This document shows, piece by piece, positions 1-64,000 of a stretch of 64,000 nt of DNA. The position numbers and the translations under genes were made by a program. The notes under the pieces were generated by a model that saw only the letters and a list, made by a program, of their open reading frames with translations, did no database searches and had not been told where the DNA came from. The stretch covers positions 610,568-674,567 of the forward strand of contig NZ_JAMZMI010000003.1 in NCBI RefSeq assembly GCF_024714475.1, written 5' to 3'. Position 1 is the first letter of the stretch, and each line of letters begins with the position of its first letter. Origin of the DNA: Marinoscillum sp. MHG1-6. GTDB lineage: Bacteria; Bacteroidota; Bacteroidia; Cytophagales; Cyclobacteriaceae.

Positions 1-416
1 AGCTGCTTTTCATCAGACTCCAGACATGGCATGTGAATGTCTTCAGGAAAAAATATGGTGAACATCCCTGACTTGACCCTAATGGTATAGTCATAGTGAT
101 CAAAATGCCATACATCCTTTCCCTCATTATAGCCCGCTATTGATTGTTGATTCTCCAGCACATCAATCCCCATTTTCTCCTCTCCGGAAAAGATATATTG
201 TATATCCGCGTAGCGTTTGTGAGCCTCAACCTTGCAATCAGATTCTGATCTGGTTTCGTACTCCTGAATGGCCACTTTGAGATTGTCCCCATCCAGAACG
301 TACTTGCCAGGCTCTAAAGTAGAGAAATCAGTATTTCGCAAGTACTCAAAGCCTTTGGCAAAGCGCTCTCCTAATCCATCATACAAGTGACAGTTGCTTA
401 TTTTATCAATGATCAT
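1..416 (-). CDS. YhcH/YjgK/YiaL family protein (partial, cut by window edge)
   Basis: An open frame of 138 codons runs from ATG at 416 down to the window edge without a stop, so the C-terminus is missing. The translation has the look of the YhcH/YjgK/YiaL (DUF386, NanQ-like) cupin family: an N-terminal 'FEYLRNTDFSTLEPGKY' segment, then 'AHKRYADIQYIFSGEE', then 'FFPEDIHMPC' near the cut. The last two carry the family's HxxxDxQ-like and P-x-D-x-H-x-P signatures. Members are small metal-dependent cupins linked to sugar or sialic-acid anomer use. The physiological substrate here cannot be told. It is divergent from the next gene. Confidence 0.8.
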   Translation of the reverse strand, partial: MIIDKISNCHLYDGLGERFAKGFEYLRNTDFSTLEPGKYVLDGDNLKVAIQEYETRSESDCKVEAHKRYADIQYIFSGEEKMGIDVLENQQSIAGYNEGKDVWHFDHYDYTIRVKSGMFTIFFPEDIHMPCLESDEKQ

Positions 417-577
417 TTTGGTATTTGTTTTTCCCGAATTTAGGTTGAAATAGGGCATTTAGAAATATTTTCTGCTGCCTATATATGATTTTTACTAAGA
501 GAATTTTTTCATTATATTCACCATAGCGTCCCCAACCGCTAGCTATATACAACGTTTGACAACTAAACGAAACGCTA

Positions 578-1147
578 GTGAATGCTCAAACCCTTCAGTT
601 AAGTCGTGAAGCGACTGATTTCCTTAGTGATAATGGCTATTCCTTAAAGGCTAAGGATAAGATCATAAGCTTTACAAAAAACCGGGACTTCACCTGGTTA
701 ATTCTGCTGGCGGGGTTTCTTGGGCTTGTTGGATTCGTCCTTAATATCCGAAGCTTTGCAACTGGTATTGCGATCTGTGTGGTGCTTGCGATCATTACTA
801 CGGCCATCATCCTTTACGCACGACGCAAACCTTTCTTCGTTTTAGATTACAACAAGGGTACAGCCATGTACAAGTACTCTAGCAAAGAAATATTTGATCT
901 GACAGAAAATGTTTCAGGAATTGTCACCCAGTCCACCTTTGCCGGTGAATATGCAAGTGCAATGAAAGAAACCACCGAAGAATATGACATCTCTATCCAT
1001 TTTCGGATGGGGGATGAACAATTGATTGGGTTCCGGTTTAAAGGGGATTACGAGGAACCTAAACAAGTCAAAGAAATCGTCGACCAAATAAAACAAGCTT
1101 TAACAGCGCTAAAGGAGGTCAAAAAGGCCAAACCAATAAGTGCTTAA
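578..1147 (+). CDS. hypothetical two-helix membrane protein
   Basis: 189 aa, starting at GTG 578 with no clear ribosome binding site. I do not recognise the family. Two adjacent hydrophobic segments (about residues 38-58 and 63-82) form a membrane hairpin. A soluble C-terminal domain of about 100 residues follows, rich in beta-prone and charged stretches ('FFVLDYNKGTAMYKYSS', then 'DISIHFRMGDEQLIGFRF'), somewhat like bacterial PH-type membrane-associated domains. It precedes the cytochrome c gene by 60 bases and may be cotranscribed with it, but nothing ties the two functionally. The start codon is the least certain part; no ATG lies nearby in frame. Confidence 0.6.
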   Translation: MNAQTLQLSREATDFLSDNGYSLKAKDKIISFTKNRDFTWLILLAGFLGLVGFVLNIRSFATGIAICVVLAIITTAIILYARRKPFFVLDYNKGTAMYKYSSKEIFDLTENVSGIVTQSTFAGEYASAMKETTEEYDISIHFRMGDEQLIGFRFKGDYEEPKQVKEIVDQIKQALTALKEVKKAKPISA

Positions 1148-1207
1148 AATTTTAGTTCACAGACCCCTATTCGCCTTACCGCTCTAATAAAAACGCCTAA
1201 TTATTAC

Positions 1208-2194
1208 ATGAAATCTTTTTTCAAAATCATTGCCTACCTCCTGCTTACCATACTGGTAATTGCAGGAGGCCTTATCCTCTATGTAAAAACAATGCTTCCT
1301 GATGTGGGTAAAGCTCCAGACCATAAGATTGAAGTCACCCAGGAGCTGATTGCGCGGGGCAGCTACCTGGCGAACAGCGTTAACGTCTGCATGGATTGTC
1401 ATTCCACACGAGATTGGGGCAAATTCTCAGGCCCCTTAAAACAAGGCACCCTGGGCGTGGGTGGAGAGGTATTCAACCAGGATTTTGGGTTTCCAGGGGA
1501 ATATCACTCTAAGAATATCACACCATTTGCACTGCAGAATTGGACTGATGGTGAGATTTATCGTGCCATTACCTCTGGGGTAAATAAAGACGGAAAACCC
1601 CTTTTCCCAGTCATGCCCTATAAAAAATATGGCCAAATGGCTGATGAAGATGTTTATGCCGTCATCGCTTACATCAGGTCACTTGAACCCATGGAAAGTC
1701 ATCCTAAGAAATCTTCATCGGATTTCCCTATGAACATCATCATCAATACCATACCCTCTCCGGGAAATCCCCAGGAACGTCCGGATAAATCCGATGTACT
1801 AGCTTACGGTGCCTACCTTACGAATGCAGCGGCGTGTGGCGACTGCCATACACCAATGGATAAGGGCAATCCAATTCCCGGGCTCGAGTTCGCCGGCGGT
1901 TTTGAATTTAAGATGCCCCCATTCGGGATAGTGAGATCTGCTAATATCACTCCGCACCCAACCAGTGGAATTGGCAACTGGTCTGAGGAAATGTTCGTGT
2001 TGAGGTTTAAGACATACGCCGACTCTTCATATGTCCCTCACGAAGTATCTGAAAGTCAGTTCCAAACGGTAATGCCGTGGATGATGTATTCGACCATGGA
2101 AGAAGAAGACCTAAAGGCAATTTTTGCTTATTTAAAAACTTTGAAACCGATCGAAAACAAGGTTAGGATCTTCACTTCTCAAAAAGACCTATAA
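1208..2194 (+). CDS. dihaem c-type cytochrome
   Basis: 328 aa. An N-terminal hydrophobic helix (residues 5-27) anchors or exports the protein. Two CxxCH haem-attachment motifs follow: C61-M-D-C64-H65 and C210-G-D-C213-H214. Each half ends in a probable distal Met region ('FPVMPYKKYG' and 'TVMPWMMY'), so this is two fused class-I cytochrome c domains. The pattern matches the alcohol-dehydrogenase/gluconate-dehydrogenase cytochrome c subunit type, which passes electrons in the periplasm. No dehydrogenase gene adjoins it, so the electron donor is unknown. A clear hairpin terminator follows the stop. Confidence 0.85.
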   Translation: MKSFFKIIAYLLLTILVIAGGLILYVKTMLPDVGKAPDHKIEVTQELIARGSYLANSVNVCMDCHSTRDWGKFSGPLKQGTLGVGGEVFNQDFGFPGEYHSKNITPFALQNWTDGEIYRAITSGVNKDGKPLFPVMPYKKYGQMADEDVYAVIAYIRSLEPMESHPKKSSSDFPMNIIINTIPSPGNPQERPDKSDVLAYGAYLTNAAACGDCHTPMDKGNPIPGLEFAGGFEFKMPPFGIVRSANITPHPTSGIGNWSEEMFVLRFKTYADSSYVPHEVSESQFQTVMPWMMYSTMEEEDLKAIFAYLKTLKPIENKVRIFTSQKDL

Positions 2195-2200
2195 ACGGTA

Positions 2201-2235
2201 AAAGGCCGCTTCCACATGAGAATAGCGGCCTTTTT
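2201..2235 (+). terminator. intrinsic terminator after cytochrome c gene
   Basis: Perfect 10-bp stem (arms 2201-2210 and 2224-2233, AAAGGCCGCT/AGCGGCCTTT) with a 13-nt loop, running into a T run. The A-rich start of the stem means it may also stop transcription of the converging sulfur operon on the minus strand. Confidence 0.85.
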
Positions 2236-2291
2236 ACACCATTAATCATCAACCTATCTATAAGACCCTCAAGGAGTTAAAATAGATGGAA

Positions 2292-2891
2292 TCATTCTTT
2301 TTTATCTTTCAGGACAGAGGTAATCTTGTTCAGCTCTTTCACCTTGGAGTTAAAGTCACCGGTCAGCTTATCCCTGATTGATTTAAGGTTAGCAAGCAGT
2401 TCATTCGTTTCCTCCGGCAAGGTTTCTTCAAGGATTTCTCTGAATCGCTTCGCGAAGGTCGGCGATTTCCCATTAGTACTGATACCTATCTTGAGATCTC
2501 CTTTTTTAACAGTAGAGCCCAGATAGAAATCGCATAAATCCGGGGTGTCCGCCACATTGACTAGTAAATGCCTTTCTTCTGCCAGCTGTTTTATTTTCTT
2601 GTGTAGCTCCGGTTGGTCCGTTGCCAAAATGGCTAAATCTACCCTTTTGAGGTCTTTCTTTTTGAACTTCCTTTCCTTGAGGCGTATGCCAGCATGCTTG
2701 TCTGCGAGCTCTATTATCTCCGAACGAATTTCAGGAGCAACAATCTTCACTTTTACGTTAGGGTCATTCTTCAGCAACGCCTCTAATTTCTCAAGACCAA
2801 CATTCCCTCCTCCCACGACCAAGGTCTGGATTTGATCCAGTTTGACGAAAATGGGAAATAGAGGATTACCTTGTGAAACCTGATCTGACAT
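2292..2891 (-). CDS. precorrin-2 dehydrogenase / sirohydrochlorin ferrochelatase
   Basis: 199 aa if started at the ATG at 2891. The frame stays open upstream, but that start would overlap cobA; the chosen start lies 4 nt after the cobA stop. It resembles the N-terminal half of CysG, yeast Met8p and SirC: 'PLFPIFVKLDQIQTLVVGGGNVGLEKLEAL' contains the GGGxVGxxK NAD-binding fold. Further on, 'GISTNGKSPTFAKRFREILEE' is the dimerisation and ferrochelation region. The enzyme oxidises precorrin-2 with NAD+ and inserts iron to give siroheme. It is the last gene of the riboswitch-led sulfur operon and makes the cofactor for the sulfite reductase two genes upstream. Confidence 0.88.
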   Translation of the reverse strand: MSDQVSQGNPLFPIFVKLDQIQTLVVGGGNVGLEKLEALLKNDPNVKVKIVAPEIRSEIIELADKHAGIRLKERKFKKKDLKRVDLAILATDQPELHKKIKQLAEERHLLVNVADTPDLCDFYLGSTVKKGDLKIGISTNGKSPTFAKRFREILEETLPEETNELLANLKSIRDKLTGDFNSKVKELNKITSVLKDKKE

Positions 2892-2895
2892 ATTT

Positions 2896-3639
2896 CTATT
2901 CTTTGTAAGACTGAACCGCATGCGCATGCGCAGCACCATGCCCGAAAATCAGCAATATCGGCGGCTCGGGCTGCTTTTCATTAAACAACCCAACAATCGT
3001 ATCAACTGTTCCTTTGAAATAGCTTCCGGTCTCTAATGATCCATTGGAAATAACTGCAACAGGAAGGTCACCACGCCCGGCCTTTTGATATTCTGCAACT
3101 ATGAGGTCCAACTTCCTGGAGCCCATAAAGAATACCGTAGATGGAGAATTTTTGGCAGCATTCACCACCTCTTCACTCAAACCTCCTTCAGCTGTGGTAG
3201 CCGTAACTGCCGTAAAGCTTTGATTGATTCCCCTGGAAGTAAGAGGGATACCGTAATAACCGGGAAGCATGATACTGCTAATTCCAATCACCACTGATCC
3301 CGTAATACCGTATTGCTCCGCATAAGCGATCTCCTCCAGTCCCCTGGCAAAAACAAACGGATCGCCTCCTTTAAGCCTGACAATATGTTGCCCGTCACCT
3401 TTAAGGGCATGCTCAACAATCAGCTCATTGATCTCCTTTTGGGTGACGCTATACTTACCCGCACGCTTTCCCACAAAAATCAACTCTGCGCCCTGTGCAT
3501 GCTCCAACATGTCAGGATGCACTAATGCGTCATAGAGCACTACATCTGCGGCCTTGAGGGCTTTCACACCTTTCAGTGTAATCAATTCCGGGTCGCCAGG
3601 CCCAGCTCCTACCAATGTCAACCGAGCCTTTTCTGCCAT
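2896..3639 (-). CDS. cobA: uroporphyrinogen-III C-methyltransferase
   Basis: 247 aa, full length for a stand-alone SUMT. The N-terminal 'LVGAGPGDPELITLKGVKAL' motif and the internal 'VRLKGGDPFVFARGLEE' motif are the two signatures of the tetrapyrrole methylase family. The enzyme transfers two methyl groups from S-adenosylmethionine to uroporphyrinogen III to form precorrin-2, the substrate of the next gene. It lies 5 nt after the sulfite reductase stop. A SAM-using enzyme under a SAM riboswitch fits well, although the main target is probably the sulfur genes upstream. Confidence 0.92.
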   Translation of the reverse strand: MAEKARLTLVGAGPGDPELITLKGVKALKAADVVLYDALVHPDMLEHAQGAELIFVGKRAGKYSVTQKEINELIVEHALKGDGQHIVRLKGGDPFVFARGLEEIAYAEQYGITGSVVIGISSIMLPGYYGIPLTSRGINQSFTAVTATTAEGGLSEEVVNAAKNSPSTVFFMGSRKLDLIVAEYQKAGRGDLPVAVISNGSLETGSYFKGTVDTIVGLFNEKQPEPPILLIFGHGAAHAHAVQSYKE

Positions 3640-3644
3640 CTTTA

Positions 3645-5768
3645 TTATGCCTTATAGAAATTGCTGATCACGAGCTTATCCTCGGATTCTGCATTTCTAA
3701 AATCGACAATTTTCGAACAAATTGCTTTGGCTTGTTTAAGATATGCTTCCGCAAACTCTTTTGTTGGCTCATTTTTATTGATCTGAAGCACGATGTTAGA
3801 GAACGCATCATCCAGTTGAATTAATCCTTCAGCCTGAATTTTCTTTTCAAAGTCTTCAATGATGCCGATGTGGGTATTACACTGGATATCTCTACCCAAC
3901 AACGTCGCTTTAGCTCCAATAACCATCGCATTGTAGGTATAATAGATGGCATTTGCCCAGTTACCATTTTCAAATGCAACCTGTGCAGATTGATATCTGT
4001 CCTGAGCATCACCAAGGATGGTTCCTACAAGGTCCATCATAACTCCGGCACACTCACCAACACCAATTTCAGGGATGAAATCAGCTTCTTTACCCCAATC
4101 CTGAAAATCAGAATCTTTCAAGGTAGTTGTATCCGCCAACGGCTTCAACAACTCATAGAAATACATTTTTCCTTGCTTTCTTACGTAAGCATTAAAGTAA
4201 TCATTATCGTCACTGTTCTGCTCAAAATCATTCAATAACCATCTTACACAATCAAGAATCCTTTTCGTTGGCAGTTTGATCACCTTCTCTGCGATGTAAC
4301 CCTTACCATCAGGATCCACACCACCACCAAGCACTACTTGCTGTGCAGGACATACCTTCTCTCCAACTTTGATACTACTACCGTGGAAACCAATATTTCC
4401 TACCATATGCTGACCACATGAGTTCATACAGCCACTGATCTTGATTTTGATCAAAGATTCATCGATCAGGTGAGGGTATTCCGCCTTGATCATTTTCTCC
4501 AACTCAAGTGAAACCGCAGTACTGTTCGTTACTCCCAGATTACAGGTATCAGTACCGGGACATGCAGTCACATCAGCCAACGTATCAAATCCTGCTTCTG
4601 AGAAATTGATTTTCTTCAACTCCTCATACACCTTCTTCACATTTTCCGGCTGGATGTTTCTGAACAACAATCCCTGATTTACAGTGATACGAATGTCCTC
4701 ATCAGCATATTTATCCACAATATCAGCTAATTGGTTAGCTTTATCCGGCTTGATGTCCCCTAGCGGAATTTTCACCTTCACTGCAAATAACCCTTTTTGC
4801 TTTTGCTCAAATACGTTGGTTCCAGCCCATACGAGGAAGTCCTGGTCTTCTTCACCCTCGAGCAATTTCTCGAAGTTCACGTCACCATTCACCACTTCTT
4901 CTTCTGAAGGCGCCTCAATAGGGAATGAATGATAAGGCAGCGACTTTCTTTCTTCCTCTACCAGATCCATGAAACCATCCAGTCCGAGACCTTTTTTAGG
5001 CTCGATAAGGAACTTCAATCTTGCTTTATGTCTTCTTTCTCTCTCACCGTAACGGTCAAATACACGTAGCGAAGCCTCGATAAAAGGAATCAGTTGATCT
5101 ACCGGAAGGAAATCATAAGCTAGTTGTGCCATGAATGCCTGTGCACCCAATCCACCACCAACTAGTACTTTGAAACCTCTCTGACCATCTTTGACCACAG
5201 GAGTGAATCCAAAGTCATGCATATAGGTAAATGCAATGTCTTCATCATTAGAAGCAAATGCAATCTTGATCTTTCTACCCATGTCCTGACAGATTGGGTT
5301 TCTGAGAAAGTACTGGAAGGTTGCATCCACGTAAGGAACTACGTTGAATGGCTCCCGCGGATCGATACCTGCATAAGGAGAAGCCGTAATATTTCTTACG
5401 GTGTTACCACACGCCTCTCTGGAAGTCAAACCACAGTTCTCCAGCGCCTCATAAACCAGCGGGCTATCTTCCAACTTCACGTAGTGCAACTGTATGTTTT
5501 GACGAGTCGTCAAATGAAGATTGCTGCTTCCGTAATTAACTGAAAGATCCGCCACGACACGCATCTGGTCTGCGGTGATCTTACCGTAAGGAAGTTTTAA
5601 TCTATACATGTGCACACCAAACTGACGCTGGCCGTATACCCCTCTTGTCAGACGAAACGCTTTAAAGCGATCTTCATCCTCCTGTCCCGTCTTGAACTTG
5701 TCAATGCGGGCTTTCAGTTCTTCAACGTCTGCTTGTCCTGCTTTTGTGATTCCTTCTAATGCACTCAT
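3645..5768 (-). CDS. ferredoxin-type sulfite (or nitrite) reductase with C-terminal HEPN domain
   Basis: 707 aa, about 150-200 residues longer than usual plant/cyanobacterial-type siroheme reductases. It has two ferredoxin-like half-domains followed by the siroheme/[4Fe-4S] ligands C403, C409 ('ACPGTDTCN') and C447, C451 ('SGCMNSCGQH'). From about residue 590 a mostly helical tail ('QDRYQSAQVAFENGNWANAI', then 'IGAKATLLGRDI') looks like a HEPN domain. The family reduces sulfite to sulfide or nitrite to ammonia. The neighbouring sulfhydrylase, siroheme genes and SAM riboswitch argue for sulfite. The role of the HEPN-like tail is unknown; it lacks an obvious Rx4-6H RNase motif. Confidence 0.85.
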   Translation of the reverse strand: MSALEGITKAGQADVEELKARIDKFKTGQEDEDRFKAFRLTRGVYGQRQFGVHMYRLKLPYGKITADQMRVVADLSVNYGSSNLHLTTRQNIQLHYVKLEDSPLVYEALENCGLTSREACGNTVRNITASPYAGIDPREPFNVVPYVDATFQYFLRNPICQDMGRKIKIAFASNDEDIAFTYMHDFGFTPVVKDGQRGFKVLVGGGLGAQAFMAQLAYDFLPVDQLIPFIEASLRVFDRYGERERRHKARLKFLIEPKKGLGLDGFMDLVEEERKSLPYHSFPIEAPSEEEVVNGDVNFEKLLEGEEDQDFLVWAGTNVFEQKQKGLFAVKVKIPLGDIKPDKANQLADIVDKYADEDIRITVNQGLLFRNIQPENVKKVYEELKKINFSEAGFDTLADVTACPGTDTCNLGVTNSTAVSLELEKMIKAEYPHLIDESLIKIKISGCMNSCGQHMVGNIGFHGSSIKVGEKVCPAQQVVLGGGVDPDGKGYIAEKVIKLPTKRILDCVRWLLNDFEQNSDDNDYFNAYVRKQGKMYFYELLKPLADTTTLKDSDFQDWGKEADFIPEIGVGECAGVMMDLVGTILGDAQDRYQSAQVAFENGNWANAIYYTYNAMVIGAKATLLGRDIQCNTHIGIIEDFEKKIQAEGLIQLDDAFSNIVLQINKNEPTKEFAEAYLKQAKAICSKIVDFRNAESEDKLVISNFYKA

Positions 5769-5801
5769 TTCTTCAGTGTTTTTTATTCATTGGCCTAAGC
5801 C

Positions 5802-6977
5802 TTACTTAATACTTTTTGTCGCCTCCAACGCCTGATCGATATCTGCGATGATATCATCCACATGTTCCAGACCTACCGCAATGCGCACAAGTCCCGGAAC
5901 GATCCCTACAATTGACCGCTCTTCTTCCGTCAGCTTACTGTGTGTAGTAGAAGCCGGATGTGTTGCGGTTGTTCTGGTATCCCCAAGATTTGGTGTCAGA
6001 CTCAACATCTTAAGGTTATCCAGAAACGCCGCCCCACGCTTTAAACCGCCCTTCACCACAAAGGTAACAATACCTCCTCCAAGCTTCATTTGCTTTTTCG
6101 CAATTGCATGCTGCGGGTGTGATTCTAGGAACGGATATTTCACCTGCTCTAGTTCCGAATGTGACTCTAAATATTGAGCTATTTTCAAGGCATTGTCACA
6201 ATGACGATCCATTCTCACCGCAAGCGTTTCCAGGCTTTTGCTCAGGATCCATGCATTGAACGGAGACATACTTGGCCCCGTATGTCTGGCAAAAAACCGA
6301 ACCTCATCGATCAATTCCTTTTTACCCAAAATGGCACCACCAAGGGTCCTACCCTGACCATCAATGAATTTAGTGGCTGAATGGGTAACAATATGCGCCC
6401 CAAAGTCAGCGGGGTTCTGCAGGTATGGCGTAGCAAAACAATTATCCACATTGAGGATCAGGTCATGCTTCTTTGCCAGATTACCGATGAATTCCAAATC
6501 CACCAAGTCCAGCCCCGGATTTGATGGGGTCTCCACGAAAATCATTTTAGTGTTTGACTGGATCAGCGCTTCGCATTTCTCGGGAGCATCCAGATCAAAG
6601 TATGAACAGGTAATCCCCCACTTAGGGAATACCTTGGTAAAAAGCTGATGTGTTGAACCAAAAATAGCTCTTGAAGCCACCACATGATCTCCGGACTTCA
6701 AAAGTGCCGCGATGCTTGTAAACATTGCAGACATACCCGTAGCCACGGAAATTCCATCCTCCGTATGCTCCATCTCACACAGCTTGGCAATAAATTCATC
6801 TGTGTTAGGATTGGAGTAGCGAGAATAGATGTTACCCGGAATCTCATCATTGAACATCGCCCTGGCCTCTTCAGCGTTTTCGAAGGTGAAGCTGCTGGTA
6901 AGGTACACCGGTACTGAATGCTCTCTCTGAGAGGCATTGTCTACCTGGGTTCGTATGGCTTTAGTTTCAAAATTCAT
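5802..6977 (-). CDS. metZ: O-succinyl/acetylhomoserine sulfhydrylase (PLP-dependent trans-sulfuration enzyme)
   Basis: 391 aa, typical of the Cys/Met metabolism PLP family. Seen in the sequence: 'YSRYSNPNTDEF' (substrate/phosphate loop), 'TGMSAMFTS', 'VETPSNPGLDLVD', 'VDNCFATPYLQNP' and the PLP lysine K203 in 'HSATKFIDGQGR'. It most resembles MetZ-type enzymes that put sulfide directly onto activated homoserine to give homocysteine. Cystathionine gamma-synthase activity cannot be excluded from sequence alone. It is the first gene of the operon, just downstream of the SAM-I riboswitch and 33 nt before the sulfite reductase that would supply its sulfide. Confidence 0.87.
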   Translation of the reverse strand: MNFETKAIRTQVDNASQREHSVPVYLTSSFTFENAEEARAMFNDEIPGNIYSRYSNPNTDEFIAKLCEMEHTEDGISVATGMSAMFTSIAALLKSGDHVVASRAIFGSTHQLFTKVFPKWGITCSYFDLDAPEKCEALIQSNTKMIFVETPSNPGLDLVDLEFIGNLAKKHDLILNVDNCFATPYLQNPADFGAHIVTHSATKFIDGQGRTLGGAILGKKELIDEVRFFARHTGPSMSPFNAWILSKSLETLAVRMDRHCDNALKIAQYLESHSELEQVKYPFLESHPQHAIAKKQMKLGGGIVTFVVKGGLKRGAAFLDNLKMLSLTPNLGDTRTTATHPASTTHSKLTEEERSIVGIVPGLVRIAVGLEHVDDIIADIDQALEATKSIK

Positions 6978-7102
6978 ATTGAGTCAATCCGGTGGAAAAA
7001 TTTCAACAAATGCAAAATGGGTTTAATTCACACCCTTTTGAGGTGTTAATTGTGACTTTGCCTGAAGCAATTATGCCTGAAATTTGATTCCTTGTTTTCA
7101 TA

Positions 7103-7238
7103 ATTAATTCATATTCTCCCTCCCGATAACTATCGGGATTCGGGATCAGGATTTAGCACCGCAATTCCGAATAGGACTTCGGAACAGGTTGCTAGCGCTT
7201 CACAGAGCCTGTCTCTCCGCGCTTCTTTATAAATCAAT
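7103..7238 (-). promoter_or_regulatory. SAM-I (S-box) riboswitch
   Basis: Read on the minus strand, the S-box pieces occur in order: the P1 5' arm (7228-7238), an 'AGAAGCGCGGAGAGACAGG' block, 'GCGCTAGCAACC', a P3 hairpin (TTCCGAA/TTCGGAA), 'GGTGCTAAATCC', and a P4 hairpin with arms ATCCCGAT/ATCGGGA. The P1 3' arm lies at 7103-7113. P1 pairs over 11 bp, including two G-U pairs, and P2 pairs AGCGC with GCGCT. It stands about 125 nt before the metZ start. A further hairpin nearer the start (about 7021-7046) has no strong T run, so control may act on translation or elongation. In this class, bound SAM lowers expression. Confidence 0.88.
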
Positions 7239-7479
7239 CAACTTCTTGAATGAGGGTGCAAAGGTGAGCGATATGCCCGAAACATCAAAATTTTCTCGTA
7301 AGAGAATGGGTTTATCGGCTTATTTTGTTTGGAAAGGGGGCTTAAAAAATTGAGTTGTTCGAGTTATGCTCCCAACTGACGCGGAAGTTACTTCTGTGAC
7401 AGACAATACTAGAACAGATCAGAAAGCCCGGATGTAGCATCGGAGATGGAGGGGGAAACAAAACCATCAGCAAAAAATG
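7239..7479. other. intergenic spacer upstream of the SAM riboswitch
   Basis: No coding frame, tRNA or clear repeat seen. It should contain the promoter of the sulfur operon on the minus strand and the 3' end of the toxin-locus transcript, but I cannot place either with confidence. Confidence 0.4.
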
Positions 7480-8154
7480 TTATTCACTCTGAATATCTTC
7501 TCTTTTCAACCAACCTTCAATTAATTTTTTGCCGTAATAACGGATTTTAACCCAACTTTCGTCTCCACTTAAGACTTCCACCTTATCACCCTCTACCAAA
7601 TACATCCTAGTTGGCTTGTTCGGCTCTGAATATATGGTGGATTTTAGTTTTGAAACTTTCCAGAAACTAATATCCAAAAATTCTTCGATGTAATTTCTGT
7701 TATCAGATTTACCTACCCTTATCAAAGATTCCAAAAGACTTTTAGGGAGAGATCTAACTCTGGTATAATAAAAAAGATTAGTATTCTCCAGTTCCATAAT
7801 GTAAACTTTATCCGTAGCCTCATCAACTTCGAAATAAAACCTATAGTCAATTCCAAAATAGAAACTGTGTTCATCGGGGGAACCTTCATTCAAAATTTCC
7901 TTATCTAGTCGAGGATCCAAGTTCAAATTGGCTTCATCGATGAAGCCAAATGTGTTAATCTCTACAATAGGATCGTTATCGTAATTGGAGTTTAAAAAAG
8001 TCACATGTTTATTATTCCTCGTGAATACTTCAAAAAGAGTTGTATCCTCTTCATTCTTAAAAATTCCACAAACTTGATCAACCGAATATGTTTGTGCTTC
8101 TACTTGATATTGTAAAAGAAAAAATATCAAAGTTAATAGTGGGCTATATCCCAT
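7480..8154 (-). CDS. exported protein with C-terminal SH3-like domain; candidate immunity protein of the orphan GH19 module
   Basis: About 224 aa from the ATG at 8154. The frame is open a little further upstream, but this start lies 7 nt after the stop of the GH19 gene. A signal peptide is seen ('MGYSPLLTLIFFLLQ' to '...VEAQ'). The middle is acidic and unrecognised. The C-terminus ('VEGDKVEVLSGDESWVKIRY', then 'GWLKREDI') resembles a bacterial SH3 (SH3b) domain. Its position directly behind a GH19-type module, with an export signal, is what one expects for a periplasmic immunity protein against a wall-degrading toxin. That role is inference; an accessory cell-wall-binding protein is the alternative. 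Confidence 0.6.
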   Translation of the reverse strand: MGYSPLLTLIFFLLQYQVEAQTYSVDQVCGIFKNEEDTTLFEVFTRNNKHVTFLNSNYDNDPIVEINTFGFIDEANLNLDPRLDKEILNEGSPDEHSFYFGIDYRFYFEVDEATDKVYIMELENTNLFYYTRVRSLPKSLLESLIRVGKSDNRNYIEEFLDISFWKVSKLKSTIYSEPNKPTRMYLVEGDKVEVLSGDESWVKIRYYGKKLIEGWLKREDIQSE

Positions 8155-8161
8155 CTCTAAA

Positions 8162-9238
8162 TTATTTATCTCCAAGATTATTTAACGCATTTTTGTAGTA
8201 GATCTTTCTATCATCTATGCCATTCTTACCACCATTCACCAGCTTTGTTAAACTGACAATATCATTTTGATCGGAAAGTTCATTGGCACTTTTTCCTCCA
8301 TATTTTTTCCATCTCCAATAATACAGACTTGCTTTGAGCGCTACCTCAACATCATTTATCAAATCTTCTAAATGACCACCCTCAGATCTGCTTTTATGAA
8401 AGTATTTTTTATTGTTTTCGTTCAATATATCAGCATTCCATAACTCGGACACCTTCTTATATGTCCACCTTCCGGTCAAATGAATAAATCCTTTGCCTTT
8501 GAAAGTAGATCCATGCCCAGAACTCGGCCCTGCATTCCCCATTCGACATGCATACGTTACATCAAATAATTTAGAGTCGCTTCCATAATGTTTTTCTTTC
8601 ACTTTAAGGATTCCAGAGTTATAACTTTTATCTGTTACTTTGTTCCTCAGATTTGCAGTAGTAATACCTGTAGCAGGATGGCCATATGCCTGAAAAACCT
8701 TTAGTTTACTATCGTACAGAAAAACTGGGCTAACCGGACCGGATCGTCCTTTTCCTAAAGTACCACCATCACTTTCATAAGCAACACCTACACACTCCGT
8801 TGGTTCGGAATTATACCCTTGAAACAAATCGGCATACTTAGGAAGACCAAATAACTCAACAATACGACGAGGACTATAATGACTCGATTCATCTAAATCC
8901 GCCAAACCACCTGTTTCTGCCCCAATTTGGGCTAGAAAGTGTGCCATGCGCCCTTTAGTTGTTAATTCAAAAACATTGCTTAACTCGTTTAATACTTCAA
9001 CAACTTCCCTAATTCTAGCAGTATCCTTGTTATTCGGGAATATCTTTGACAGTTGATCAGTTGTTATCGGAAATTCAGGATCGACTGGCACCGCAACTTT
9101 TCTGAAAATCCAATGACCTTCAATCCGATCATCCCCCTCACCCTTCACCCGCACATAATCTCCACACCCAACTGGCGCAAGCGTCCGCTTGTGTCTCACT
9201 CGATAATACACACATTCAACAAACCTCTTCCACCACAA
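8162..9238 (-). CDS. orphan GH19-type (chitinase/lysozyme-like) toxin module, N-terminus lost
   Basis: The frame gives 358 aa, but the first ~25 residues are encoded by the end of the inserted RAYT element, so the true gene was cut here. Native sequence begins at 'CGDYVRVKGEGDDRIEGHW', the same junction found in the 665-aa effector upstream. The rest resembles a glycoside hydrolase 19 lysozyme-like fold: 'HFLAQIGAETGGL' with the likely catalytic Glu108, then 'FKGKGFIHLTGRWTYKKVSE'. It has no signal peptide. It is best seen as a displaced C-terminal toxin tip that could recombine onto the full-length effector; whether it is still translated is unknown. Confidence 0.65.
   Translation of the reverse strand: MWWKRFVECVYYRVRHKRTLAPVGCGDYVRVKGEGDDRIEGHWIFRKVAVPVDPEFPITTDQLSKIFPNNKDTARIREVVEVLNELSNVFELTTKGRMAHFLAQIGAETGGLADLDESSHYSPRRIVELFGLPKYADLFQGYNSEPTECVGVAYESDGGTLGKGRSGPVSPVFLYDSKLKVFQAYGHPATGITTANLRNKVTDKSYNSGILKVKEKHYGSDSKLFDVTYACRMGNAGPSSGHGSTFKGKGFIHLTGRWTYKKVSELWNADILNENNKKYFHKSRSEGGHLEDLINDVEVALKASLYYWRWKKYGGKSANELSDQNDIVSLTKLVNGGKNGIDDRKIYYKNALNNLGDK
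9108..9168 (-). repeat. 61-bp junction repeat, copy 1 (orphan module)
   Basis: 60 of 61 bases match 11437-11497 (only 9161 differs). In both places it encodes CGDYVRVKGEGDDRIEGHW in frame, and the protein sequences diverge directly after it. This is the exchange-point pattern seen between alternative C-terminal tips in polymorphic toxin systems. Confidence 0.9.
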
Positions 9239-9794
9239 TAGTCTATAGCACTGCTGTATTTCCAGTGCTCAGGTTCAGTCACAAAGCCTGAAACAACTGG
9301 ATTCATATGCAAATATTCTAGTTTCTGATCTAAAATTTCGTTTGTACTCAGCTCAATGGGTTGATTGTGCTGCTGCCACAGTTGCCAGTTAGTATTATTT
9401 CCATTTTTCTGCCCCGCTCTTTGCATCATCCATGTAACCCATTCTCTTCTACTCTCTGTTGGATGAACAGCAATCTCCTCCTTTAGTTTTCTGGATGTGA
9501 AACTCTTAAAATCTCTCAAAATATCTTGCATTGGCTTATCGCTTGTCCCTATGATCAGATGAACGTGGCTCGACATGAAGCACCAGGCATAAACCTCCAA
9601 ACCCTTTTCTTGCTGACAGTATCTCAAACTATCTAATAAAATTTCCGAATATTCATGCCTGACAAACAAGTCAATCCAATAGACAGTAGCAAAGCTGACG
9701 AAATACAATTTTTCCTGATCGCGAAATTGGTACTTTCTACTCATAACGGTAAGATACCGGTAATGATACCAAAGCACAAGCGGACGCTTGCGCC
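9174..9794 (-). mobile_element. RAYT/REP element (IS200-like single-gene transposon)
   Basis: Bounded by perfect 20-bp inverted repeats at 9174-9193 and 9775-9794 (GGCGCAAGCGTCCGCTTGTG and its complement). Each repeat contains a small palindrome (AAGCG-TC-CGCTT) as in REP sequences. One Y1-type transposase gene lies inside. No target-site duplication is visible, as expected for HUH single-strand transposition. The insertion removed or displaced whatever once preceded the orphan GH19 module. Confidence 0.85.
9196..9744 (-). CDS. REP-associated tyrosine transposase (Y1_Tnp/IS200-like)
   Basis: 182 aa from the ATG at 9744; the frame is open 11 codons further but the inverted repeat lies there. 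The HUH signature is 'SSHVHLIIG', and the likely nucleophile tyrosine is in 'LEYLHMNPVVSGFV'. Other hallmarks are 'YWIDLFVRHEYSEILL', 'DFKSFTSRKL' and 'QQHNQPIEL', all typical of Bacteroidota RAYT proteins. The enzyme nicks and joins single-stranded DNA at REP hairpins, such as the terminal repeats here. Its 3' end overlaps the artificial 5' end of the GH19 frame. Confidence 0.9.
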   Translation of the reverse strand: MSRKYQFRDQEKLYFVSFATVYWIDLFVRHEYSEILLDSLRYCQQEKGLEVYAWCFMSSHVHLIIGTSDKPMQDILRDFKSFTSRKLKEEIAVHPTESRREWVTWMMQRAGQKNGNNTNWQLWQQHNQPIELSTNEILDQKLEYLHMNPVVSGFVTEPEHWKYSSAIDYCGGRGLLNVCIIE

Positions 9795-9864
9795 AGGTAG
9801 GGGCTTAAGAATGTGAGGTCAGCTCTAAATAATTATCTAAGGCCAAATACCGCAATTATTCCAA

Positions 9865-10527
9865 TCACATATAATCGGTAATATCGAACTCCGTTATGAG
9901 AGGTGCCGGTTCTTCGATTTCAATAGATTGGATTTGTGGATCCAACTCTTCATCAACAATGATAAATTTGGTTTGCCTCCAGTTCTGAATTTCTACATCA
10001 TAGGTGTACTCAAATCTATACTTGAGGCCCACGGCTGGCTCCATAGAAATTTTAATTTTATCACCGTCAAAAGTAGTTTCATTATTGGGAGGATTGCCAT
10101 GTTTACCAGCCAGTATATTATATATATATTGATTACCCGTTGCCTCACGCATATCTTTAAAATAATCTGCTGAATATGATTTATAATACAATACATCTAG
10201 TTTACTGAGCCGTTTTATCATAGAATAACTAGAATCCCTATTCATAAAGTAGACCACGGTAAAAAGTGTATCTCCATCTGAAAATCCACTTTTAATTATC
10301 TGAATAACAATGTCATTTCTACCATCGTCATTAATATCAGTTAGAGGATGAGTGCCAAATAAGACCATTTCTCTTGGTAGACATAAGTTTTCGGGTAATC
10401 TATTTACCATAAATTGAAAACCATCTCTGGTTTGACGATTGCAAGTTTCATCAGAAATCTGTGCCGAAGAAGTAAAACTTGCAAATACCCCTATCAATAA
10501 AATCAATACTTTCACTGTTCTTCGCAT
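9865..10527 (-). CDS. exported protein, candidate immunity partner of the GH19 effector
   Basis: 220 aa with a clear signal peptide ('MRRTVKVLILLIGVFASFTS' then 'SAQ'). The body is not recognised. It contains 'HPLTDINDDGRNDIVIQI', an FG-GAP/dockerin-like D-x-N-x-D-G-x-x-D loop that could bind calcium. Its start overlaps the last 16 nt of the GH19 effector gene in another frame, so the two are probably translationally coupled. Coupling, size and periplasmic targeting fit an immunity protein against a peptidoglycan-cutting toxin. No homology is claimed. Confidence 0.6.
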   Translation of the reverse strand: MRRTVKVLILLIGVFASFTSSAQISDETCNRQTRDGFQFMVNRLPENLCLPREMVLFGTHPLTDINDDGRNDIVIQIIKSGFSDGDTLFTVVYFMNRDSSYSMIKRLSKLDVLYYKSYSADYFKDMREATGNQYIYNILAGKHGNPPNNETTFDGDKIKISMEPAVGLKYRFEYTYDVEIQNWRQTKFIIVDEELDPQIQSIEIEEPAPLITEFDITDYM

Positions 10528-12509
10528 ATAAATAGACTACCAATCAACTCATCAAAATTATCTCCTCTCTCCGGCCAACCTTCCAAGCCACCATTTACTA
10601 GAATAGAAATTTCACGAGCATTATCACTTTGATGTAGTTTCTTGAACTTATCACCATTAAGTTTAAATAAAAAATATGCCACTGCCGAGTAAACCGCATC
10701 TTTTGGATTAGTGCTTAAAGTTGTGTAGTTAGTTTGCCAATCAACTAAATATTCCAATTTTTCACCACTTGCTGTGGAAGCCCTCTTGTAGTTTTCTCGC
10801 CATGTCAAATGAATCAAACCGCGTCCCCTAAAATTCCACCCATCTTCAGTTGAGGGTGCGCCGTTTCCAAATTTATCAGCATAGATATAACTGAAAAGCT
10901 TTTTATTTCTAGCATTCTTCTCTTCATCATTAAAGATGACCTTTTGATACCTCTCTTCTTTTTTTACTATAAAGAACGTAGGAACCTGAATTGAACTATT
11001 TGAGCTATGAGTAAACCTTTTTTCATTAGTTCCTTGATATCTAATTCCTTTGTAGTCTTCTGCAGCTTTTTGAAAAACATAATACTGAAAATAATCAAGA
11101 TAGGTCTCATCATTCCAAAAAGTTTGTTGAAAGAAATGTTTTACGGCAGCCTTTTTCGCATGTATTCTTAAAACTGTATGAAGACGCAAATTCGGTTTTT
11201 CATCTAATGAAAAATGCATGCCAACTTCCTTCTTCGATTGAGCAAAAAAATGAGCATGACTAGCATGAGTATTGAACCCCCCTTTTTTTAAGGCTGTATT
11301 TAATGGTTCTACATAACTTGACGCTATCTTATCCCCATAGATGATTTGTAACTTGGCAATATTTAAAGTCAAATCCTCTCCACATCTCTGGCAACAGAAC
11401 CCTGTCCCACAATCAACAACTGCTGCATCCTTACTCATCCAATGACCTTCAATCCGATCATCCCCCTCACCCTTCACCCGCACATAATCGCCACACCTCG
11501 CATCTACCATAAATTCAGTTTCCTTTACATAGCTCTTTCCGGCCTTTTCCGTTCCATAGGGTAGTGACACTGATTCAAAGTCTGCCAGCATTTTATACTT
11601 GAGCTCCTTCGAAAGTTTCACCACTTTTGAAAGATAATTCAAGGTTGTGTAAATCGCATCACTCTGTCCCTGAACCATTATCTTCGCCACTTCCTTTCCA
11701 CGACCATCTTTCACCGTTTCTATTACGGCAACTCTCTTGCCCTGCTCTACTTTAGGTAAGTCAGGTGTAGGTTTAACGGCCGAATAGGGGGCCTCTGCTA
11801 ATCGCCTCCATGCATCATCATCGCTCACAAAATATTCATAGTCCAGACCAGGGACCATCATCCCCTCATCCATAACATACTGCTTTTCATTATCTCCAAT
11901 TCTCTTCACATTCCCCTCGCTATCGACTACCCATGTCTTATTTTCCGTATCGATGATGACGAGTTGACCTGAAGTTGGAATACTGGCTAGCTGAACTAAT
12001 CCAGCGGCGCCATTCCCAAGGATGCCAGTGGGCAATGTTGCAAAGAGTGAATCTATGGACCAGTCCACCATCAGCGTATCTACCAATGGCTCAGACCTCC
12101 CTAGCGAAAACAACCTCCTAATTTCATCTTCTGCCTCTTCAGGAGTTTTAGCATTTCCCGTAAGCTTCAGGTTAGACAAGAAACGTTCCAAAACCTCAAA
12201 TGATAGCTTTTGCAGGACCTCATTGAGCTCCTCAATTCCTTCTTCTGAATAATCCCGAGCCTTTAGTTGGCTTTGAAGGTTGGTAAACTGCTCGTGATAA
12301 GAGGCATATTCCTCATCGGATGGACCTAAGGTGGCGAGTAGTTGTCCCACCTGCAACAAGCTTCTTTGAGCAATGACGTATTCCTCTGAAGGATCACTTA
12401 AATCCATGTCCTGAGCACTCAATGGAGCTAGAAGAACATAGCCGAAGGCGATAAATAAAAATATTTTTAGACCCGGGTAAGCAAATTCCCTGGGTGATAT
12501 GCAAATCAA
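10512..12509 (-). CDS. secreted polymorphic-type effector with C-terminal GH19-like domain
   Basis: 665 aa. A hydrophobic export signal lies at about residues 14-33 ('IFLFIAFGYVLLAPLSAQ'). It is followed by a helical region, a central segment with 'SGQLVIIDTENKTWVVDSEG', then the junction CGDYVRVKGEGDDRIEGHW at about residue 340. The last ~300 residues resemble GH19 chitinase/lysozyme folds: 'SHAHFFAQSKKEVGMHF' with the probable catalytic Glu, and 'WNFRGRGLIHLTWRENYKRA', followed by a disulfide- or metal-rich 'CGTGFCCQRC'. The N-terminal part is not recognised. The same junction joined to a different GH19 tip downstream indicates modular tip exchange. Target (peptidoglycan or chitin) and secretion route are unproven. 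Confidence 0.65.
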   Translation of the reverse strand: MICISPREFAYPGLKIFLFIAFGYVLLAPLSAQDMDLSDPSEEYVIAQRSLLQVGQLLATLGPSDEEYASYHEQFTNLQSQLKARDYSEEGIEELNEVLQKLSFEVLERFLSNLKLTGNAKTPEEAEDEIRRLFSLGRSEPLVDTLMVDWSIDSLFATLPTGILGNGAAGLVQLASIPTSGQLVIIDTENKTWVVDSEGNVKRIGDNEKQYVMDEGMMVPGLDYEYFVSDDDAWRRLAEAPYSAVKPTPDLPKVEQGKRVAVIETVKDGRGKEVAKIMVQGQSDAIYTTLNYLSKVVKLSKELKYKMLADFESVSLPYGTEKAGKSYVKETEFMVDARCGDYVRVKGEGDDRIEGHWMSKDAAVVDCGTGFCCQRCGEDLTLNIAKLQIIYGDKIASSYVEPLNTALKKGGFNTHASHAHFFAQSKKEVGMHFSLDEKPNLRLHTVLRIHAKKAAVKHFFQQTFWNDETYLDYFQYYVFQKAAEDYKGIRYQGTNEKRFTHSSNSSIQVPTFFIVKKEERYQKVIFNDEEKNARNKKLFSYIYADKFGNGAPSTEDGWNFRGRGLIHLTWRENYKRASTASGEKLEYLVDWQTNYTTLSTNPKDAVYSAVAYFLFKLNGDKFKKLHQSDNAREISILVNGGLEGWPERGDNFDELIGSLFICEEQ
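11437..11497 (-). repeat. 61-bp junction repeat, copy 2 (full-length effector)
   Basis: Partner of 9108-9168, with one mismatch (position 11490). It marks the border between the constant N-terminal part and the variable GH19 tip of the effector. Confidence 0.9.
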
Positions 12510-12658
12510 TTGTACCGTTATATTAAAATTGCCAAAAATTTGAATTCGTCGGCTAATATAATATATTTTTCATGTAACGCTTTTAATGAGAAAAAAGATC
12601 TCACCAATGCGCTATCCGCACACGGACTAACTCAGAAAATCAAGATTATTACCCCTGA

Positions 12659-14548
12659 CTAGTAGGCTCTGACCTCTACCCCTTTCATGAAGTTAACGAA
12701 GGCTTTATTTACCACCCTGTTTCCTCCTGCTGTAGGATAATCTCCGGTGAAGTACCAGTCACCACTATGGTTAGGGCATGCCTTGTGAAGATTCTCCACG
12801 GTTTGATAGATCACCTCGAGCTCTGCTTTCATATGAGAAGGTCTCACGATATCTGTGATTTTTTCAGAAACCTCGTCGTAAGTGAACGGTGCATAGAGAT
12901 CTTTCACGTAGTTTGGTGGTGTCGGATCATTTTCAGAAGCCATGCATTTGTCATAAACCTCGTCAAGCAGCCCGCTCATGCCCCTCTCTTCCAGCAAAGC
13001 AAGCACTGCTCTGAAAGCCACAAACTCCTTCATTTTACTCATGTCGATTCCATAACAATCTGGGAATCGGATCTGAGGTGCAGAAGAAACAATCACCACT
13101 TTTTTCGGATTTAGCTTATCCAGTAGCGTCAAAATACTTTTTTCAAGGGTCGTACCTCTAACGATCGAATCGTCAATGATCACAAGGGTGTCCTTTCCCT
13201 TTTTGACCACTTCATAGGTCGTATCGTACACATGAGCCACCAAATCATCCCTTTGAGCATCATCGGTAATAAACGTCCTCAGCTTAGCATCCTTCAGCAC
13301 CAGCTTTTCTACCCTTGGTGTAAAAGACAGAATATCTTCCAAAGAATCGGCCGTTGGTTTTTCATCCAGAATAATGTCCTTACGTTGATTAACCAGGTAT
13401 TGATCTACGCCTCTAAGCAATCCAAGAAACGATGTTTCTGCCGTATTAGGGATATAGCTGAAAATAGTGTTTTTCAGATCGGAATTAATCGATCTGAGTA
13501 CCTGTGGTATCAACAGTTCACCCAGTTTTCTTCTTTCGTTGTAGATATCCGGATCTGTTCCCCTTGAGAAATAGATCCTTTCAAAAGAACAAGATTTTTT
13601 GATCCCCGGAGGAATAAACTGCTCTTCACTATAGCTTCCATCTACATTTATGATCAAGGCATGACCCGGCTTAACTTCCTTGATGTCGCTATACTCGCAG
13701 TTCGTTGTTGTCTTGATGGCCGGCTTTTCTGAAGCGACAATGATTACCTCATCATCAACATAATAATAGGCCGGGCGAATTCCATTGGGATCACGCGCTA
13801 CGAAAGCAGCTCCATGCCCGACCATACCGGTCATGGTATATCCACCATCAAAATCACGGCATGACCGCTCAAGTACTCTTCTAAGGTCAAGCTCTCGCTC
13901 AATGATCGCTGACATCTCCTGGTTATCTTCAACCTTGTCTCGATAGCGGTTAAACACATTTTGGTTTTCTTCATCCAAAAAGTGTCCGATTTTCTCCATT
14001 ACCGTGACGGTGTCCACTACTTCTTTTGGATGCTGTCCTAGTGAAACCAGCTTATCAAAAAGCTCTCCCACGTTCGTCATGTTGAAGTTCCCGGCAACTA
14101 CCAGGTTTCTACTTCTCCAGTTATTTTGTCTTAAAAATGGGTGACAGCTCTCAATCGTATTCTTACCATGCGTACCATACCTAAGGTGGCCAAGCCAAAC
14201 CTCTCCGGTAAATGCATAGTTTTTTTTCAGCCAATCCGCATCAAAATACTTTTTCTTCCCTTCCTTCTGTGCCTTGTTGTACTTCTTACGGATCTTGGCG
14301 AAGATTTCTTCTATTGGTTGTGAGTTGGTCGTACGATAACGGCTAATGTATCTTGTACCCGGCTCCATGTCCAGCTTAATATTTGCCACCCCTACACCAT
14401 CCTGGCCCCTGTTGTGCTGCTTTTGCATAAGGATATACATCTTTTGAGCAGCATAAGCTGGCGTGCCATACTTATCGATATAGTACTGGGCGGGTTTTCT
14501 AAGGCGAAGCATTGCAACCCCGCATTCGTGTTTTATAGGATCACTCAT
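12659..14548 (-). CDS. purF: amidophosphoribosyltransferase (PurF-type)
   Basis: 629 aa, the long form found in Bacteroidota alongside or instead of the ~500-aa type. The N-terminal glutaminase nucleophile is Cys9 in 'HECGVAMLRL'; the eight residues before it would be removed as a propeptide. The class-II amidotransferase domain continues through 'GQDGVGVANI' and 'LGHLRYGTHG'. The PRPP-binding loop is 'TLVIIDDSIVRGTTLEKS'. The enzyme makes phosphoribosylamine in the first step of purine synthesis. It begins 6 nt after the nuoN stop and so is probably on the complex I transcript, an odd but plausible pairing. Confidence 0.9.
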   Translation of the reverse strand: MSDPIKHECGVAMLRLRKPAQYYIDKYGTPAYAAQKMYILMQKQHNRGQDGVGVANIKLDMEPGTRYISRYRTTNSQPIEEIFAKIRKKYNKAQKEGKKKYFDADWLKKNYAFTGEVWLGHLRYGTHGKNTIESCHPFLRQNNWRSRNLVVAGNFNMTNVGELFDKLVSLGQHPKEVVDTVTVMEKIGHFLDEENQNVFNRYRDKVEDNQEMSAIIERELDLRRVLERSCRDFDGGYTMTGMVGHGAAFVARDPNGIRPAYYYVDDEVIIVASEKPAIKTTTNCEYSDIKEVKPGHALIINVDGSYSEEQFIPPGIKKSCSFERIYFSRGTDPDIYNERRKLGELLIPQVLRSINSDLKNTIFSYIPNTAETSFLGLLRGVDQYLVNQRKDIILDEKPTADSLEDILSFTPRVEKLVLKDAKLRTFITDDAQRDDLVAHVYDTTYEVVKKGKDTLVIIDDSIVRGTTLEKSILTLLDKLNPKKVVIVSSAPQIRFPDCYGIDMSKMKEFVAFRAVLALLEERGMSGLLDEVYDKCMASENDPTPPNYVKDLYAPFTYDEVSEKITDIVRPSHMKAELEVIYQTVENLHKACPNHSGDWYFTGDYPTAGGNRVVNKAFVNFMKGVEVRAY

Positions 14549-14554
14549 AAACAG

Positions 14555-15988
14555 TTACCAATCGATACTAGAGAATTTTACCACAATGTTATTCAATAAT
14601 TCCGGGCTAAAGAAAAACCATAACAGCAACATGGATAAAATAGTTGCCAACAGGAATGAAAACGCGTCGAATTTGATTTGGGGTAATTTTTGGGCTGAAT
14701 GTATGAAAAATGAATAGGGTATTTTGAGATAATAGAAAAGTGAAAAAATCACACTTACCACCCCTACTATCAGATAGGTTAGTAAGTAATTATCAGATAA
14801 TGATACGTAAGCTTCCCAAAGGGCCGAAAAAAGGTAAAATTTAGCAGTAAAACCGGCCGTTGGAGGAAGGCCAATCTGAGCAATCATGACCACTACGATC
14901 AGAGCTCCCCACCATGGCTGTGTTTTTACTAAACCAGCAAAACCAGTGGTATCAGTAACTCCCTGCGATTCATAGAGTGAAGCCAGGTAAAACATTACAA
15001 GGTTCATGATCGCATAAATCATCGCATACCAAAAAAATGCGGTAGCACCCATTTTACCATCAATTAACAAGCACGCCAGCAATAGACCTGAATGTGCAAT
15101 GGCTCCATAAGCAAAAAGTCTTTTCACATTGGTTTGTCCCAGTGCTCCAAGGGTTCCGACAGCAATGGTAGCTACTCCTATCACAACCAATAGCGGTTGC
15201 ACCCAGCCAAAAACATTCATATCAATGATTGAGATCACCCTGTTCAGAAGCACAAACCCGGCAATCTTGGGCACTACCGATAACACTGCTACTGCGTCGG
15301 TAGGAGCCTCCTGGTAAGTGGAAGGGGTCCAAATATGGAAAGGGAAAATGCTTACTTTAAAGAGAATACCTGCCAACATCGACAGAAGGCCTATCGCCAA
15401 AAATGGATTTGCCTCATTGAAATACAATTCTGAAATTGTTAATGAGCCCCCCATTCCATAAATAATAGAAAATCCATAGAGGGTAACCGCTGAACTCACC
15501 CCTCCAAACAGCAGGTATTTTATCCCCGCCTCGAAAGAGCGTTTTTGAAAGTTGAAATTGGTAATGACATAGCCAGTGAAAGAGGTCAATTCCAAAGCAA
15601 TGTAAATGACCAACAGGTGGTTGGCGCTCATCATGAAGATGGACCCGATCAATATGGAGAGTATCAGGAAATAAAACTCTGAAGTTCTTTTCTCTGCCTC
15701 AGCATAAAACACGATCCAGACTGAAAAAGCAAGGAAAAGCATCTTCAGAACACTCTCCATTGGACCTGTTACTATTGACTTAGTAAACAGCCACTGCGTT
15801 TCTTCATTAAATCCGGCAAAGAATAGCGAACCCACTACTACCACCGCAAAACCGATCCTTGCAACGAGGTTCTTTTTGTTGATCAATCCCACCACCAACA
15901 ATAGCGTGGCTCCCACAATCAGAGCGGCCTCCAATCGCAGATAGGTCAAATGTTCAATGATCTGTCCGAGCTGCTCTTTCAACATCAT
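14555..15988 (-). CDS. nuoN: NADH-quinone oxidoreductase subunit N
   Basis: 477 aa, about 14 membrane helices. It belongs to the antiporter-like proton-pumping subunits of complex I. Recognisable parts are 'FLAIGLLSMLAGILFKVSIFPFHIWTPSTY' (conserved Lys in the half-channel, 'PFHxWxP' motif) and 'KRLFAYGAIAHSGLLLACLL'. The gene order nuoH-I-J-K-L-M-N on one strand with 3-5-nt gaps or overlaps supports the assignment. It is the last complex I gene here, followed by purF. Confidence 0.93.
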   Translation of the reverse strand: MMLKEQLGQIIEHLTYLRLEAALIVGATLLLVVGLINKKNLVARIGFAVVVVGSLFFAGFNEETQWLFTKSIVTGPMESVLKMLFLAFSVWIVFYAEAEKRTSEFYFLILSILIGSIFMMSANHLLVIYIALELTSFTGYVITNFNFQKRSFEAGIKYLLFGGVSSAVTLYGFSIIYGMGGSLTISELYFNEANPFLAIGLLSMLAGILFKVSIFPFHIWTPSTYQEAPTDAVAVLSVVPKIAGFVLLNRVISIIDMNVFGWVQPLLVVIGVATIAVGTLGALGQTNVKRLFAYGAIAHSGLLLACLLIDGKMGATAFFWYAMIYAIMNLVMFYLASLYESQGVTDTTGFAGLVKTQPWWGALIVVVMIAQIGLPPTAGFTAKFYLFSALWEAYVSLSDNYLLTYLIVGVVSVIFSLFYYLKIPYSFFIHSAQKLPQIKFDAFSFLLATILSMLLLWFFFSPELLNNIVVKFSSIDW

Positions 15989-15992
15989 CCGA

Positions 15993-17648
15993 TTATTTGA
16001 TCAGGAATTGCTGCCCCCTTGAAAGCAGGTTATCAACGAAAAAATTAACTGAATTATCGATAGGATCTAATATGATCCCCGGAAGGATACCGAACAACAA
16101 CACCAATACCGCCAAAGGAAGCAACATCAGCCATTCTCTTCTGTCCACATCGTTTAGTTTGTCTTCCCAACTTTCCTCTCGCGCCCAGAACTTACCAAAG
16201 AACATACGTTGCAGCGCCCACAGATAGTATGCGGCGGAGATAATGATCCCAATAACCGCCAGCATTCCCAGCCAGCTCGGCACCAGGCCATTGATCCCCT
16301 CGGATCCTATTCCTCCAATCAGGGTTAACAATTCTCCAACGAAACCTGAAAAGCCTGGCAGCCCCAGAGAAGCAAAGAAGAACACGACCGTAAAGAAGGT
16401 ATAAACCGGCATTTTGCTTGCCAGCCCACTAAGATTTTGAATTTGCCGATCATGGGTTCGATCATAAACCACGCCTACGACCAGGAACAGGGCTCCTGAA
16501 ATCAATCCATGGGAAATCATTTGGAAGAGAGCACCGGAAATGCCTTCGATGGTCAGGGTCGCCAGTCCTAACATCACAAAACCCATGTGAGAGACTGAAG
16601 AATAAGCGATCATTCGCTTCAGATCGTTCTGAGCTAACGCCGCGAAACCTCCATAGATAATCGACAGCACCCCAAAGCATGCTACAGGAAAGGCATATTC
16701 CATGGCCGCGTCAGGGAATATCCCATAGGCAATCCTAAAGAAGCCATACCCCCCTACTTTCAACAAAATCCCGGCTAATATAACCGAAATGGCTGTCGGT
16801 GCTTCCACGTGTGCATCCGGCAACCAGGTATGAACAGGGACCACCGGCAACTTGATCGCGAAACCGATCATGAGTAGAATAAACGCCCAATACCGAAGTG
16901 ATATACCACCAAATGCTACTTCTGAATCAGGAGCCAAAAACGCTTCAGCACCGTAACTATCTTCCATCATCTTCACCAGACTGAAAGAGTGGACAATTTC
17001 TATTTTGCCGGTTTCATCAGCCATTTTTAATGCTCTGGAAGAATCCTCTATAGAAATGAACAAGCCGATCATCACGATCAGGATCAGAAGAGATCCCAAT
17101 AAGGTATAAATGAAAAACTTAATCGACGCGTAGGCTCTTCTAGGACCACCCCAGATCCCGATGAGGAAAAACATCGGCAACAGCATGAATTCGAAGAACA
17201 CATAAAAGAGGAACAGGTCCAACGCCACAAAACATCCAACAATACTGGTGCTTAAGGTGAGGTAAAGAATGAAATAGCCTTTCACCTTTTCAGTTAGTCT
17301 CCAGGAAGATATCACCCCAATCACCAACAGCAGAGCACTCAAAACTACCAGCGGCATGCTGATCCCATCGACACCCACGAAATAATCAATCACAAAACGC
17401 CCGTAATTACCCAGGCTTAACTGGATCCAATCGGCTTTTTCTACAAAAAGAAACGCCTCGCTCCACTCCGATGGCTTGAAGCTACCATCGTAGTCAAAAA
17501 ATAACTTAAGCGAAAGCACCAGTTGAAGCAGGGTAGCCACCAGGGTCACCACTTTTATCAACAAGTGTTGTGTTTTGGGAATGAAGAAAACACCCAGTGC
17601 AAATAGCAACGGAATGAAAACGATGAGACTTAACAGGTGATTTTCCAT
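15993..17648 (-). CDS. nuoM: NADH-quinone oxidoreductase subunit M
   Basis: 551 aa, about 14 membrane helices. It contains 'KLPVVPVHTWLPDAHVEAPT', 'ILLKVGGYGFFRI' and 'LKRMIAYSSVSHMGFVMLG', all standard NuoM/Mrp-antiporter signatures with the pumping lysine and glutamate residues. It couples quinone reduction to proton transfer in the membrane arm. It ends 5 nt before nuoN and starts 4 nt after nuoL. Confidence 0.95.
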   Translation of the reverse strand: MENHLLSLIVFIPLLFALGVFFIPKTQHLLIKVVTLVATLLQLVLSLKLFFDYDGSFKPSEWSEAFLFVEKADWIQLSLGNYGRFVIDYFVGVDGISMPLVVLSALLLVIGVISSWRLTEKVKGYFILYLTLSTSIVGCFVALDLFLFYVFFEFMLLPMFFLIGIWGGPRRAYASIKFFIYTLLGSLLILIVMIGLFISIEDSSRALKMADETGKIEIVHSFSLVKMMEDSYGAEAFLAPDSEVAFGGISLRYWAFILLMIGFAIKLPVVPVHTWLPDAHVEAPTAISVILAGILLKVGGYGFFRIAYGIFPDAAMEYAFPVACFGVLSIIYGGFAALAQNDLKRMIAYSSVSHMGFVMLGLATLTIEGISGALFQMISHGLISGALFLVVGVVYDRTHDRQIQNLSGLASKMPVYTFFTVVFFFASLGLPGFSGFVGELLTLIGGIGSEGINGLVPSWLGMLAVIGIIISAAYYLWALQRMFFGKFWAREESWEDKLNDVDRREWLMLLPLAVLVLLFGILPGIILDPIDNSVNFFVDNLLSRGQQFLIK

Positions 17649-17651
17649 CTA

Positions 17652-19532
17652 TTAAAACAAATACCAGTAAATCATTAATACCATAATAAAAAGCATGAAT
17701 GCCAGCTGTGTCTGAATACCAGGCGCCTGGATCTTAGCCAGCGTACGTCCTACCATTCGGGAAAGCCCTGCCAAGCCATTGACTATTCCATCCACTACAT
17801 ACCTATCGAATAACCCGGTCCCTTTACCTAAAATTATTCCCATAAGTCCGGCCCCGTCAACCAATCGATCCACTACCTTTCGGTCCACCAATGCCGCGAA
17901 GTTACTTACGATCAGCGTACCCTGGTTGAAAAAGGCATAAACCCGATCAATCGCCCATCCGCTCAGAAAAAAGCGAATAGCGCCGGTGGCCTCTACTAAG
18001 TTTTTATATTCCAATGCCTTCCTGGCTCCAGGCTTGAATTGTGTGTAGGCATAACCTATTCCCATTGCCACCAGGACAATGGAGGACATCAGGACAATGA
18101 TACCATAAGGAGATTGAACCGGCTCTTCAGGCCCAAACACGTATTCGCCTAAATACCAACCGTGCGCATTGAATGGATTGAATGAAGAAAATATCCAAAT
18201 TGAGCCTAAGGCCAATAATGCAAATGGCATTTTTACGGGTTTCCAGGGCTCGTTAAAGGTCTCATTAGTAACATGCAATCCTTTCCTCACCTCTCCGGTA
18301 AAAACCAGCAGTATTTGTCGAGTGATATAGAAAGGCGTCAGTAATGCCGATACAAAAGCCAGAGCCGGCACTATCAGCACCGGAGCATCCAAACTTGCCC
18401 CAAGTATCCCCTCTTTAGAAAGAAAGCCTGAGGTCAATGGTAATCCTGCCAGTGCCGAACCACAAATGAGGTAAGTCAAAAAGGTAAAAGGAAGATACTT
18501 CTTCAAGCCTCCCATATTTCTCATATCCTGACCATCCACATCATGATTGGCCTTATGCATAAAATGAATGACGTTACCCGCAGCCAGGAATAATCCGGCT
18601 TTAAAAAAGGCATGCGTCCAAAGGTGAAAAATGGAGGACTCGTATGCCCCGACTCCCACGCCCATAATCATATAACCAAGCTGAGAAATAGTTGAGTAAG
18701 CGAGAACCGCTTTAATGTCATTTTGAAATAAGGCAGCAACTGCAGCGATAAATGCCGTCAGTGCTCCTGTGATGGCCACAAGATATAAAGCCACCGGAGT
18801 CAGTACCGGATAAACACGAACCAACAAGTAAATGCCGGCTGTTACCATCGTTGCAGCATGAATCAGCGCAGAAACCGGCGTTGGACCCGCCATGGCTTTA
18901 TTCAACCATCCAAAAAATGGGAATTGAGCAGATTTACCGAATGCACCTATTGCCAGGGCAATACCTGCAAAGGTTAGCCATCCGGTATTTTCGATAGGGT
19001 TTAACTCTGAAATGTACGCTTGACCAAACATGGTGATCAAAACGATGATGCCAATGATCAACCCGGCATCAGCTACCCTGTTAACCATGAAGGCCGTTCG
19101 CGCACTGGTCGCTTTTTCTGTCTCTTTAAACCAAAATCCAATCAGGAGATAAGAAGAAAACCCTACCATCTCCCAAAACACGAATAACAACAACAGGTGA
19201 TCTGAAATCAACAGGCCCAGCATGGAGGTAGTGAAAAAGCCCAGCTTAAACCAATACCTGCCTAGACCCGGGTCGCCACACATGTAATGCATGGAAAAAA
19301 TATGTACCAGTAGTGAGATGAAGTACACCAATGACACCAACACCGCACTCAAATGATCAATGTAGATACCCAATTCGATCCCAGGCACCCAGGACCAACG
19401 AATCACTTCCGGATCAATGGTCAGTAATCTTAAAGCCTGAATCAGACCTGCACCAATAAACAAAGCCGGTAGACGATAGCTTTTACCCGACTGAAAAAAA
19501 TAGCCGAGTACCCCACCAATTAGCGGAAGCAA
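17652..19532 (-). CDS. nuoL: NADH-quinone oxidoreductase subunit L
   Basis: 626 aa as given from TTG 19532. 'FPFFGWLNKAMAGPTPVSALIHAATMVTAG' and 'DIKAVLAYSTISQLGYMIMGVG' are the NuoL pumping signatures. The C-terminal region carries the long amphipathic helix that spans the membrane arm. The start is uncertain: the frame is open up to the nuoK stop and encodes the rest of a first membrane helix ('ILHIASVLL'), but no ATG is present. A rare start (for example CTG 19568) is possible. This is a place where automated start calls may truncate the protein. Confidence 0.92.
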   Translation of the reverse strand: MLPLIGGVLGYFFQSGKSYRLPALFIGAGLIQALRLLTIDPEVIRWSWVPGIELGIYIDHLSAVLVSLVYFISLLVHIFSMHYMCGDPGLGRYWFKLGFFTTSMLGLLISDHLLLLFVFWEMVGFSSYLLIGFWFKETEKATSARTAFMVNRVADAGLIIGIIVLITMFGQAYISELNPIENTGWLTFAGIALAIGAFGKSAQFPFFGWLNKAMAGPTPVSALIHAATMVTAGIYLLVRVYPVLTPVALYLVAITGALTAFIAAVAALFQNDIKAVLAYSTISQLGYMIMGVGVGAYESSIFHLWTHAFFKAGLFLAAGNVIHFMHKANHDVDGQDMRNMGGLKKYLPFTFLTYLICGSALAGLPLTSGFLSKEGILGASLDAPVLIVPALAFVSALLTPFYITRQILLVFTGEVRKGLHVTNETFNEPWKPVKMPFALLALGSIWIFSSFNPFNAHGWYLGEYVFGPEEPVQSPYGIIVLMSSIVLVAMGIGYAYTQFKPGARKALEYKNLVEATGAIRFFLSGWAIDRVYAFFNQGTLIVSNFAALVDRKVVDRLVDGAGLMGIILGKGTGLFDRYVVDGIVNGLAGLSRMVGRTLAKIQAPGIQTQLAFMLFIMVLMIYWYLF

Positions 19533-19572
19533 CAGAACAGATGCGATATGAAGGATATAGGCGCTCAGGATA

Positions 19573-19881
19573 TTAGTTCTTTAATTGATTTAACTCGTCC
19601 AGATTCGTTGATCGATACTGCTTGTAGATATTCAATAGGATCGCTAATGCAATCGCCGCCTCCGCGGCAGCCAACACCACTGAAAAAACGGCAAAAACCT
19701 GCCCGTCCAGGGTCGGATCAAATTTTGAAAACGCCACCAAATTAAGATTGGCTGCATTCAGGATCAATTCTATTCCAAGCAGCACAAATACTCCGTTCTT
19801 CTTAATGAGAATTATGGCCAGCCCTACGCAAAAAATGAAGGCTGAAAGCAGGAGATAATATATCAAAGGAATTGCCATCAT
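19573..19881 (-). CDS. nuoK: NADH-quinone oxidoreductase subunit K
   Basis: 102 aa, three membrane helices, the usual NuoK length. It contains 'VFVLLGIELILNAANLNLVAF' with the conserved membrane Glu in helix 2, and 'VLAAAEAAIALAILLNIYKQ' with the Glu of helix 3. Its start overlaps the nuoJ stop by 4 nt (ATGA), indicating translational coupling. Confidence 0.95.
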   Translation of the reverse strand: MMAIPLIYYLLLSAFIFCVGLAIILIKKNGVFVLLGIELILNAANLNLVAFSKFDPTLDGQVFAVFSVVLAAAEAAIALAILLNIYKQYRSTNLDELNQLKN

Positions 19882-20378
19882 TGATCCGATTTTTTAGCCA
19901 GGAATGCCGCTCCAACCAGAGCCATCAACAATAAAAATGCAATTAACTCAAATGCAATCAAATGATCCGTGAGATATAACACTCCAATCTGCTTCACCTG
20001 ATCAGTAGAGGTCACTTCTTCTCCCCAGGCCAGATTTACATCAAAAATCGATTGGGTCAGCAGCACAAAAAATGCTAATGAAACCAACACCCCGGGAATT
20101 ACCTGATGATGCGCTGTAAAGACTCCTTCATCACCGGATCGTTTTGTCAGCATTACGCCAAAGATGAGTAGCACCACAATGCCACCTGCATAGATCAATA
20201 TCTGCACGACAGCCATAAACTCGGCATTCAGCAATACATAGATCGCAGCCATACCCAGTAAACTGATAGCAAAAGCGAAAGCCGCCCTGATGATGTTTTT
20301 GGTAATCAACAAATAGATCAGCGGAACGACAATCATTGCCGCAAAAGCAAAAAACAATATGTTAAGAGTCATCTCCAT
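19878..20378 (-). CDS. nuoJ: NADH-quinone oxidoreductase subunit J
   Basis: 166 aa, five membrane helices. It contains 'AVVQILIYAGGIVVLLIFGVML', the flexible pi-bulge region of TM3 typical of NuoJ/ND6. The start overlaps the end of nuoI by 17 nt in a different frame. Confidence 0.93.
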   Translation of the reverse strand: MEMTLNILFFAFAAMIVVPLIYLLITKNIIRAAFAFAISLLGMAAIYVLLNAEFMAVVQILIYAGGIVVLLIFGVMLTKRSGDEGVFTAHHQVIPGVLVSLAFFVLLTQSIFDVNLAWGEEVTSTDQVKQIGVLYLTDHLIAFELIAFLLLMALVGAAFLAKKSDQ

Positions 20379-21426
20379 CGTCTTTAGGCTTGCGTTTGAT
20401 CACTGGTCTCGGACGAAACTTCGGTTTTTCCGCAGAGGGCTCCTTCTTCTCTTCTGCCCCCGATTGAGTTTTATCTTCCTCGCCCTTATATCCTTCATCC
20501 TTCTTTTTTACCACCGGACGTGGCTTGAAAACCGGCTTTGGTTTAGACTCTTTCTTTTCTTCAGTCTCAGCTGACTCCTCAGATTTCTTTTTAACCATCG
20601 GTTTCGGTTTGAAAACCGGTCTTGGCTTAGCCTTGGCCTCTTCAGTTGATTCAGTCTTTGCTTCTTTCGATTCCTCCCCTTCCTTTTTCTTAATCATTGG
20701 TTTTGGGCGAAACTTCGGTTTTGGCTTTTCTTCTGACGTAGACTCTGAACTTTCTGTTTTGGGTTTTGAAACCATCGGCTTCGGTCGAAAGGCAGGCTTT
20801 GGTTTTACGGCACTCTGTTCCGTAGAAGAAGAAGCTGATTCACTTGTTGGTGCGACTGGTTTTGCTTTTGCCTCCGCTTTTTTCTTATCTGCCTCTTCTG
20901 CCTCCTGTCTTTTCTGCGCAATTTCCACCAGGCTCATTTCAGCAAACGAGTATTTATGGTCCCGAACATCAAATTCACTGAAGTCATAAACCTTCGTCAT
21001 AGTCAAACACTCCGTTGGACATACGGTCGTACAAAGTCCACAGAAGCAGCACTTACCCATGTCGATATCAAACTTCGCAGCATGAATACGCTTGGCGGTG
21101 CCGTCGGAGGTGTAACCGATGGTTTCAGTGGCCTTGATAGGTTCTATTTCGATACAGTCTACCGGACAGACTTTCGCGCATTTATCACAGACAATACAGT
21201 CGTCAATTTCATTATGCAGACGGTAACGACCATTATCAGGAACCGGCAATGATTCTTTTGGATACTGAAGCGTTACAATTCCCCTATCCAGTTCGAAATA
21301 ATCCTCTTCTTTAATCCCTATTGGTTTACGCGATTTGGTCGCATCCAACAGGTATCCGAAGGTCAGTTTCATGCCCCCCGAAATACTTTTGAAGGAATCG
21401 ATGATATTTTGGAAATACTTGCTCAT
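20362..21426 (-). CDS. nuoI: NADH-quinone oxidoreductase subunit I with long repetitive Lys/Pro tail
   Basis: 354 aa from the ATG at 21426, which overlaps the nuoH stop (ATGA). The first ~165 residues are a normal 8Fe-8S ferredoxin subunit. Cluster ligands lie at C77, C80, C83, C87 ('CIVCDKCAKVCPVDC') and C126/C127, C129, C132, C136 ('CCFCGLCTTVCP'). From about residue 170 an extra low-complexity tail begins, nearly doubling the protein. It holds five copies of a P-x-F-[RK]-P-[KR]-P-[MV]-[VI]-x-K motif (near residues 211, 237, 270, 298, 335), separated by Glu/Ser/Thr-rich acidic linkers. Standard NuoI is 160-230 aa. The tail stays in frame and ends at the nuoJ overlap, so it is not a frameshift product. 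Confidence 0.92.
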   Translation of the reverse strand: MSKYFQNIIDSFKSISGGMKLTFGYLLDATKSRKPIGIKEEDYFELDRGIVTLQYPKESLPVPDNGRYRLHNEIDDCIVCDKCAKVCPVDCIEIEPIKATETIGYTSDGTAKRIHAAKFDIDMGKCCFCGLCTTVCPTECLTMTKVYDFSEFDVRDHKYSFAEMSLVEIAQKRQEAEEADKKKAEAKAKPVAPTSESASSSTEQSAVKPKPAFRPKPMVSKPKTESSESTSEEKPKPKFRPKPMIKKKEGEESKEAKTESTEEAKAKPRPVFKPKPMVKKKSEESAETEEKKESKPKPVFKPRPVVKKKDEGYKGEEDKTQSGAEEKKEPSAEKPKFRPRPVIKRKPKDDGDDS

Positions 21427-22481
21427 GAGATCACCCAAATTTTCCAGATTCCGATTAAGAACAAGAGTAGAATGGCTACAGGCGTGAGATATTTCCAACT
21501 CAGACTCATTAGTTGGTCAACTCTCAATCGCGGATACGTCCAGCGAGCCATAATTTGAAGAAAAATAAAGAAAGTGGCTTTCCCAAACAACCAAATCACC
21601 CCCCATACCGGTCCATTCGTCATTTCTGCCAACTCAAAGCTGCCTATATTCGGGAAGGGCGAATACCATCCCCCAAAGAAAAGTATGGCCGCCAAAAACG
21701 ACACCAGCAGCATCATTCCATACTCAGAGAGCATGAATAACCCCCAGCGAAATCCTGAATATTCAGTATGATAGCCCCCGATCAACTCAGATTCAGATTC
21801 CGGCAAATCAAAAGGAACACGGTTAGATTCCGCCAATCCGGAAATAAAGAAAATGATGAAAGCTATGATCAATAGCGGCATAGAGAATATGTTCCACGAC
21901 AGAAATCCTCCCGTCGCATTTATTTTTAACCCCTTAATTCCAAAAAGAAAACTTTCTTCTGTGGCATATATTCCTTGTTGGGTCACCATTTCCTGCAAGT
22001 CCAGGGTTTGTGCAACCATCACAACACAAAGGACACTTAGACCTAAAGGAATTTCGTAGGAAACTATTTGCGCAACAGATCGCATGGCACCAAACAGAGC
22101 GTATTTGTTATTTGACCCCCAACCTGCCAAAAGGATACCTAGCACGTCTAGTGAAACAACGGATAGTAAGAAAAACAGTCCGGCATCAATCACTGAGCCC
22201 GAAACACCTTCCGTAAGAGGAAGCACCGCATAGCCAGTGAAAATGGCTCCGAAAACAATGATTGGAGCTGCAAGAAAGAGTAGCTGATCAACAGCCTTTG
22301 GCCTCAAATCTTCCTTTTGAAGCATTTTCAGGAGATCGGCAACCGTTTGAACGATACCTTTAGGTCCTACCTCCATGGGTCCTAATCTGTTCTGCACAAA
22401 GCCCGCAATTTTCCTTTCGCCGTAGACGCCGACTACCACGAACCCTAGTAGAAATGGAAGAAATACCAGAAATGTGATCAT
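21423..22481 (-). CDS. nuoH: NADH-quinone oxidoreductase subunit H
   Basis: 352 aa, eight membrane helices. Signature segments are 'ERKIAGFVQNRLGPMEVGP' near the N-terminus and 'AESNRVPFDLPESESELIGGYHTEYSG' in the quinone-site loop. It forms the quinone chamber and connects the peripheral and membrane arms. It is the first gene of this cluster. nuoA-G are not upstream, so complex I genes must be split between at least two loci in this genome. Confidence 0.95.
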   Translation of the reverse strand: MITFLVFLPFLLGFVVVGVYGERKIAGFVQNRLGPMEVGPKGIVQTVADLLKMLQKEDLRPKAVDQLLFLAAPIIVFGAIFTGYAVLPLTEGVSGSVIDAGLFFLLSVVSLDVLGILLAGWGSNNKYALFGAMRSVAQIVSYEIPLGLSVLCVVMVAQTLDLQEMVTQQGIYATEESFLFGIKGLKINATGGFLSWNIFSMPLLIIAFIIFFISGLAESNRVPFDLPESESELIGGYHTEYSGFRWGLFMLSEYGMMLLVSFLAAILFFGGWYSPFPNIGSFELAEMTNGPVWGVIWLFGKATFFIFLQIMARWTYPRLRVDQLMSLSWKYLTPVAILLLFLIGIWKIWVIS

Positions 22482-22860
22482 ACAGAACTGAGAATCGCCT
22501 TTTATGCAATCGCGAAGTTAAAGTATGAAGACCATAGCCAAGCCTAAAGAGTGACTAAAAAGGACTCAAAAGAATAATATTCTAAAATATTGCTATCAAG
22601 ATAAAAATCTAACAATTCACCGGATTTATTGTTGTAAAATTATCAACCACAGATTATCGGGTCGGTTATTTTTTTCGAATACTTAAAATTTCCAGCCAAA
22701 TCATTGACAAACATGAAATTATTCGCATCCACACTTTACAAATCCAGTCACTTATTTAGTATAAAATTTTGTTAAATGTTAATTTTGAATATAAAACATA
22801 GAAATACACCACCTATTAACTAGATATTTACCTATGTTTTAAAATAAAATTTTGACATAC
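22482..22860. promoter_or_regulatory. AT-rich divergent intergenic region (nuo operon / small exported protein)
   Basis: About 380 bases without a gene. It must hold the minus-strand promoter for the nuo cluster and a plus-strand promoter for the next gene. TAATTTTG at 22780-22787 fits the Bacteroidota -7 element (TAnnTTTG), but the -33 box is only a partial match (TTTA near 22756), so this is a weak call. No RNA gene or repeat was seen. Confidence 0.3.
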
Positions 22861-23334
22861 ATGAAGAGGATTTTACTACTACTACTACTTGGATCCTTCT
22901 CTATCCAGGTTAGAGCTCAAGATATATACGAGTTCGATTACATCGAAGACAAATTAGATTTATCCATTTTAGATGACTCCTTCAATTATTCTCACTTTAT
23001 GGGAGAAACCATTGGAAAAAAGTTAGAGCTCTTAAAGCTGTCTTATACCTGGCAGGAAGATCCTACACCTACAAGCCCCACTGCACTTACCGTAGTGGAG
23101 AAGCCTATGATCTACAATAACATCAAGAAAATTGAACGGTATTATAAAAAGGCAATCAAAAAAGGGGAGATTTCGGAGGAACAAGCTGCGAACGAATTTG
23201 AAGGGATAATAGACATCGCCTTATTCGTTAGGTATCAAAAGACTGATCAATTAGAATCACGTTTAGAATCAATCAAGGAGGAACGAGAGATGGTTCAATT
23301 GTTTACCAACAATATTCAGCTCAATTATTATTGA
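22861..23334 (+). CDS. small exported protein of unknown function
   Basis: 157 aa from ATG 22861; an in-frame TTG three codons upstream is less likely. There is a signal peptide of eight straight leucine-rich residues ending '...IQVRAQ'. The mature part is charged, mostly helical, and ends in a coiled region ('KTDQLESRLESIKEEREMVQ'). I recognise no family. It stands alone between the nuo operon and a strong terminator. Confidence 0.7.
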   Translation: MKRILLLLLLGSFSIQVRAQDIYEFDYIEDKLDLSILDDSFNYSHFMGETIGKKLELLKLSYTWQEDPTPTSPTALTVVEKPMIYNNIKKIERYYKKAIKKGEISEEQAANEFEGIIDIALFVRYQKTDQLESRLESIKEEREMVQLFTNNIQLNYY

Positions 23335-23353
23335 TTTATAGTTTGTGAGTTTT

Positions 23354-23387
23354 AGCCATTCTTAATTTCTAAGGATGGCTTTTTTTT
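23354..23387 (+). terminator. intrinsic terminator after the small exported gene
   Basis: Stem AGCCATTCTTA / TAAGGATGGCT (one G-U) with a short loop, followed by seven T. A textbook rho-independent terminator. Confidence 0.9.
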
Positions 23388-23442
23388 GTTTGGATGAACC
23401 ACAAACCTTATTCCTCCGCCGTGAGCGCAATAAGCTTATTAA

Positions 23443-23479
23443 ATTAAGAAGGGGATGCTAAAAGCATCCCCTTCTTAAT
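23443..23479 (-). terminator. intrinsic terminator of the TPR-CHAT gene
   Basis: Perfect 16-bp stem (arms 23443-23458 and 23464-23479) with a 5-nt loop, lying just downstream of the CHAT gene stop on the minus strand and followed by TTTAAT. Confidence 0.85.
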
Positions 23480-23506
23480 TATTCTGTATTGACTCGTTTC
23501 AAAACA

Positions 23507-26500
23507 TTACTCTTTAGCCACCATCATGAAAGCTCCCCAATAAATTGGATCGGCATAATCCTTCTTAATTGTTTGCTGAGCGAGGTTAAATGCTTCTCTT
23601 TTACTTTGACCAGAGATCCAGTTCTTATAAAACTCCACCATCAATTTTTGTGTGACCTCATCTGAGACCTTGAACAAACTCATGATCATGGCATCTGCTC
23701 CGGCTACCAAAAAGGAACGCTGCAACCCAAATACACCCTCTCCCTGCTCGATTTCTCCCCGGCCGGTTTCACATGCACTCAATACAATCAATTCAGTCTT
23801 ATCAAAATTAAGGTTCATCGCTTCGTGTGCCGTAAGTACTCCATCAGCGATATTATAATTATCCGTAGCGTCCAAAAGCACTTCACCACCATATCTTGTC
23901 AGTAGGCCGGATCTCTCCAACGGATTATCATTGTCTAACAGGCCAAATTGCACTTTCTTTCTTGGCTTATCATCAAAGAAACCATGTGTGGCAATATGCA
24001 CAAGGGTCACGTTATCCTGCCCTTTGATTAATTCCTCTGTTGCTGAACTCTCCAAATAGGTATCAACCTTCCAGCCATTCTGTTTCAACAGATCCCCAAT
24101 AAGTTTGACCTCCTTCTCCGTTCCCGGCAGCTGAGGAACTTTTGCATTTCCAATTGCACGTGAGGGGTTCTCCTCAATAACTTCTTCATACCGATCATCC
24201 TTACTGTAGTATGTTGGGTTCCCGAAAAGCATTGCCACATTTCCTTCATCCCCACTCAACAAACGAAGCTTCCTGGCCTCTTTGGAACGGTGAGCTGGCA
24301 ATGTCTTGGTGTTACTGACCACTCTTATGTTATGGTTATCAATTACATAGCCTCCTCCCGCAAGAGCTAAAGCCTCCAGATTTATTTGATTGTAAACTCC
24401 ATCAGGAGATAGGTATACCACGTCCCTACCATCAAGAGCCTCCTCAATAGGTTTCCAGAAAATTTTATATGATTCCTCATCCCTAATTTTGAACTTGATA
24501 CTGTTTCTAAGTCGATTGAAGGCCTTATGCTCCATCTCTGCTCCATTTTCCAATAGGACCAGGGTCGGATTCCTTCTGGTATCCGAGGTAACAACCAGAG
24601 CCGCATACCTTACTTTGTCTTCATTAAAGTCGTCATCAAACTCCCGATACCTGATAATTTCAACAGCTGCCTCGTTTTTCTTCAGAACATCTTTTACATC
24701 ACCCCAGACATAATCCACTGTTTCATATGTCCTGGCAAAATCTTCTGACTGTTCGCTTAGTGACTTTTCAAGCTGAGCTATCTCATCTTTTAAGCCCTTC
24801 ACGTCAACTTCATTTGCTGCCAGGCTTTCCTCAGACTGGGCCAGAGTGTTAGTGAGGTACTCCTTTTTTTCCACCCAGTTCTCAAACATATTGATCAATG
24901 TGGTATCACCACTATTAATAATAGCATTTCTGGTTTTGATGGATGAATTGAGAAGTAAGCCTTTAGTTGCAAGGGCGAAGTCATACATGTTTTCGAGGTA
25001 TTTTTCCTTTCTCTCCATGTAGGCAACCGCTACTGTATTATAGAATTCGAAGTCAGGCTTGATTTTATTCCAGAACCTCGTTTTTTCGTCTTCACTCAGC
25101 GTCGGGAAATAAAGCTTGGTATAATCCAAATAGGCTTCAGTAGTCTCTGCAAGAATATCCTCAACCTTCGCGATTTCACCATCGATGTAGTAGGACTGCG
25201 CAAGCCTACTCTGGGTCTTGAGATACTCCGGATGCTCCCGACTAAATATTTTTCTGAAGTATCGGGAAGCTCTTTCATATTCATTCTTCGCTTTCGAAAA
25301 ACGTTTCTTGTACCTGTATATATCACCTTTTAATCTCGCAACTTCTCCCGAGCTAATATTTTTATTACCCAGCACATCCGCCCAAATTTCATCTGCCATA
25401 TCCAGCAATACCAGAGCAGTATCTAACTCATTCTTCTCAATATGGATGTAGGCCAGGTTCTTGATCGCTTCAGCATACAACGGATGTTTAGTGTCAAAGT
25501 TTTCTTCTATGATCTCCTTAGCTTTTACAAAGTTTTCTTCGACCACAGAAAGGTCGTCGCCCAGATGAAAGCGTAACATTCCTATATCCGTAAGTGACCT
25601 GGCAATGAGCACATGATTTTCTCTCAACTTACTGTTTCGCAGGTTATATACCTCCATGGCGTTTACCAAACCAGCCGGATAATTACCCAAATGAAGGTAT
25701 AAGGCCACTAACATGGCCTGATTATCAGCATAGTAAAGTGTGGTATCCCCGTAAACCTGTCTGGTAATATCTAAAGATTTACGAATGTTTTTTTCGGCTG
25801 CCGGGTAGTCACCCTTAATCATAAAAACTTCCCCTAGTGCATTGTATGGTTTAATCAGGCGGCGACTCAAATCGCCATGCATTTTAATCTTCTCCTTGAT
25901 GACATCGTGTAGCAAATCTTCCGTCTCCGAGTAATTTCCTAAACGGGTATTAATCGAAGCCAGATCCTCAATAGAATTCAGTAAGATGGTCCGACTTTCC
26001 TTACCTAGCTTCTTACCTATCGATTTTGACTTGTAAAGCAGATTTTCAGCCTTATCATAAAGCCCGATGGTAGCGTAGAGTATAGCAGCAGAATTGAGTG
26101 CCTTGATATACTCACCACTAATCTTCTCCCCGTCTCTTCTGATCATCTTTAAGGCATCATCCGTAAGCCCTTCCGCCTCACGGTAATAACCTCCTTTGAT
26201 CAACCAGCTCGCCAGGGTCGCCATTTGTGTACCTAATTCAACTCCCGGCACTTCTTTATTTTGTTCAAGACCAAAGAAGGCATGACGGTTGTATTTGATA
26301 CCCGTTTCATAGTCGCCTTTAATGGTTAGGTATTCATTCAAACTATTTACAATGTCCACATAGGTGTTTTTGGTAAAATAGTACTGCGTGAACACATTAT
26401 CATAGGGCCTAGGATCTAATAATTTGAAAGCCTGGATAGGCGTTTCGGTAAAGTTGAGATAGAAGTTCGCCAGCTTGATATCAAACAAATCCCTATAAAG

Positions 26501-27739
26501 ACCCTCGGTATACCGCAGCTTAATATTTCGTTCCAGCTCCGGATAATATGTGTCGGCACTCTGCCTGTATTTCTGATGCTTCGCGTTTTGTGAAAAACCT
26601 ATGCCTGCATTATAATTCAGTTCTCTGGTTGGGTGATCCAGAGGCAGTACATTGGTCGAAGCAAAGTGAACATCATTGATGCCGTCAAAGGACTTATTGT
26701 AGTCCTCATCCAGGAAATTATCCAATGCATCTATGTAGGACAAGTGCACTTCTCGATAATCTTTGGATATTTTGGACTTGCCTGTGTATTTATCAAAAAC
26801 ATCTCTCGAAACAAAAACTTCGTCATCATCCCCACTTTTAAAGCCCAGGTGAGCTCGCAGCAATGCCATATCTTCCCATCTGTTCCCCACCGGCTTCGCC
26901 CTGATCAATCTCCACAAGTATTTATCGGCATCCCTGTAATCACCTTCATCAAAAGCAATGTCAGCTCGCAGCTTGAGCATCTTAAAATACGTATCACTTC
27001 GTGTGTTTAGCAGACTTAGATTATCTCTCCATAAATCGTCAAACAGGTTTTCTGCATCCAGGTACCTACCCTGATCATTCAGCGTGCGTATACGATTAAC
27101 ATTGGCCAGTGCAGTAAGATCTTCCCTGTATGCTACATCTGCCTTATCTATTTCCTCACCCTCATAGGTAGTCTCATGTAGTTGGGACAACGCGGCTGAT
27201 AAGTCTGCGAACACCGAATCCATCCCTACCAACTGTCCATTATTTAGATCTGTGATCGCTCTTCTCAGCTGTATCTCATAATCCAGAAGTGAGGCAGCCT
27301 CGAAATCAACACCGGTTTCCAGAACTGTTAAGAGGCTATCCGCCTTTATGAAATTCCCATATTCATTGTACAGGTCAACGATACGCAACATTCCTACTGC
27401 GTAGTGAACTGAGTTTTCGGATTTGAATTCCTCGAGACCCAGGAGCCCTGCATCAATGCTACGTTGCATATCGACATATTCCTTTTTTGCCTCAAAAGAT
27501 TTGGCATCCATAATATCCAACCATGCATATAAAGTAGAATCATTGGCAAATTTCTTGGCAATGTGCTTCTTCCTTAGCTTGTTAGTCTTTTTTGGAACTT
27601 TGTGAAATTTCCCCTTCACATATTGCTTTTCTGCCTTCTTCATTACCACCTCCCAGGTTTGGGCGTGCGCCTCCTGAATATCCACGACGGATAAAAGGAT
27701 AAAGGCCAGATAAAGAGAAATTGGTAAAAATGATTTCAT
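23507..27739 (-). CDS. exported TPR repeat protein with C-terminal CHAT peptidase domain
   Basis: 1,410 aa. A signal peptide ('LYLAFILLSVVDIQEAHAQ') is followed by many tetratricopeptide repeats over residues ~60-900. A helical linker comes next, then a CHAT (caspase-like, clan CD) domain from about residue 1080. The catalytic dyad is visible: His1252 in 'VHIATHGFFDD' and Cys1323 in 'VLSACETGRGE', followed by 'GVFGLQRSFLVAGADAMIMSLF'. CHAT proteases are known from separase-like and Craspase systems. Exported TPR-CHAT proteins are common in Bacteroidota and cyanobacteria, but their substrates are mostly unknown. It stands alone with its own strong terminator. Confidence 0.9.
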   Translation of the reverse strand: MKSFLPISLYLAFILLSVVDIQEAHAQTWEVVMKKAEKQYVKGKFHKVPKKTNKLRKKHIAKKFANDSTLYAWLDIMDAKSFEAKKEYVDMQRSIDAGLLGLEEFKSENSVHYAVGMLRIVDLYNEYGNFIKADSLLTVLETGVDFEAASLLDYEIQLRRAITDLNNGQLVGMDSVFADLSAALSQLHETTYEGEEIDKADVAYREDLTALANVNRIRTLNDQGRYLDAENLFDDLWRDNLSLLNTRSDTYFKMLKLRADIAFDEGDYRDADKYLWRLIRAKPVGNRWEDMALLRAHLGFKSGDDDEVFVSRDVFDKYTGKSKISKDYREVHLSYIDALDNFLDEDYNKSFDGINDVHFASTNVLPLDHPTRELNYNAGIGFSQNAKHQKYRQSADTYYPELERNIKLRYTEGLYRDLFDIKLANFYLNFTETPIQAFKLLDPRPYDNVFTQYYFTKNTYVDIVNSLNEYLTIKGDYETGIKYNRHAFFGLEQNKEVPGVELGTQMATLASWLIKGGYYREAEGLTDDALKMIRRDGEKISGEYIKALNSAAILYATIGLYDKAENLLYKSKSIGKKLGKESRTILLNSIEDLASINTRLGNYSETEDLLHDVIKEKIKMHGDLSRRLIKPYNALGEVFMIKGDYPAAEKNIRKSLDITRQVYGDTTLYYADNQAMLVALYLHLGNYPAGLVNAMEVYNLRNSKLRENHVLIARSLTDIGMLRFHLGDDLSVVEENFVKAKEIIEENFDTKHPLYAEAIKNLAYIHIEKNELDTALVLLDMADEIWADVLGNKNISSGEVARLKGDIYRYKKRFSKAKNEYERASRYFRKIFSREHPEYLKTQSRLAQSYYIDGEIAKVEDILAETTEAYLDYTKLYFPTLSEDEKTRFWNKIKPDFEFYNTVAVAYMERKEKYLENMYDFALATKGLLLNSSIKTRNAIINSGDTTLINMFENWVEKKEYLTNTLAQSEESLAANEVDVKGLKDEIAQLEKSLSEQSEDFARTYETVDYVWGDVKDVLKKNEAAVEIIRYREFDDDFNEDKVRYAALVVTSDTRRNPTLVLLENGAEMEHKAFNRLRNSIKFKIRDEESYKIFWKPIEEALDGRDVVYLSPDGVYNQINLEALALAGGGYVIDNHNIRVVSNTKTLPAHRSKEARKLRLLSGDEGNVAMLFGNPTYYSKDDRYEEVIEENPSRAIGNAKVPQLPGTEKEVKLIGDLLKQNGWKVDTYLESSATEELIKGQDNVTLVHIATHGFFDDKPRKKVQFGLLDNDNPLERSGLLTRYGGEVLLDATDNYNIADGVLTAHEAMNLNFDKTELIVLSACETGRGEIEQGEGVFGLQRSFLVAGADAMIMSLFKVSDEVTQKLMVEFYKNWISGQSKREAFNLAQQTIKKDYADPIYWGAFMMVAKE

Positions 27740-27940
27740 ACGCTGATTAAGTAAATGATGGTTATTACTAAATTATAAAATTACAGCCGCTACGGAGAAT
27801 CTATATAGATATAAATCAAGTATCTGAGGAAATACTACCATTTACACCTCCTGTGGAAATTTTTGTATGCCATCCTGACCGGTTGTTTAGAGAGTTGTTG
27901 AATAAACGCTAATTTTCAGGTTCCTTCAATATTTGCCACT

Positions 27941-28498
27941 ATGATCAGCGACTTCCAGAGAAAAAAACTGGTGCATTTGTTTAACCTGCTTGACCTAAGC
28001 GAATCAGGCAATCTTCAGCTCAATGATTTCGCTGAATTAGCAGAAAAAGTGAGGATAAAACTCAATTATGAGGATAGAAGTAAGGAGCACGAAGTAGCGG
28101 TCAGGAAATCCGTTAAGTTCTTTTATGACCTGTTGAGAGAAATACCTGACCATCAGGACCAGACTATCAGTTTGGAACAATGGCTGGACTATTTTGATGA
28201 AAATGTAGTCAACAGTGATGACGATGATGTGATCTCAGATCATGTGCAGTTCTTTCTTGATTTCCTTTTCGGGCTATTTGATGAAAACAGGGATGGATTT
28301 ATCTCTATCGATGAATACATTGATATTTTCGAAGTGTTTGGACTGGAGAAGTCACATCTTGCCAAGGCCTTTATCAAGCTCGACCTGAATGCAGACGAGC
28401 GTCTTTCACGCTATGAATTGATCCCCGCTATCGAGACTTTTCTTCAAAGCGATGATCCCGAGGAAGTAGGTAACTGGGTGTTTGGTGCCTGGGACTAG
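27941..28498 (+). CDS. EF-hand calcium-binding protein
   Basis: 185 aa, no signal peptide. Three or four EF-hand loops are seen. 'DENRDGFISIDEY' (about residue 117) is canonical. 'DLSESGNLQLNDF' (residue 17) and 'DLNADERLSRYEL' (residue 147) are near-canonical, and the loop between, 'PDHQDQTISLEQW', is degenerate. Layout and length recall calerythrin/sarcoplasmic calcium-binding proteins, which act as cytosolic Ca2+ buffers or sensors. Neighbours give no partner. Confidence 0.85.
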   Translation: MISDFQRKKLVHLFNLLDLSESGNLQLNDFAELAEKVRIKLNYEDRSKEHEVAVRKSVKFFYDLLREIPDHQDQTISLEQWLDYFDENVVNSDDDDVISDHVQFFLDFLFGLFDENRDGFISIDEYIDIFEVFGLEKSHLAKAFIKLDLNADERLSRYELIPAIETFLQSDDPEEVGNWVFGAWD

Positions 28499-28570
28499 CT
28501 GGCAGCTAGCTAAACAGGACTCAGATTCATCAGTTCTAAAGACCTGAGAATACTAGACTATCAATAACGT

Positions 28571-29064
28571 CTAAATTTCCAGCTCTACATATGCAGAGTT
28601 ATATGTATTGACACTTTCGTCAAGTGTAAGCGTTGCAATCACATAATAAGAACAACATTCCCATTTCATTTTTTCAATCTCAATATTCTCTATGCTTACA
28701 GTCGTTCCTGCCCTTGGGATTTGAATTGTATAGTTAAAATCGACCTCTTCAAGAATTCCTCCTCCCTCTGGCTCTCCAAAGGTGATCATTCCGTCTCCTA
28801 TGAAGAGCTTTTTATTGAAAGTAGACTCAAAACTAAGAGTATCATACGGCGAATTATCGATTTTATGCGTTCGGATAATAATAGTTGAATCAAGCTCTTC
28901 AGTGGAGTATCTATCAAAATTGAGAATAATTAAAAGCTCTCTATTAATATCCAGAGATGGACAGTCAATTGAGGAGCATTCCGAAAGTTTTTACCACAAC
29001 CAACTAAAAAAAGCATTGCAGACAATATTACAATCGAAAAAACACAAGAAAGCCAACCTTTCAT
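28571..29064 (-). pseudogene. frameshifted lipoprotein gene
   Basis: The ATG at 29064 (or 29070) opens a lipoprotein signal ('MKGWLSCVFSIVILSAMLFL' then 'VGCGK'), but this frame stops after about 44 codons. The neighbouring frame continues without a stop to 28571, passing through 'LSECSSIDCPSLDINRELLI' and ending 'YNSAYVELEI'. Adding one base in the T5 run at 28988-28992 (A5 on the coding strand) would fuse the two into one ~164-aa lipoprotein. It is either a real single-base deletion, phase variation, or a homopolymer sequencing error. The family is not recognised. Confidence 0.7.
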
Positions 29065-29108
29065 AATCATTTAATTCTGTCTTACTTACACAACTATCAT
29101 GCTACTCA

Positions 29109-29141
29109 AAACTAGTCCGGCAGTTACTTCCGGACTAGTTT
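29109..29141 (-). terminator. hairpin terminator between TlpA-like gene and frameshifted lipoprotein
   Basis: Perfect 12-bp stem (29109-29120 with 29130-29141, AAACTAGTCCGG and its complement) around a 9-nt loop, 5 nt after the stop of the thioredoxin-like gene. It lacks a long T run on the minus side, so efficiency is uncertain. Confidence 0.7.
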
Positions 29142-29145
29142 CAGG

Positions 29146-30525
29146 TCAATTCCGCGGCAGTTGAATACGCTGCTCATAACGCTCAAGGAAATTGATCAAC
29201 TGCTCCTCAGGGTCCAGCTTTTTCGCAATGATTTTCTGCTGGGCATCCAGCACGTAGAGCTGAGGTGTAGTTCTCGTGTTGTAATTCACCCTAAAGTCAC
29301 TCCTCCCATAAGGATCAGCCAGATGTATCCAATGAAGCTCCTTTTCATGGATAAACTCCTTCCAACGATCGACATTCGTGGTCGTACAAACACCCACAAT
29401 CTCTCCTCCCAGTGCCTTGATCTGCTCGTGATTCTGGTTCAGCAAAGGCACCTTCTTTTTACAATGCCCACAATCCGGATCATAGAAGAAAAGCACCAAA
29501 TATTTATTATGAAATTGATTCAGTCGATGAGGCCTCATGAGGGTATCCAAAGCCTGAAAATCTGGCGCCTTGTTACCGATCAGATTAGGTTTAATAAATT
29601 GCACCTCCTCAGCCAGAAGCCGCAATGTTTTCTCTGGCAACCAGTGAGCTTCTCCAGTGAGACAATAACGTTCAATCAGGTGAATCCAGACCTGATCAAA
29701 GCCCATGATCTCCGTTTCCTGGTATTCCTCGAGAAAATATTGTAACCACAGATCAAAAGTGGATTCGTCAGACCGACACCAATCCAGCCACTGATCAATT
29801 TCTAAGATGAGTGAATCAGGAATGGGAGGCACCACCCTTTCAAAATACCTTGCAACATAGCCCTTAAACACAGGAGTACGCATCAACGCATACGGTGATT
29901 CTACCATATCAAAATAATGCTCATGAACGTAATTTGACCTCTCTGATACATCCAAACCCAACTCATCAGGAATACTAACGCCCTTGATCATACTAACCAT
30001 GGCCGAGACAAGTCTTGCCGGATGTGCCGCAATTAAACTATCCTGAAAAGTTGAAACCCTCACCTGGATTTCATTCAGCTTAGATTGAATCGCAACAGAA
30101 TCGGTTTTGTTCGCGGTCTTCAGTTGTTCAAGTAAGGTCAATCTTTCCCTTTGATGACCGGCCATTCCCAATTGGAATGCCCGGAACACCTCGTTTTCGG
30201 GCGAGCCTTTGATCTTCAAATGTTCATAGCCCTGATCACATGATCCGCTCAAAGAAAAGTCTTGCTCCTTCACCACAAATTCGAAATAATAGGTCGGCGT
30301 ATAAAGAAAGTAGATCCCTTGCAACAATACGCCGCTCCCTTCCAGAACCGCTTTTCCCTTTCCATTAAAGGCAAGGGTATCCAGGCTGTATTTCTTACCA
30401 AAAGAATGATATCCCACCATCACTGATTGATCCTCCAGCCCTCTCCAATCAAATGAAATCCGATAGGATTGAGCTTTGGCCAGGAAGCAAATTGAGAGAA
30501 TCACTACAGAGAAAAAAACCTTCAT
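29146..30525 (-). CDS. exported TlpA/ResA-like thioredoxin-fold protein
   Basis: 459 aa with a signal peptide ('MKVFFSVVILSICFLAKAQ'). Residues ~20-110 resemble the DUF4369-type N-terminal domain, and the middle is helical (DUF5106-like). The last ~140 residues are a thioredoxin fold with the redox motif C-G-H-C in 'FFYDPDCGHCKKKVPLLNQ' and the cis-Pro region 'TRTTPQLYVLD'. Such proteins act as periplasmic thiol-disulfide reductases in Bacteroidota; the client is unknown. Confidence 0.87.
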   Translation of the reverse strand: MKVFFSVVILSICFLAKAQSYRISFDWRGLEDQSVMVGYHSFGKKYSLDTLAFNGKGKAVLEGSGVLLQGIYFLYTPTYYFEFVVKEQDFSLSGSCDQGYEHLKIKGSPENEVFRAFQLGMAGHQRERLTLLEQLKTANKTDSVAIQSKLNEIQVRVSTFQDSLIAAHPARLVSAMVSMIKGVSIPDELGLDVSERSNYVHEHYFDMVESPYALMRTPVFKGYVARYFERVVPPIPDSLILEIDQWLDWCRSDESTFDLWLQYFLEEYQETEIMGFDQVWIHLIERYCLTGEAHWLPEKTLRLLAEEVQFIKPNLIGNKAPDFQALDTLMRPHRLNQFHNKYLVLFFYDPDCGHCKKKVPLLNQNHEQIKALGGEIVGVCTTTNVDRWKEFIHEKELHWIHLADPYGRSDFRVNYNTRTTPQLYVLDAQQKIIAKKLDPEEQLINFLERYEQRIQLPRN

Positions 30526-30764
30526 ATTTTCAGTTCAAGATAATTCGGCCTCAAAATTAGTTAAGTTTTGCAAGTGATAAACTAATTTCACACATCCTTC
30601 TATTACCATAGATATTCGCTTACCACAGTTTTCATTCATTTTATTGATCCATTTTATGTCATTTAAAATGAATTAATAGAAAAATATAATATTCAGTACA
30701 ACGTCTTTTGTTATTTTGGCCGCCGAATTATTAAGAACACGCACCAACCGCCAAAATTCTTTCA

Positions 30765-33700
30765 ATGACCAAAAAGCTCACGCTTGTTTTATTGTTCATT
30801 TTACAAACCACTATTGGTAATGTTTATGGGCAATTGCAACGCTTCCCTGCCAATGTTAGTCCAATTGTTGGCTTACCTTATTCCCTTTACCTAAGTGACT
30901 ACACTGATCCTGCAAAGGAACTGCTTACAGCCAACATCATTTTCAATGACTATAATGAGCCTAGTTGGACCTTTAGATTAAAACTCAGACTGGAAGGTGC
31001 CGATATCCGTCTGGAGACCTCTCCTCATTTTATTCCTTCCCAGCCGATTACCGTCAGTCCCGGCGAACCTGTACGGTTCACTGGAGAGGACTGGATCGAA
31101 TACCTGGATTACCGAAACCTAAATATCGACGGTGTCGGGAGAAAACTGCTCCTGGAAAGTGGTCGATTGCCTGAAGGGGGCTATACGCTTTACTTACAGG
31201 TACTGGACTATCATACTGGTGAAGCTCTGTCCAGGGAAACCCCAATCTCATTTTGGGCTTCTTTGAAAAGCCCTCCTATAATCATCACGCCACAGGAGGA
31301 CGCTTTCATCCAACCAACAACTCCCCAGATCCCTTTCACCTGGCAGCTTTTTAATGGAGGATCTCCAAATGACTTACTCGGACACGAGTATGAACTGACC
31401 ATCTGGGAGATCACGGAAGAATCTATGTCCCTAACCCAGGTCGATCCGCTCAGTGCGGTACAAAATGGTCAGGCAGTACAAATCTTTAAATCCGATCGGG
31501 TTGCCAGCACATCACTGGTCTATGGACTTGCGGATCCTTCTCTTGAAGCTGGAAAAGCCTACATCTATCAGGTTCAGGCTTTTTCTCTGGACGGAAAAGA
31601 TGCCTTTAAAAACCAGGGTAAATCACAATTCAGAAAATTCTATTACGGATGGCCTACTGGTGGCGATATTCCCATAAAATTCCCTGAAGAAGGCCATGTT
31701 CTGGGACTGGATCAACAAGCCGCACTTCAATGGCACACTCCATCCAACCTATTACCCGGACAGTCTCTACGTTATGAAATCCGGGTGGCGGAAGTAGAAG
31801 ATCAACAGAGCCCCGAACAAGCATTGGAAGGCCCGCTATGGTATTTCTATGAAACCAGTCCGACCACATCCACACTTGACCAGGCGCTGGAAGTTCCTAT
31901 ACCCAAGCCTACTCAAAAATATGCCTGGGAAGTCATTGGTTATTGCGAAAACCAGGAGGTATCGAGAAGTGACGTCCACACCTTTCATGGGCCACCTTTA
32001 TTAGAACGATTTTATGCCGGAACGCATCGTGTAGAAGTATTTACCATCAATGATGACGAAAATGACCTATCAGGAACGGGTAAGGTAAGATTGGAACCCG
32101 ATAAATGGACTGACATCTCATTTGAACATTTAAAGCTGAAACAATCAGGAATGCTTTGGACTCTTGACGAGGGAGAGATTATTATTAACAAAAGTAAAAC
32201 CCACAGCCTGAAGCCCACCGAAGAAGTAAATGGGGACATTACTTTCATTTCCTCGCAGTACAAACTTGACAAGAACGGGTTGTCCATTTTCGGATATGCC
32301 GAATGGCCGCTACATCTGGCAACCTTTTCCAGTGATAAATCGCTGGTTATTTCAAAAAGCGACTGGTTTACTTACGATGAATTCTATCTTTCCGGGGGCA
32401 CCCACTTTGTGGACGGAAACACTTTTGAGCTACTTGATCCATTCGGGTTCGCATTGGATGTGAGCCCAACCTCAAAGATCTACTTCAGTAAAGGCATCTA
32501 TACCCTCCAGCTAGATGGATTTGTTGGGCTCCCTGACAACATCAAGGGCTTCCCGGAATACGAGCGAGTGAAAGTGCCTTTCCAAAGAAAAGAGCAGTTG
32601 TTTTATTTCAACTCGGATGATATTTCAGTATTAAGTCCAATTTATGTCGCAGATGAACTCAATATATTTCTGGAAACTTCCTCCTTTACGGTAGATCTTT
32701 CGGAAGAAAAATCACCCGGAGCATTTTCAGAAAATGAAAGCTGGAAAGGCATCGCCTATCGGGAAGCCACCTTAATTGTTCCAACCAATCTGGACCCGCG
32801 AAATCATATTAAGCTGTCGGAAGATGTTTCCTTCGAAATTCCACAACCTATTGATGGTTCAGCTCTGGCCTACATTTCAGATGGCGGACTCTTCTTTTCA
32901 ACCAAACAAACATTTTCGGATAATCTATCAATCAGTTTCAACACTTTTCCCTGCACACCATCTACCATTACATTAGAAGTAGAAAATAATGAACTGACCG
33001 ATCAATCCGTACTTACCGGAAAGGGGTACATACCTGTTCTTAGCTCTGATAACACCTTCGACTTTTCTGCACCCATTTCAAAAACCGGCTTCACCACAGG
33101 CTATTTTGAAGGCCTTGAGGGGTATCGCTTTACTCACAACCCAGATAACGACGAGCAACGCATCACCGGAACTGTCCAAAGAGCTGTCTTTGAAGAGCAC
33201 AACCGACTCAGTCTCACCCTCGACCTGAAATGGCCGGCACTTAATGCTTCTATAACCGGACTTCGTTATTTTAAGGTTTGGGGTAACTACAATGTCGGAT
33301 TCTATACTCCTGAAGGTCTTTTCGCACTGGATAAGCAAATCACGACCACCCATCAGGGTTTTCCGATTACCATCGATGCAGTTGCCGTGGGCAGAAACAG
33401 CGGACAATATGGTTTTGGAGTATCAGGAAAAATCTCTCTTGGAGACGATGTTGCCGGGAATGACGGCGCACCTTCCTTCAACATGTACTCTCTTACCAAA
33501 AACCCAAGGCTCCCCGGCGATTACATTGCGGAAGCCAAAGTATTCTCTCAGGAAACAGAAACCATCAATTTTGAAGCCGCCAAAGCGAAATTCGAAGCAG
33601 AAATCACGGCAAAAAAAGAAAGCGCCATTCAGGCCCTTGACGCGAGAATCAAAACTCTGGATGAAGGCATCTCAGCTGAAGTCAATGCTCAGGCAATGAT

Positions 33701-35894
33701 GTGGGAAGGCGGAACAACATCCTTGCCAGAAGATATGATTGACACTGCATACTCCGGGCATAAAAACAGTGCAATATGGCAAGATCAGGAAACCGCCGGA
33801 AAGGTGGTAATGAAGATGATCCAACTCCATGCGGAATTAGCTACCAACTCAAAATGGAACCCTTATAGCAAAGCCATTTTGGCATTAACCCAGTCGGAAA
33901 AGAATGAGTTCCTGCCAAATTTTCGATCTCTTCCTGACGAAGTCTCCACGGGTGCCGCTGCAATGATCTCCGCAAAGATCATTGCTCCTATGGATCGGGA
34001 AATTCAGAAAGTCACAAAAGAGATCAACACCAGGGTAAATAGTATGACCTCTGATGTTAATGGAGAAATTGAGACATTGATCAACGGATTGGTAGACAAC
34101 GCGGCAGATGAGGTCATCTCTGCTATGGTAGCCGAGTATCCTGAAATCGGTGGTTTGCTTGCCGAATTAACCAATAGTCTGAAAAAGGAGCTCAATAATG
34201 AAATCACCTCCAGTATCAATGAATCTGTATATGAGAATATTACCTTTCCGGTGACTACCCTACTACAAGACCAGCTACTAGCACGAATTGAAAGTTCCAT
34301 CAAAAATTCGTCAGCGGTTAGCATAAAAGCTTTGTTTACGCCTGGCGAAAAACCGGCTAACGCGCTTGCTTCCTCATTAAAAGATCTGGATGAAGAATTT
34401 GCTGAAATCGGAGTAGATGTCCTTAGGCTATTGAAGCCTGATGAGATTGCCACCAGAATCAAATCTCTGGGAAGTGATGCCATTAAAGGAGTCAGTGGAA
34501 GCCGAATAGTTGGTCGGCTTTCCAAAAAAGCAAAGGAATCTGTCGCACAACTGGCACTCAAGGAATCAACCAAAAAATCCGAGGAATACCTGAACAAACA
34601 ACTAAGTGAGGAATTGGGAGTAGATATTCCGCTGGATGTTGGCGGATCCATCGTCAAACTCGTCAAATCCGGCAGCCTCAAAAAGGCCATTCTCGCAGAC
34701 CCGATCACCGTAAAGCTCAGATCTCCAGCCATGGACTTCAATGGGACACTTTATCACACCAAAGATCACCCTATTTACGGAAATGTCTTCTCATCCACCG
34801 TTGATGTGCTAGTCAAGGTCCCGGACAAAAGCAACCCCATTAACATTCAGGGTGCATACATGAACGGCCGAAAAAATGGCTCCTCCTACTGGTTTGTAGA
34901 AATTGGAGGAAACACCAGCGCTGTCCAAAAGAAATCAACCGACAATTTCGATGCTCCTCAAGGTATGGATCAGATTGGCGGAGAGATGGAGGATGGATTT
35001 AGCGTTCCAAAGACCAACATCAACCTAGGCATTATGACCATTGCCGCACTTCGAGGTAGAGTTTACAAACACATGAAAGGAGATGGACTCACCGGTCTCT
35101 CTCCCGATCCCTCCAACATGTTCGGCGCTTACCTGCATATGGTTATGCTAGGACCAAAGCAAGGCGACCTGATGCGCATGGAGGTTCAGGGTGAAGTCAA
35201 TACCTCCATAGATGGAAACATGGAATTAGACTTTCGTGGTGATATACAGGTTTCAAACAACACTGTTCAAATCGAGAAAGCGGATAATAGCGCAGCAGTT
35301 CAAGGCAGCGTTGAGGTAAAATACAATGAGCGCGAGCGGCATTTCTTTGGATATGCGACTGTTCAGTTGATTAGCTCCGGCCTCTGCGGAGAGGGTAGCC
35401 TTTTAGTCGATGTAAAACCCGGCCAATGGAGAGTAGCACTGGGGAATCGGGAAGACCGCATAGGTATTGTTCCGGCTTGTACCGGCATGGCCTACTATGG
35501 ATGGATCGACCTGCAATCCGAATATGTAGAGGTTGGGGCCGGACTGGGGCTGGCTTTTTATAAGGATGTAAACATGAACCTTGCTGTCGCCAAGGTTGGG
35601 TTGATCATGGCCGCGGCCATCAATGTCAATGCCTTCGCCTCCGTAAACTACAAGCCCCTCACTGTTCGCGAAATCGGTGTTTTCGTAGAGCTATGGGCTA
35701 ACATTCAGGCATGGTACAAACTTCCACTCAAGAAAAGAAGGACCATCGAGCTGGTGGATGTATACTTATACGCCAGCTCAATCATGCGATTCTATCCTTC
35801 TCCGTCAATTCTTTATGGCACCTTAAAAGGACGTATCGCCCTGGTGAAAGTGGTTAAGTTCAAGTTCGAAAAGAATTACGAAGTGGATATCTAG
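30765..35894 (+). CDS. very large exported surface protein, TANFOR-like
   Basis: 1,709 aa with a signal peptide ('LTLVLLFILQTTIGNVYGQ'). The N-terminal ~330 residues read like repeated fibronectin/Ig-type beta domains of the TANFOR type ('YTDPAKELLTANIIFNDYN', then 'PEGGYTLYLQVLDYHTGEAL', then 'PTTPQIPFTWQLFN'). A long beta-rich region follows. Residues ~930-1300 are helical and coiled-coil ('FEAAKAKFEAEITAKKESAI'), and the C-terminal ~350 residues are beta-rich with 'GYATVQLISSGLCGEGSLL'. No C-terminal T9SS sorting domain is evident. The role is probably cell-surface assembly or adhesion, but this is a guess. It is monocistronic, and the Bacteroidota promoter is not obvious. Confidence 0.75.
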   Translation: MTKKLTLVLLFILQTTIGNVYGQLQRFPANVSPIVGLPYSLYLSDYTDPAKELLTANIIFNDYNEPSWTFRLKLRLEGADIRLETSPHFIPSQPITVSPGEPVRFTGEDWIEYLDYRNLNIDGVGRKLLLESGRLPEGGYTLYLQVLDYHTGEALSRETPISFWASLKSPPIIITPQEDAFIQPTTPQIPFTWQLFNGGSPNDLLGHEYELTIWEITEESMSLTQVDPLSAVQNGQAVQIFKSDRVASTSLVYGLADPSLEAGKAYIYQVQAFSLDGKDAFKNQGKSQFRKFYYGWPTGGDIPIKFPEEGHVLGLDQQAALQWHTPSNLLPGQSLRYEIRVAEVEDQQSPEQALEGPLWYFYETSPTTSTLDQALEVPIPKPTQKYAWEVIGYCENQEVSRSDVHTFHGPPLLERFYAGTHRVEVFTINDDENDLSGTGKVRLEPDKWTDISFEHLKLKQSGMLWTLDEGEIIINKSKTHSLKPTEEVNGDITFISSQYKLDKNGLSIFGYAEWPLHLATFSSDKSLVISKSDWFTYDEFYLSGGTHFVDGNTFELLDPFGFALDVSPTSKIYFSKGIYTLQLDGFVGLPDNIKGFPEYERVKVPFQRKEQLFYFNSDDISVLSPIYVADELNIFLETSSFTVDLSEEKSPGAFSENESWKGIAYREATLIVPTNLDPRNHIKLSEDVSFEIPQPIDGSALAYISDGGLFFSTKQTFSDNLSISFNTFPCTPSTITLEVENNELTDQSVLTGKGYIPVLSSDNTFDFSAPISKTGFTTGYFEGLEGYRFTHNPDNDEQRITGTVQRAVFEEHNRLSLTLDLKWPALNASITGLRYFKVWGNYNVGFYTPEGLFALDKQITTTHQGFPITIDAVAVGRNSGQYGFGVSGKISLGDDVAGNDGAPSFNMYSLTKNPRLPGDYIAEAKVFSQETETINFEAAKAKFEAEITAKKESAIQALDARIKTLDEGISAEVNAQAMMWEGGTTSLPEDMIDTAYSGHKNSAIWQDQETAGKVVMKMIQLHAELATNSKWNPYSKAILALTQSEKNEFLPNFRSLPDEVSTGAAAMISAKIIAPMDREIQKVTKEINTRVNSMTSDVNGEIETLINGLVDNAADEVISAMVAEYPEIGGLLAELTNSLKKELNNEITSSINESVYENITFPVTTLLQDQLLARIESSIKNSSAVSIKALFTPGEKPANALASSLKDLDEEFAEIGVDVLRLLKPDEIATRIKSLGSDAIKGVSGSRIVGRLSKKAKESVAQLALKESTKKSEEYLNKQLSEELGVDIPLDVGGSIVKLVKSGSLKKAILADPITVKLRSPAMDFNGTLYHTKDHPIYGNVFSSTVDVLVKVPDKSNPINIQGAYMNGRKNGSSYWFVEIGGNTSAVQKKSTDNFDAPQGMDQIGGEMEDGFSVPKTNINLGIMTIAALRGRVYKHMKGDGLTGLSPDPSNMFGAYLHMVMLGPKQGDLMRMEVQGEVNTSIDGNMELDFRGDIQVSNNTVQIEKADNSAAVQGSVEVKYNERERHFFGYATVQLISSGLCGEGSLLVDVKPGQWRVALGNREDRIGIVPACTGMAYYGWIDLQSEYVEVGAGLGLAFYKDVNMNLAVAKVGLIMAAAINVNAFASVNYKPLTVREIGVFVELWANIQAWYKLPLKKRRTIELVDVYLYASSIMRFYPSPSILYGTLKGRIALVKVVKFKFEKNYEVDI

Positions 35895-36131
35895 TTAAGG
35901 ATATATTTGGCTGACCAAATTTCCTGCATTGGCACATCATCAAGGTTAGGGATTCGGTTAGGTCCCGATCGCAATTGCATTACGATCAAGTTAAATTGAA
36001 TCTGAAAATTGAGAGAATCTTGTCGGTGATAAGTTCAAAAAGGACAAAAGAGAATAATCCATTTTTCTTAGATTGTATATTGATGATATGAAACTTTAAA
36101 GACAATTTAGAATAGGAATAAGTTTAGGAAA

Positions 36132-36326
36132 ATGAGATACCAGATACGCAATCCAAAAACCAGACGCAAGAAATATCGAAAGCTTATTACTAAATCCGTT
36201 CTCAACTTGCGAGATATGGGAATTAATCCTAGTCGGTGTGCCGCTCCGGCGAAAGCTCTGCCACCAAAGCCTGACTGGCTGATAAGAGCCGAAAAGGTGC
36301 GTAATGAGCTGGGTCTTGATGATTGA
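36132..36326 (+). CDS. small basic protein, unknown
   Basis: 64 aa, starting at ATG 36132. The N-terminal half is very basic ('NPKTRRKKYRKLITKSV') and the C-terminal half is acidic, ending 'RNELGLDD'. The composition looks like a real small protein rather than random frame, and it sits between two intergenic stretches with nothing on the other strand. No family recognised. Confidence 0.4.
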   Translation: MRYQIRNPKTRRKKYRKLITKSVLNLRDMGINPSRCAAPAKALPPKPDWLIRAEKVRNELGLDD

Positions 36327-36363
36327 AAAAGATAGATCGTAAATACAATCCTTAACCCAGCTA

Positions 36364-36932
36364 TTTTAAGTGTTTACTTTGCGTCACTTAAAACCTAATA
36401 TAAAAGCATATATCTTCAGACTCAGGGTATAAAATGAGCGATTACCCTCACCAAAATCCGATTTCAGTTGATTCGATGGATTAAGCAGAATATTATCGGT
36501 AATCCGGTGCGTCAAAAAAAAATTGGGGACAAAGGACTTTTGGGAATAGTGTTGATTAAGGATCAATTCTAAAACCTGTGGGGTGTCTTGAAAAAATACA
36601 ATAAGCCCTTTTTACCACCGAGAACACAAAGGACACAGAGGAACTAATCTTATTGTAAATCTCTAATTCTCCTTTATTTGGACAAAATGCCATTTTTATT
36701 CAAATAATGAAGGCTTTAAATCACCAAAAGACTTTTGACAACTCTGTCTCTGCTTTCTCAGTGATCTCCGGGGTGAGAGAAATGGAGGAAATTCTCACTT
36801 CACAATGTGGCTATATGAAAAGAACAATCGACCCACAGAAATATTGCTTGATCCTTGATTAATTAAAACAGTGTCGGAGACACTGGGTATCATTATTCAT
36901 TTTAAGTGTCACACTTTGTGAAACACTTAAAA
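36364..36932. repeat. non-coding stretch bounded by two related palindromes
   Basis: No convincing gene in ~570 bases. Two similar hairpins bound it: 36364-36393 (TTTTAAGTG...CACTTAAAA) and 36900-36932 (TTTTAAGTGT...ACACTTAAAA), with related loops containing ACTTTG. A third palindrome, CAGTGTCGGAGACACTG, is at 36869-36885. At about 36616-36643 lies an 'ACCACCGAGAACACAAAGGA' type repeat, a sequence style I associate with repeated elements in environmental genomes. The stretch looks like the remains of small non-autonomous elements. The right palindrome may also terminate the tRNA transcript. Confidence 0.5.
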
Positions 36933-36940
36933 CAAAAAGG

Positions 36941-37044
36941 GCATCCTATCGGGATCGAATCGCAGCGGCGAACCGTCAATGACCTACTGATTACAAGTCA
37001 GTTGCTCCATCGGAACGCCGAACCGCAGCTGAGCTAAGGAAGCC
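36941..37044 (-). pseudogene. interrupted tRNA-Thr-like copy A
   Basis: 104 nt against 72-73 in the intact gene. The anticodon arm with TGT is unchanged. A 16-nt insertion sits in the D loop and a 17-nt insertion in the T loop, as in copy B. The 3' acceptor strand is also altered (GGATGC instead of GGAGGC), so this copy is probably dead. Confidence 0.75.
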
Positions 37045-37230
37045 TAAACCAGTCATTCCTCACTCAAGGTTACTCAAATAAATTGCTGAACTATTGCCCG
37101 TACTCCGGCATTAATTGAATGAACTTCATTTAAAGTCAGCTATAAACGGCTAACCAAAAAACAGAGCATCTATGACAGGAAGTGAAAACAAAAAAAGGCA
37201 GTCACATTTTCATGTAACTGCCTTTATTGA
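36941..37230 (-). repeat. 290-bp tandem unit A (interrupted tRNA-Thr copy + terminator)
   Basis: Period is exactly 290: starts at 36941, 37231 and 37521. Units A and B differ at only a few positions (for example 37101 versus 37391, and within the first bases). Each unit contains, on the minus strand, upstream flank, a tRNA-Thr-like sequence with two insertions, and the terminator hairpin. Confidence 0.9.
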
Positions 37231-37334
37231 GCCTCCTATCGGGATCGAATCGCAGCGGCGAACCGTCAATGACCTACTGATTACAAGTCAGTTGCTCTAT
37301 CGGAACGCCGAACCGCAGCTGAGCTAAGGAAGCC
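37231..37334 (-). pseudogene. interrupted tRNA-Thr-like copy B
   Basis: 104 nt. D-loop insertion CGGTTCGGCGTTCCGA and T-loop insertion ACGGTTCGCCGCTGCGA (minus strand) replace single bases of the normal loops. The acceptor stem still pairs fully (GCTTCCT with AGGAGGC, one G-U), and the D stem and anticodon arm are intact. A folded but loop-expanded tRNA is therefore conceivable, although a pseudogene is the safer call. Confidence 0.7.
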
Positions 37335-37479
37335 TAAACCAGTCATTCCTCACTCAAGGTTACTCAAATAAATTGCTGAACTATTGCCCGAACTCCGGCA
37401 TTAATTGAATGAACTTCATTTAAAGTCAGCTATAAACGGCTAACCAAAAAACAGAGCATCTATGACAGGAAGTGAAAAC

Positions 37480-37512
37480 AAAAAAAGGCAGTCACATTTT
37501 CATGTAACTGCC
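37480..37512 (-). terminator. terminator of tRNA-Thr
   Basis: Stem GGCAGTTACAT / ATGTGACTGCC (arms 37502-37512 and 37487-37497, one G-U), then a run of seven T on the minus strand, starting 8 nt after the tRNA. An identical hairpin at 37190-37222 ends unit B. Confidence 0.9.
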
Positions 37513-37519
37513 TTTATTG

Positions 37520-37592
<73 letters not shown>

Positions 37593-37633
37593 TTATCTCA
37601 TCTCATCCGAGAATTGATTTTGCTCTTTACCAC

Positions 37634-37705
37634 CAAGTCAGTTGCTCTATCGGAACGCCGAACCGCAACTGAGCTAAGGAGGCCTAAATCACTCATTCCT
37701 GAGCC
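37634..37705 (-). pseudogene. 5' fragment of an interrupted tRNA-Thr copy with its upstream flank
   Basis: Matches units A/B from the upstream flank through the acceptor 5' strand and D arm with the 16-nt D-loop insertion, ending in the anticodon stem at about 37634. It lies 42 bp upstream (minus sense) of the intact tRNA, suggesting the intact gene was inserted into, or restored within, an older array of interrupted copies. Confidence 0.7.
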
Positions 37706-37788
37706 ATTTATTGGGGCGCTTGTTTTAAAAGCGAGTGCAAATGTATACCGTCCATTTTTAAATACAAACACCCCGGACAAAAAATTCC

Positions 37789-39729
37789 TTAGAGCTGTTT
37801 AAAAACTTGAAGTTGGCGTCTCAAGTCTTCAATTTCCTTCTCCGCCTCATCAACTTTCCCCATCAATTCTTCCTTCAACTGATCCGCAGTTTCAGAATCA
37901 GCAAAAAATTCCATATTGGTTTTCCAGGTAGATATCTCAGATTCCAGATCAGAAATCTTCTTCTTGATACTTCCTTCTTTCCTGTTGATCTTTTGAGTAC
38001 TGTGCGGACTGTTTTTGAGCTTGTTGACTTGAATTTTCAACTCAAGCTCGTTTCGTTGATTATCACTCAACTCCTCCATGTTCAACAGGCGCTCCATAAC
38101 CTCGTCAAAGCGATGATGTATGTCCTCTATCGCATTGCGGGGCACAAAACCTATTTCCGCATATCTATCAATGAGATCATAAACCTGATTGAGTTCTATT
38201 TCATCAGAATTTAGATAGGCTTCTAACATCGCGCAGATCTCATTTTTCTTCTTAAGATTCAGCTCATATTCCTGAGCCTCCCCGGAAGACTGAGATCGTT
38301 TTCTATCAAAGAAGGCATCACAAGCGGTTTTAAACTTTTCGTAAACATCATTTCGACGTTTTTCCGGCACCGGGCCAATCTTTCGCCAATCCTGTTGCAG
38401 TTTCTTCAGCTCATTGGCGGTCTGATTCCAGTCTGTACTATCCTTCAACACCTCAGCCTGCTTCACCAGCTCCAACTTCTTCTCCAGGTTTACTTCTCTT
38501 TCTGATTCCAGCTTCTTGAAGAAGTCACTCTTATTTGAGAAGAACTTCTTGAAATTGGACCAAAAGTGACGATTAATTTCTTTGGCGCGGTCTCGTGGAA
38601 GTCCACCGATCTTGTCCCACTTTTTCTGGAGCTCGAGGATCTGCTTGGTCTTCTTATTCCAGTCTCCTATCCGGTCAGAATTGAAACTCGCAAACTTTTC
38701 CGCCTCATCACCTAAAGCATATTTTTCCTTCGCATTATGAGACAACTCTTCCTTGACATGATCAAAGAAATCCTTGCGCTTGGAGTATATTTTGTCTGAG
38801 GCAGCCTTGAAGCGATCCCATACGGCATCCTGCTCCTCTCTTGGAATAGGACCGATATGTTTGAATTCTTCGTGCAATTCATTTAACTGATGGATCGCCT
38901 CCTTGATATTTTCCAGCTCATCAAGGGCCTCCGCCTTTTCACAAAGCTCCAGCTTACCTTCCAGGTTCTTCTTTCGGTCAAGCTCTTTCAACTCGAAGTA
39001 GATACTTCTGTTGTCGTAGAACCGATCCAGAAGGGCGTGATAGTTAGCCCAAAGTGTTTTATTGTATTGTGACGGTACCTGACCGATGGACTTCCATTCG
39101 GACTGCAAAGCTTTTATCTCCTCAATGGATACGTTGGTCTCTTCACCATCGACCAATTCTCTGATGCGATCGAGAATAACATTTTTCTTAACCAGGTTTT
39201 GTTCCCTGTCCTTATTTAACTGGGAGAAATACTTCTGTTTTTTCTCTCTAAGGGTATTGTAAAGCAGGAAGAAGTGGCTATCGAGCTCGTCTCCTTTAAA
39301 TTGGAAATCAGCTTCATCATTTCCTTCCTGAGCGGTAAAGGCCTCCAGCGCAGCTTGTCTTTCTGCCTGGTAAATTTTGTCGTAGTAAGGTTTGATCTCC
39401 TTTAAGGCGCGATCCACAAGACGCATATCCTCTATGGACGAGAACTGCTTCAAAGCGGCATATATTTTCTTTTTATCCGCACCATCCAGATTCAGGTTTT
39501 CCAGCAGGCCGTCACCAGACTCCTCTTCTTTATCGTCTGCCTCAGAATCATCTTCAGCCGAAGCTTCCGGCCTTGCCAAATCCTCCACCTCCTCTTTCGG
39601 TTCGGTGGAAGCGGCTGGCTCTTCTTTCTTTTCTACTGTCCCTTCTTCTTTCGATGATTCAGGTGAGACCTGATCAGAGACCTGATTCTTATCATCTGAA
39701 TCAGGGAGTTTTTCATCCTTATCTACCAT
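37789..39729 (-). CDS. DUF349 domain protein
   Basis: 646 aa. The N-terminal ~100 residues are acidic and disordered ('DDSEADDKEEESGDGLLENL'). Then come at least five DUF349 repeats, recognised by recurring 'LQxxWKxIGxVPxxxxxxLWxxF' patterns (for example 'SEWKSIGQVPSQYNKTLWAN', 'HEEFKHIGPIPREEQDAVWD' and 'QQDWRKIGPVPEKRRNDVYE'). The C-terminus is coiled coil. Such proteins are universal in Bacteroidota and abundant, but their function is not established. No signal peptide, so cytosolic. Confidence 0.9.
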   Translation of the reverse strand: MVDKDEKLPDSDDKNQVSDQVSPESSKEEGTVEKKEEPAASTEPKEEVEDLARPEASAEDDSEADDKEEESGDGLLENLNLDGADKKKIYAALKQFSSIEDMRLVDRALKEIKPYYDKIYQAERQAALEAFTAQEGNDEADFQFKGDELDSHFFLLYNTLREKKQKYFSQLNKDREQNLVKKNVILDRIRELVDGEETNVSIEEIKALQSEWKSIGQVPSQYNKTLWANYHALLDRFYDNRSIYFELKELDRKKNLEGKLELCEKAEALDELENIKEAIHQLNELHEEFKHIGPIPREEQDAVWDRFKAASDKIYSKRKDFFDHVKEELSHNAKEKYALGDEAEKFASFNSDRIGDWNKKTKQILELQKKWDKIGGLPRDRAKEINRHFWSNFKKFFSNKSDFFKKLESEREVNLEKKLELVKQAEVLKDSTDWNQTANELKKLQQDWRKIGPVPEKRRNDVYEKFKTACDAFFDRKRSQSSGEAQEYELNLKKKNEICAMLEAYLNSDEIELNQVYDLIDRYAEIGFVPRNAIEDIHHRFDEVMERLLNMEELSDNQRNELELKIQVNKLKNSPHSTQKINRKEGSIKKKISDLESEISTWKTNMEFFADSETADQLKEELMGKVDEAEKEIEDLRRQLQVFKQL

Positions 39730-39765
39730 AGTATCACAATCTACTATACTTATTCAAAGCTAATA

Positions 39766-40341
39766 TTAATTTAATCTGGGATCAAGGGGGTAATTTGATA
39801 TTACCTTAAACTTTCCTCCCATCTCCTGCAGCACCCTTTTCCATAATTCTCCGGGCTCCACATCAAATACCAGCTCCTGGGGCGCATTTTGATATACAAT
39901 CCACGACCGCGCCTCAATTTCCCCCATTAATTGCCCATCGGACCATCCGGAGTACCCTACGAAAAACCTTACGTCTTTCGGACTAATAACTTTATTTTCA
40001 ACTGACCCTAACAGCCCATCAAAATCAATTCCCCAGCAAATGCCGTTAGCAATTTCCTTTTTCGGCTCCAACATCAAGGTATCTCTATGCAAAAAATGAA
40101 GAGTATCCTGCTGTACAGGCCCACCCACATACACATCTCCTTCAAAGCCCGGAATTCCGATAAGTTCCTCCAGGTTATTGGGAGATTTTTTGTTGAGCAC
40201 AAATCCAAATGACCCGTTTTCATCATGTTCACACAGGTAGATAACCGTTCGTTCAAAATTCGGATCAGGGAGATACGGCTCTGAAATAAGCAGATCACCC
40301 CTTTTTGGTTCAGTGATATGGTCCGGAACAAAATAATCCAT
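39766..40341 (-). CDS. YqgE/AlgH family protein (UPF0301)
   Basis: 191 aa, full family length. 'PKRGDLLISEPYLPDPNFERTVIYLCEHD' and 'GSFGFVLNKKSPNNL' are the standard N-terminal signature, followed by 'VYVGGPVQQDTLHFLH' and 'FFVGYSGWSDGQLMGEI'. The biochemical function is unsettled (AlgH was proposed as a regulator). It starts directly after the miaE stop and is probably cotranscribed with it. Confidence 0.92.
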   Translation of the reverse strand: MDYFVPDHITEPKRGDLLISEPYLPDPNFERTVIYLCEHDENGSFGFVLNKKSPNNLEELIGIPGFEGDVYVGGPVQQDTLHFLHRDTLMLEPKKEIANGICWGIDFDGLLGSVENKVISPKDVRFFVGYSGWSDGQLMGEIEARSWIVYQNAPQELVFDVEPGELWKRVLQEMGGKFKVISNYPLDPRLN

Positions 40342-40926
40342 CTAATGCAATGCAGGTTTAATTGGTAAACTACTTAAAATTTTTCCTTCATGTATTTTCA
40401 TCTCTTCCAGTCTTTCATAGACTCGCTCTTCATCAAAATAGTTGAGAGCCATGCGAACAAACACCTCTCCGTGTCTCGCTTCAGATGCCCAAAGATCATG
40501 ATAGAACTTCTTGAGCGATGGATTATCAAGTGCTTCATAAACCATTCGGAAACGCTCAGCTCCACGAGTCTCTACCAATGACGCCAACAGCAATCGGTCC
40601 ATAAAACGATCTTCTCTCCCACTTCTACAGCCATCGATTAACTGTTTCACGTAAACATCCTGTTTCATCTCATGCGTCAGCTGTATGCCACGCTCTTTCA
40701 TGATTTCATAGACCTGCTTAAAATGCTCCAACTCCTCAATTCCCGTATCTATCAACTCAGGTATGATTTCTAAGCGATCCGGGTATTTAGCTACGAAACT
40801 CATGGCCATAGCAGATGCCTTGCGCTCACAATCCGCATGATCTTTTAAAAACTCGTCAAAATCACCCATTACAGCATCAATCCATTCCTGACTACTATCT
40901 ACCGCTAGGTCTATTCTGTACTTCAT
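40342..40926 (-). CDS. miaE: tRNA-(ms2io6A)-hydroxylase-like protein (MiaE family)
   Basis: 194 aa, a ferritin-like four-helix diiron fold. Metal ligands are visible as 'DHADCERKASAMAMSF' (Glu), 'ELIDTGIEELEHFKQVYE' (ExxH) and 'ASLVETRGAERFRMV' with 'SEARHGEVFVRM' (E and ExxH). MiaE hydroxylates the isopentenyl group of ms2i6A at position 37 of tRNAs reading U-initial codons, using O2. This is the compact Bacteroidota form. Operon partner of the YqgE gene. Confidence 0.85.
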   Translation of the reverse strand: MKYRIDLAVDSSQEWIDAVMGDFDEFLKDHADCERKASAMAMSFVAKYPDRLEIIPELIDTGIEELEHFKQVYEIMKERGIQLTHEMKQDVYVKQLIDGCRSGREDRFMDRLLLASLVETRGAERFRMVYEALDNPSLKKFYHDLWASEARHGEVFVRMALNYFDEERVYERLEEMKIHEGKILSSLPIKPALH

Positions 40927-41020
40927 TTAATTTATATCCGCCTAATTCCTGTGCCGTAGCACGAATAATTATCTTTGATCAATAATAAGCATAAACCCAT
41001 TGTATCCCTAAGTGTATTCG

Positions 41021-41662
41021 ATGAAAGTGGACATAGCCGGATTGAGAAATGAGTATTCAAAAGCCGAATTAGATGTAAGTACGGTCGATGAATCTCCATT
41101 CAAACAATTTGAAAAATGGTTTGAAGAGGCGCTGAATGCCGAACTTCTGGAACCTAATGCCATGATACTGGGAACATCCGACGGAGCCGGATTAATTACC
41201 CAAAGAACGGTATTACTTAAAGCCTTTGATACGAACGGGTTTGTTTTCTACACCAATTACAACAGCCGAAAAGCAAAGCAAATTGAGCAAAACAACCGGG
41301 TGAGTCTGCTCTTCCCCTGGTATGGATTAGAAAGACAGGTTTCGATCACGGGATCAACAGAACGAGTGTCTTCTGCTGAGTCGTTAAAATATTTCTTAAG
41401 CAGGCCTGCGGGCAGTCAAATGGGCGCGTGGGTTTCACATCAAAGTAGCGTCATCACTTCTAGAAGCATCCTGGAATCCAAGCTCGAACAAATCAAACAA
41501 AAATTTAAAAATGGCAAAATCCCACTTCCTGACTTTTGGGGTGGATATCGTGTGATCCCGGACAGTATAGAGTTCTGGCAGGGTCGGCCGAGCAGGTTGC
41601 ACGATAGGATATTGTACAGCCATGTCAATAATGAGTGGAAAATAGAAAGACTTTCTCCCTGA
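41021..41662 (+). CDS. pdxH: pyridoxamine 5'-phosphate oxidase
   Basis: 213 aa from ATG 41021; an in-frame GTG nine bases upstream is less likely. Family landmarks are 'PNAMILGTSDGAGLITQRTVLLKAFD', 'FVFYTNYNSRKAKQIEQN', 'QVSITGSTERV' and the C-terminal 'PDSIEFWQGRPSRLHDRILY'. The FMN enzyme oxidises pyridoxine or pyridoxamine phosphate to pyridoxal phosphate. It is followed 1 nt later by a glycosyltransferase gene, so they share a transcript. Confidence 0.93.
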   Translation: MKVDIAGLRNEYSKAELDVSTVDESPFKQFEKWFEEALNAELLEPNAMILGTSDGAGLITQRTVLLKAFDTNGFVFYTNYNSRKAKQIEQNNRVSLLFPWYGLERQVSITGSTERVSSAESLKYFLSRPAGSQMGAWVSHQSSVITSRSILESKLEQIKQKFKNGKIPLPDFWGGYRVIPDSIEFWQGRPSRLHDRILYSHVNNEWKIERLSP

Positions 41663-41663
41663 C

Positions 41664-42884
41664 ATGAAGAATCTATACCTTGAACGGTACGCGTGGCCCA
41701 CCAGGGTCTTTCCTGACTTTTCACCCACCACATCCCCGGACCTCATCGTGGTCATCCCTGTTTATCATGAGCCGAACCTGATGAAGGCGCTGGAGTCACT
41801 AAACAAATGCTCAGACAATGAGGATGTACTGGTAATCGCGATCATCAATGAATCAGAGAATGAAGATTCGGGACTTGCGCAGGTAAACCAAAAAACTTTA
41901 CAGAATATCGAAGGAGCTGAATTTCAGTTTCAATTTCTCTTCAAACTGGTAAAGTTGCCCCCTAAAAAGGCGGGCGTCGGTCTGGCCAGGAAAATTGGAA
42001 TGGATGAGGCGGTGAGGATTTTTGAAGAGCAGGAAAAAGATGGCATTATCGTATGCTACGATGCCGACTGTACCTGCGAGACCAATTACCTGTCAGCCAT
42101 CAAAGAATACTACACCCAAACTTATCTTGTAGGCCTGATCCACTATGAACACACCCTCAATGGGGAGAATCTTGATGCTATTGTAGACTATGAACTGTAT
42201 TTACGCTATTATGTCAATGCACTAAGATGGGCGGACTTCCCCTTCGCCTTTCAAACCTTAGGATCGTGCATTACTGTAAAGTCCCGTGCTTATCAAAAAC
42301 AGGGGGGCATGAACACCCGTAAGGCTGGGGAGGATTTTTACTTCATCCATAAAATGACCCCGCTCGGACGAATGGGAGAAATCAATAACACCGCCATCTA
42401 TCCCTCGGACCGGGTTTCTGATCGTGTGCCTTTCGGCACAGGGCAGGCTGTGGAAAAATACCTTAAGAATGAGGACTCTAATTATGAAGTCTATAATCCA
42501 AGGGTCTTCATTGAGTTAAAGCATTTTATCGAAGCGGCGGCCTATCTATATGATTGTACCACTAGCTATGAGATGATCCTTTCTGAGAAATGTCAAAAGT
42601 TCGTTGATGAAAATGATTTTGAGACTGCCTTTCAGAAGATGAAAAAGAATTCTCCAAACGCTGAGCGACTACAAAAGCGATTTTTTGAATGGTTTGACGG
42701 GTTCAGGGCGCTGAAATTTGTTCATTTCATGCGTGACCGATACTATCCAAACATTGACATCATTGATGCCCTGGAATGGCTACAACACGAGTATTTGAAA
42801 ATCCCTCACTTCAAGGGTTCGAAGGAAACCAAGTTGATGGCACTACGGGAACATGATCGCTCCCAGGACTTTTATTTAAGCTGA
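41664..42884 (+). CDS. glycosyltransferase family 2-like protein
   Basis: 406 aa, no membrane segment. It has a GT-A type fold: 'PDLIVVIPVYHEPNLMKALESL' at the start, 'GVGLARKIGMDEA' for the ribose/diphosphate loop, and 'GIIVCYDADCTCETNYL', which holds the DxD metal-binding motif. The acceptor-side region is unusual ('EDFYFIHKMTPLGRMGEINN'). Donor and acceptor are unknown. Its end overlaps the end of the converging bshB1 gene by 13 bases. Confidence 0.75.
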   Translation: MKNLYLERYAWPTRVFPDFSPTTSPDLIVVIPVYHEPNLMKALESLNKCSDNEDVLVIAIINESENEDSGLAQVNQKTLQNIEGAEFQFQFLFKLVKLPPKKAGVGLARKIGMDEAVRIFEEQEKDGIIVCYDADCTCETNYLSAIKEYYTQTYLVGLIHYEHTLNGENLDAIVDYELYLRYYVNALRWADFPFAFQTLGSCITVKSRAYQKQGGMNTRKAGEDFYFIHKMTPLGRMGEINNTAIYPSDRVSDRVPFGTGQAVEKYLKNEDSNYEVYNPRVFIELKHFIEAAAYLYDCTTSYEMILSEKCQKFVDENDFETAFQKMKKNSPNAERLQKRFFEWFDGFRALKFVHFMRDRYYPNIDIIDALEWLQHEYLKIPHFKGSKETKLMALREHDRSQDFYLS

Positions 42885-43591
42885 AACAGGTCTCCTACCC
42901 CAAGTGCCTGGCTGTATTGAAAGCCTTCTGCATAGGCTACCTGAATACGATGACCGTACTCTTTAGCCCTGCCTTCGATCATTAGCATAAACTCCGGCTT
43001 GGAGATGTAGGTTTGAGGTTCTTTGCTGTCCGGATTGAAAAACTGGGTTTTGAATGCCCTGATTGCTTCCATTTTCTTCTCCTGAGCCTCACTGATATCC
43101 ACAAAAAAATCTGGTTCCAGGGAAGTGCTTTGAATCATGTTAAAGACCTTGGCCGGACGCCATGGCGACTGAAGGTTGCCATTTTCGTCTTTGGTCTCTA
43201 TCTTCCTTAAGCCGGCGTTGAAGCACGCCTCCTCTACTAATTGCGCTGCCCGTCCGTGATCAGGATGACGATCATACTTCGCATTCGCAATTACAATATC
43301 AGGTTGATACTTGCGGATCTTCTCTATCAGCTTCAATTGATGCTCATGGTCGTTTTTAAAGAAGACATCGGCAAACCCCATATTTTCCCTGACAGCCAGC
43401 TTCATGATTTCACCTGCCTCTTCGGCCTCTATGATTCGTTGTTCAGGAGTGCCACGCGTGCCCATTTCACCTTTCGTTAAATCAATGATGCCTGTGGTAT
43501 GACCTTTCATCTGATGCATGATCAGCGTACCGGCGCAGGCCAGCTCCGCGTCATCAGGATGTGCAACTATAGCGAGTAAATTGACTTTCAT
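42872..43591 (-). CDS. bshB1: bacillithiol biosynthesis deacetylase BshB1
   Basis: 239 aa from the ATG at 43591; the open frame upstream is ignored because 'MKVNLLAIVAHPDDAELACAG' is the conserved start. Zinc ligands lie in AHPDD and in 'YDRHPDHGRAAQLVEEA'. 'KGEMGTRGTPEQR' is the substrate loop typical of BshB1. It removes acetyl from GlcNAc-malate in bacillithiol synthesis. It indicates that this organism uses bacillithiol as its low-molecular-weight thiol, consistent with Bacteroidota. Confidence 0.93.
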   Translation of the reverse strand: MKVNLLAIVAHPDDAELACAGTLIMHQMKGHTTGIIDLTKGEMGTRGTPEQRIIEAEEAGEIMKLAVRENMGFADVFFKNDHEHQLKLIEKIRKYQPDIVIANAKYDRHPDHGRAAQLVEEACFNAGLRKIETKDENGNLQSPWRPAKVFNMIQSTSLEPDFFVDISEAQEKKMEAIRAFKTQFFNPDSKEPQTYISKPEFMLMIEGRAKEYGHRIQVAYAEGFQYSQALGVGDLFQLK

Positions 43592-43699
43592 CTGTAATGA
43601 GTTAATAACAGCAGCATGCATGAAACCTCGCACGAAGCAGAATGTTCATCTAAATTTTATTCCTCATTTTAGGGATAATAAAATTTATAGCATTTAATG

Positions 43700-43733
43700 A
43701 TAAAAAAAATGTCCCGTTGTTTAACGGGACATT
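43700..43733 (-). terminator. intrinsic terminator of the E2 gene
   Basis: Stem AATGTCCCGTT / AACGGGACATT (arms 43709-43719 and 43723-43733) with a 3-nt loop, followed by a T run on the minus strand. Confidence 0.92.
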
Positions 43734-43754
43734 GATATAGTTTAGTTCTGTTTC

Positions 43755-45392
43755 TTAGATCAAAATTGTAACAGGGTCTTCGATGAAGCCTTTCAAAGTT
43801 TGAAGGAATGCTGCTCCAACAGCCCCATCCACTGTTCTGTGATCACAAGTAAGCGTCATTTTCATCACATTACCCGGAACCAGCTGGCCATTCTTAACTA
43901 CAGGCACTTCCTTGATCGCTCCTACAGCAAGAATACAAGACTCAGGCGCGTTGATGATCGACGTAAACTGATCAATACCAAACATTCCAAGGTTAGACAC
44001 GGTAAACGTGTTACCACTCATTTCATCAGGAGTGATCTTCTTAGCCTTAGCTTTTCCTGCGAAATCTTTCACCTCAGTCGAGATTTGAGCCAGACTCTTA
44101 TTGTCAGCAAATTTCACTACAGGAACAATCAACCCATCTTCTACGGCCATTGCCACACCCACACTCACGTGATGATTCTTTCTGATGCTGTTGGTCTCGC
44201 TGATCCAGTAAGTATTTACATCAGGATGCTTTCTAAGCGCTGCTGCCACCGCCTTGATCACGATATCGTTGAAAGAGATTTTTACCGGAGCCTGCTCGTT
44301 GATCGCTTTTCTAGCCTCAATGGTCTTATCCATATCCACTTCCATGGTCAAATAGAAGTGCGGCGCGCCGAATTGATTATTCATCAATCCTCTCGCAATA
44401 GCCTTCCTCATTTGAGTGGCTGGGATATCCTCATAGCTCTCCTGACCTACAACCGCAGGGAAAGATACACCTGAAGCAGCTGGTGCAGATGCCGCGGCCG
44501 GAGCAGATGCAGGGTTAAATTCTTCTACGTCTTTTTTGATGATTCGACCACCTTCTCCTGATCCTGAAACCTGAGAGATGTCAATTCCTTTATCTGCAGC
44601 AAGCTTTTTAGCCAATGGCGAAGCTTTTACCCTACCATTGCTAGCGCTATCTGACGTTGCAGCGGGTGCCGGGGAAGATGCTGATGCAGCAGGGGCCGAA
44701 GCAGGAGCAGGTTTAGATTCAGCAGGTGCCGCCTCTTTTGCAGGCGCTGAAGACTGAGACTGAGCGGCCAACAACGTTTTCCAGTCAGCACCTTTTTCAC
44801 CAATAACAGCAATAGGTGCGTCGATTGCTACTGAACCTCCGGCCTCTACAGCAATGTGCAGTAGTACACCATCTTCGTAAGCCTCCAGTTCCATGGTGGC
44901 TTTATCTGTTTCAACCTCAGCAAGAATATCTCCTGATGAGATCTCATCTCCTTCTTTTTTCAGCCATGAAGCGATCACACCTTCCTGCATGGTATCACTC
45001 ATTTTCGGCATGTTGATCACCGTAGCATTGATACCGGAAGTATCTATCGACTCTGCAGGTGCAGATGCCTCTTCTGCAGCTGGTGCTGCAGCCTCTGCGG
45101 GAGCAGCTGTGGCTCCATTTTTCAATTCGCTAAGCAGGCCTGAAATATCTTCTCCCTTCTCACCGATGATTGCAATAACACCATCAACCGGAACAGCATC
45201 TTTCTCTTTTACACCAATGTGTAGTAGCACGCCATCCTGATAGGATTCCAATTCCATCGTGGCTTTATCCGTTTCTACTTCTGCAAGGATATCACCAGAG
45301 CTCACTTCATCTCCTTCTTTTTTGATCCAAGATGCAATAACACCCTCTTCCATGGTGTCACTCATTTTGGGCATTCTGATTACTTCGGCCAT
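43755..45392 (-). CDS. pyruvate dehydrogenase E2 (dihydrolipoamide acetyltransferase), two lipoyl domains
   Basis: 545 aa. There are two lipoyl domains at ~1-75 and ~128-205, each with the lipoylated Lys in 'ETDKATMELE'. They are separated and followed by Ala/Pro-rich linkers typical of the swinging arm. A peripheral-subunit-binding domain comes next ('ASPLAKKLAADKGIDISQVS'), then the catalytic domain ending in 'DHRTVDGAVGAAFLQTLK' with the active His and Asp. It transfers acetyl to CoA in the pyruvate dehydrogenase complex. It is monocistronic here with its own terminator; E1 is not adjacent. Confidence 0.93.
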   Translation of the reverse strand: MAEVIRMPKMSDTMEEGVIASWIKKEGDEVSSGDILAEVETDKATMELESYQDGVLLHIGVKEKDAVPVDGVIAIIGEKGEDISGLLSELKNGATAAPAEAAAPAAEEASAPAESIDTSGINATVINMPKMSDTMQEGVIASWLKKEGDEISSGDILAEVETDKATMELEAYEDGVLLHIAVEAGGSVAIDAPIAVIGEKGADWKTLLAAQSQSSAPAKEAAPAESKPAPASAPAASASSPAPAATSDSASNGRVKASPLAKKLAADKGIDISQVSGSGEGGRIIKKDVEEFNPASAPAAASAPAASGVSFPAVVGQESYEDIPATQMRKAIARGLMNNQFGAPHFYLTMEVDMDKTIEARKAINEQAPVKISFNDIVIKAVAAALRKHPDVNTYWISETNSIRKNHHVSVGVAMAVEDGLIVPVVKFADNKSLAQISTEVKDFAGKAKAKKITPDEMSGNTFTVSNLGMFGIDQFTSIINAPESCILAVGAIKEVPVVKNGQLVPGNVMKMTLTCDHRTVDGAVGAAFLQTLKGFIEDPVTILI

Positions 45393-45504
45393 TTTTAAGC
45401 TTTATAAATTGTTAATTCGGGTCCCAAAGTTAAGTCAAGTCGATTTTTTACCAACATTAAATTGACTCTTTTAATTCTCAATCTTTAAAGAGAAGTCTTC
45501 ATTT

Positions 45505-46479
45505 TTGCCCCAACCTTTAAACTTTTACTTCAATTTGTTAAAATATTCATACAAGCGTCCCTTTTGGCTACCCAATGGACATCTGGAAACGATCTATCCT
45601 GCACTCTTCCGAAAAGTCAACGGACTCACTAAACCTGTCAGGCAAAGGATCTCCACACCGGATGATGACTTTCTGGACCTGGACTGGTATAAAAATGGCA
45701 ACGACAGGTTAATGATCCTACAGCACGGGTTGGAAGGGAGTAGCGACCGATCCTACGTGCTGGGTATGGCTAAAATCTTTTTTCAAAACGGCTATGATGT
45801 GTGTGCCTGGAACTTCAGAGGATGCAGCAGTGAGATGAATTCAAAACCTATCTTATATCACAGCGGCGCCACCTACGATCTGGATACCGTGGTCAGTGAA
45901 GGGTTAAAATCTTATGAGGACATCACCCTGGTCGGATTCAGCCTTGGAGGTAACCTAACATTAAAATACCTGGGTGAACGTGACCTCGATCCTCGAATCA
46001 AAAGAGCTGCGGTGATTTCTGTTCCGGTCGATTTGGGATCCTCCTCGGATGTCATTTCTGCTCCTCAGAATTTTATTTATGAGCAGAGGTTTCTCACCAA
46101 CCTTAAACAAAAAGTGAGACGAAAGGAGCGAAAAATTCCGGGATCGATGCCTATGGGTGATCTCAAAAAAGTAAAAACGCTGAGAGACTTTGATGAATAT
46201 TTTACCGCACCGATTCATGGATTTAAAGGGGCTACAGATTATTACAATCAGAACAGTTCCATCCACTTTTTGAAGGACATAAAAATTCCAACACTCATTC
46301 TTAATGCTAAAAATGACCCGCTGGTATCTGAAAAAAGTTCAGATGAAAGCCTGGCTTCGCTCAATCAAAACATTACGCTCCTAACTCCTGATCAGGGTGG
46401 GCATGTAGGTTTTTCTCAGGGTCTGTCTGGCCCTTACTGGTCAGAGGAAATAGCGGTCAAATTCTGCTCTGAGAGATGA
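45505..46479 (+). CDS. YheT-type alpha/beta hydrolase
   Basis: 324 aa. 'WLPNGHLETIYPALFRK' near the start and 'ILQHGLEGSSDRSYVLGMA' with 'CAWNFRGCSSEMNSKP' are family marks. The nucleophile Ser lies in 'VGFSLGGNLTLKYLGE' (GxSxG); the acid and His are probably in 'NAKNDPLVSE' and 'DQGGHVGFSQG'. The family hydrolyses carboxyl esters; the substrate is unknown. The start is taken as TTG 45505 because no ATG precedes the conserved region in frame, so the first residues are uncertain. Confidence 0.85.
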   Translation: MPQPLNFYFNLLKYSYKRPFWLPNGHLETIYPALFRKVNGLTKPVRQRISTPDDDFLDLDWYKNGNDRLMILQHGLEGSSDRSYVLGMAKIFFQNGYDVCAWNFRGCSSEMNSKPILYHSGATYDLDTVVSEGLKSYEDITLVGFSLGGNLTLKYLGERDLDPRIKRAAVISVPVDLGSSSDVISAPQNFIYEQRFLTNLKQKVRRKERKIPGSMPMGDLKKVKTLRDFDEYFTAPIHGFKGATDYYNQNSSIHFLKDIKIPTLILNAKNDPLVSEKSSDESLASLNQNITLLTPDQGGHVGFSQGLSGPYWSEEIAVKFCSER

Positions 46480-46519
46480 TTTTTTTATAAAAAGCGGGAA
46501 CGTAGTAACTTTCAACCAT

Positions 46520-47215
46520 ATGTTCGATCGATATACTGTTGGGTTTAGCCCGGAGACTATTGAAAAAGTGCTTGGGAAAAATGTTGAGGAGCCATTTGAG
46601 CCTACTTATAATGCTGCCCCAACTCAGAAACTTCCTGTGGTCACAAACACCAGCCCTGAGGCCGTACAACTATATTACTGGGGACTTTCCAGTAAGCTTT
46701 CCAATAACAAATCGATCAGCAAGCGCCTTTTTAACCTGGCCTCGGACGCGGCACTGGGCCGGCCAATGTACCGCAAGATCCTTGGCACTAACCGATGCTG
46801 GATCCTGACTGACGGTCTTTATGTCTGGAAGCAGGTGTCCAAAAAAATTCAGACCCCCTACTATTTCCATCGACCAAACAAGGAACCCATGATCATCGCA
46901 GGGGTCTATGAGGAGTTTGAAGAGTTTGACGGTTCTGTTTCCAATTCATTCAATATGATCACGGTACCTACCAAAGCACCGCTCATAGGTTACAGCGAGG
47001 ATGCGCCTGCCTTACTGGATGAAAAGCAAGCCGAAAGTTGGCTGGATCCTGCACTCGAATTCGAAGAACTGGAATCTATCCTCAACAATATTAATCTGAA
47101 AGAATTGACCTTCTACTCAGTAAGTCCGATGATAAACAATTTGAATTTAACGGGTGCCTCCCTTATTGAACCCAGTCAGCCATCTGATCAGCATGGCAAC
47201 TACACCCTTTTCTGA
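46520..47215 (+). CDS. SRAP (YedK/HMCES)-fold paralogue lacking key catalytic residues
   Basis: 231 aa. The layout is that of SOS-response-associated peptidases: an N-terminal 'M-x-x-RY' start, 'PTYNAAPTQKLPVV', 'LYYWGLSS', 'CWILTDGLYVWKQ' and 'FNMITVP'. In active YedK/HMCES, Cys2 links to abasic DNA and a Glu in 'DGWYEW' plus a His in 'IHxRMP' assist. Here residue 2 is Phe ('MFDRY'), the Glu is Val ('DGLYVW'), and the His region reads 'LIGYSEDAPALL'. The DNA-binding Asn may remain ('LFNLASD'). It is therefore probably unable to form the usual crosslink. Confidence 0.78.
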   Translation: MFDRYTVGFSPETIEKVLGKNVEEPFEPTYNAAPTQKLPVVTNTSPEAVQLYYWGLSSKLSNNKSISKRLFNLASDAALGRPMYRKILGTNRCWILTDGLYVWKQVSKKIQTPYYFHRPNKEPMIIAGVYEEFEEFDGSVSNSFNMITVPTKAPLIGYSEDAPALLDEKQAESWLDPALEFEELESILNNINLKELTFYSVSPMINNLNLTGASLIEPSQPSDQHGNYTLF

Positions 47216-47300
47216 AAAAATGACCCTGGATCATTGGCATCTTTGAATAACTTCCACCTCTGAAAAAGACATTTTGGTAAAAAATCACGAAATTTCAGGC

Positions 47301-48809
47301 ATGAAAATCTTGCTACAATTTGCACGCTCTACCGTCCTAATAGCCATCATTCTCCTATCCTCCTTTTCGGCTCAGGCTCAAAAGGAAGCAAAGCGATACT
47401 ATGAAGCGGATGAAGCATTGTCTGCAGAAAATTACAGCGAGGCCCTTACCCTTTTTCAGGAGGTCTCGGCCATAAACCCAAAGTTTGAGGGCACGGAATA
47501 TAAACAAATCGCCTGCGAGTTGATGATGGACCCGGAAAAATCACCAGATCCGTACCTGGCACTGGAGGGCAGCTATAATAAGGATGAATATTATTTCTAC
47601 TGGCAGGGCAAAATATACCTTCAGCGATACCTTTTTGAGGACGCCGTGGTTGCCTTCAGACGATTTCGGGAGCAGTCCGAATTCAATGGCAACACCCAGG
47701 ATCAAAACATTCAGGAACTTATGGCCCAAACCTCCCACCTGCTCAAGTTCTTTGACAATCCGGATGATTTTGAAATCCATCAACTGGAGAGCCCTGTGAA
47801 TACCAATGCAAATGAGCTCACCCCGGTATACTCTAAAGAAAATCAGGAATTACTCTTCGCCTCAAACAAAGGTGGACAGGATTATAAAATCTATTATTCC
47901 AAGAAGGACGGTTCCGGATGGACTCCCCCAAAAGTCATTCCTACGCTAGGTAGTTTTACTGAAAGCACTGCCAACGTGGAGGTCGTTAACGAAGACGGAA
48001 AACTGTTTTTGTTCAGAGAAGACAATGGGGGTGATCTCTACTACAGCCATCCAAAGGGTGATAACTGGACCTCGCCGATTGAATTTGACAGTAAAGTTTC
48101 CAATAATCAGCTGGCCTCGCACTTCTTCATCAATGAACATGAGGATCGAATTATTTTCGCAACGGAAAACAAAACCACTGGCCTGGACATCTATGAGTCC
48201 TTTAGAGATCCCGAAAATGGCAAATGGAGTAAACCGGCTCCTTTTTCTATCGCCATCAATACGGAATTCAATGAAGACAGCCCGTATTTAAGCCTTGATG
48301 AAAAGTCGTTCTACTTCGTCTCAGACCGACCGGGCGGGGTTGGAGGATATGACATCTATCTATCTAAACTGGATGAAGTTAACTACAGCTGGAGCGAACC
48401 GACCAACCTCGGCTGGCCTATCAACTCCCCGGATGACGAATTCCATTTCAAAATGAATGCCGACCAGGCATCGGGTTATTTTGTCTCTGACCGTCTTCAT
48501 ACCAAAGGAGGCTATGACATCTACTTCTTTTGGAAAGTGGAAAAGGTAAAAATCACCGGGCGTCTGACCAATGCGCAGGGAAATCCTGTATCAAATGCAC
48601 AGATCCGTTTTCGACCGTCTCAATATTCAGACGAATATTTCCACTCTACCACCAACAGCAATGGTCAGTACACTACCGAAATCTTCTCTAATGAGATCTT
48701 TAATGTAGAAATCCTGAGTGGCGGAAAGGTCATATTCAATGACAAATTTGAAGTCCATGATACCGGTGGCGAGAAAGTCACTCACTTCAAGGATTTTAGA
48801 ATTAACTGA
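47301..48809 (+). CDS. exported TPR-PD40 protein
   Basis: 502 aa from ATG 47301; the open frame starts slightly earlier, but the signal peptide 'MKILLQFARSTVLIAIILLS' then '...FSAQAQ' fits this start. A short helical TPR region comes first ('YYEADEALSAENYSEALTLF'). A PD40/WD40-like beta-propeller follows ('PVYSKENQELLFASNKGGQD', 'SPYLSLDEKSFYFVSDRPGG'). A carboxypeptidase-regulatory-like domain ends the protein ('RLTNAQGNPVSNAQIRFRP'). It resembles PorE-type proteins of the type IX secretion machinery but has no C-terminal OmpA domain. Its role is unknown. Confidence 0.78.
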   Translation: MKILLQFARSTVLIAIILLSSFSAQAQKEAKRYYEADEALSAENYSEALTLFQEVSAINPKFEGTEYKQIACELMMDPEKSPDPYLALEGSYNKDEYYFYWQGKIYLQRYLFEDAVVAFRRFREQSEFNGNTQDQNIQELMAQTSHLLKFFDNPDDFEIHQLESPVNTNANELTPVYSKENQELLFASNKGGQDYKIYYSKKDGSGWTPPKVIPTLGSFTESTANVEVVNEDGKLFLFREDNGGDLYYSHPKGDNWTSPIEFDSKVSNNQLASHFFINEHEDRIIFATENKTTGLDIYESFRDPENGKWSKPAPFSIAINTEFNEDSPYLSLDEKSFYFVSDRPGGVGGYDIYLSKLDEVNYSWSEPTNLGWPINSPDDEFHFKMNADQASGYFVSDRLHTKGGYDIYFFWKVEKVKITGRLTNAQGNPVSNAQIRFRPSQYSDEYFHSTTNSNGQYTTEIFSNEIFNVEILSGGKVIFNDKFEVHDTGGEKVTHFKDFRIN

Positions 48810-48895
48810 TTGTATTACCGCTTACATAAGCGGCCTGCATAAATGCTCGTGTTTGTTTATCTTTCTAAACGATAAATAACCTAAACACGCACCCC

Positions 48896-49903
48896 ATGTA
48901 CACCTCCCAAATTACCGGAATCGGGCATTACGTTCCCGAAAATGTGGTGACCAACAATGACCTGGCCTCCATGATGGAAACCACCGATGAATGGATCCAG
49001 GAAAGAACGGGCATTCAGGAACGAAGGTGGGTAGACCCCAAAACGGATGATATGCCTTCGACCATGGGCACCAAAGCCGCATTGAAAGCCATCGAAAATG
49101 CCGGACTTACCCCGGAGGACATTGACTTTATCATCTTTGCGACCCTGAGTCCGGACTATTACTTTCCGGGCCCCGGAGTGCAGGTTCAGGAATTACTGGG
49201 TATCCGTGAGGTGGGCGCATTGGATGTACGCAACCAATGCTCCGGATTCGTCTATGGGTTGTCGGTAGCAGATCAGTTCGTAAAGACCGGCATGTACAAG
49301 CATGTGTTAGTCATCGGCTCAGAATATCATAGTGGAGGATTGGATAAAACCACCCGTGGTCGTGGGATCACGGTGATTTTCGGTGATGGTGCCGGAGCGG
49401 TGGTCCTTTCCAGGAGTGAGAACCCAAAGAAGGGCATACTTTCTACTCACTTACATTCGGAAGGCAAGCATGCCAGGGAACTGGCCCTGATCAGTCCGGC
49501 CACCTGCCACTGGGTAGATGAGATCATTGAGAAAAATGACCCGGAGGACACCAGTTACTATCCCTATATGAACGGCAACTATGTTTTCAAGCATGCGGTG
49601 ACCAGATTTGAGGAAGTCATCACAGAAGCCTTAAACACCAATGGACTTTCTGCTTCAGACATTAGCCTTTTGGTACCTCATCAGGCTAACTTACGCATCA
49701 GCCAGTTTATTCAGCGAAAAATGAGGTTATCCGATAACCAGGTTTACAATAATATCATGAGGTATGGCAATACCACAGCAGCTTCTATCCCCATTGCCAT
49801 GAGCGAGGCCTGGATGGAAGGCAAAATAAAAGAAGGAGACCTGGTATGCCTGGCGGCATTTGGTAGTGGTTTCACATGGGCATCAGCATTGATCAGATGG
49901 TAG
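48896..49903 (+). CDS. fabH: 3-oxoacyl-ACP synthase III (FabH-like)
   Basis: 335 aa. The catalytic triad is visible: Cys115 in 'VRNQCSGFVYGL', His in 'LVPHQANLRISQ' and Asn in 'MRYGNTTAASIPIAMSEA'. 'TDEWIQERTGIQERRW' is the usual N-terminal signature. It condenses acyl-CoA with malonyl-ACP to start fatty-acid synthesis, but as one of probably several KASIII copies it could serve a special lipid. Its 3' end overlaps the next gene by 7 nt. A small hairpin, CCGCTTA-CA-TAAGCGG, lies upstream at 48818-48833. Confidence 0.88.
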   Translation: MYTSQITGIGHYVPENVVTNNDLASMMETTDEWIQERTGIQERRWVDPKTDDMPSTMGTKAALKAIENAGLTPEDIDFIIFATLSPDYYFPGPGVQVQELLGIREVGALDVRNQCSGFVYGLSVADQFVKTGMYKHVLVIGSEYHSGGLDKTTRGRGITVIFGDGAGAVVLSRSENPKKGILSTHLHSEGKHARELALISPATCHWVDEIIEKNDPEDTSYYPYMNGNYVFKHAVTRFEEVITEALNTNGLSASDISLLVPHQANLRISQFIQRKMRLSDNQVYNNIMRYGNTTAASIPIAMSEAWMEGKIKEGDLVCLAAFGSGFTWASALIRW

Positions 49904-50502
49904 GAGAGCAGTTTAAACCGACAAAAGAAGAGCTTGATATCCTTAGCGACACTCGATTTTTGATGCTCAAAGAGTCCCTGGCTAAAAAGGTCATTTCCCG
50001 TCTGGCAGGTATTGAACACGAAATAAAAATTCAGCTTAAGGAAAGCGCCTTTAACTTCCCGGAAAATGCCCTGATCCAGGCCGGAAAAATTTCCCGGGGA
50101 GAAAATTACAACGGACTCCCCTACTTCGTTTTGGACTTTCCCCGCTTATTTACTCAAAAATCCATTTTCACCTTTCGTACCATGCTATGGTGGGGAAATG
50201 AATTCAGCTGCACCATGCACCTATCCGGAGATGCGCTCAGCATGATCAATGAGCAATGCCTCACCCAAATAAAAGAGCAGCAAGACCTTTACTTTTGCGT
50301 CAACCGAAGCCCTTGGGAATACCATTTCGGAAAAGACAATTACGTACCTGCATCCACTCTTGATATTGGGGAAATGACAGAGCATATACACCAGCATAAA
50401 TTCATGAAAATAAGTCGACATATCCCGGTTCAGAAATGGGATGAGTTTGAAGCTTTCACATTGGGAAGTTTTGCACAATATTTGCTGCTACTGAAATCAT
50501 AA
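49897..50502 (+). CDS. hypothetical protein cotranscribed with fabH
   Basis: 201 aa from ATG 49897, which overlaps the fabH stop. The frame is open seven codons further back, but coupling at the overlap favours this start. No signal peptide or membrane helix. Recognisable only as a conserved-looking soluble protein: 'LPYFVLDFPRLFTQKSIFTF', 'TMLWWGNEFSCTMHLSG' and 'KISRHIPVQKWDEFEAFTL'. Family unknown. Its stop overlaps the start of the next gene (TAATG), making a three-gene operon. Confidence 0.7.
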   Translation: MVGEQFKPTKEELDILSDTRFLMLKESLAKKVISRLAGIEHEIKIQLKESAFNFPENALIQAGKISRGENYNGLPYFVLDFPRLFTQKSIFTFRTMLWWGNEFSCTMHLSGDALSMINEQCLTQIKEQQDLYFCVNRSPWEYHFGKDNYVPASTLDIGEMTEHIHQHKFMKISRHIPVQKWDEFEAFTLGSFAQYLLLLKS

Positions 50503-51827
50503 TGAGAATTCCCGCACCGACACTCGTAAAATTAGCTGCCCTTATTCTGGTATTCTACGGAACAGCTGTAAATGCGCAATCCTCCCTTGCTGAAAAACTT
50601 GGAATCCCCGAAGACTCACTGGTAGATGGCACCTACTCGGTGAAGTATTTAGGTGTTCTTTCTGCCTATGGGCAAGTAACCAATCAAAAGAAAGAGGGCC
50701 CATGGAAATACTATTACCCGGACGGCACGGTTAGGGAGATCATTTCCTACAAGCAAGGAATAAAGGATGGCTATTCACGGAAATATGACTCTCGGGGAGT
50801 TTGCATCAATGAGACCCCTTATCAAAACGGAATATTGGAAGGACGCTATTACGAATACTATGATATCGGGAACCTGGCACTGCAAGGTCAGTACAAAAAC
50901 GCTCTTAAAGACAGCATCTGGATTGAGTACTACGACAACGGGGCCATCAACTACCGCAAGAACTATAAGCTGGGAGAACTCGTTGGGAAATCAACTTTCT
51001 ATTACCTCAACGGAAACATAGAGCACGAAGAACAATATGAAGATGGTGTAGCATCGGGTACCTGGACCTATTATTATTACAACGGCGTTAAGGCAAAAGA
51101 GGTCACCTTCGAAAACGGGGTAAGGCATGGAAAGTACCGGGAATATTTTGAGTACGGTAAAAAAAGCGTCGAGGGCCAATACCGCTTTGACCTCAAAGAA
51201 GGCACCTGGTTAAGCTTTATACCAACCGGCAGCCTTTTTTCCATTGGAGATTACCGTAAAGATCAGAAGCAAGGACTCTGGAAGTACTTCCATGAAAATG
51301 GAAACCTGGAATCCGAAGGCATGTACCTCAATGACTTCAAACATCAGCAATGGCTTGAGTATCACCCGGATGGGTCACTAAAAGCCATCGGCGCCTACCT
51401 TACAGATGAAAAGGATGGACTATGGGGTGCCTTTTACCCGAACGAACAACTGAAACAGGAACAGGAATGGAACCTGGGAAGACTTTTAAATGTCACGCCA
51501 TTTTACACCATTCAGGGGGAAGAACGTGACCCGGGCACCATCGAAGATGGCAATGGAACGGTGCTCACTTACTTTGATGACGGGGAGCTGATGTCAAATG
51601 AAAGCTTTCAAAACGGCCTCAAAACCGGTCCGGCCACCTATTACTATCCTAATGGCAAAGTCAGCGAAATGGGCGCTTACAAAAATGACTTACGAACAGG
51701 TCTATGGCAATACTTTCATGACAATGGCAAAGTGGCCACTGAAGGAACCTGGAACCTTGGGGAGAAAACCGGCACATGGACCACCTATAGCCGTTTCGGT
51801 AAAGTGCTGGAGACAAAGGAATTTTAA
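50502..51827 (+). CDS. exported MORN-type repeat protein
   Basis: 441 aa with a signal peptide ('LAALILVFYGTAVNAQ'). At least 14 repeats of about 23 residues with the MORN_2/YwqK pattern follow ('KEGPWKYYYPDGTVREIISY', 'GLWKYFHENGNLESEGMY', 'GTWTYYYYNGVKAKEVTFEN'). Databases often label this pattern 'YwqK family antitoxin', but there is no toxin here and the protein is exported, so that name should not be taken literally. It is probably a surface or periplasmic binding protein. Confidence 0.82.
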   Translation: MRIPAPTLVKLAALILVFYGTAVNAQSSLAEKLGIPEDSLVDGTYSVKYLGVLSAYGQVTNQKKEGPWKYYYPDGTVREIISYKQGIKDGYSRKYDSRGVCINETPYQNGILEGRYYEYYDIGNLALQGQYKNALKDSIWIEYYDNGAINYRKNYKLGELVGKSTFYYLNGNIEHEEQYEDGVASGTWTYYYYNGVKAKEVTFENGVRHGKYREYFEYGKKSVEGQYRFDLKEGTWLSFIPTGSLFSIGDYRKDQKQGLWKYFHENGNLESEGMYLNDFKHQQWLEYHPDGSLKAIGAYLTDEKDGLWGAFYPNEQLKQEQEWNLGRLLNVTPFYTIQGEERDPGTIEDGNGTVLTYFDDGELMSNESFQNGLKTGPATYYYPNGKVSEMGAYKNDLRTGLWQYFHDNGKVATEGTWNLGEKTGTWTTYSRFGKVLETKEF

Positions 51828-51981
51828 TGATGGACGGGCTTGAAAAGCTCAATGAGCATGTTCATTGTTTTCCCTACTTTTTCATCGGACCAGGCGTCCC
51901 CTCAAAAAGCTGGCAAAATCCAGACTGAAGTCATATTGACCCATATTTTTTTTTGCTTGATCCGTTATATGGTTTTCATAA

Positions 51982-52392
51982 CTAATATTTCCACGGATCG
52001 AATTTACCCTTCATATGTTCCTGGTATTGGATGATCAATACCTTTTCTATAGGTCGGCCTTCTGAATGAGACTGCTCAACAATTGGGGCGAAGCCATATT
52101 CATAGGAAAAATAGTAAGCGAGCTTACCCTGCTGATAGATCGAAGAAAAGTACTGAAAGGAAAAGCCCGCATCCAGTAAGCGCTCTTTGCGCACTGTGGC
52201 CTTTCCATTAGGACAAAAGCGGTGGAGGATGCTTCTGTTCTTTCTAATCTGCCTGTTGACTGCGGCAATGACCCGTTCACTTTTCCTTTTATTTCGATTG
52301 TGATAATTGGACCGACATTGGTCATCACAGAACCGCTTATCTACTCGACCAGTCAATTGCCCATCACAATTTTCGCATTTACCATGTTCCAT
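51982..52392 (-). CDS. small zinc-ribbon protein of unknown function
   Basis: 136 aa. The N-terminus 'MEHGKCENCDGQLTGRVDKR' and then 'FCDDQCRSNYHNR' hold a C-x2-C...C-x3-C zinc knuckle like the DUF2116 or FCS-type treble clef. A basic helical stretch follows ('RNKRKSERVIAAVNRQIRKN'), then an alpha/beta tail ending 'MKGKFDPWKY'. Possibly nucleic-acid binding. It is divergent from the integron integrase, about 100 bp away. Confidence 0.75.
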   Translation of the reverse strand: MEHGKCENCDGQLTGRVDKRFCDDQCRSNYHNRNKRKSERVIAAVNRQIRKNRSILHRFCPNGKATVRKERLLDAGFSFQYFSSIYQQGKLAYYFSYEYGFAPIVEQSHSEGRPIEKVLIIQYQEHMKGKFDPWKY

Positions 52393-52492
52393 TCCGTTAA
52401 GTTATAACTTTATCTGTATTATTAAACGGATATATACGGAACTATACGTTTAAAAACACGGCTATTGAATTGCCATTATCGTTTTTTACCCT

Positions 52493-53638
52493 ATGAGTCA
52501 AGGCTATACCGATCGACGTATTACTTTAAAACACCTGGTCATTGATCATCAAAGGATGGTTGGAATCAAATTCTACCCTGACAAAGTGATCCAGGCCCTT
52601 ATCAAGCAACTTCCCGAGCCTAAATGGAGTGAGAAATACCAAATGGTGGTATTGAAGAACGAGCCGGAAGTGATCGATCAAATCTTTCAAAAATTCAAAG
52701 GCATTGCCTGGATAGATTGTCGGCATTTCTTTGCAAATCGCCCGGTAAATAATGGAAATGAAGCACTAAGTGTGGATCATTACCGAAAACGTACACCACA
52801 AAAAAACTGGAAATATTGTCCGGAAGAATTCTACCAAAAGCTGGAAATAAGAGGGTATTCATTCAACACTGCCAAAGTATATATCCCCCTGTTTGAAAAA
52901 TTTATCAACCATTTTAAGTCGGTAGAAAACCTACTGGAAATCAACGAATATGACATCCGTCATTATCTGCAACACCTTGTTGTTACTAAACATTCAGACT
53001 CATATATTAACCAGAGTATTAATGCAATCAAGTTTTATTACGAGGTAGTGAAAGAAATGCCCAACCGTTTCTACACGGTAGAAAGGCCCATCAAAAAGGA
53101 ATCCTTGCCCAAGGTGATCAGTAAAGAGGCTATCCTTAAGATGATTGAAAGCTGTCATAATATCAAGCACCGCTGCATACTCAGCTTACTCTATTCCACA
53201 GGATTGAGGAGATCTGAGCTTATCAATTTGAAGCTGAGTGATATAGATAGTGACCGAATGATGATCATGGTGCGTCAGGGAAAGGGAAAAAAAGACCGTT
53301 ACACTCTACTAGGAAATAAAATGTTAAAGGAGTTAAGAACCTATTATCAATATTACAAGCCCAAGACCTATCTATTCGAAGGTCCGGACGGCGGGCCGTA
53401 TGGTGCTACCAGTGTCGGGCGAATCGTTTCTCAGGCAGCGAAAAGGGCTGGAATTCAGAAACGTATTACACCGCACATGTTGCGTCATTCCTTTGCAACA
53501 CATTTATTAGAGGCTGGTACAGATTTAAGGCATATTCAGACATTGTTGGGGCATAATAGCTCCAGAACTACGGAAGCATATACATTTGTTGCGCTTAAAG
53601 GTCTTACCAAAATTCAAAACCCATTAGATTTACCCTAG
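52493..53638 (+). CDS. integron-like tyrosine recombinase (cassette-array integrase)
   Basis: 381 aa. About 100 residues of an N-terminal extension ('LKHLVIDHQRMVGIKFYPDK') precede a SAM-like core-binding domain (~107-190) and the catalytic domain. Catalytic residues: R239 ('STGLRRSELINL'), Lys ~264-267 in 'QGKGKKDRYTLLG', H328 and R331 ('TPHMLRHSFAT'), H354 ('LLGHNSSRTT'), nucleophile Y363. The end '...QNPLDLP' recalls the '...SPLD-LP' end of IntI. About 62 residues separate the hairpin Lys from H328, too few for the ~20-30-residue IntI extra domain, so it is XerC/D-like. It points toward the cassettes, which begin 43 nt after its stop, as in the 'reverse' integrons of Treponema and planctomycetes. 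Confidence 0.85.
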   Translation: MSQGYTDRRITLKHLVIDHQRMVGIKFYPDKVIQALIKQLPEPKWSEKYQMVVLKNEPEVIDQIFQKFKGIAWIDCRHFFANRPVNNGNEALSVDHYRKRTPQKNWKYCPEEFYQKLEIRGYSFNTAKVYIPLFEKFINHFKSVENLLEINEYDIRHYLQHLVVTKHSDSYINQSINAIKFYYEVVKEMPNRFYTVERPIKKESLPKVISKEAILKMIESCHNIKHRCILSLLYSTGLRRSELINLKLSDIDSDRMMIMVRQGKGKKDRYTLLGNKMLKELRTYYQYYKPKTYLFEGPDGGPYGATSVGRIVSQAAKRAGIQKRITPHMLRHSFATHLLEAGTDLRHIQTLLGHNSSRTTEAYTFVALKGLTKIQNPLDLP

Positions 53639-53685
53639 ATACAAGGCGTATATAATGCACAAGTGCACTATATTCGGTTGTTATG
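53638..53685 (+). other. candidate attI site (primary recombination site)
   Basis: The first cassette starts at the G|TT boundary 53680|53681. Directly left of it lies an imperfect hairpin: arms 53647-53660 and 53663-53676 (14 bp, two mismatches, loop AA), extended by GATACAA on the left and TTGTTAT on the right. It has the R'-like/R''-like shape of a miniature attC but is only ~46 nt. The assignment as attI rests on position; no recombinase-binding direct repeats were identified. Confidence 0.6.
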
Positions 53686-53706
53686 GGCTATTGCCGCAAC
53701 TTGCCA

Positions 53707-54420
53707 ATGAAGCTTATCAAGAAATCTATTTTCATTTTACTCGTTTCCTTTGGCTGTTCTCAACAACCTAATGAACCAACATTTCATGGAAATTCTAATG
53801 TAATTGGTCAGTGGCATACAAACGACAAAAACTGGCCACATTGGCTCATGTTTGACTCGCTGAACAACTTCTATCGCTGGAGTTTCAACGAACAGATTCC
53901 TTCCGAACCAACGGCTAAATTTATTGCAACTGATTCAACAATTAAATTCATCTATCCTCCTGACAGTGTTGAACAGGAATTCATTTTACAAGTCTTTGAA
54001 TACAATAAATTGACGATTCTGCCTCCCGATGACCGAATCATGTCAACTTATATCTATCAACGAGATAGTTTTTCCAGCCCGAGATTTGCCGAAATTTACA
54101 TTCTCCGACTAACTGAAACAGAAGCAGATTCTCTTCAGGAGGCCATTCCGAACTATCAAGCTGCCGAGGATTCGATTTTTGAAGATGCATTTTATCTACT
54201 TGAACACTCTTGGATCAATTATCAACTCGTAGATTCAACTTCGGTAACTCTGAAAAACGGCACATCTTTTAACAAATTTGATTTCGGAGGATATGGAATA
54301 ATCTACTTCACGAACGACAGCACCTATATTCGAGAGGGATTTCCGGAACGGTCACAATTCCAAGCCGAAATTGACTCATTCTTCCATTTTGTGAACAGAA
54401 TTCACAGCTTAAACGATTAA
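53707..54420 (+). CDS. cassette 1: lipoprotein of unknown function
   Basis: 237 aa from ATG 53707 (an upstream in-frame ATG lies in the boundary sequence). Lipoprotein signal 'MKLIKKSIFILLVSFGCSQQ' with lipobox FGC. The mature part has lipocalin/DUF-like beta strands ('VIGQWHTNDKNWPHWLMFDS'). No family recognised. Cassette 1 spans 53681-54655 (975 bp), and its attC begins 5 nt after the stop. Confidence 0.75.
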   Translation: MKLIKKSIFILLVSFGCSQQPNEPTFHGNSNVIGQWHTNDKNWPHWLMFDSLNNFYRWSFNEQIPSEPTAKFIATDSTIKFIYPPDSVEQEFILQVFEYNKLTILPPDDRIMSTYIYQRDSFSSPRFAEIYILRLTETEADSLQEAIPNYQAAEDSIFEDAFYLLEHSWINYQLVDSTSVTLKNGTSFNKFDFGGYGIIYFTNDSTYIREGFPERSQFQAEIDSFFHFVNRIHSLND

Positions 54421-54424
54421 AACA

Positions 54425-54661
54425 GCCCATAACATTGTGTATGGACGCATGTGCGAACTGAGCTTTTAGCCAGTGTCGGTGGAACTCGACCGTGAATCTG
54501 CCGCTGTGGAAACTGTACTGCTTTCTACCAATCTCAGTTCGCAGGAGTTTTTATCTTCTGAACGCACTGCCTCTTGGATACTTTGGAAGCACCGGCAGAT
54601 TTCACTATTTTGCTGCTATAAGCCAGTGGGGCGCACACAGCGCCATACACGGGCGTTATAT
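54425..54661 (+). repeat. attC-like site 1 (237 nt)
   Basis: R' box GCCCATAAC at 54425-54433; junction G54655|TT. The outer stem pairs TGTGTATGG with CCATACACG, then CGCATGTGCG with CGCACACAGCG. Internal conserved blocks: CTGAACGCACTG and TTTGGAAGCACCGGCAGA. The R' box is the complement of this cassette's own left end (GTTATGGGC at 53680), not of the sequence now to its right. Confidence 0.88.
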
Positions 54662-54673
54662 GGCATGATCGCT

Positions 54674-55417
54674 ATGAGAAAATTCGTCTTACTATTAACG
54701 TTTTACATCATTTTCCTTGATGGCTTCTCACAGGTGACACTCCAAATAGATACGAGTTATCTGCCTCTACAGAAATTTAAAGTTGAGTTCAATGATAAGT
54801 CATGGGTTGATTCTATTGGAGTGTATTTCAACATTGAATATCTCAAGGCATTTGATGAACCTCCAATCTATTGCTGTCAATCTGATAGCATGATTAGAAT
54901 CCTAACGATCCCGTCTTTTGAACCTGCAACAATAATTCAGCTCTTTAAGCAAGATTCCAGATACATTATTCAAACCAAAATCTCAAACAAAGTTGGTCTG
55001 GATAATTCGTATTTAGATGCCGGGCAACTCAAGCGAAAAGATAAAAAGCGATTTTGGGAGATATCAAACAACAAAATTCCTCAGTCTGAATGGACGGAGG
55101 ATGATCAAAGAATTTATGATGAAGCAACTGTTCGTGATACTGAAATATTTAGTTATTCAACTGAAGTGACAGAGATTTCATTAAGCGACTGGAACAGCAT
55201 ATTTGAGCACCTGAACAGCCGATTTTATAAACTTAATGCAAAGCCCGAACAATTTAGGGCAGTAGCGGATGGATATAGTCGATTAGTTGAAGCTGTAACA
55301 GCAAACGGATATATTGCTCTCTCACGAGGTTCTGCTTTCCCGGAAGAACAGATTGTTCAAGAACTTACCCGAACAATTCTGAATCTGTCAAAATATACGC
55401 CATATAACAATCGCTAG
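54674..55417 (+). CDS. cassette 2: exported protein of unknown function
   Basis: 247 aa from ATG 54674 (or 54665). Signal peptide 'MRKFVLLLTFYIIFLDGFSQ'. The open frame continues back through attC1, but that part is recombination-site sequence. Mature region with a 'CCQSDSMIRILTIPS' stretch and a helical C-terminus. No family recognised. Its stop lies inside the R' region of attC2. Cassette 2 spans 54656-55630 (975 bp). Confidence 0.75.
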   Translation: MRKFVLLLTFYIIFLDGFSQVTLQIDTSYLPLQKFKVEFNDKSWVDSIGVYFNIEYLKAFDEPPIYCCQSDSMIRILTIPSFEPATIIQLFKQDSRYIIQTKISNKVGLDNSYLDAGQLKRKDKKRFWEISNNKIPQSEWTEDDQRIYDEATVRDTEIFSYSTEVTEISLSDWNSIFEHLNSRFYKLNAKPEQFRAVADGYSRLVEAVTANGYIALSRGSAFPEEQIVQELTRTILNLSKYTPYNNR

Positions 55418-55636
55418 CACGAATGCGCCAAAGTGGTTATCTGCTAAGTTCAGTGCAAACTTCACCATGAATCAGCCGCTGGGAAAGGGCGGTGCTTTCT
55501 GGTTGGTGCATTTCGCAGGATTCTTCATCTTTCTGAACGCAGTGGTTATCTGATACTTTGGAAGCACCGGCAGATTCATTAGTTTTATCGGAACTTGCCA
55601 AGCTCGGGGCGCACTCCTGCTAGCTTGGTGTTAGCC
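55399..55636 (+). repeat. attC-like site 2 (238 nt)
   Basis: R' GCCATATAAC at 55399-55408 is the exact complement of cassette 2's left end (GTTATATGGC). Outer stem CTAGCACGAATGCGCC with GGCGCACTCCTGCTAG. Conserved CTGAACGCAGTG and TTTGGAAGCACCGGCAGA blocks present. Junction G55630|TT. Confidence 0.88.
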
Positions 55637-55658
55637 ACAATTAGTACTTCTGAATCAA

Positions 55659-56120
55659 ATGAACATAGTCAACGGCAGAAATGTGAAATTTGTAGAATTC
55701 GACACTTCGACTAATTGGGCGAGTGCGCTTCCAACAAGTAACTGGTTAGTAATCATTTTGACAAAATCAAAGAACAAGCAATTCTTTGGTGAAATTATCA
55801 AGAAGTCAATTGATAGGAACGTCAGCTACATCTGTAGTATAGGAGAGCAGCAAGATATAGTTCATGATATGGCAGATGAAGAAATAGTATATCGGGATGT
55901 TGACATTGAACATTACCATTTGCCTGAGCATCGTATAATAACAACAGGACATCAAGATTTTGAAGAAGGAATATGGTTTGGACTATTTTCTGCAAACAAT
56001 GATGAGTGTGAAATAAATGATGTGGTCATAATTAATGTAACTAATGACAAAAGTTATGGTCAATTGACACTTGATTTGATTTCAAAGATTGACTCTGGCT
56101 ATATTCCTAAAGATGACTGA
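55659..56120 (+). CDS. cassette 3, gene a: unknown soluble protein
   Basis: 153 aa from ATG 55659. No signal or membrane segment. It appears as a compact alpha/beta protein: 'SNWLVIILTKSKNKQFFGEI', 'VSYICSIGEQQDIVHDMADE', 'DVVIINVTNDKSYGQLTLDL'. No family named with confidence. It overlaps gene b by 8 nt, so the pair is translationally coupled and travels together. Confidence 0.75.
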   Translation: MNIVNGRNVKFVEFDTSTNWASALPTSNWLVIILTKSKNKQFFGEIIKKSIDRNVSYICSIGEQQDIVHDMADEEIVYRDVDIEHYHLPEHRIITTGHQDFEEGIWFGLFSANNDECEINDVVIINVTNDKSYGQLTLDLISKIDSGYIPKDD

Positions 56121-56457
56121 ACGCCCAAACCTTCTAGTAGTTTGCGGACGCAACAAACGAAGAAGCAGAACTGCCGAATACATATTTAAGAATGATCAAC
56201 GTTTCAACATTCGCTCCGTTGGACTAAGCCCAAAAAGTGAACGACAAATTAAGGAGCGTGACATTGAATGGGCAGATCTAATATTTGTAATGGAAGATGG
56301 TCAGAGTGGCCGAATTTCTGGAACATTTAGGCATATGGAACTCCCTGAAATCGAAGTTCTGCACATTGAAGATGAATATGAATATTTAGATCCAGGACTA
56401 GTTGAAATGTTAACCGACCGAATTAATTCAACTTTAGAAATCATCTACAACATCTAA
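56113..56457 (+). CDS. cassette 3, gene b: low-molecular-weight protein tyrosine phosphatase family
   Basis: 114 aa from ATG 56113 (upstream in-frame start at 56089 is less likely). 'NLLVVCGRNKRRSRTAEYIF' holds the phosphatase P-loop C-x5-R-S (Cys11, Arg17, Ser18). 'DIEWADLIFVMED' is the usual following strand, and 'YLDPGLVEML' contains the D-P general acid. Shorter than the usual ~150 aa. Its substrate could be the product of gene a or a phosphorylated nucleotide/protein; unknown. Confidence 0.82.
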   Translation: MTERPNLLVVCGRNKRRSRTAEYIFKNDQRFNIRSVGLSPKSERQIKERDIEWADLIFVMEDGQSGRISGTFRHMELPEIEVLHIEDEYEYLDPGLVEMLTDRINSTLEIIYNI

Positions 56458-56462
56458 AACAA

Positions 56463-56699
56463 TGTGGCTAACATGCGCTAGCGATGCAGATGCAGACTGC
56501 TACTAGCAACCATCGAAGGAACTCATCGCTCCCTGCCCCTTCTGTAACTTTCAGTGCGTGGAAGAACTGCCTGCAGTTCTGGCGGATGTCTGGGTTAACG
56601 CAGCTTTTTATTGACCGTTTTGTGCGTGTGGTGCAGGATCGCTAGTTTTATCGAAAATTGCCAAGCTCGGGACATCCGCCCGCTAGCTGGGCGTTAGAT
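56463..56699 (+). repeat. attC-like site 3 (237 nt)
   Basis: R' TGTGGCTAAC (56463-56472) complements cassette 3's left end GTTAGCCACA. The outer arms carry GCGCTAGCGATGCAGATG opposite CATCCGCCCGCTAG. Junction G56693|TT. Confidence 0.88.
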
Positions 56700-56716
56700 T
56701 TCATTTGATCAACTCC

Positions 56717-57334
56717 ATGAGAAAGATTTTAATCCTAATTGCAGCAATCATTGTGAACGTCCTTTTATACTATTCAGTTTTTGGATCTTGGGGACATTTA
56801 CTTTTCGAGAATTTCCAAACGATAAACGAAGAAACTGCCTTTAGGGATGGGGCGATAACGATGAGCATTGGCAACCTTTTATTGGCGTTACCCATAACTC
56901 TCATACTGGCGATTTTCATTCATACAACTAACAAATACGGAGAACGATTTAAGAAATTATATATACCCTCAGCTATTGGAATACAAGTATTTTGGTTTGC
57001 CTTCTTAATTTATAGTGGATACCAGAACTATGTTGGCAACTACCCAGAAAACACTCCAAGAACTTCAACAACGGAAATTGACGAGTATTTGAACGCAAGA
57101 AAAGTCGAGGTTCTAACAATGCTAGATTCGGCTGTTATGATGAAGAACTCTGAACTGGATGCAACCAAAAAGGACTCATTGATGAACATCTACAGAACCC
57201 TAATGAACGAAGTTTTTAACCAGGTAGCAGAATACGCCAACGAAATGAACATTCCACAAGAAAAGTTTGATTCATTTCACGAGACCATTGACACTTCCGA
57301 ACAACTTAAGGAACTGAGAAAACAGACGGAATAA
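56717..57334 (+). CDS. cassette 4: membrane protein, unknown
   Basis: 205 aa from ATG 56717 (TTG 56705 is in frame upstream). Three membrane helices (about residues 3-23, 48-70 and 85-106), then a charged helical C-terminus of ~90 residues outside the membrane. No family recognised. Cassette 4 spans 56694-57569 (876 bp). Confidence 0.72.
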   Translation: MRKILILIAAIIVNVLLYYSVFGSWGHLLFENFQTINEETAFRDGAITMSIGNLLLALPITLILAIFIHTTNKYGERFKKLYIPSAIGIQVFWFAFLIYSGYQNYVGNYPENTPRTSTTEIDEYLNARKVEVLTMLDSAVMMKNSELDATKKDSLMNIYRTLMNEVFNQVAEYANEMNIPQEKFDSFHETIDTSEQLKELRKQTE

Positions 57335-57339
57335 AACGA

Positions 57340-57575
57340 AAATCTAACAGACACTATCGGTTATGTGCCAAACTGCCTCTTTTCAAGTTTTATCGAGACT
57401 TGACCGCTACTGTGCACCTTCTGATACTTCATGGCTTCTGGATACTTCAGTGGTTCTGGATTTTTATCGGCAGAACGCACTGCCTTGTAGATACCGTTGT
57501 GCTTCTGGTGCACTTCCGCTATTTTAGTGCTACCTGCCAACTGTCGGCACACAAACCGATAGTTAGGCGTTAGCT
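57340..57575 (+). repeat. attC-like site 4 (236 nt)
   Basis: R' AAATCTAAC (57340-57348) complements the cassette's left end GTTAGATTT. Outer stem CACTATCGGTTATGTGCC with GGCACACAAACCGATAG. Closely similar to attC 7 throughout, although the genes of cassettes 4 and 7 are unrelated. Junction G57569|TT. Confidence 0.88.
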
Positions 57576-57589
57576 GACATACCCATACG

Positions 57590-58363
57590 TTGAAGAAATC
57601 TGAGAAAATAAATATTGGCTTTACTTTTTTCGCAATTGTTCTTTCAGTCATTGCATTAACATACGACTGTAGCCAGAATAAGAAGATTAGTGAACTTCAG
57701 ACTAACCTAAATAATCTCAATTACAAGCCTACAATTAAGGTCGACAGTATCAAACTCATAAACTTCAGGGAAAGGGTTGATTCAATCTTGATTACACCTG
57801 ATATCGCTGACTCCCAAGGAATTGTGAACCTTAAATCAACCATCGAAACAGAAGTGGTTTTTGATCTAGAAAATATTGGCACCTCCAAAGCCAACATCAT
57901 AACGGCTTTATGCATTGATACCGTTTCTGGTGACGACAAACTTCGAAATTTTTTGTATGACGGAATCTACAAATTAAGCTACGATTCAAGTAATGGGGTT
58001 TTCTACAAATTTTGGGAACTGCAGCCAGGTGACAAGGACGAACTTCGCTTTAAAAAGAACATCCAATTTATTGATGATGGTTTATTTACAATTCATCTCC
58101 TACTTATCTATCAAAACGAACTAGGAACAATTTATGACACCTATTATTGGGCTCAATACAAGAAGAAGAAAATGGAGCTTGATGTTATTGTAGATAACAG
58201 AACTGGAGAAATTGTAGCTTCTAAGTCTGCAAACAACTCTTTGAAGAACTTCCTAACATCGATAGACGACAATGTAGCATATCACATCTATTCGAAAGAA
58301 GAAGAAAAAGCTTTCTGGAAGTTTACTGAAAAGCTAAAACAAACGTCAGCTAACAAGCGCTAA
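57590..58363 (+). CDS. cassette 5: membrane-anchored protein, unknown
   Basis: 257 aa from TTG 57590; no ATG precedes the hydrophobic segment in frame. An N-terminal anchor ('IGFTFFAIVLSVIALTYDCS') is followed by a short coiled coil ('KISELQTNLNNLN') and a beta-rich exterior domain. The last codons overlap the R' box of attC5 (stop at 58361-58363). Cassette 5 spans 57570-58576 (1,007 bp). Confidence 0.7.
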   Translation: MKKSEKINIGFTFFAIVLSVIALTYDCSQNKKISELQTNLNNLNYKPTIKVDSIKLINFRERVDSILITPDIADSQGIVNLKSTIETEVVFDLENIGTSKANIITALCIDTVSGDDKLRNFLYDGIYKLSYDSSNGVFYKFWELQPGDKDELRFKKNIQFIDDGLFTIHLLLIYQNELGTIYDTYYWAQYKKKKMELDVIVDNRTGEIVASKSANNSLKNFLTSIDDNVAYHIYSKEEEKAFWKFTEKLKQTSANKR

Positions 58364-58582
58364 GTCGGCAGATGTCTACTGCCCTTCTGCCTGCTGTTGA
58401 GGAACTCGCCCACTTCGGTGCACCTTCTGCAAATTTCTGTGCATTCTATTTTCTCCGATGCTTCTGGCGAATGTCTTTCTGTCCGCATCGGTATCTGAAA
58501 GTTTGTGGGGGTGGTGCACCTTCGTTACTTTTATCGTTACCTAGCAAGTTTCGGACATCCGCCGCTAAGCTAGGCGTTAGCC
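58345..58582 (+). repeat. attC-like site 5 (238 nt)
   Basis: R' GTCAGCTAAC (58345-58354) complements the cassette's left end GTTAGCTGAC and lies inside the 3' end of the gene. Outer stem GCGCTAAGTCGGCAGATGTC with GACATCCGCCGCTAAG. The middle is a little diverged from the other sites. Junction G58576|TT. Confidence 0.87.
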
Positions 58583-58604
58583 ACAATTAGTACTTCTGAA
58601 TCAA

Positions 58605-59066
58605 ATGAACATAGTCAACGGCAGAAATGTGAAATTTGTAGAATTCGACACTTCGACTAATTGGGCGAGTGCGCTTCCAACAAGTAACTGGTTAGTAATC
58701 ATTTTGACAAAATCAAAGAACAAGCAATTCTTTGGTGAAATTATCAAGAAGTCAATTGATAGGAACGTCAGCTACATCTGTAGTATAGGAGAGCAGCAAG
58801 ATATAGTTCATGATATGGCAGATGAAGAAATAGTATATCGGGATGTTGACATTGAACATTACCATTTGCCTGAGCATCGTATAATAACAACAGGACATCA
58901 AGATTTTGAAGAAGGAATATGGTTTGGACTATTTTCTGCAAACAATGATGAGTGTGAAATAAATGATGTGGTCATAATTAATGTAACTAATGACAAAAGT
59001 TATGGTCAATTGACACTTGATTTGATTTCAAAGATTGACTCTGGCTATATTCCTAAAGATGACTGA
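58605..59066 (+). CDS. cassette 6, gene a: second copy of the unknown 153-aa protein
   Basis: Translation identical to that of 55659-56120. Same overlap with gene b. Confidence 0.75.
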   Translation: MNIVNGRNVKFVEFDTSTNWASALPTSNWLVIILTKSKNKQFFGEIIKKSIDRNVSYICSIGEQQDIVHDMADEEIVYRDVDIEHYHLPEHRIITTGHQDFEEGIWFGLFSANNDECEINDVVIINVTNDKSYGQLTLDLISKIDSGYIPKDD

Positions 59067-59403
59067 ACGCCCAAACCTTCTAGTAGTTTGCGGACGCAAC
59101 AAACGAAGAAGCAGAACTGCCGAATACATATTTAAGAATGATCAACGTTTCAACATTCGCTCCGTTGGACTAAGCCCAAAAAGTGAACGACAAATTAAGG
59201 AGCGTGACATTGAATGGGCAGATCTAATATTTGTAATGGAAGATGGTCAGAGTGGCCGAATTTCTGGAACATTTAGGCATATGGAACTCCCTGAAATCGA
59301 AGTTCTGCACATTGAAGATGAATATGAATATTTAGATCCAGGACTAGTTGAAATGTTAACCGACCGAATTAATTCAACTTTAGAAATCATCTACAACATC
59401 TAA
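59059..59403 (+). CDS. cassette 6, gene b: second copy of the LMW-PTP family protein
   Basis: Identical to 56113-56457, including the C-x5-R-S loop. Confidence 0.82.
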   Translation: MTERPNLLVVCGRNKRRSRTAEYIFKNDQRFNIRSVGLSPKSERQIKERDIEWADLIFVMEDGQSGRISGTFRHMELPEIEVLHIEDEYEYLDPGLVEMLTDRINSTLEIIYNI

Positions 59404-59408
59404 AACAA

Positions 59409-59645
59409 TGTGGCTAACATGCGCTAGCGATGCAGATGCAGACTGCTACTAGCAACCATCGAAGGAACTCATCGCTCCCTGCCCCTTCTGTAACTTTCAG
59501 TGCGTGGAAGAACTGCCTGCAGTTCTGGCGGATGTCTGGGTTAACGCAGCTTTTTATTGACCGTTTTGTGCGTGTGGTGCAGGATCGCTAGTTTTATCGA
59601 AAATTGCCAAGCTCGGGACATCCGCCCGCTAGCTGGGCGTTGTGC
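59409..59645 (+). repeat. attC-like site 6 (237 nt, copy of site 3)
   Basis: R' TGTGGCTAAC again complements its own cassette's left end. Up to the junction G59639|TT it reads as attC 3; after it the neighbouring cassette differs (TTGTGC instead of TTAGAT), as expected when the unit was inserted at a cassette boundary. Confidence 0.88.
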
Positions 59646-59671
59646 ATCATCGGGGGAACTCCAAAATCAGC

Positions 59672-60091
59672 ATGAAGAAGATAATATTAAGAATCCTAAT
59701 TGGAATAGCAGCGGTAATTTTCTTGTTCATCGGACTAGTAATAGTTCCTTATTTCACCAACACCATAATGCCGTGGGAACGTAGTAACGCCATTGAAACA
59801 ACGTTACTCTGGGGCGGACTGGCTGAACTACCTGAACAGGCAAACGATTTGAAAGTTAAGACTTCTGGCGGCATGTTCACTCGAACTTTTTTCATAGAGT
59901 TTAACCTTTCTGAACCGGAACTTCAGCAGTGGATCAAGAACAGCAAACGACTAAAGGAACTAACTCCTAAAACACAAACTGACGGAACGAACCTATTTGA
60001 AATTTATCCAGGTGAAGACGGGGCGATAGGCGGAACCGTACTCATCAACTTTCAACAAGGTAATGTGAAAATAAAAATGGCTTGGAGCTAA
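59672..60091 (+). CDS. cassette 7: membrane-anchored small protein, unknown
   Basis: 139 aa from ATG 59672; an in-frame GTG at 59642 lies in the cassette boundary. One N-terminal helix ('IILRILIGIAAVIFLFIGLV') then a soluble domain ending 'GGTVLINFQQGNVKIKMAWS'. No family recognised. Cassette 7 spans 59640-60325, the shortest at 686 bp. Confidence 0.72.
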   Translation: MKKIILRILIGIAAVIFLFIGLVIVPYFTNTIMPWERSNAIETTLLWGGLAELPEQANDLKVKTSGGMFTRTFFIEFNLSEPELQQWIKNSKRLKELTPKTQTDGTNLFEIYPGEDGAIGGTVLINFQQGNVKIKMAWS

Positions 60092-60094
60092 GAC

Positions 60095-60331
60095 GATGCA
60101 CAACAGACACTATCGGTTATGTGCCAAACTGCCTCTTTGCCAGCTTTATCGGGACTTGCCCACGGAAGTGCACCTTCTGATACTTCATCGCTTTTGGAGA
60201 CTTCTGTGGTTCTGGATTTTTACTTGTGGAACGCTGTTTTTCATGGATACCGTAGTGGTTGTGGTGCACTTCCGCTACTTTAGCTGTACTTGCCAACTGT
60301 GGGCACACAAACCGATAGTTAGGCGTTGTGA
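60095..60331 (+). repeat. attC-like site 7 (237 nt)
   Basis: R' GATGCACAAC (60095-60104) complements the left end GTTGTGCATC. Outer stem ACACTATCGGTTATGTGCC with GGGCACACAAACCGATAG. Junction G60325|TT. Confidence 0.88.
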
Positions 60332-60341
60332 GGCATTGCGC

Positions 60342-60839
60342 ATGAGAAACATTATCATCACTCTTCTGATTTTAACATTTGCGACTTCCTGTTCCAACAG
60401 AAACAACAAGGAAACTTCTGAACGGATCAACTTTAGATTCGCAATTCTAAATTTGCCGGCTGAAGAATTCAGATACATAACTCAAGATTTTGCGAACGTT
60501 TGGAATCCTGATACAATAGACCTGATAAAAGCTGAACAACTAATTAAAAAGGCAGTTAGGACAACTGAAGGCGAACTGCTTTCAATTCAAAGTCTTCCCA
60601 ACTACTTTCGACAATATGTCGGTTTTCTTAACTCAGCAGGTGAACGAATGCTTTGGGTAAATGCTCTATGTGACATAAAGGATGGAATGGTCGAGAATAA
60701 CGGAGAATTTGAACTCCAACCCTGGCCATGGAAAACAGAACCGATAATTGTAGACGATGGAGGCGATTGCTATTGGAACATCCTCATTAACATTGATAAG
60801 CAAGAATACTCCAACTTTTATGTTAACGGAGTGGCATAA
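60342..60839 (+). CDS. cassette 8: lipoprotein, unknown
   Basis: 165 aa from ATG 60342; the open frame reaches back through attC7 but that is site sequence. Lipoprotein signal 'MRNIIITLLILTFATSCSNR' with lipobox TSC. The mature domain has 'PAEEFRYITQDFANVWNPDT' and 'GDCYWNILINIDKQEYSNF'. No family recognised. Cassette 8 spans 60326-61073 (748 bp). Confidence 0.75.
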   Translation: MRNIIITLLILTFATSCSNRNNKETSERINFRFAILNLPAEEFRYITQDFANVWNPDTIDLIKAEQLIKKAVRTTEGELLSIQSLPNYFRQYVGFLNSAGERMLWVNALCDIKDGMVENNGEFELQPWPWKTEPIIVDDGGDCYWNILINIDKQEYSNFYVNGVA

Positions 60840-60843
60840 ATAC

Positions 60844-61079
60844 GCCTCACAACATGATGTATAAGGCATGTGCTTTCGAGCCTTTTGCAAAGAGCATCTG
60901 ATCTATTCCGTTTCGTCTGCCGCCGAGGAAGTTTTGTGCTATTTGGAGGCTTATGATTGCGGGATATTTTTCACTTCAGAACGCACTGCTTTCTACAAAC
61001 TTTGGAAGCACCGGCAGACTTCACTAATTTAGTGCTGTCCACTAAGTGTGAGCACACGCCTCATACATGGGCGTTATCA
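60844..61079 (+). repeat. attC-like site 8 (236 nt)
   Basis: R' GCCTCACAAC (60844-60853) complements the left end GTTGTGAGGC. Outer stem TGTATAAGGCATGTGCT with AGCACACGCCTCATACA. Close relative of sites 9 and 10. Inner stem GTCTGCCG with CGGCAGAC. Junction G61073|TT. Confidence 0.9.
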
Positions 61080-61093
61080 GCAACCACTGTATC

Positions 61094-61282
61094 ATGAAAC
61101 TCTTTGAACGAAAACAATTTGTACTAATAGGCATATCCATTTTCTTGGGACTATTCTTAGGAGCCTATCTGATTTCTGAACAGTATGGAGGACTTGGAAC
61201 AACTGGATTTATTGCTCTTGGAGGGACTTTAGTAATTGCGATAATTATGGTTGCTTTCTTAACTAGAATTGGAAATAAATGA
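61094..61282 (+). CDS. cassette 9, gene a: small membrane protein
   Basis: 62 aa from ATG 61094. Two membrane helices with almost no soluble part ('FVLIGISIFLGLFLGAYLIS' and 'FIALGGTLVIAIIMVAFLT'). Its stop overlaps the next start (ATGA), so the two genes are coupled. Function unknown. Confidence 0.65.
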   Translation: MKLFERKQFVLIGISIFLGLFLGAYLISEQYGGLGTTGFIALGGTLVIAIIMVAFLTRIGNK

Positions 61283-61749
61283 TACTACAATATTGGGATT
61301 ACATGTTTGGAACAGTCGCCTTTTTAGGTGGACTTTATGGATTTCTTCTTGCATTCAAGATTTACAAACCAAAGCACAAGAAAGAAAGTGATCAAGAACG
61401 GATGGTCAACTGGCATTTGAAGTTTGGAAAAATGATGAAAATACTATCTCCGATCCTTATGTTAATCGGTATCTACTACCTAACTGTTGGAAATACTTTT
61501 CCAGAAGAGCAAACAAGCCAGGCCTGGACAGATGCCGACAAACAACAACTGGTCAACGAATGTCTCAACGGAACGAGCAATCCTTCAGATGCAAGAACTA
61601 TTAATTATTGCGAATGTGCCATCTCAGACATAATGGAAACAACAACCAAACAGGAATATATCGACATGACTAAACTCCCAGTCAAGGAACTAAAGCTGAA
61701 GTTTGCAGAACTTACAAAAACATGTGTCAAAAAATTCCAAAACGAGTAA
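61279..61749 (+). CDS. cassette 9, gene b: membrane protein with Cys-containing C-terminal domain
   Basis: 156 aa. Two membrane helices (residues ~8-28 and ~52-72) are followed by a soluble tail with conserved-looking cysteines ('QLVNECLNGTSNPSDARTIN' then 'YCECAISDIME' and 'LTKTCVKKFQ'), probably disulfide-stabilised outside the membrane. Partner of gene a. Cassette 9 spans 61074-61981 (908 bp). Confidence 0.72.
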   Translation: MILQYWDYMFGTVAFLGGLYGFLLAFKIYKPKHKKESDQERMVNWHLKFGKMMKILSPILMLIGIYYLTVGNTFPEEQTSQAWTDADKQQLVNECLNGTSNPSDARTINYCECAISDIMETTTKQEYIDMTKLPVKELKLKFAELTKTCVKKFQNE

Positions 61750-61751
61750 AA

Positions 61752-61987
61752 GCTGATAACATTATGTATGAAAGGCATGTGCTTTAGAGCATTTTAAAAG
61801 AGGGCATCAGCACTCGACCGTGAGTCAGCCGCCGAGAAAATTCAGAGTTTTTTGGACACTTCACCTCGCGGGATTTTTTCACTTCAGAACGCAGTGCTTT
61901 CTACAAACTTTGGAAGCACCGGCAGACTTCACTACTTTAGTGCTGTCCATTAAGTGTGAGCACACGCCTCATACATGGGCGTTATGA
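61752..61987 (+). repeat. attC-like site 9 (236 nt)
   Basis: R' GCTGATAAC (61752-61760) complements the left end GTTATCAGC. Outer stem and inner GGCAGAC block as in site 8. Junction G61981|TT. Confidence 0.9.
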
Positions 61988-62001
61988 GCAATATCTACTA
62001 A

Positions 62002-62637
62002 ATGGAAAATGAATTCAAGTCAATAATCTTTAACCCAAGGACTGGAATTGACTTCAGACTAAATTCTGCTAGGCTGATCTATGGAAGTTTAGGTATTATG
62101 ATATTGTACTTGATTCTAACCCAGCTATTTCAAACGACCTCAGAAACGGACATGGCCGTTTTCATTATTCTTTGTTTACTGATTATTGTAGGTGCCAGAT
62201 GGTCATTCAACGAGAAACAAAAAAAGTTTGGCTACCTCGATGGAGAACTGAAGATAACTGAACAAAATATCTCAATTAACGGGAAAGAATATGATTGGCA
62301 AGAGATCTCGAATTTTTCATTTGATATTCAACAAGTATTAAATGAACCTCTTTGGGAAGATGACTCTTGGGGAGCTTACCGATTTTATGGAGGCCCTTCA
62401 TTCTCCCAAGGAGTTGATAGCTACATCGATTTTGATTCCACTTACGGACATATTCGAACTTACTTCCAACTTGAATCTTCTTCTCATAAGGTAGACTTGG
62501 TTAACCTGATTAGAAGACATTTTTTTCTTGGCAACATTGAACTTCAACGAACATACAATGGATTGCATCTTGAATACGAACAGATACAAGAACTCAAGAA
62601 AGAAAAAGCTCAATGGGCTAATGTAAAAAGCTCATAA
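62002..62637 (+). CDS. cassette 10: membrane protein with soluble C-terminal domain
   Basis: 211 aa from ATG 62002. Two membrane helices (about residues 25-45 and 51-67), then a beta-rich cytosolic domain of PH-like appearance ('LDGELKITEQNISINGKEYD') and a helical end. No family named. It has the same general plan as the chromosomal protein at 578-1147, without clear sequence identity. Cassette 10 spans 61982-62858 (877 bp). Confidence 0.73.
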   Translation: MENEFKSIIFNPRTGIDFRLNSARLIYGSLGIMILYLILTQLFQTTSETDMAVFIILCLLIIVGARWSFNEKQKKFGYLDGELKITEQNISINGKEYDWQEISNFSFDIQQVLNEPLWEDDSWGAYRFYGGPSFSQGVDSYIDFDSTYGHIRTYFQLESSSHKVDLVNLIRRHFFLGNIELQRTYNGLHLEYEQIQELKKEKAQWANVKSS

Positions 62638-62864
62638 CATTATGTATAAGGCATGTGCTTCCGTGCTTTCAACAAACTTCATTAGCACTCACCCGTTTCG
62701 TCTGCCGCCGAGAAAGATTAGTGCTATTTGGAGACTTAAGCTTAGCGGGATTTTTTCACTTCAGAACGCACTGCTTTCTACAAACTTTGGAAGCACCGGC
62801 AGACTTCACTATTTTGCAGCTATTAACGAAGTGTGAGCACACGCCTCATACATGGACGTTATCA
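62630..62864 (+). repeat. attC-like site 10 (235 nt)
   Basis: R' GCTCATAAC (62630-62638) complements the left end GTTATGAGC. Outer stem ATGTATAAGGCATGTGCT with AGCACACGCCTCATACAT (two wobble or mismatch positions); inner stem GTCTGCCG with CGGCAGAC. Junction G62858|TT. Confidence 0.9.
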
Positions 62865-62870
62865 GGAATT

Positions 62871-63641
62871 ATGAGAACCTTCACAGTCCTACTTCTACTT
62901 CTTAACACACTGACGGCTAGTTCTCAACTCTTGCAAAACGAAGAACTGTTGAAAGGGATTGGTTCGATTACAACAAAAAGTTTCAGTGGTTCTGGTGGCG
63001 GAGGCTACTGGACATACGAGGAACTCGATGAACTGGGACGAACGATTTCTAAAGAATATCACCGAAGAAAGGAACTGCTCGCTAGAGAAGAATATCGGTA
63101 CAACCAAATGAACGATGAAATACTTTGGGTTCAAACCTTTGACATTAATAACCCTTCAAGAATTGACTCGACTTTCACTACATATGAGTATAACTCCAAC
63201 GGGACGATAACGAGACAAAAACAAACATATTCAAATCGTGAAGATTCAATAGTTTTTGACTTGATGGGTATTAAAGATGACACTCTCAACTACTCAAAAA
63301 GAGAATTTTATTATCGACCCAACAGGGGGATTGTTGATACATATTCATATAAACTTTCATTGGTTTTTAACTCAGCGAATCAACTTGTTTATAAAAGGGA
63401 AGTTGATCTACAAGCGGCAACAATTGAGATTACGAGATATGAGTACAACTCCAATGAATTGCTGAGCAGGCGAAATATAGTTCGAACCCCAGAACCTGAA
63501 CAAGAAATTGTTTATGTGGGTGGTCCAGGAAGTGATGATATGAGGTACAAATACACCTTTTACGTGAACGGACTAACAAAAAAGATGTACGGAATAATTG
63601 AAGAAAAAAAATACAAACTCGCTGAATACCGATACAAATAA
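62871..63641 (+). CDS. cassette 11: exported protein with YD-like strands, unknown
   Basis: 256 aa from ATG 62871; the frame extends back through attC10 as site sequence. Signal peptide 'MRTFTVLLLLLNTLTASSQ', then a glycine-rich turn ('SGSGGGGYWTYEELDELG') and repeated 'YEYNSNG/YEYNSNE' strands typical of RHS/YD-like or MORN-like beta repeats. Family unknown. The cassette starts at 62859; its right end is interrupted. Confidence 0.73.
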   Translation: MRTFTVLLLLLNTLTASSQLLQNEELLKGIGSITTKSFSGSGGGGYWTYEELDELGRTISKEYHRRKELLAREEYRYNQMNDEILWVQTFDINNPSRIDSTFTTYEYNSNGTITRQKQTYSNREDSIVFDLMGIKDDTLNYSKREFYYRPNRGIVDTYSYKLSLVFNSANQLVYKREVDLQAATIEITRYEYNSNELLSRRNIVRTPEPEQEIVYVGGPGSDDMRYKYTFYVNGLTKKMYGIIEEKKYKLAEYRYK

Positions 63642-63644
63642 AAT

Positions 63645-63866
63645 CCTGATAACAAGCGATATAGCGAATTGCCAAACTGCCTATCTGATATTTCTGTGCA
63701 ATCCGACCGTGAACCTGCCCATTCTGCCAGCTTTTGTGCTCCTAGCAACTTTTTCCTTTCTGGACTTAGACTTTCAGAACGCAGTGCATTGTGGACACTG
63801 TTGCGGGGGTTGGGCAGTTTCACTACTTTAGAGGTGTTTACAAAGGATATGGCCACTCGCCATATC
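63645..63866 (+). repeat. attC-like site 11, truncated at its right end
   Basis: R' TCCTGATAAC (63645-63654) complements the left end GTTATCAGGA. Outer arm GCGATATAGCGAATTGCC faces ATGGCCACTCGCCATATC, but the terminal ~15 nt including GCGTT are missing. The sequence switches to IS110-like DNA after about 63866. Confidence 0.8.
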
Positions 63867-64000
63867 TGATCGATATCTATGATAAAATCAAGCCATTTCA
63901 ACTTTTTTTAGTGCAATTCTATCCTGATATGGTGTCCCTCTCTTAACTACCGCTACTACCCTGTGCAGTAGCTTATTTCTTATGGCGTTAAGAATGGTCA
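63867..64000 (-). mobile_element. IS110/IS1111-like insertion sequence, one end
   Basis: Begins where attC 11 breaks off. It carries the 3' end of the transposase gene about 20 nt inside the edge. The other end lies outside the window, so size and inverted repeats could not be checked. Confidence 0.6.
63888..64000 (-). CDS. IS110-family transposase, C-terminal part (cut by window edge)
   Basis: The minus-strand frame ends at the stop 63888-63890 and is open to the window edge. The visible tail, 'TILNAIRNKLLHRVVAVVKR' then 'GTPYQDRIALKKVEMA', fits the conserved C-terminus of IS110/IS1111 (DEDD-type) transposases. Only 36 residues are visible, so subfamily cannot be fixed. Confidence 0.65.
   Translation of the reverse strand, partial: TILNAIRNKLLHRVVAVVKRGTPYQDRIALKKVEMA

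Follow-up and report, generated by a model that had tools for sequence, protein, structure and literature searches.

Integrons of the IntI type carry one recombination site (attC) per cassette, and their arrays usually, though not universally, lie on the divergent side of the integrase gene; in the classical consensus the complementary box of the site is 7 nt long. The I2 domain of the integrase is described in the relevant portion of PMC7790495 as necessary for cassette capture and as present in no other protein, the insertion is termed essential for integron function in part of PMC8138268, and its origin has been called, in a passage of PMC4792948, a chicken-egg paradox with attC. Screens that require an I2 profile are described in part of PMC9176274, and the cited section of PMC9024848 reports that IntegronFinder 2.0 found one complete integron in Bacteroidetes proper, that of Salinibacter ruber M1. 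An "Integron-like" subgroup of tyrosine recombinases, in which the insertion is not fully conserved, is outlined in part of PMC8138268; proteins such as the one analysed here may be included in it, although for the insertion-less members the cited part describes neither a HARP-like domain nor arrays.

The window, i.e. the whole stretch of 64,000 nt from Marinoscillum sp. MHG1-6 that was analysed, contains a tyrosine recombinase gene followed by eleven head-to-tail cassettes (Table 1), just as the original prediction had claimed. It is, very probably, an integron-type array, whose cassettes are likely excised and inserted by the adjacent I2-less recombinase with its HARP-like N-terminus. The locus resembles IntI integrons in having one site per cassette, the G|TT boundary, AAC/GTT boxes, complementarity of each cassette to its own site, predicted hairpin sites, a candidate attI adjoining the integrase, and cassette genes of a single direction. 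It differs from them in that the integrase lacks the I2 insertion and carries the HARP-like N-terminus, the array is located downstream and is co-directional, the complementary box measures 9-10 nt, and many sites of this genome exceed 200 nt.

Organization of the cassette array

The first cassette begins 42 nt past the integrase stop, and the G|TT junctions, located at 53680, 54655, 55630, 56693, 57569, 58576, 59639, 60325, 61073, 61981, and 62858, agree with the boundaries that had been predicted, as do the ORFs with the predicted one or two genes per cassette, oriented like the integrase. Cassettes 3 and 6, which are not adjacent, share an identical block that starts at G and stops after GTT, i.e. 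an exact cassette duplication bounded at these junctions. The end of the candidate attI recurs on contigs C18 and C24 of the genome. A search for a defence function in ten cassette proteins gave nothing convincing, and an Rfam search of positions 50000-64000 returned no match. Since the window ends where the contig ends, the array may continue.

Table 1. Integrase locus, cassettes, and terminal repeated element in the window
Feature	Position	Strand	Contents	Basis or remark
Tyrosine recombinase (integrase)	52493..53638	+	381 aa, without IntI-specific I2 insertion	ORF, profiles, alignment
HARP-like N-terminal domain of integrase	52514..52744	+	residues 8-84	AF2 model, HMM, Pfam HARP in divergent members
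Candidate attI	53645..53680	+	dyad ATAATGCAC-AA-GTGCACTAT, then TCGGTTG|TT	dyad by eye
Cassette 1	53681..54655	+	lipoprotein-like ORF 53683-54420; attC 54431-54655	
Cassette 2	54656..55630	+	gene within ORF 54473-55417, likely ATG 54674; attC 55406-55630	
Cassette 3	55631..56693	+	ORFs 55659-56120 and 56089-56457; attC 56470-56693	identical to cassette 6
Cassette 4	56694..57569	+	ORF 56705-57334; attC 57346-57569	
Cassette 5	57570..58576	+	ORF 57590-58363; attC 58352-58576	
Cassette 6	58577..59639	+	attC 59416-59639	exact copy of cassette 3
Cassette 7	59640..60325	+	ORF 59642-60091; attC 60102-60325	
Cassette 8	60326..61073	+	lipoprotein-like gene within ORF 60096-60839, likely ATG 60342; attC 60851-61073	
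Cassette 9	61074..61981	+	one gene ending 61282, ORF 61279-61749; attC 61758-61981	
Cassette 10	61982..62858	+	ORF 62002-62637; attC 62636-62858	
Cassette 11	62859..63872	+	gene within ORF 62655-63641, likely ATG 62871; attC 63651-63872	TT replaced
Repeated element, left end	63873..64000	.		identical at eight contig ends of genome

Cassette units and attC sites

Each cassette has at its left end 9-10 nt that are complementary to the 5' end of the site it carries, but not to the site of its neighbour, which is the signature that units circularising at G|TT would leave. This rule holds in 17 of 19 cassettes from three arrays, and the other two fit after re-indexing by one base. A de novo chain test links successive junctions wherever a left end pairs with the beginning of its own site; it yields all 11 cassettes of the window, as against chains of 1 or 2 in 8 first-order Markov resamplings of this DNA. 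Together with the exact cassette duplication, a covarying hairpin, and arrays behind the integrases of relatives, the complementarity bears out the integron-like reading that had originally been given.

The sites have the AAC/GTT boxes and the G|TT boundary of integron attC. In the window, the ten complete ones span 223-225 nt (about 223 nt), counted from AAC through G, and the eleventh is without TT, with the repeated element directly after its G; the sites are long, as had been claimed, and the 235-238 nt first given would be the length with the flanking boxes counted in. That long attC sites set the system apart, which was also put forward at that time, holds only in part, namely for the many sites above 200 nt: the arrays of this genome contain sites of 107-120 nt beside ones of 219-243 nt, for which reason site length is not diagnostic, and those of relatives measure about 110-190 nt.

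In an alignment of 33 hand-chosen sites, the basal stem covaries (0.648, compared with 0.191 shuffled and 0.029-0.087 slid), while two of five covariation measures do not go beyond shuffles (48/500 and 249/500). The stem has an invariant A (33/33) opposite C (32/33), so that T faces G on the bottom strand. The bottom strand has the lower folding z in 27 of the 36 sites scored out of 49, tail-truncated, mis-ended, and C1 sites being omitted; for the attC of cassettes 3 and 6, folding is on a par with shuffles (z 0.1). A bulged base is present in the fold of the one attC examined, with no bulge established as consistent across sites. Between genera, attC can be 92% identical over 228 nt, the respective integrases sharing 63%.

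The integrase and its N-terminal domain

The window integrase comes closest to XerA_Arch among named profiles and to XerC-like and XerA proteins among solved structures. It shares with XerA, XerC, and XerD the catalytic and SAM-like domains and the lack of I2, and is distinguished from them by its cassette array and its HARP-like domain. Two stretches are absent from it in an alignment with three IntI, and the match to the IntI profile TIGR02249 was confined to its positions 5-178 and 241-313 and reached at best 106 bits (188 bits for the whole protein) against a cut-off of 265. The protein is not an IntI, as the IntI-specific insertion is missing, which upholds the earlier description of a non-standard integrase.

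The integrase tree included 38 of the 80 genome_contigs/80 viral_contigs loci and 10 IntI, with truncated integrases (L076, L100, L101) and own-genome array loci (L007, L008, L017-L021) omitted. The two further Xer-like genes of the window genome are far from the window integrase, which does not group with them; their separate branching received a support of 100/99 in a second tree, built from 54 of the 91 rows of the first. Of the profiles and tree that the original prediction had proposed as a check, the profiles set the protein apart from IntI, and the tree sets it apart from the Xer-like proteins of its own genome. It has to be noted that a single clade of IntI and the window-integrase family was not rejected by the AU test (p 0.296), and separate origins are therefore not claimed.

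The AF2 model of the N-terminus predicts strands at residues 9-17, 20-27, 44-46, 51-55, and 73-78 and helices at 31-38 and 58-68, i.e. the five-stranded sheet with two helices of HARP, compared with PMC4666394 by description only. The predicted fold resembles that of HARP proteins such as SMARCAL1 and T4 UvsW, which act in fork remodelling, with the difference that the domain is here fused to a recombinase and not to a helicase. An HMM detected it, in one to three copies, in 21 of the 22 array-bearing integrases of the family and in 0/39 of the IntI-type. Pfam HARP (PF07443) has no match in the window protein at E up to 10, is sub-threshold in 3/10 relatives, and is found in 11/32 divergent family members (best 4.2e-07); DUF5710 matches 4/32 family members (best 6.6e-05), and a PDB profile search with the domain gave no convincing match. 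An HMM from A7 alone finds L087 (6.6e-08), L133 (6.3e-10), and L082 (5.2e-09), none of them in A7, while the profile comparison of A7 with A8 (99.3%) is not independent, because L095, L096, L098, L148, and L149 are common to both.

Association of the integrase family with arrays

In the family, a group of 62 rows defined only after the tree was seen, chains of at least two cassettes start at most 400 nt past the integrase stop at 22 of 45 testable loci, and chains of at least three at 18 of 45, the other 23 loci being without an array by this test; such chains arise by chance in 65/1800 shuffles, and on the upstream side they occur at 2/41 loci. The same kind of test places canonical arrays of IntI-type loci upstream in 10/25 and downstream in 0/34, in line with the original claim that the cassettes are downstream and not divergent. 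Chains of up to 20 cassettes are present behind the integrases of relatives, starting 40-49 nt past the stop in the closest ones, and the association extends to integrases from different Bacteroidota families. As to the claim that such systems are little described in the phylum, canonical IntI is frequent in further classes of the GTDB phylum (46/148 genomes), and 45 of these 46 genomes fall outside the class of the window.

These data bear on three readings in which the adjacent recombinase would not move the cassettes as proposed. That the cluster is a CALIN, whose cassettes a canonical IntI from another locus would move while this recombinase is only incidentally next to it, is improbable. 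Clusters of attC without IntI are known (from the cited part of PMC9024848), in G025 a family integrase occurs together with a canonical IntI, and six short contigs of the window genome lay outside the IntI search; against this, of 13 genomes with arrays, 12 gave no IntI over the curated cut-off, one of them being a single contig, and the array starts after the family integrase with nearly constant spacing, an arrangement that recurs in relatives up to different families of Bacteroidota.

Tandem duplication of a selfish or regulatory hairpin, without site-specific recombination, could be suspected from the strong sequence kinship among the sites and from one exact tandem duplication on C2, yet the cassettes between the sites differ, their left ends match their own sites, and the two exact copies, cassettes 3 and 6, lie apart from each other with G|TT as their limits, which leaves this reading very unlikely indeed. 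Equally hard to credit is the reading that the recombinase resolves chromosome dimers as a Xer protein, or is an integrase of phage type, and stands beside the array by chance: the closest profile and structures named above would suit it, but the two other Xer-like genes of the genome are distant in the tree and the association with arrays recurs across the family.

Proposed mechanism and implications

It is most likely, judging from sequence, that the locus represents a working integron lineage, in which the integrase handles folded attC without I2, perhaps through the HARP-like domain. In the mechanism proposed here, the bottom strand of attC would extrude as a hairpin, the integrase would cleave at its AAC/GTT box, and the cleaved site would be joined to the double-stranded dyad site (the candidate attI) just behind the integrase gene, following which the attC-attI junction could be resolved by replication, by analogy with integrons. 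More speculatively, the HARP-like domain might recognise the base of the hairpin, where it branches or passes from single to double strand, and so take the role of I2 in IntI. An integron whose N-terminal domain has no role in reading attC, and e.g. binds attI or a host factor instead, is a serious possibility that falls somewhat short of even: L207 and L212, from viral contigs, have short arrays and integrases with neither I2 nor the HARP-like domain, whereas the domain is near-constant in array-bearing family members and absent from IntI.

The broader proposal, that a second integron lineage extends across the Bacteroidota in which an I2-less HARP tyrosine recombinase reads folded attC via HARP, appears evenly poised. 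If it is true, cassettes can be captured without I2, and the chicken-and-egg problem of I2 and attC has been solved in a second way that survives today; with a large family in which attC-like arrays accompany an I2-less integrase, the question of origin becomes open to laboratory test. Screens that require I2 would discard this family, and the single complete Bacteroidetes integron reported for IntegronFinder 2.0 in the part of PMC9024848 cited above contrasts with the arrays at nearly half of the testable family loci. The phylum may widely harbour a second type of gene-capture machinery that has been overlooked. It would give access to a large unseen pool of cassettes, to tools for attC-based engineering that employ another recombinase, and to HARP-type domains as a part of site-specific recombination.

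Other arrays and the repeated element

Such cassettes are also present on nine other contigs of the window genome (C1, C2, C4, C6, C7, C9, C18, C24, C25), about 50 in all by the chain test, in which the first C18 cassette is mis-started. As to the repeated element, an origin from IS110/IS1111 was rejected, PF02371 being absent from the genome, and so was its being a cassette, as its left end starts with ATATC and not TT; a search of the viral contigs gave 0 matches. The element always lies directly after the G of the last attC, one copy being without its first base.

Cassette boundaries and signs of mobility

Downstream of the window's integrase lie eleven cassettes joined at G|TT. Each begins with GTTNNNNNN(N), and this left end is reverse-complementary, along 9-10 nt, to the AAC-ending bases that open the cassette's own attC (recombination site). 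Among 19 cassettes from three arrays, 17 show this complementarity, and so do the other two once indexed one base over; the left-end match averages 3.9 to other cassettes and 4.1 to the next cassette, both means including the two mis-indexed rows. Because the 3' GTT of a site in the array is part of the next cassette, the own-end match was not acquired in place and would arise only via a former cassette circle closed at G|TT. Classical integron cassettes obey the same own-end rule.

The non-adjacent cassettes 3 and 6 are identical over 1064 nt, from G through GTT, and an exact tandem cassette pair occurs on another contig of the genome, C2. Between the window's genome and G067, from another genus of the same taxonomic family, sites reach 92% identity over 228 nt, which exceeds the 63% identity of the integrases, and a cassette of G001 is 78% identical to an Aquiflexum cassette over 539 nt, starting at the first base.

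Structure of the attC sites

For 33 hand-picked, aligned sites of the window's genome, RNAalifold gave a 12-pair basal stem, in which 91.5% of cells pair (64.4% when shuffled), with a covariation score of 0.648, which 0/500 shuffles reach, against 0.191 after shuffling and 0.029-0.087 for slid versions. Both sides change in 10 of the 12 pairs, as they do in 48/500 shuffles; the number of pair types in the stem is not unusual (249/500). An invariant A (33/33) stands opposite a near-invariant C (32/33). When 36 sites were folded as DNA, 27 had the lower z-score on the bottom strand; its mean was -2.2, against -1.6 for the top strand, and the site of cassettes 3 and 6 folded no better than shuffles. 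Most sites of the genome measure 219-243 nt and some 107-120 nt; site length, to which the original prediction had given weight, is thus not what defines the system.

The integrase and its relation to IntI

The catalytic tyrosine-recombinase domain (PF00589) spans integrase residues 212-365 and a SAM-like domain residues 111-188, preceded by about 105 residues. Aligned with three IntI, the integrases of canonical integrons, the protein lacks two stretches of ~31 and ~11 residues that these have N-terminal of the HxLRHSFAT motif, and its match to the IntI profile TIGR02249 is split in two, skips mid-profile and scores under the cut-off. Judged by these comparisons, the window integrase is not an IntI. 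Catalytic motifs were found by pattern in it and in most of 21 array-bearing proteins; the misses (arginine in five, lysine in one, tyrosine in one) may reflect divergence from the patterns used.

A careful 54-protein tree places IntI and one Planctomycetes protein on one branch (support 100/100), and all 29 rows of the family, that is, of related tyrosine recombinases without the IntI-specific I2 insertion, fall on one side of a branch that is not starred (93/67); a common clade of IntI and the family was not rejected (p 0.296). Among 148 genomes sampled across the phylum, 46 have a canonical IntI over the cut-off, and all but one of these 46 belong to classes other than the window's. Twelve of the 13 array-bearing genomes have none over the cut-off. 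The exception, G025, holds a canonical IntI (303 bits) together with a family integrase and its array.

Arrays behind family integrases

Forty integrase loci of related genomes, and 160 made up of the best 80 of each of two collections, were tested for chains of cassettes, called where a cassette's left end complements its own site start and linked junction to junction. Grouping by tree gave 62 family rows, 45 of them testable for downstream arrays. In 22 of the 45 a chain of two or more begins within 400 nt downstream (three or more in 18), against 65/1800 for two or more in shuffled downstream DNA (maximum 5); the other 23 have no such array. The upstream side of the family loci gave chains in 2/41, and loci outside the family gave them in 3/99. 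Some array-negative family loci have a long chain elsewhere (L148, 9; L150, 8; L073, 8; L131, 6). In close relatives the array starts 40-49 nt past the integrase stop, with 12 cassettes in G067, 20 in the single-contig genome G028, 4 in G055 and 3 in G032; named carriers include Winogradskyella ursingii (5), Flavobacteriaceae S0862 (6), Seonamhaeicola aphaedonensis (7) and Rufibacter (7).

As a positive control, 39 loci with IntI spacing, examined with slightly changed limits (sites 45-160 nt, 500 nt) and without shuffles, have arrays on the divergent side in 10/25 and downstream in 0/34. A 395-kb plasmid of Persicobacter sp. JZB09 (L122) carries a family integrase with a HARP-like domain and no array by the chain test.

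A HARP-like N-terminal domain

The AF2 model of the window integrase (mean pLDDT 83.9, pTM 0.51) has residues 9-78 as strand-strand-helix-strand-strand-helix-strand. PMC4666394 describes the HARP fold with the same number of elements, five strands that pack against two helices; SMARCAL1 has two copies of the fold and UvsW one, and it is required for fork regression. At E up to 1, Pfam HARP matches one of 32 proteins in the window's close set and 11 of 32 in the divergent set (best 4.2e-07), and it finds no match in the window protein itself; DUF5710 matches 4/32 of the close and 7/32 of the divergent set. An HMM from the window's set alone picks up the Pfam-positive L087, L133 and L082. The second-round HMM detects the domain, in several proteins in two or three copies, in 21/22 array-bearing and 34/40 other family members, 0/39 IntI-type and 16/102 remaining proteins.

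Testable loci with the domain have arrays in 21/43, IntI-type loci in 0/34, and loci with neither the domain nor IntI spacing in 4/67 (L207, L212, L247 and L259), among which L259 holds only part of an integrase (157 aa) and L247 falls within the IntI branch of a larger integrase tree. L207 and L212, on viral contigs, have short arrays (three sites of 151-154 nt in L207) behind integrases without I2 and without the domain, and are perhaps a third kind of system.

In all respects visible from sequence the system behaves as an integron, and its integrase lacks the defining IntI feature; it is very probably a cassette-capture system run by the adjacent integrase with the HARP-like domain. Searches of open-access papers, bioRxiv not included, listed no account of an integron whose integrase lacks I2. 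PMC8138268 reports incomplete conservation of the insertion in its integron-like subgroup, so insertion-less relatives have already been placed there.

Candidate attI and other array contents

In most of the loci listed, a dyad and then a motif like TTATCCAATTG|TT can be seen directly 5' of the first G|TT, by eye and without statistics, and form a candidate attI (insertion site); in L062 the dyad is, again by eye, a 15-bp inverted repeat. The window's version recurs on contigs C18, behind an integrase remnant, and C24, where an attI-like end and one cassette stand without integrase. A TACGGA-type repeated motif, possibly an operator, lies upstream of the integrase, the C18 remnant and the C24 attI. 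A second integrase, 58% identical and cut by contig ends, stands with another candidate attI at the start of two different arrays, on C6 and C9.

Coordinates of the features
Feature	Locus	Position
Integrase ORF	window	52493-53638
TACGGA-type motif	window	52415-52460	
TACGGA-type motif	L008	near 3740	
TACGGA-type motif	L017	near 17900	
attI-like end and cassette	L017 (G000:C24)	18002-18690	
Second integrase	L007	1-435	
Second integrase	L018		
Annotated cassette, other array	L020	2876-3476	
Annotated cassette, other array	L019	930-1286	
Annotated cassette, other array	L020	1582-2685	
Repeated element	window	63873-64000	
Repeated element	L019	1-124	
Repeated element	L304, L305, L306		

Cassette products of the other arrays include a toxin-antitoxin-like pair (Gp49 / HI1420-type), a barstar-like inhibitor and a signal peptidase. 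Arrays are also interrupted by a repeated element, known from its ends only and perhaps an attC-targeting insertion sequence, whose left end adjoins the final G of the last attC at eight contig ends and whose right end (...GGAAGCTAAAGG) lies 5' of cassettes at five (C2, C7, C23, C24 and C25) and recurs in genomes G035, G032 and, weakly, G090.
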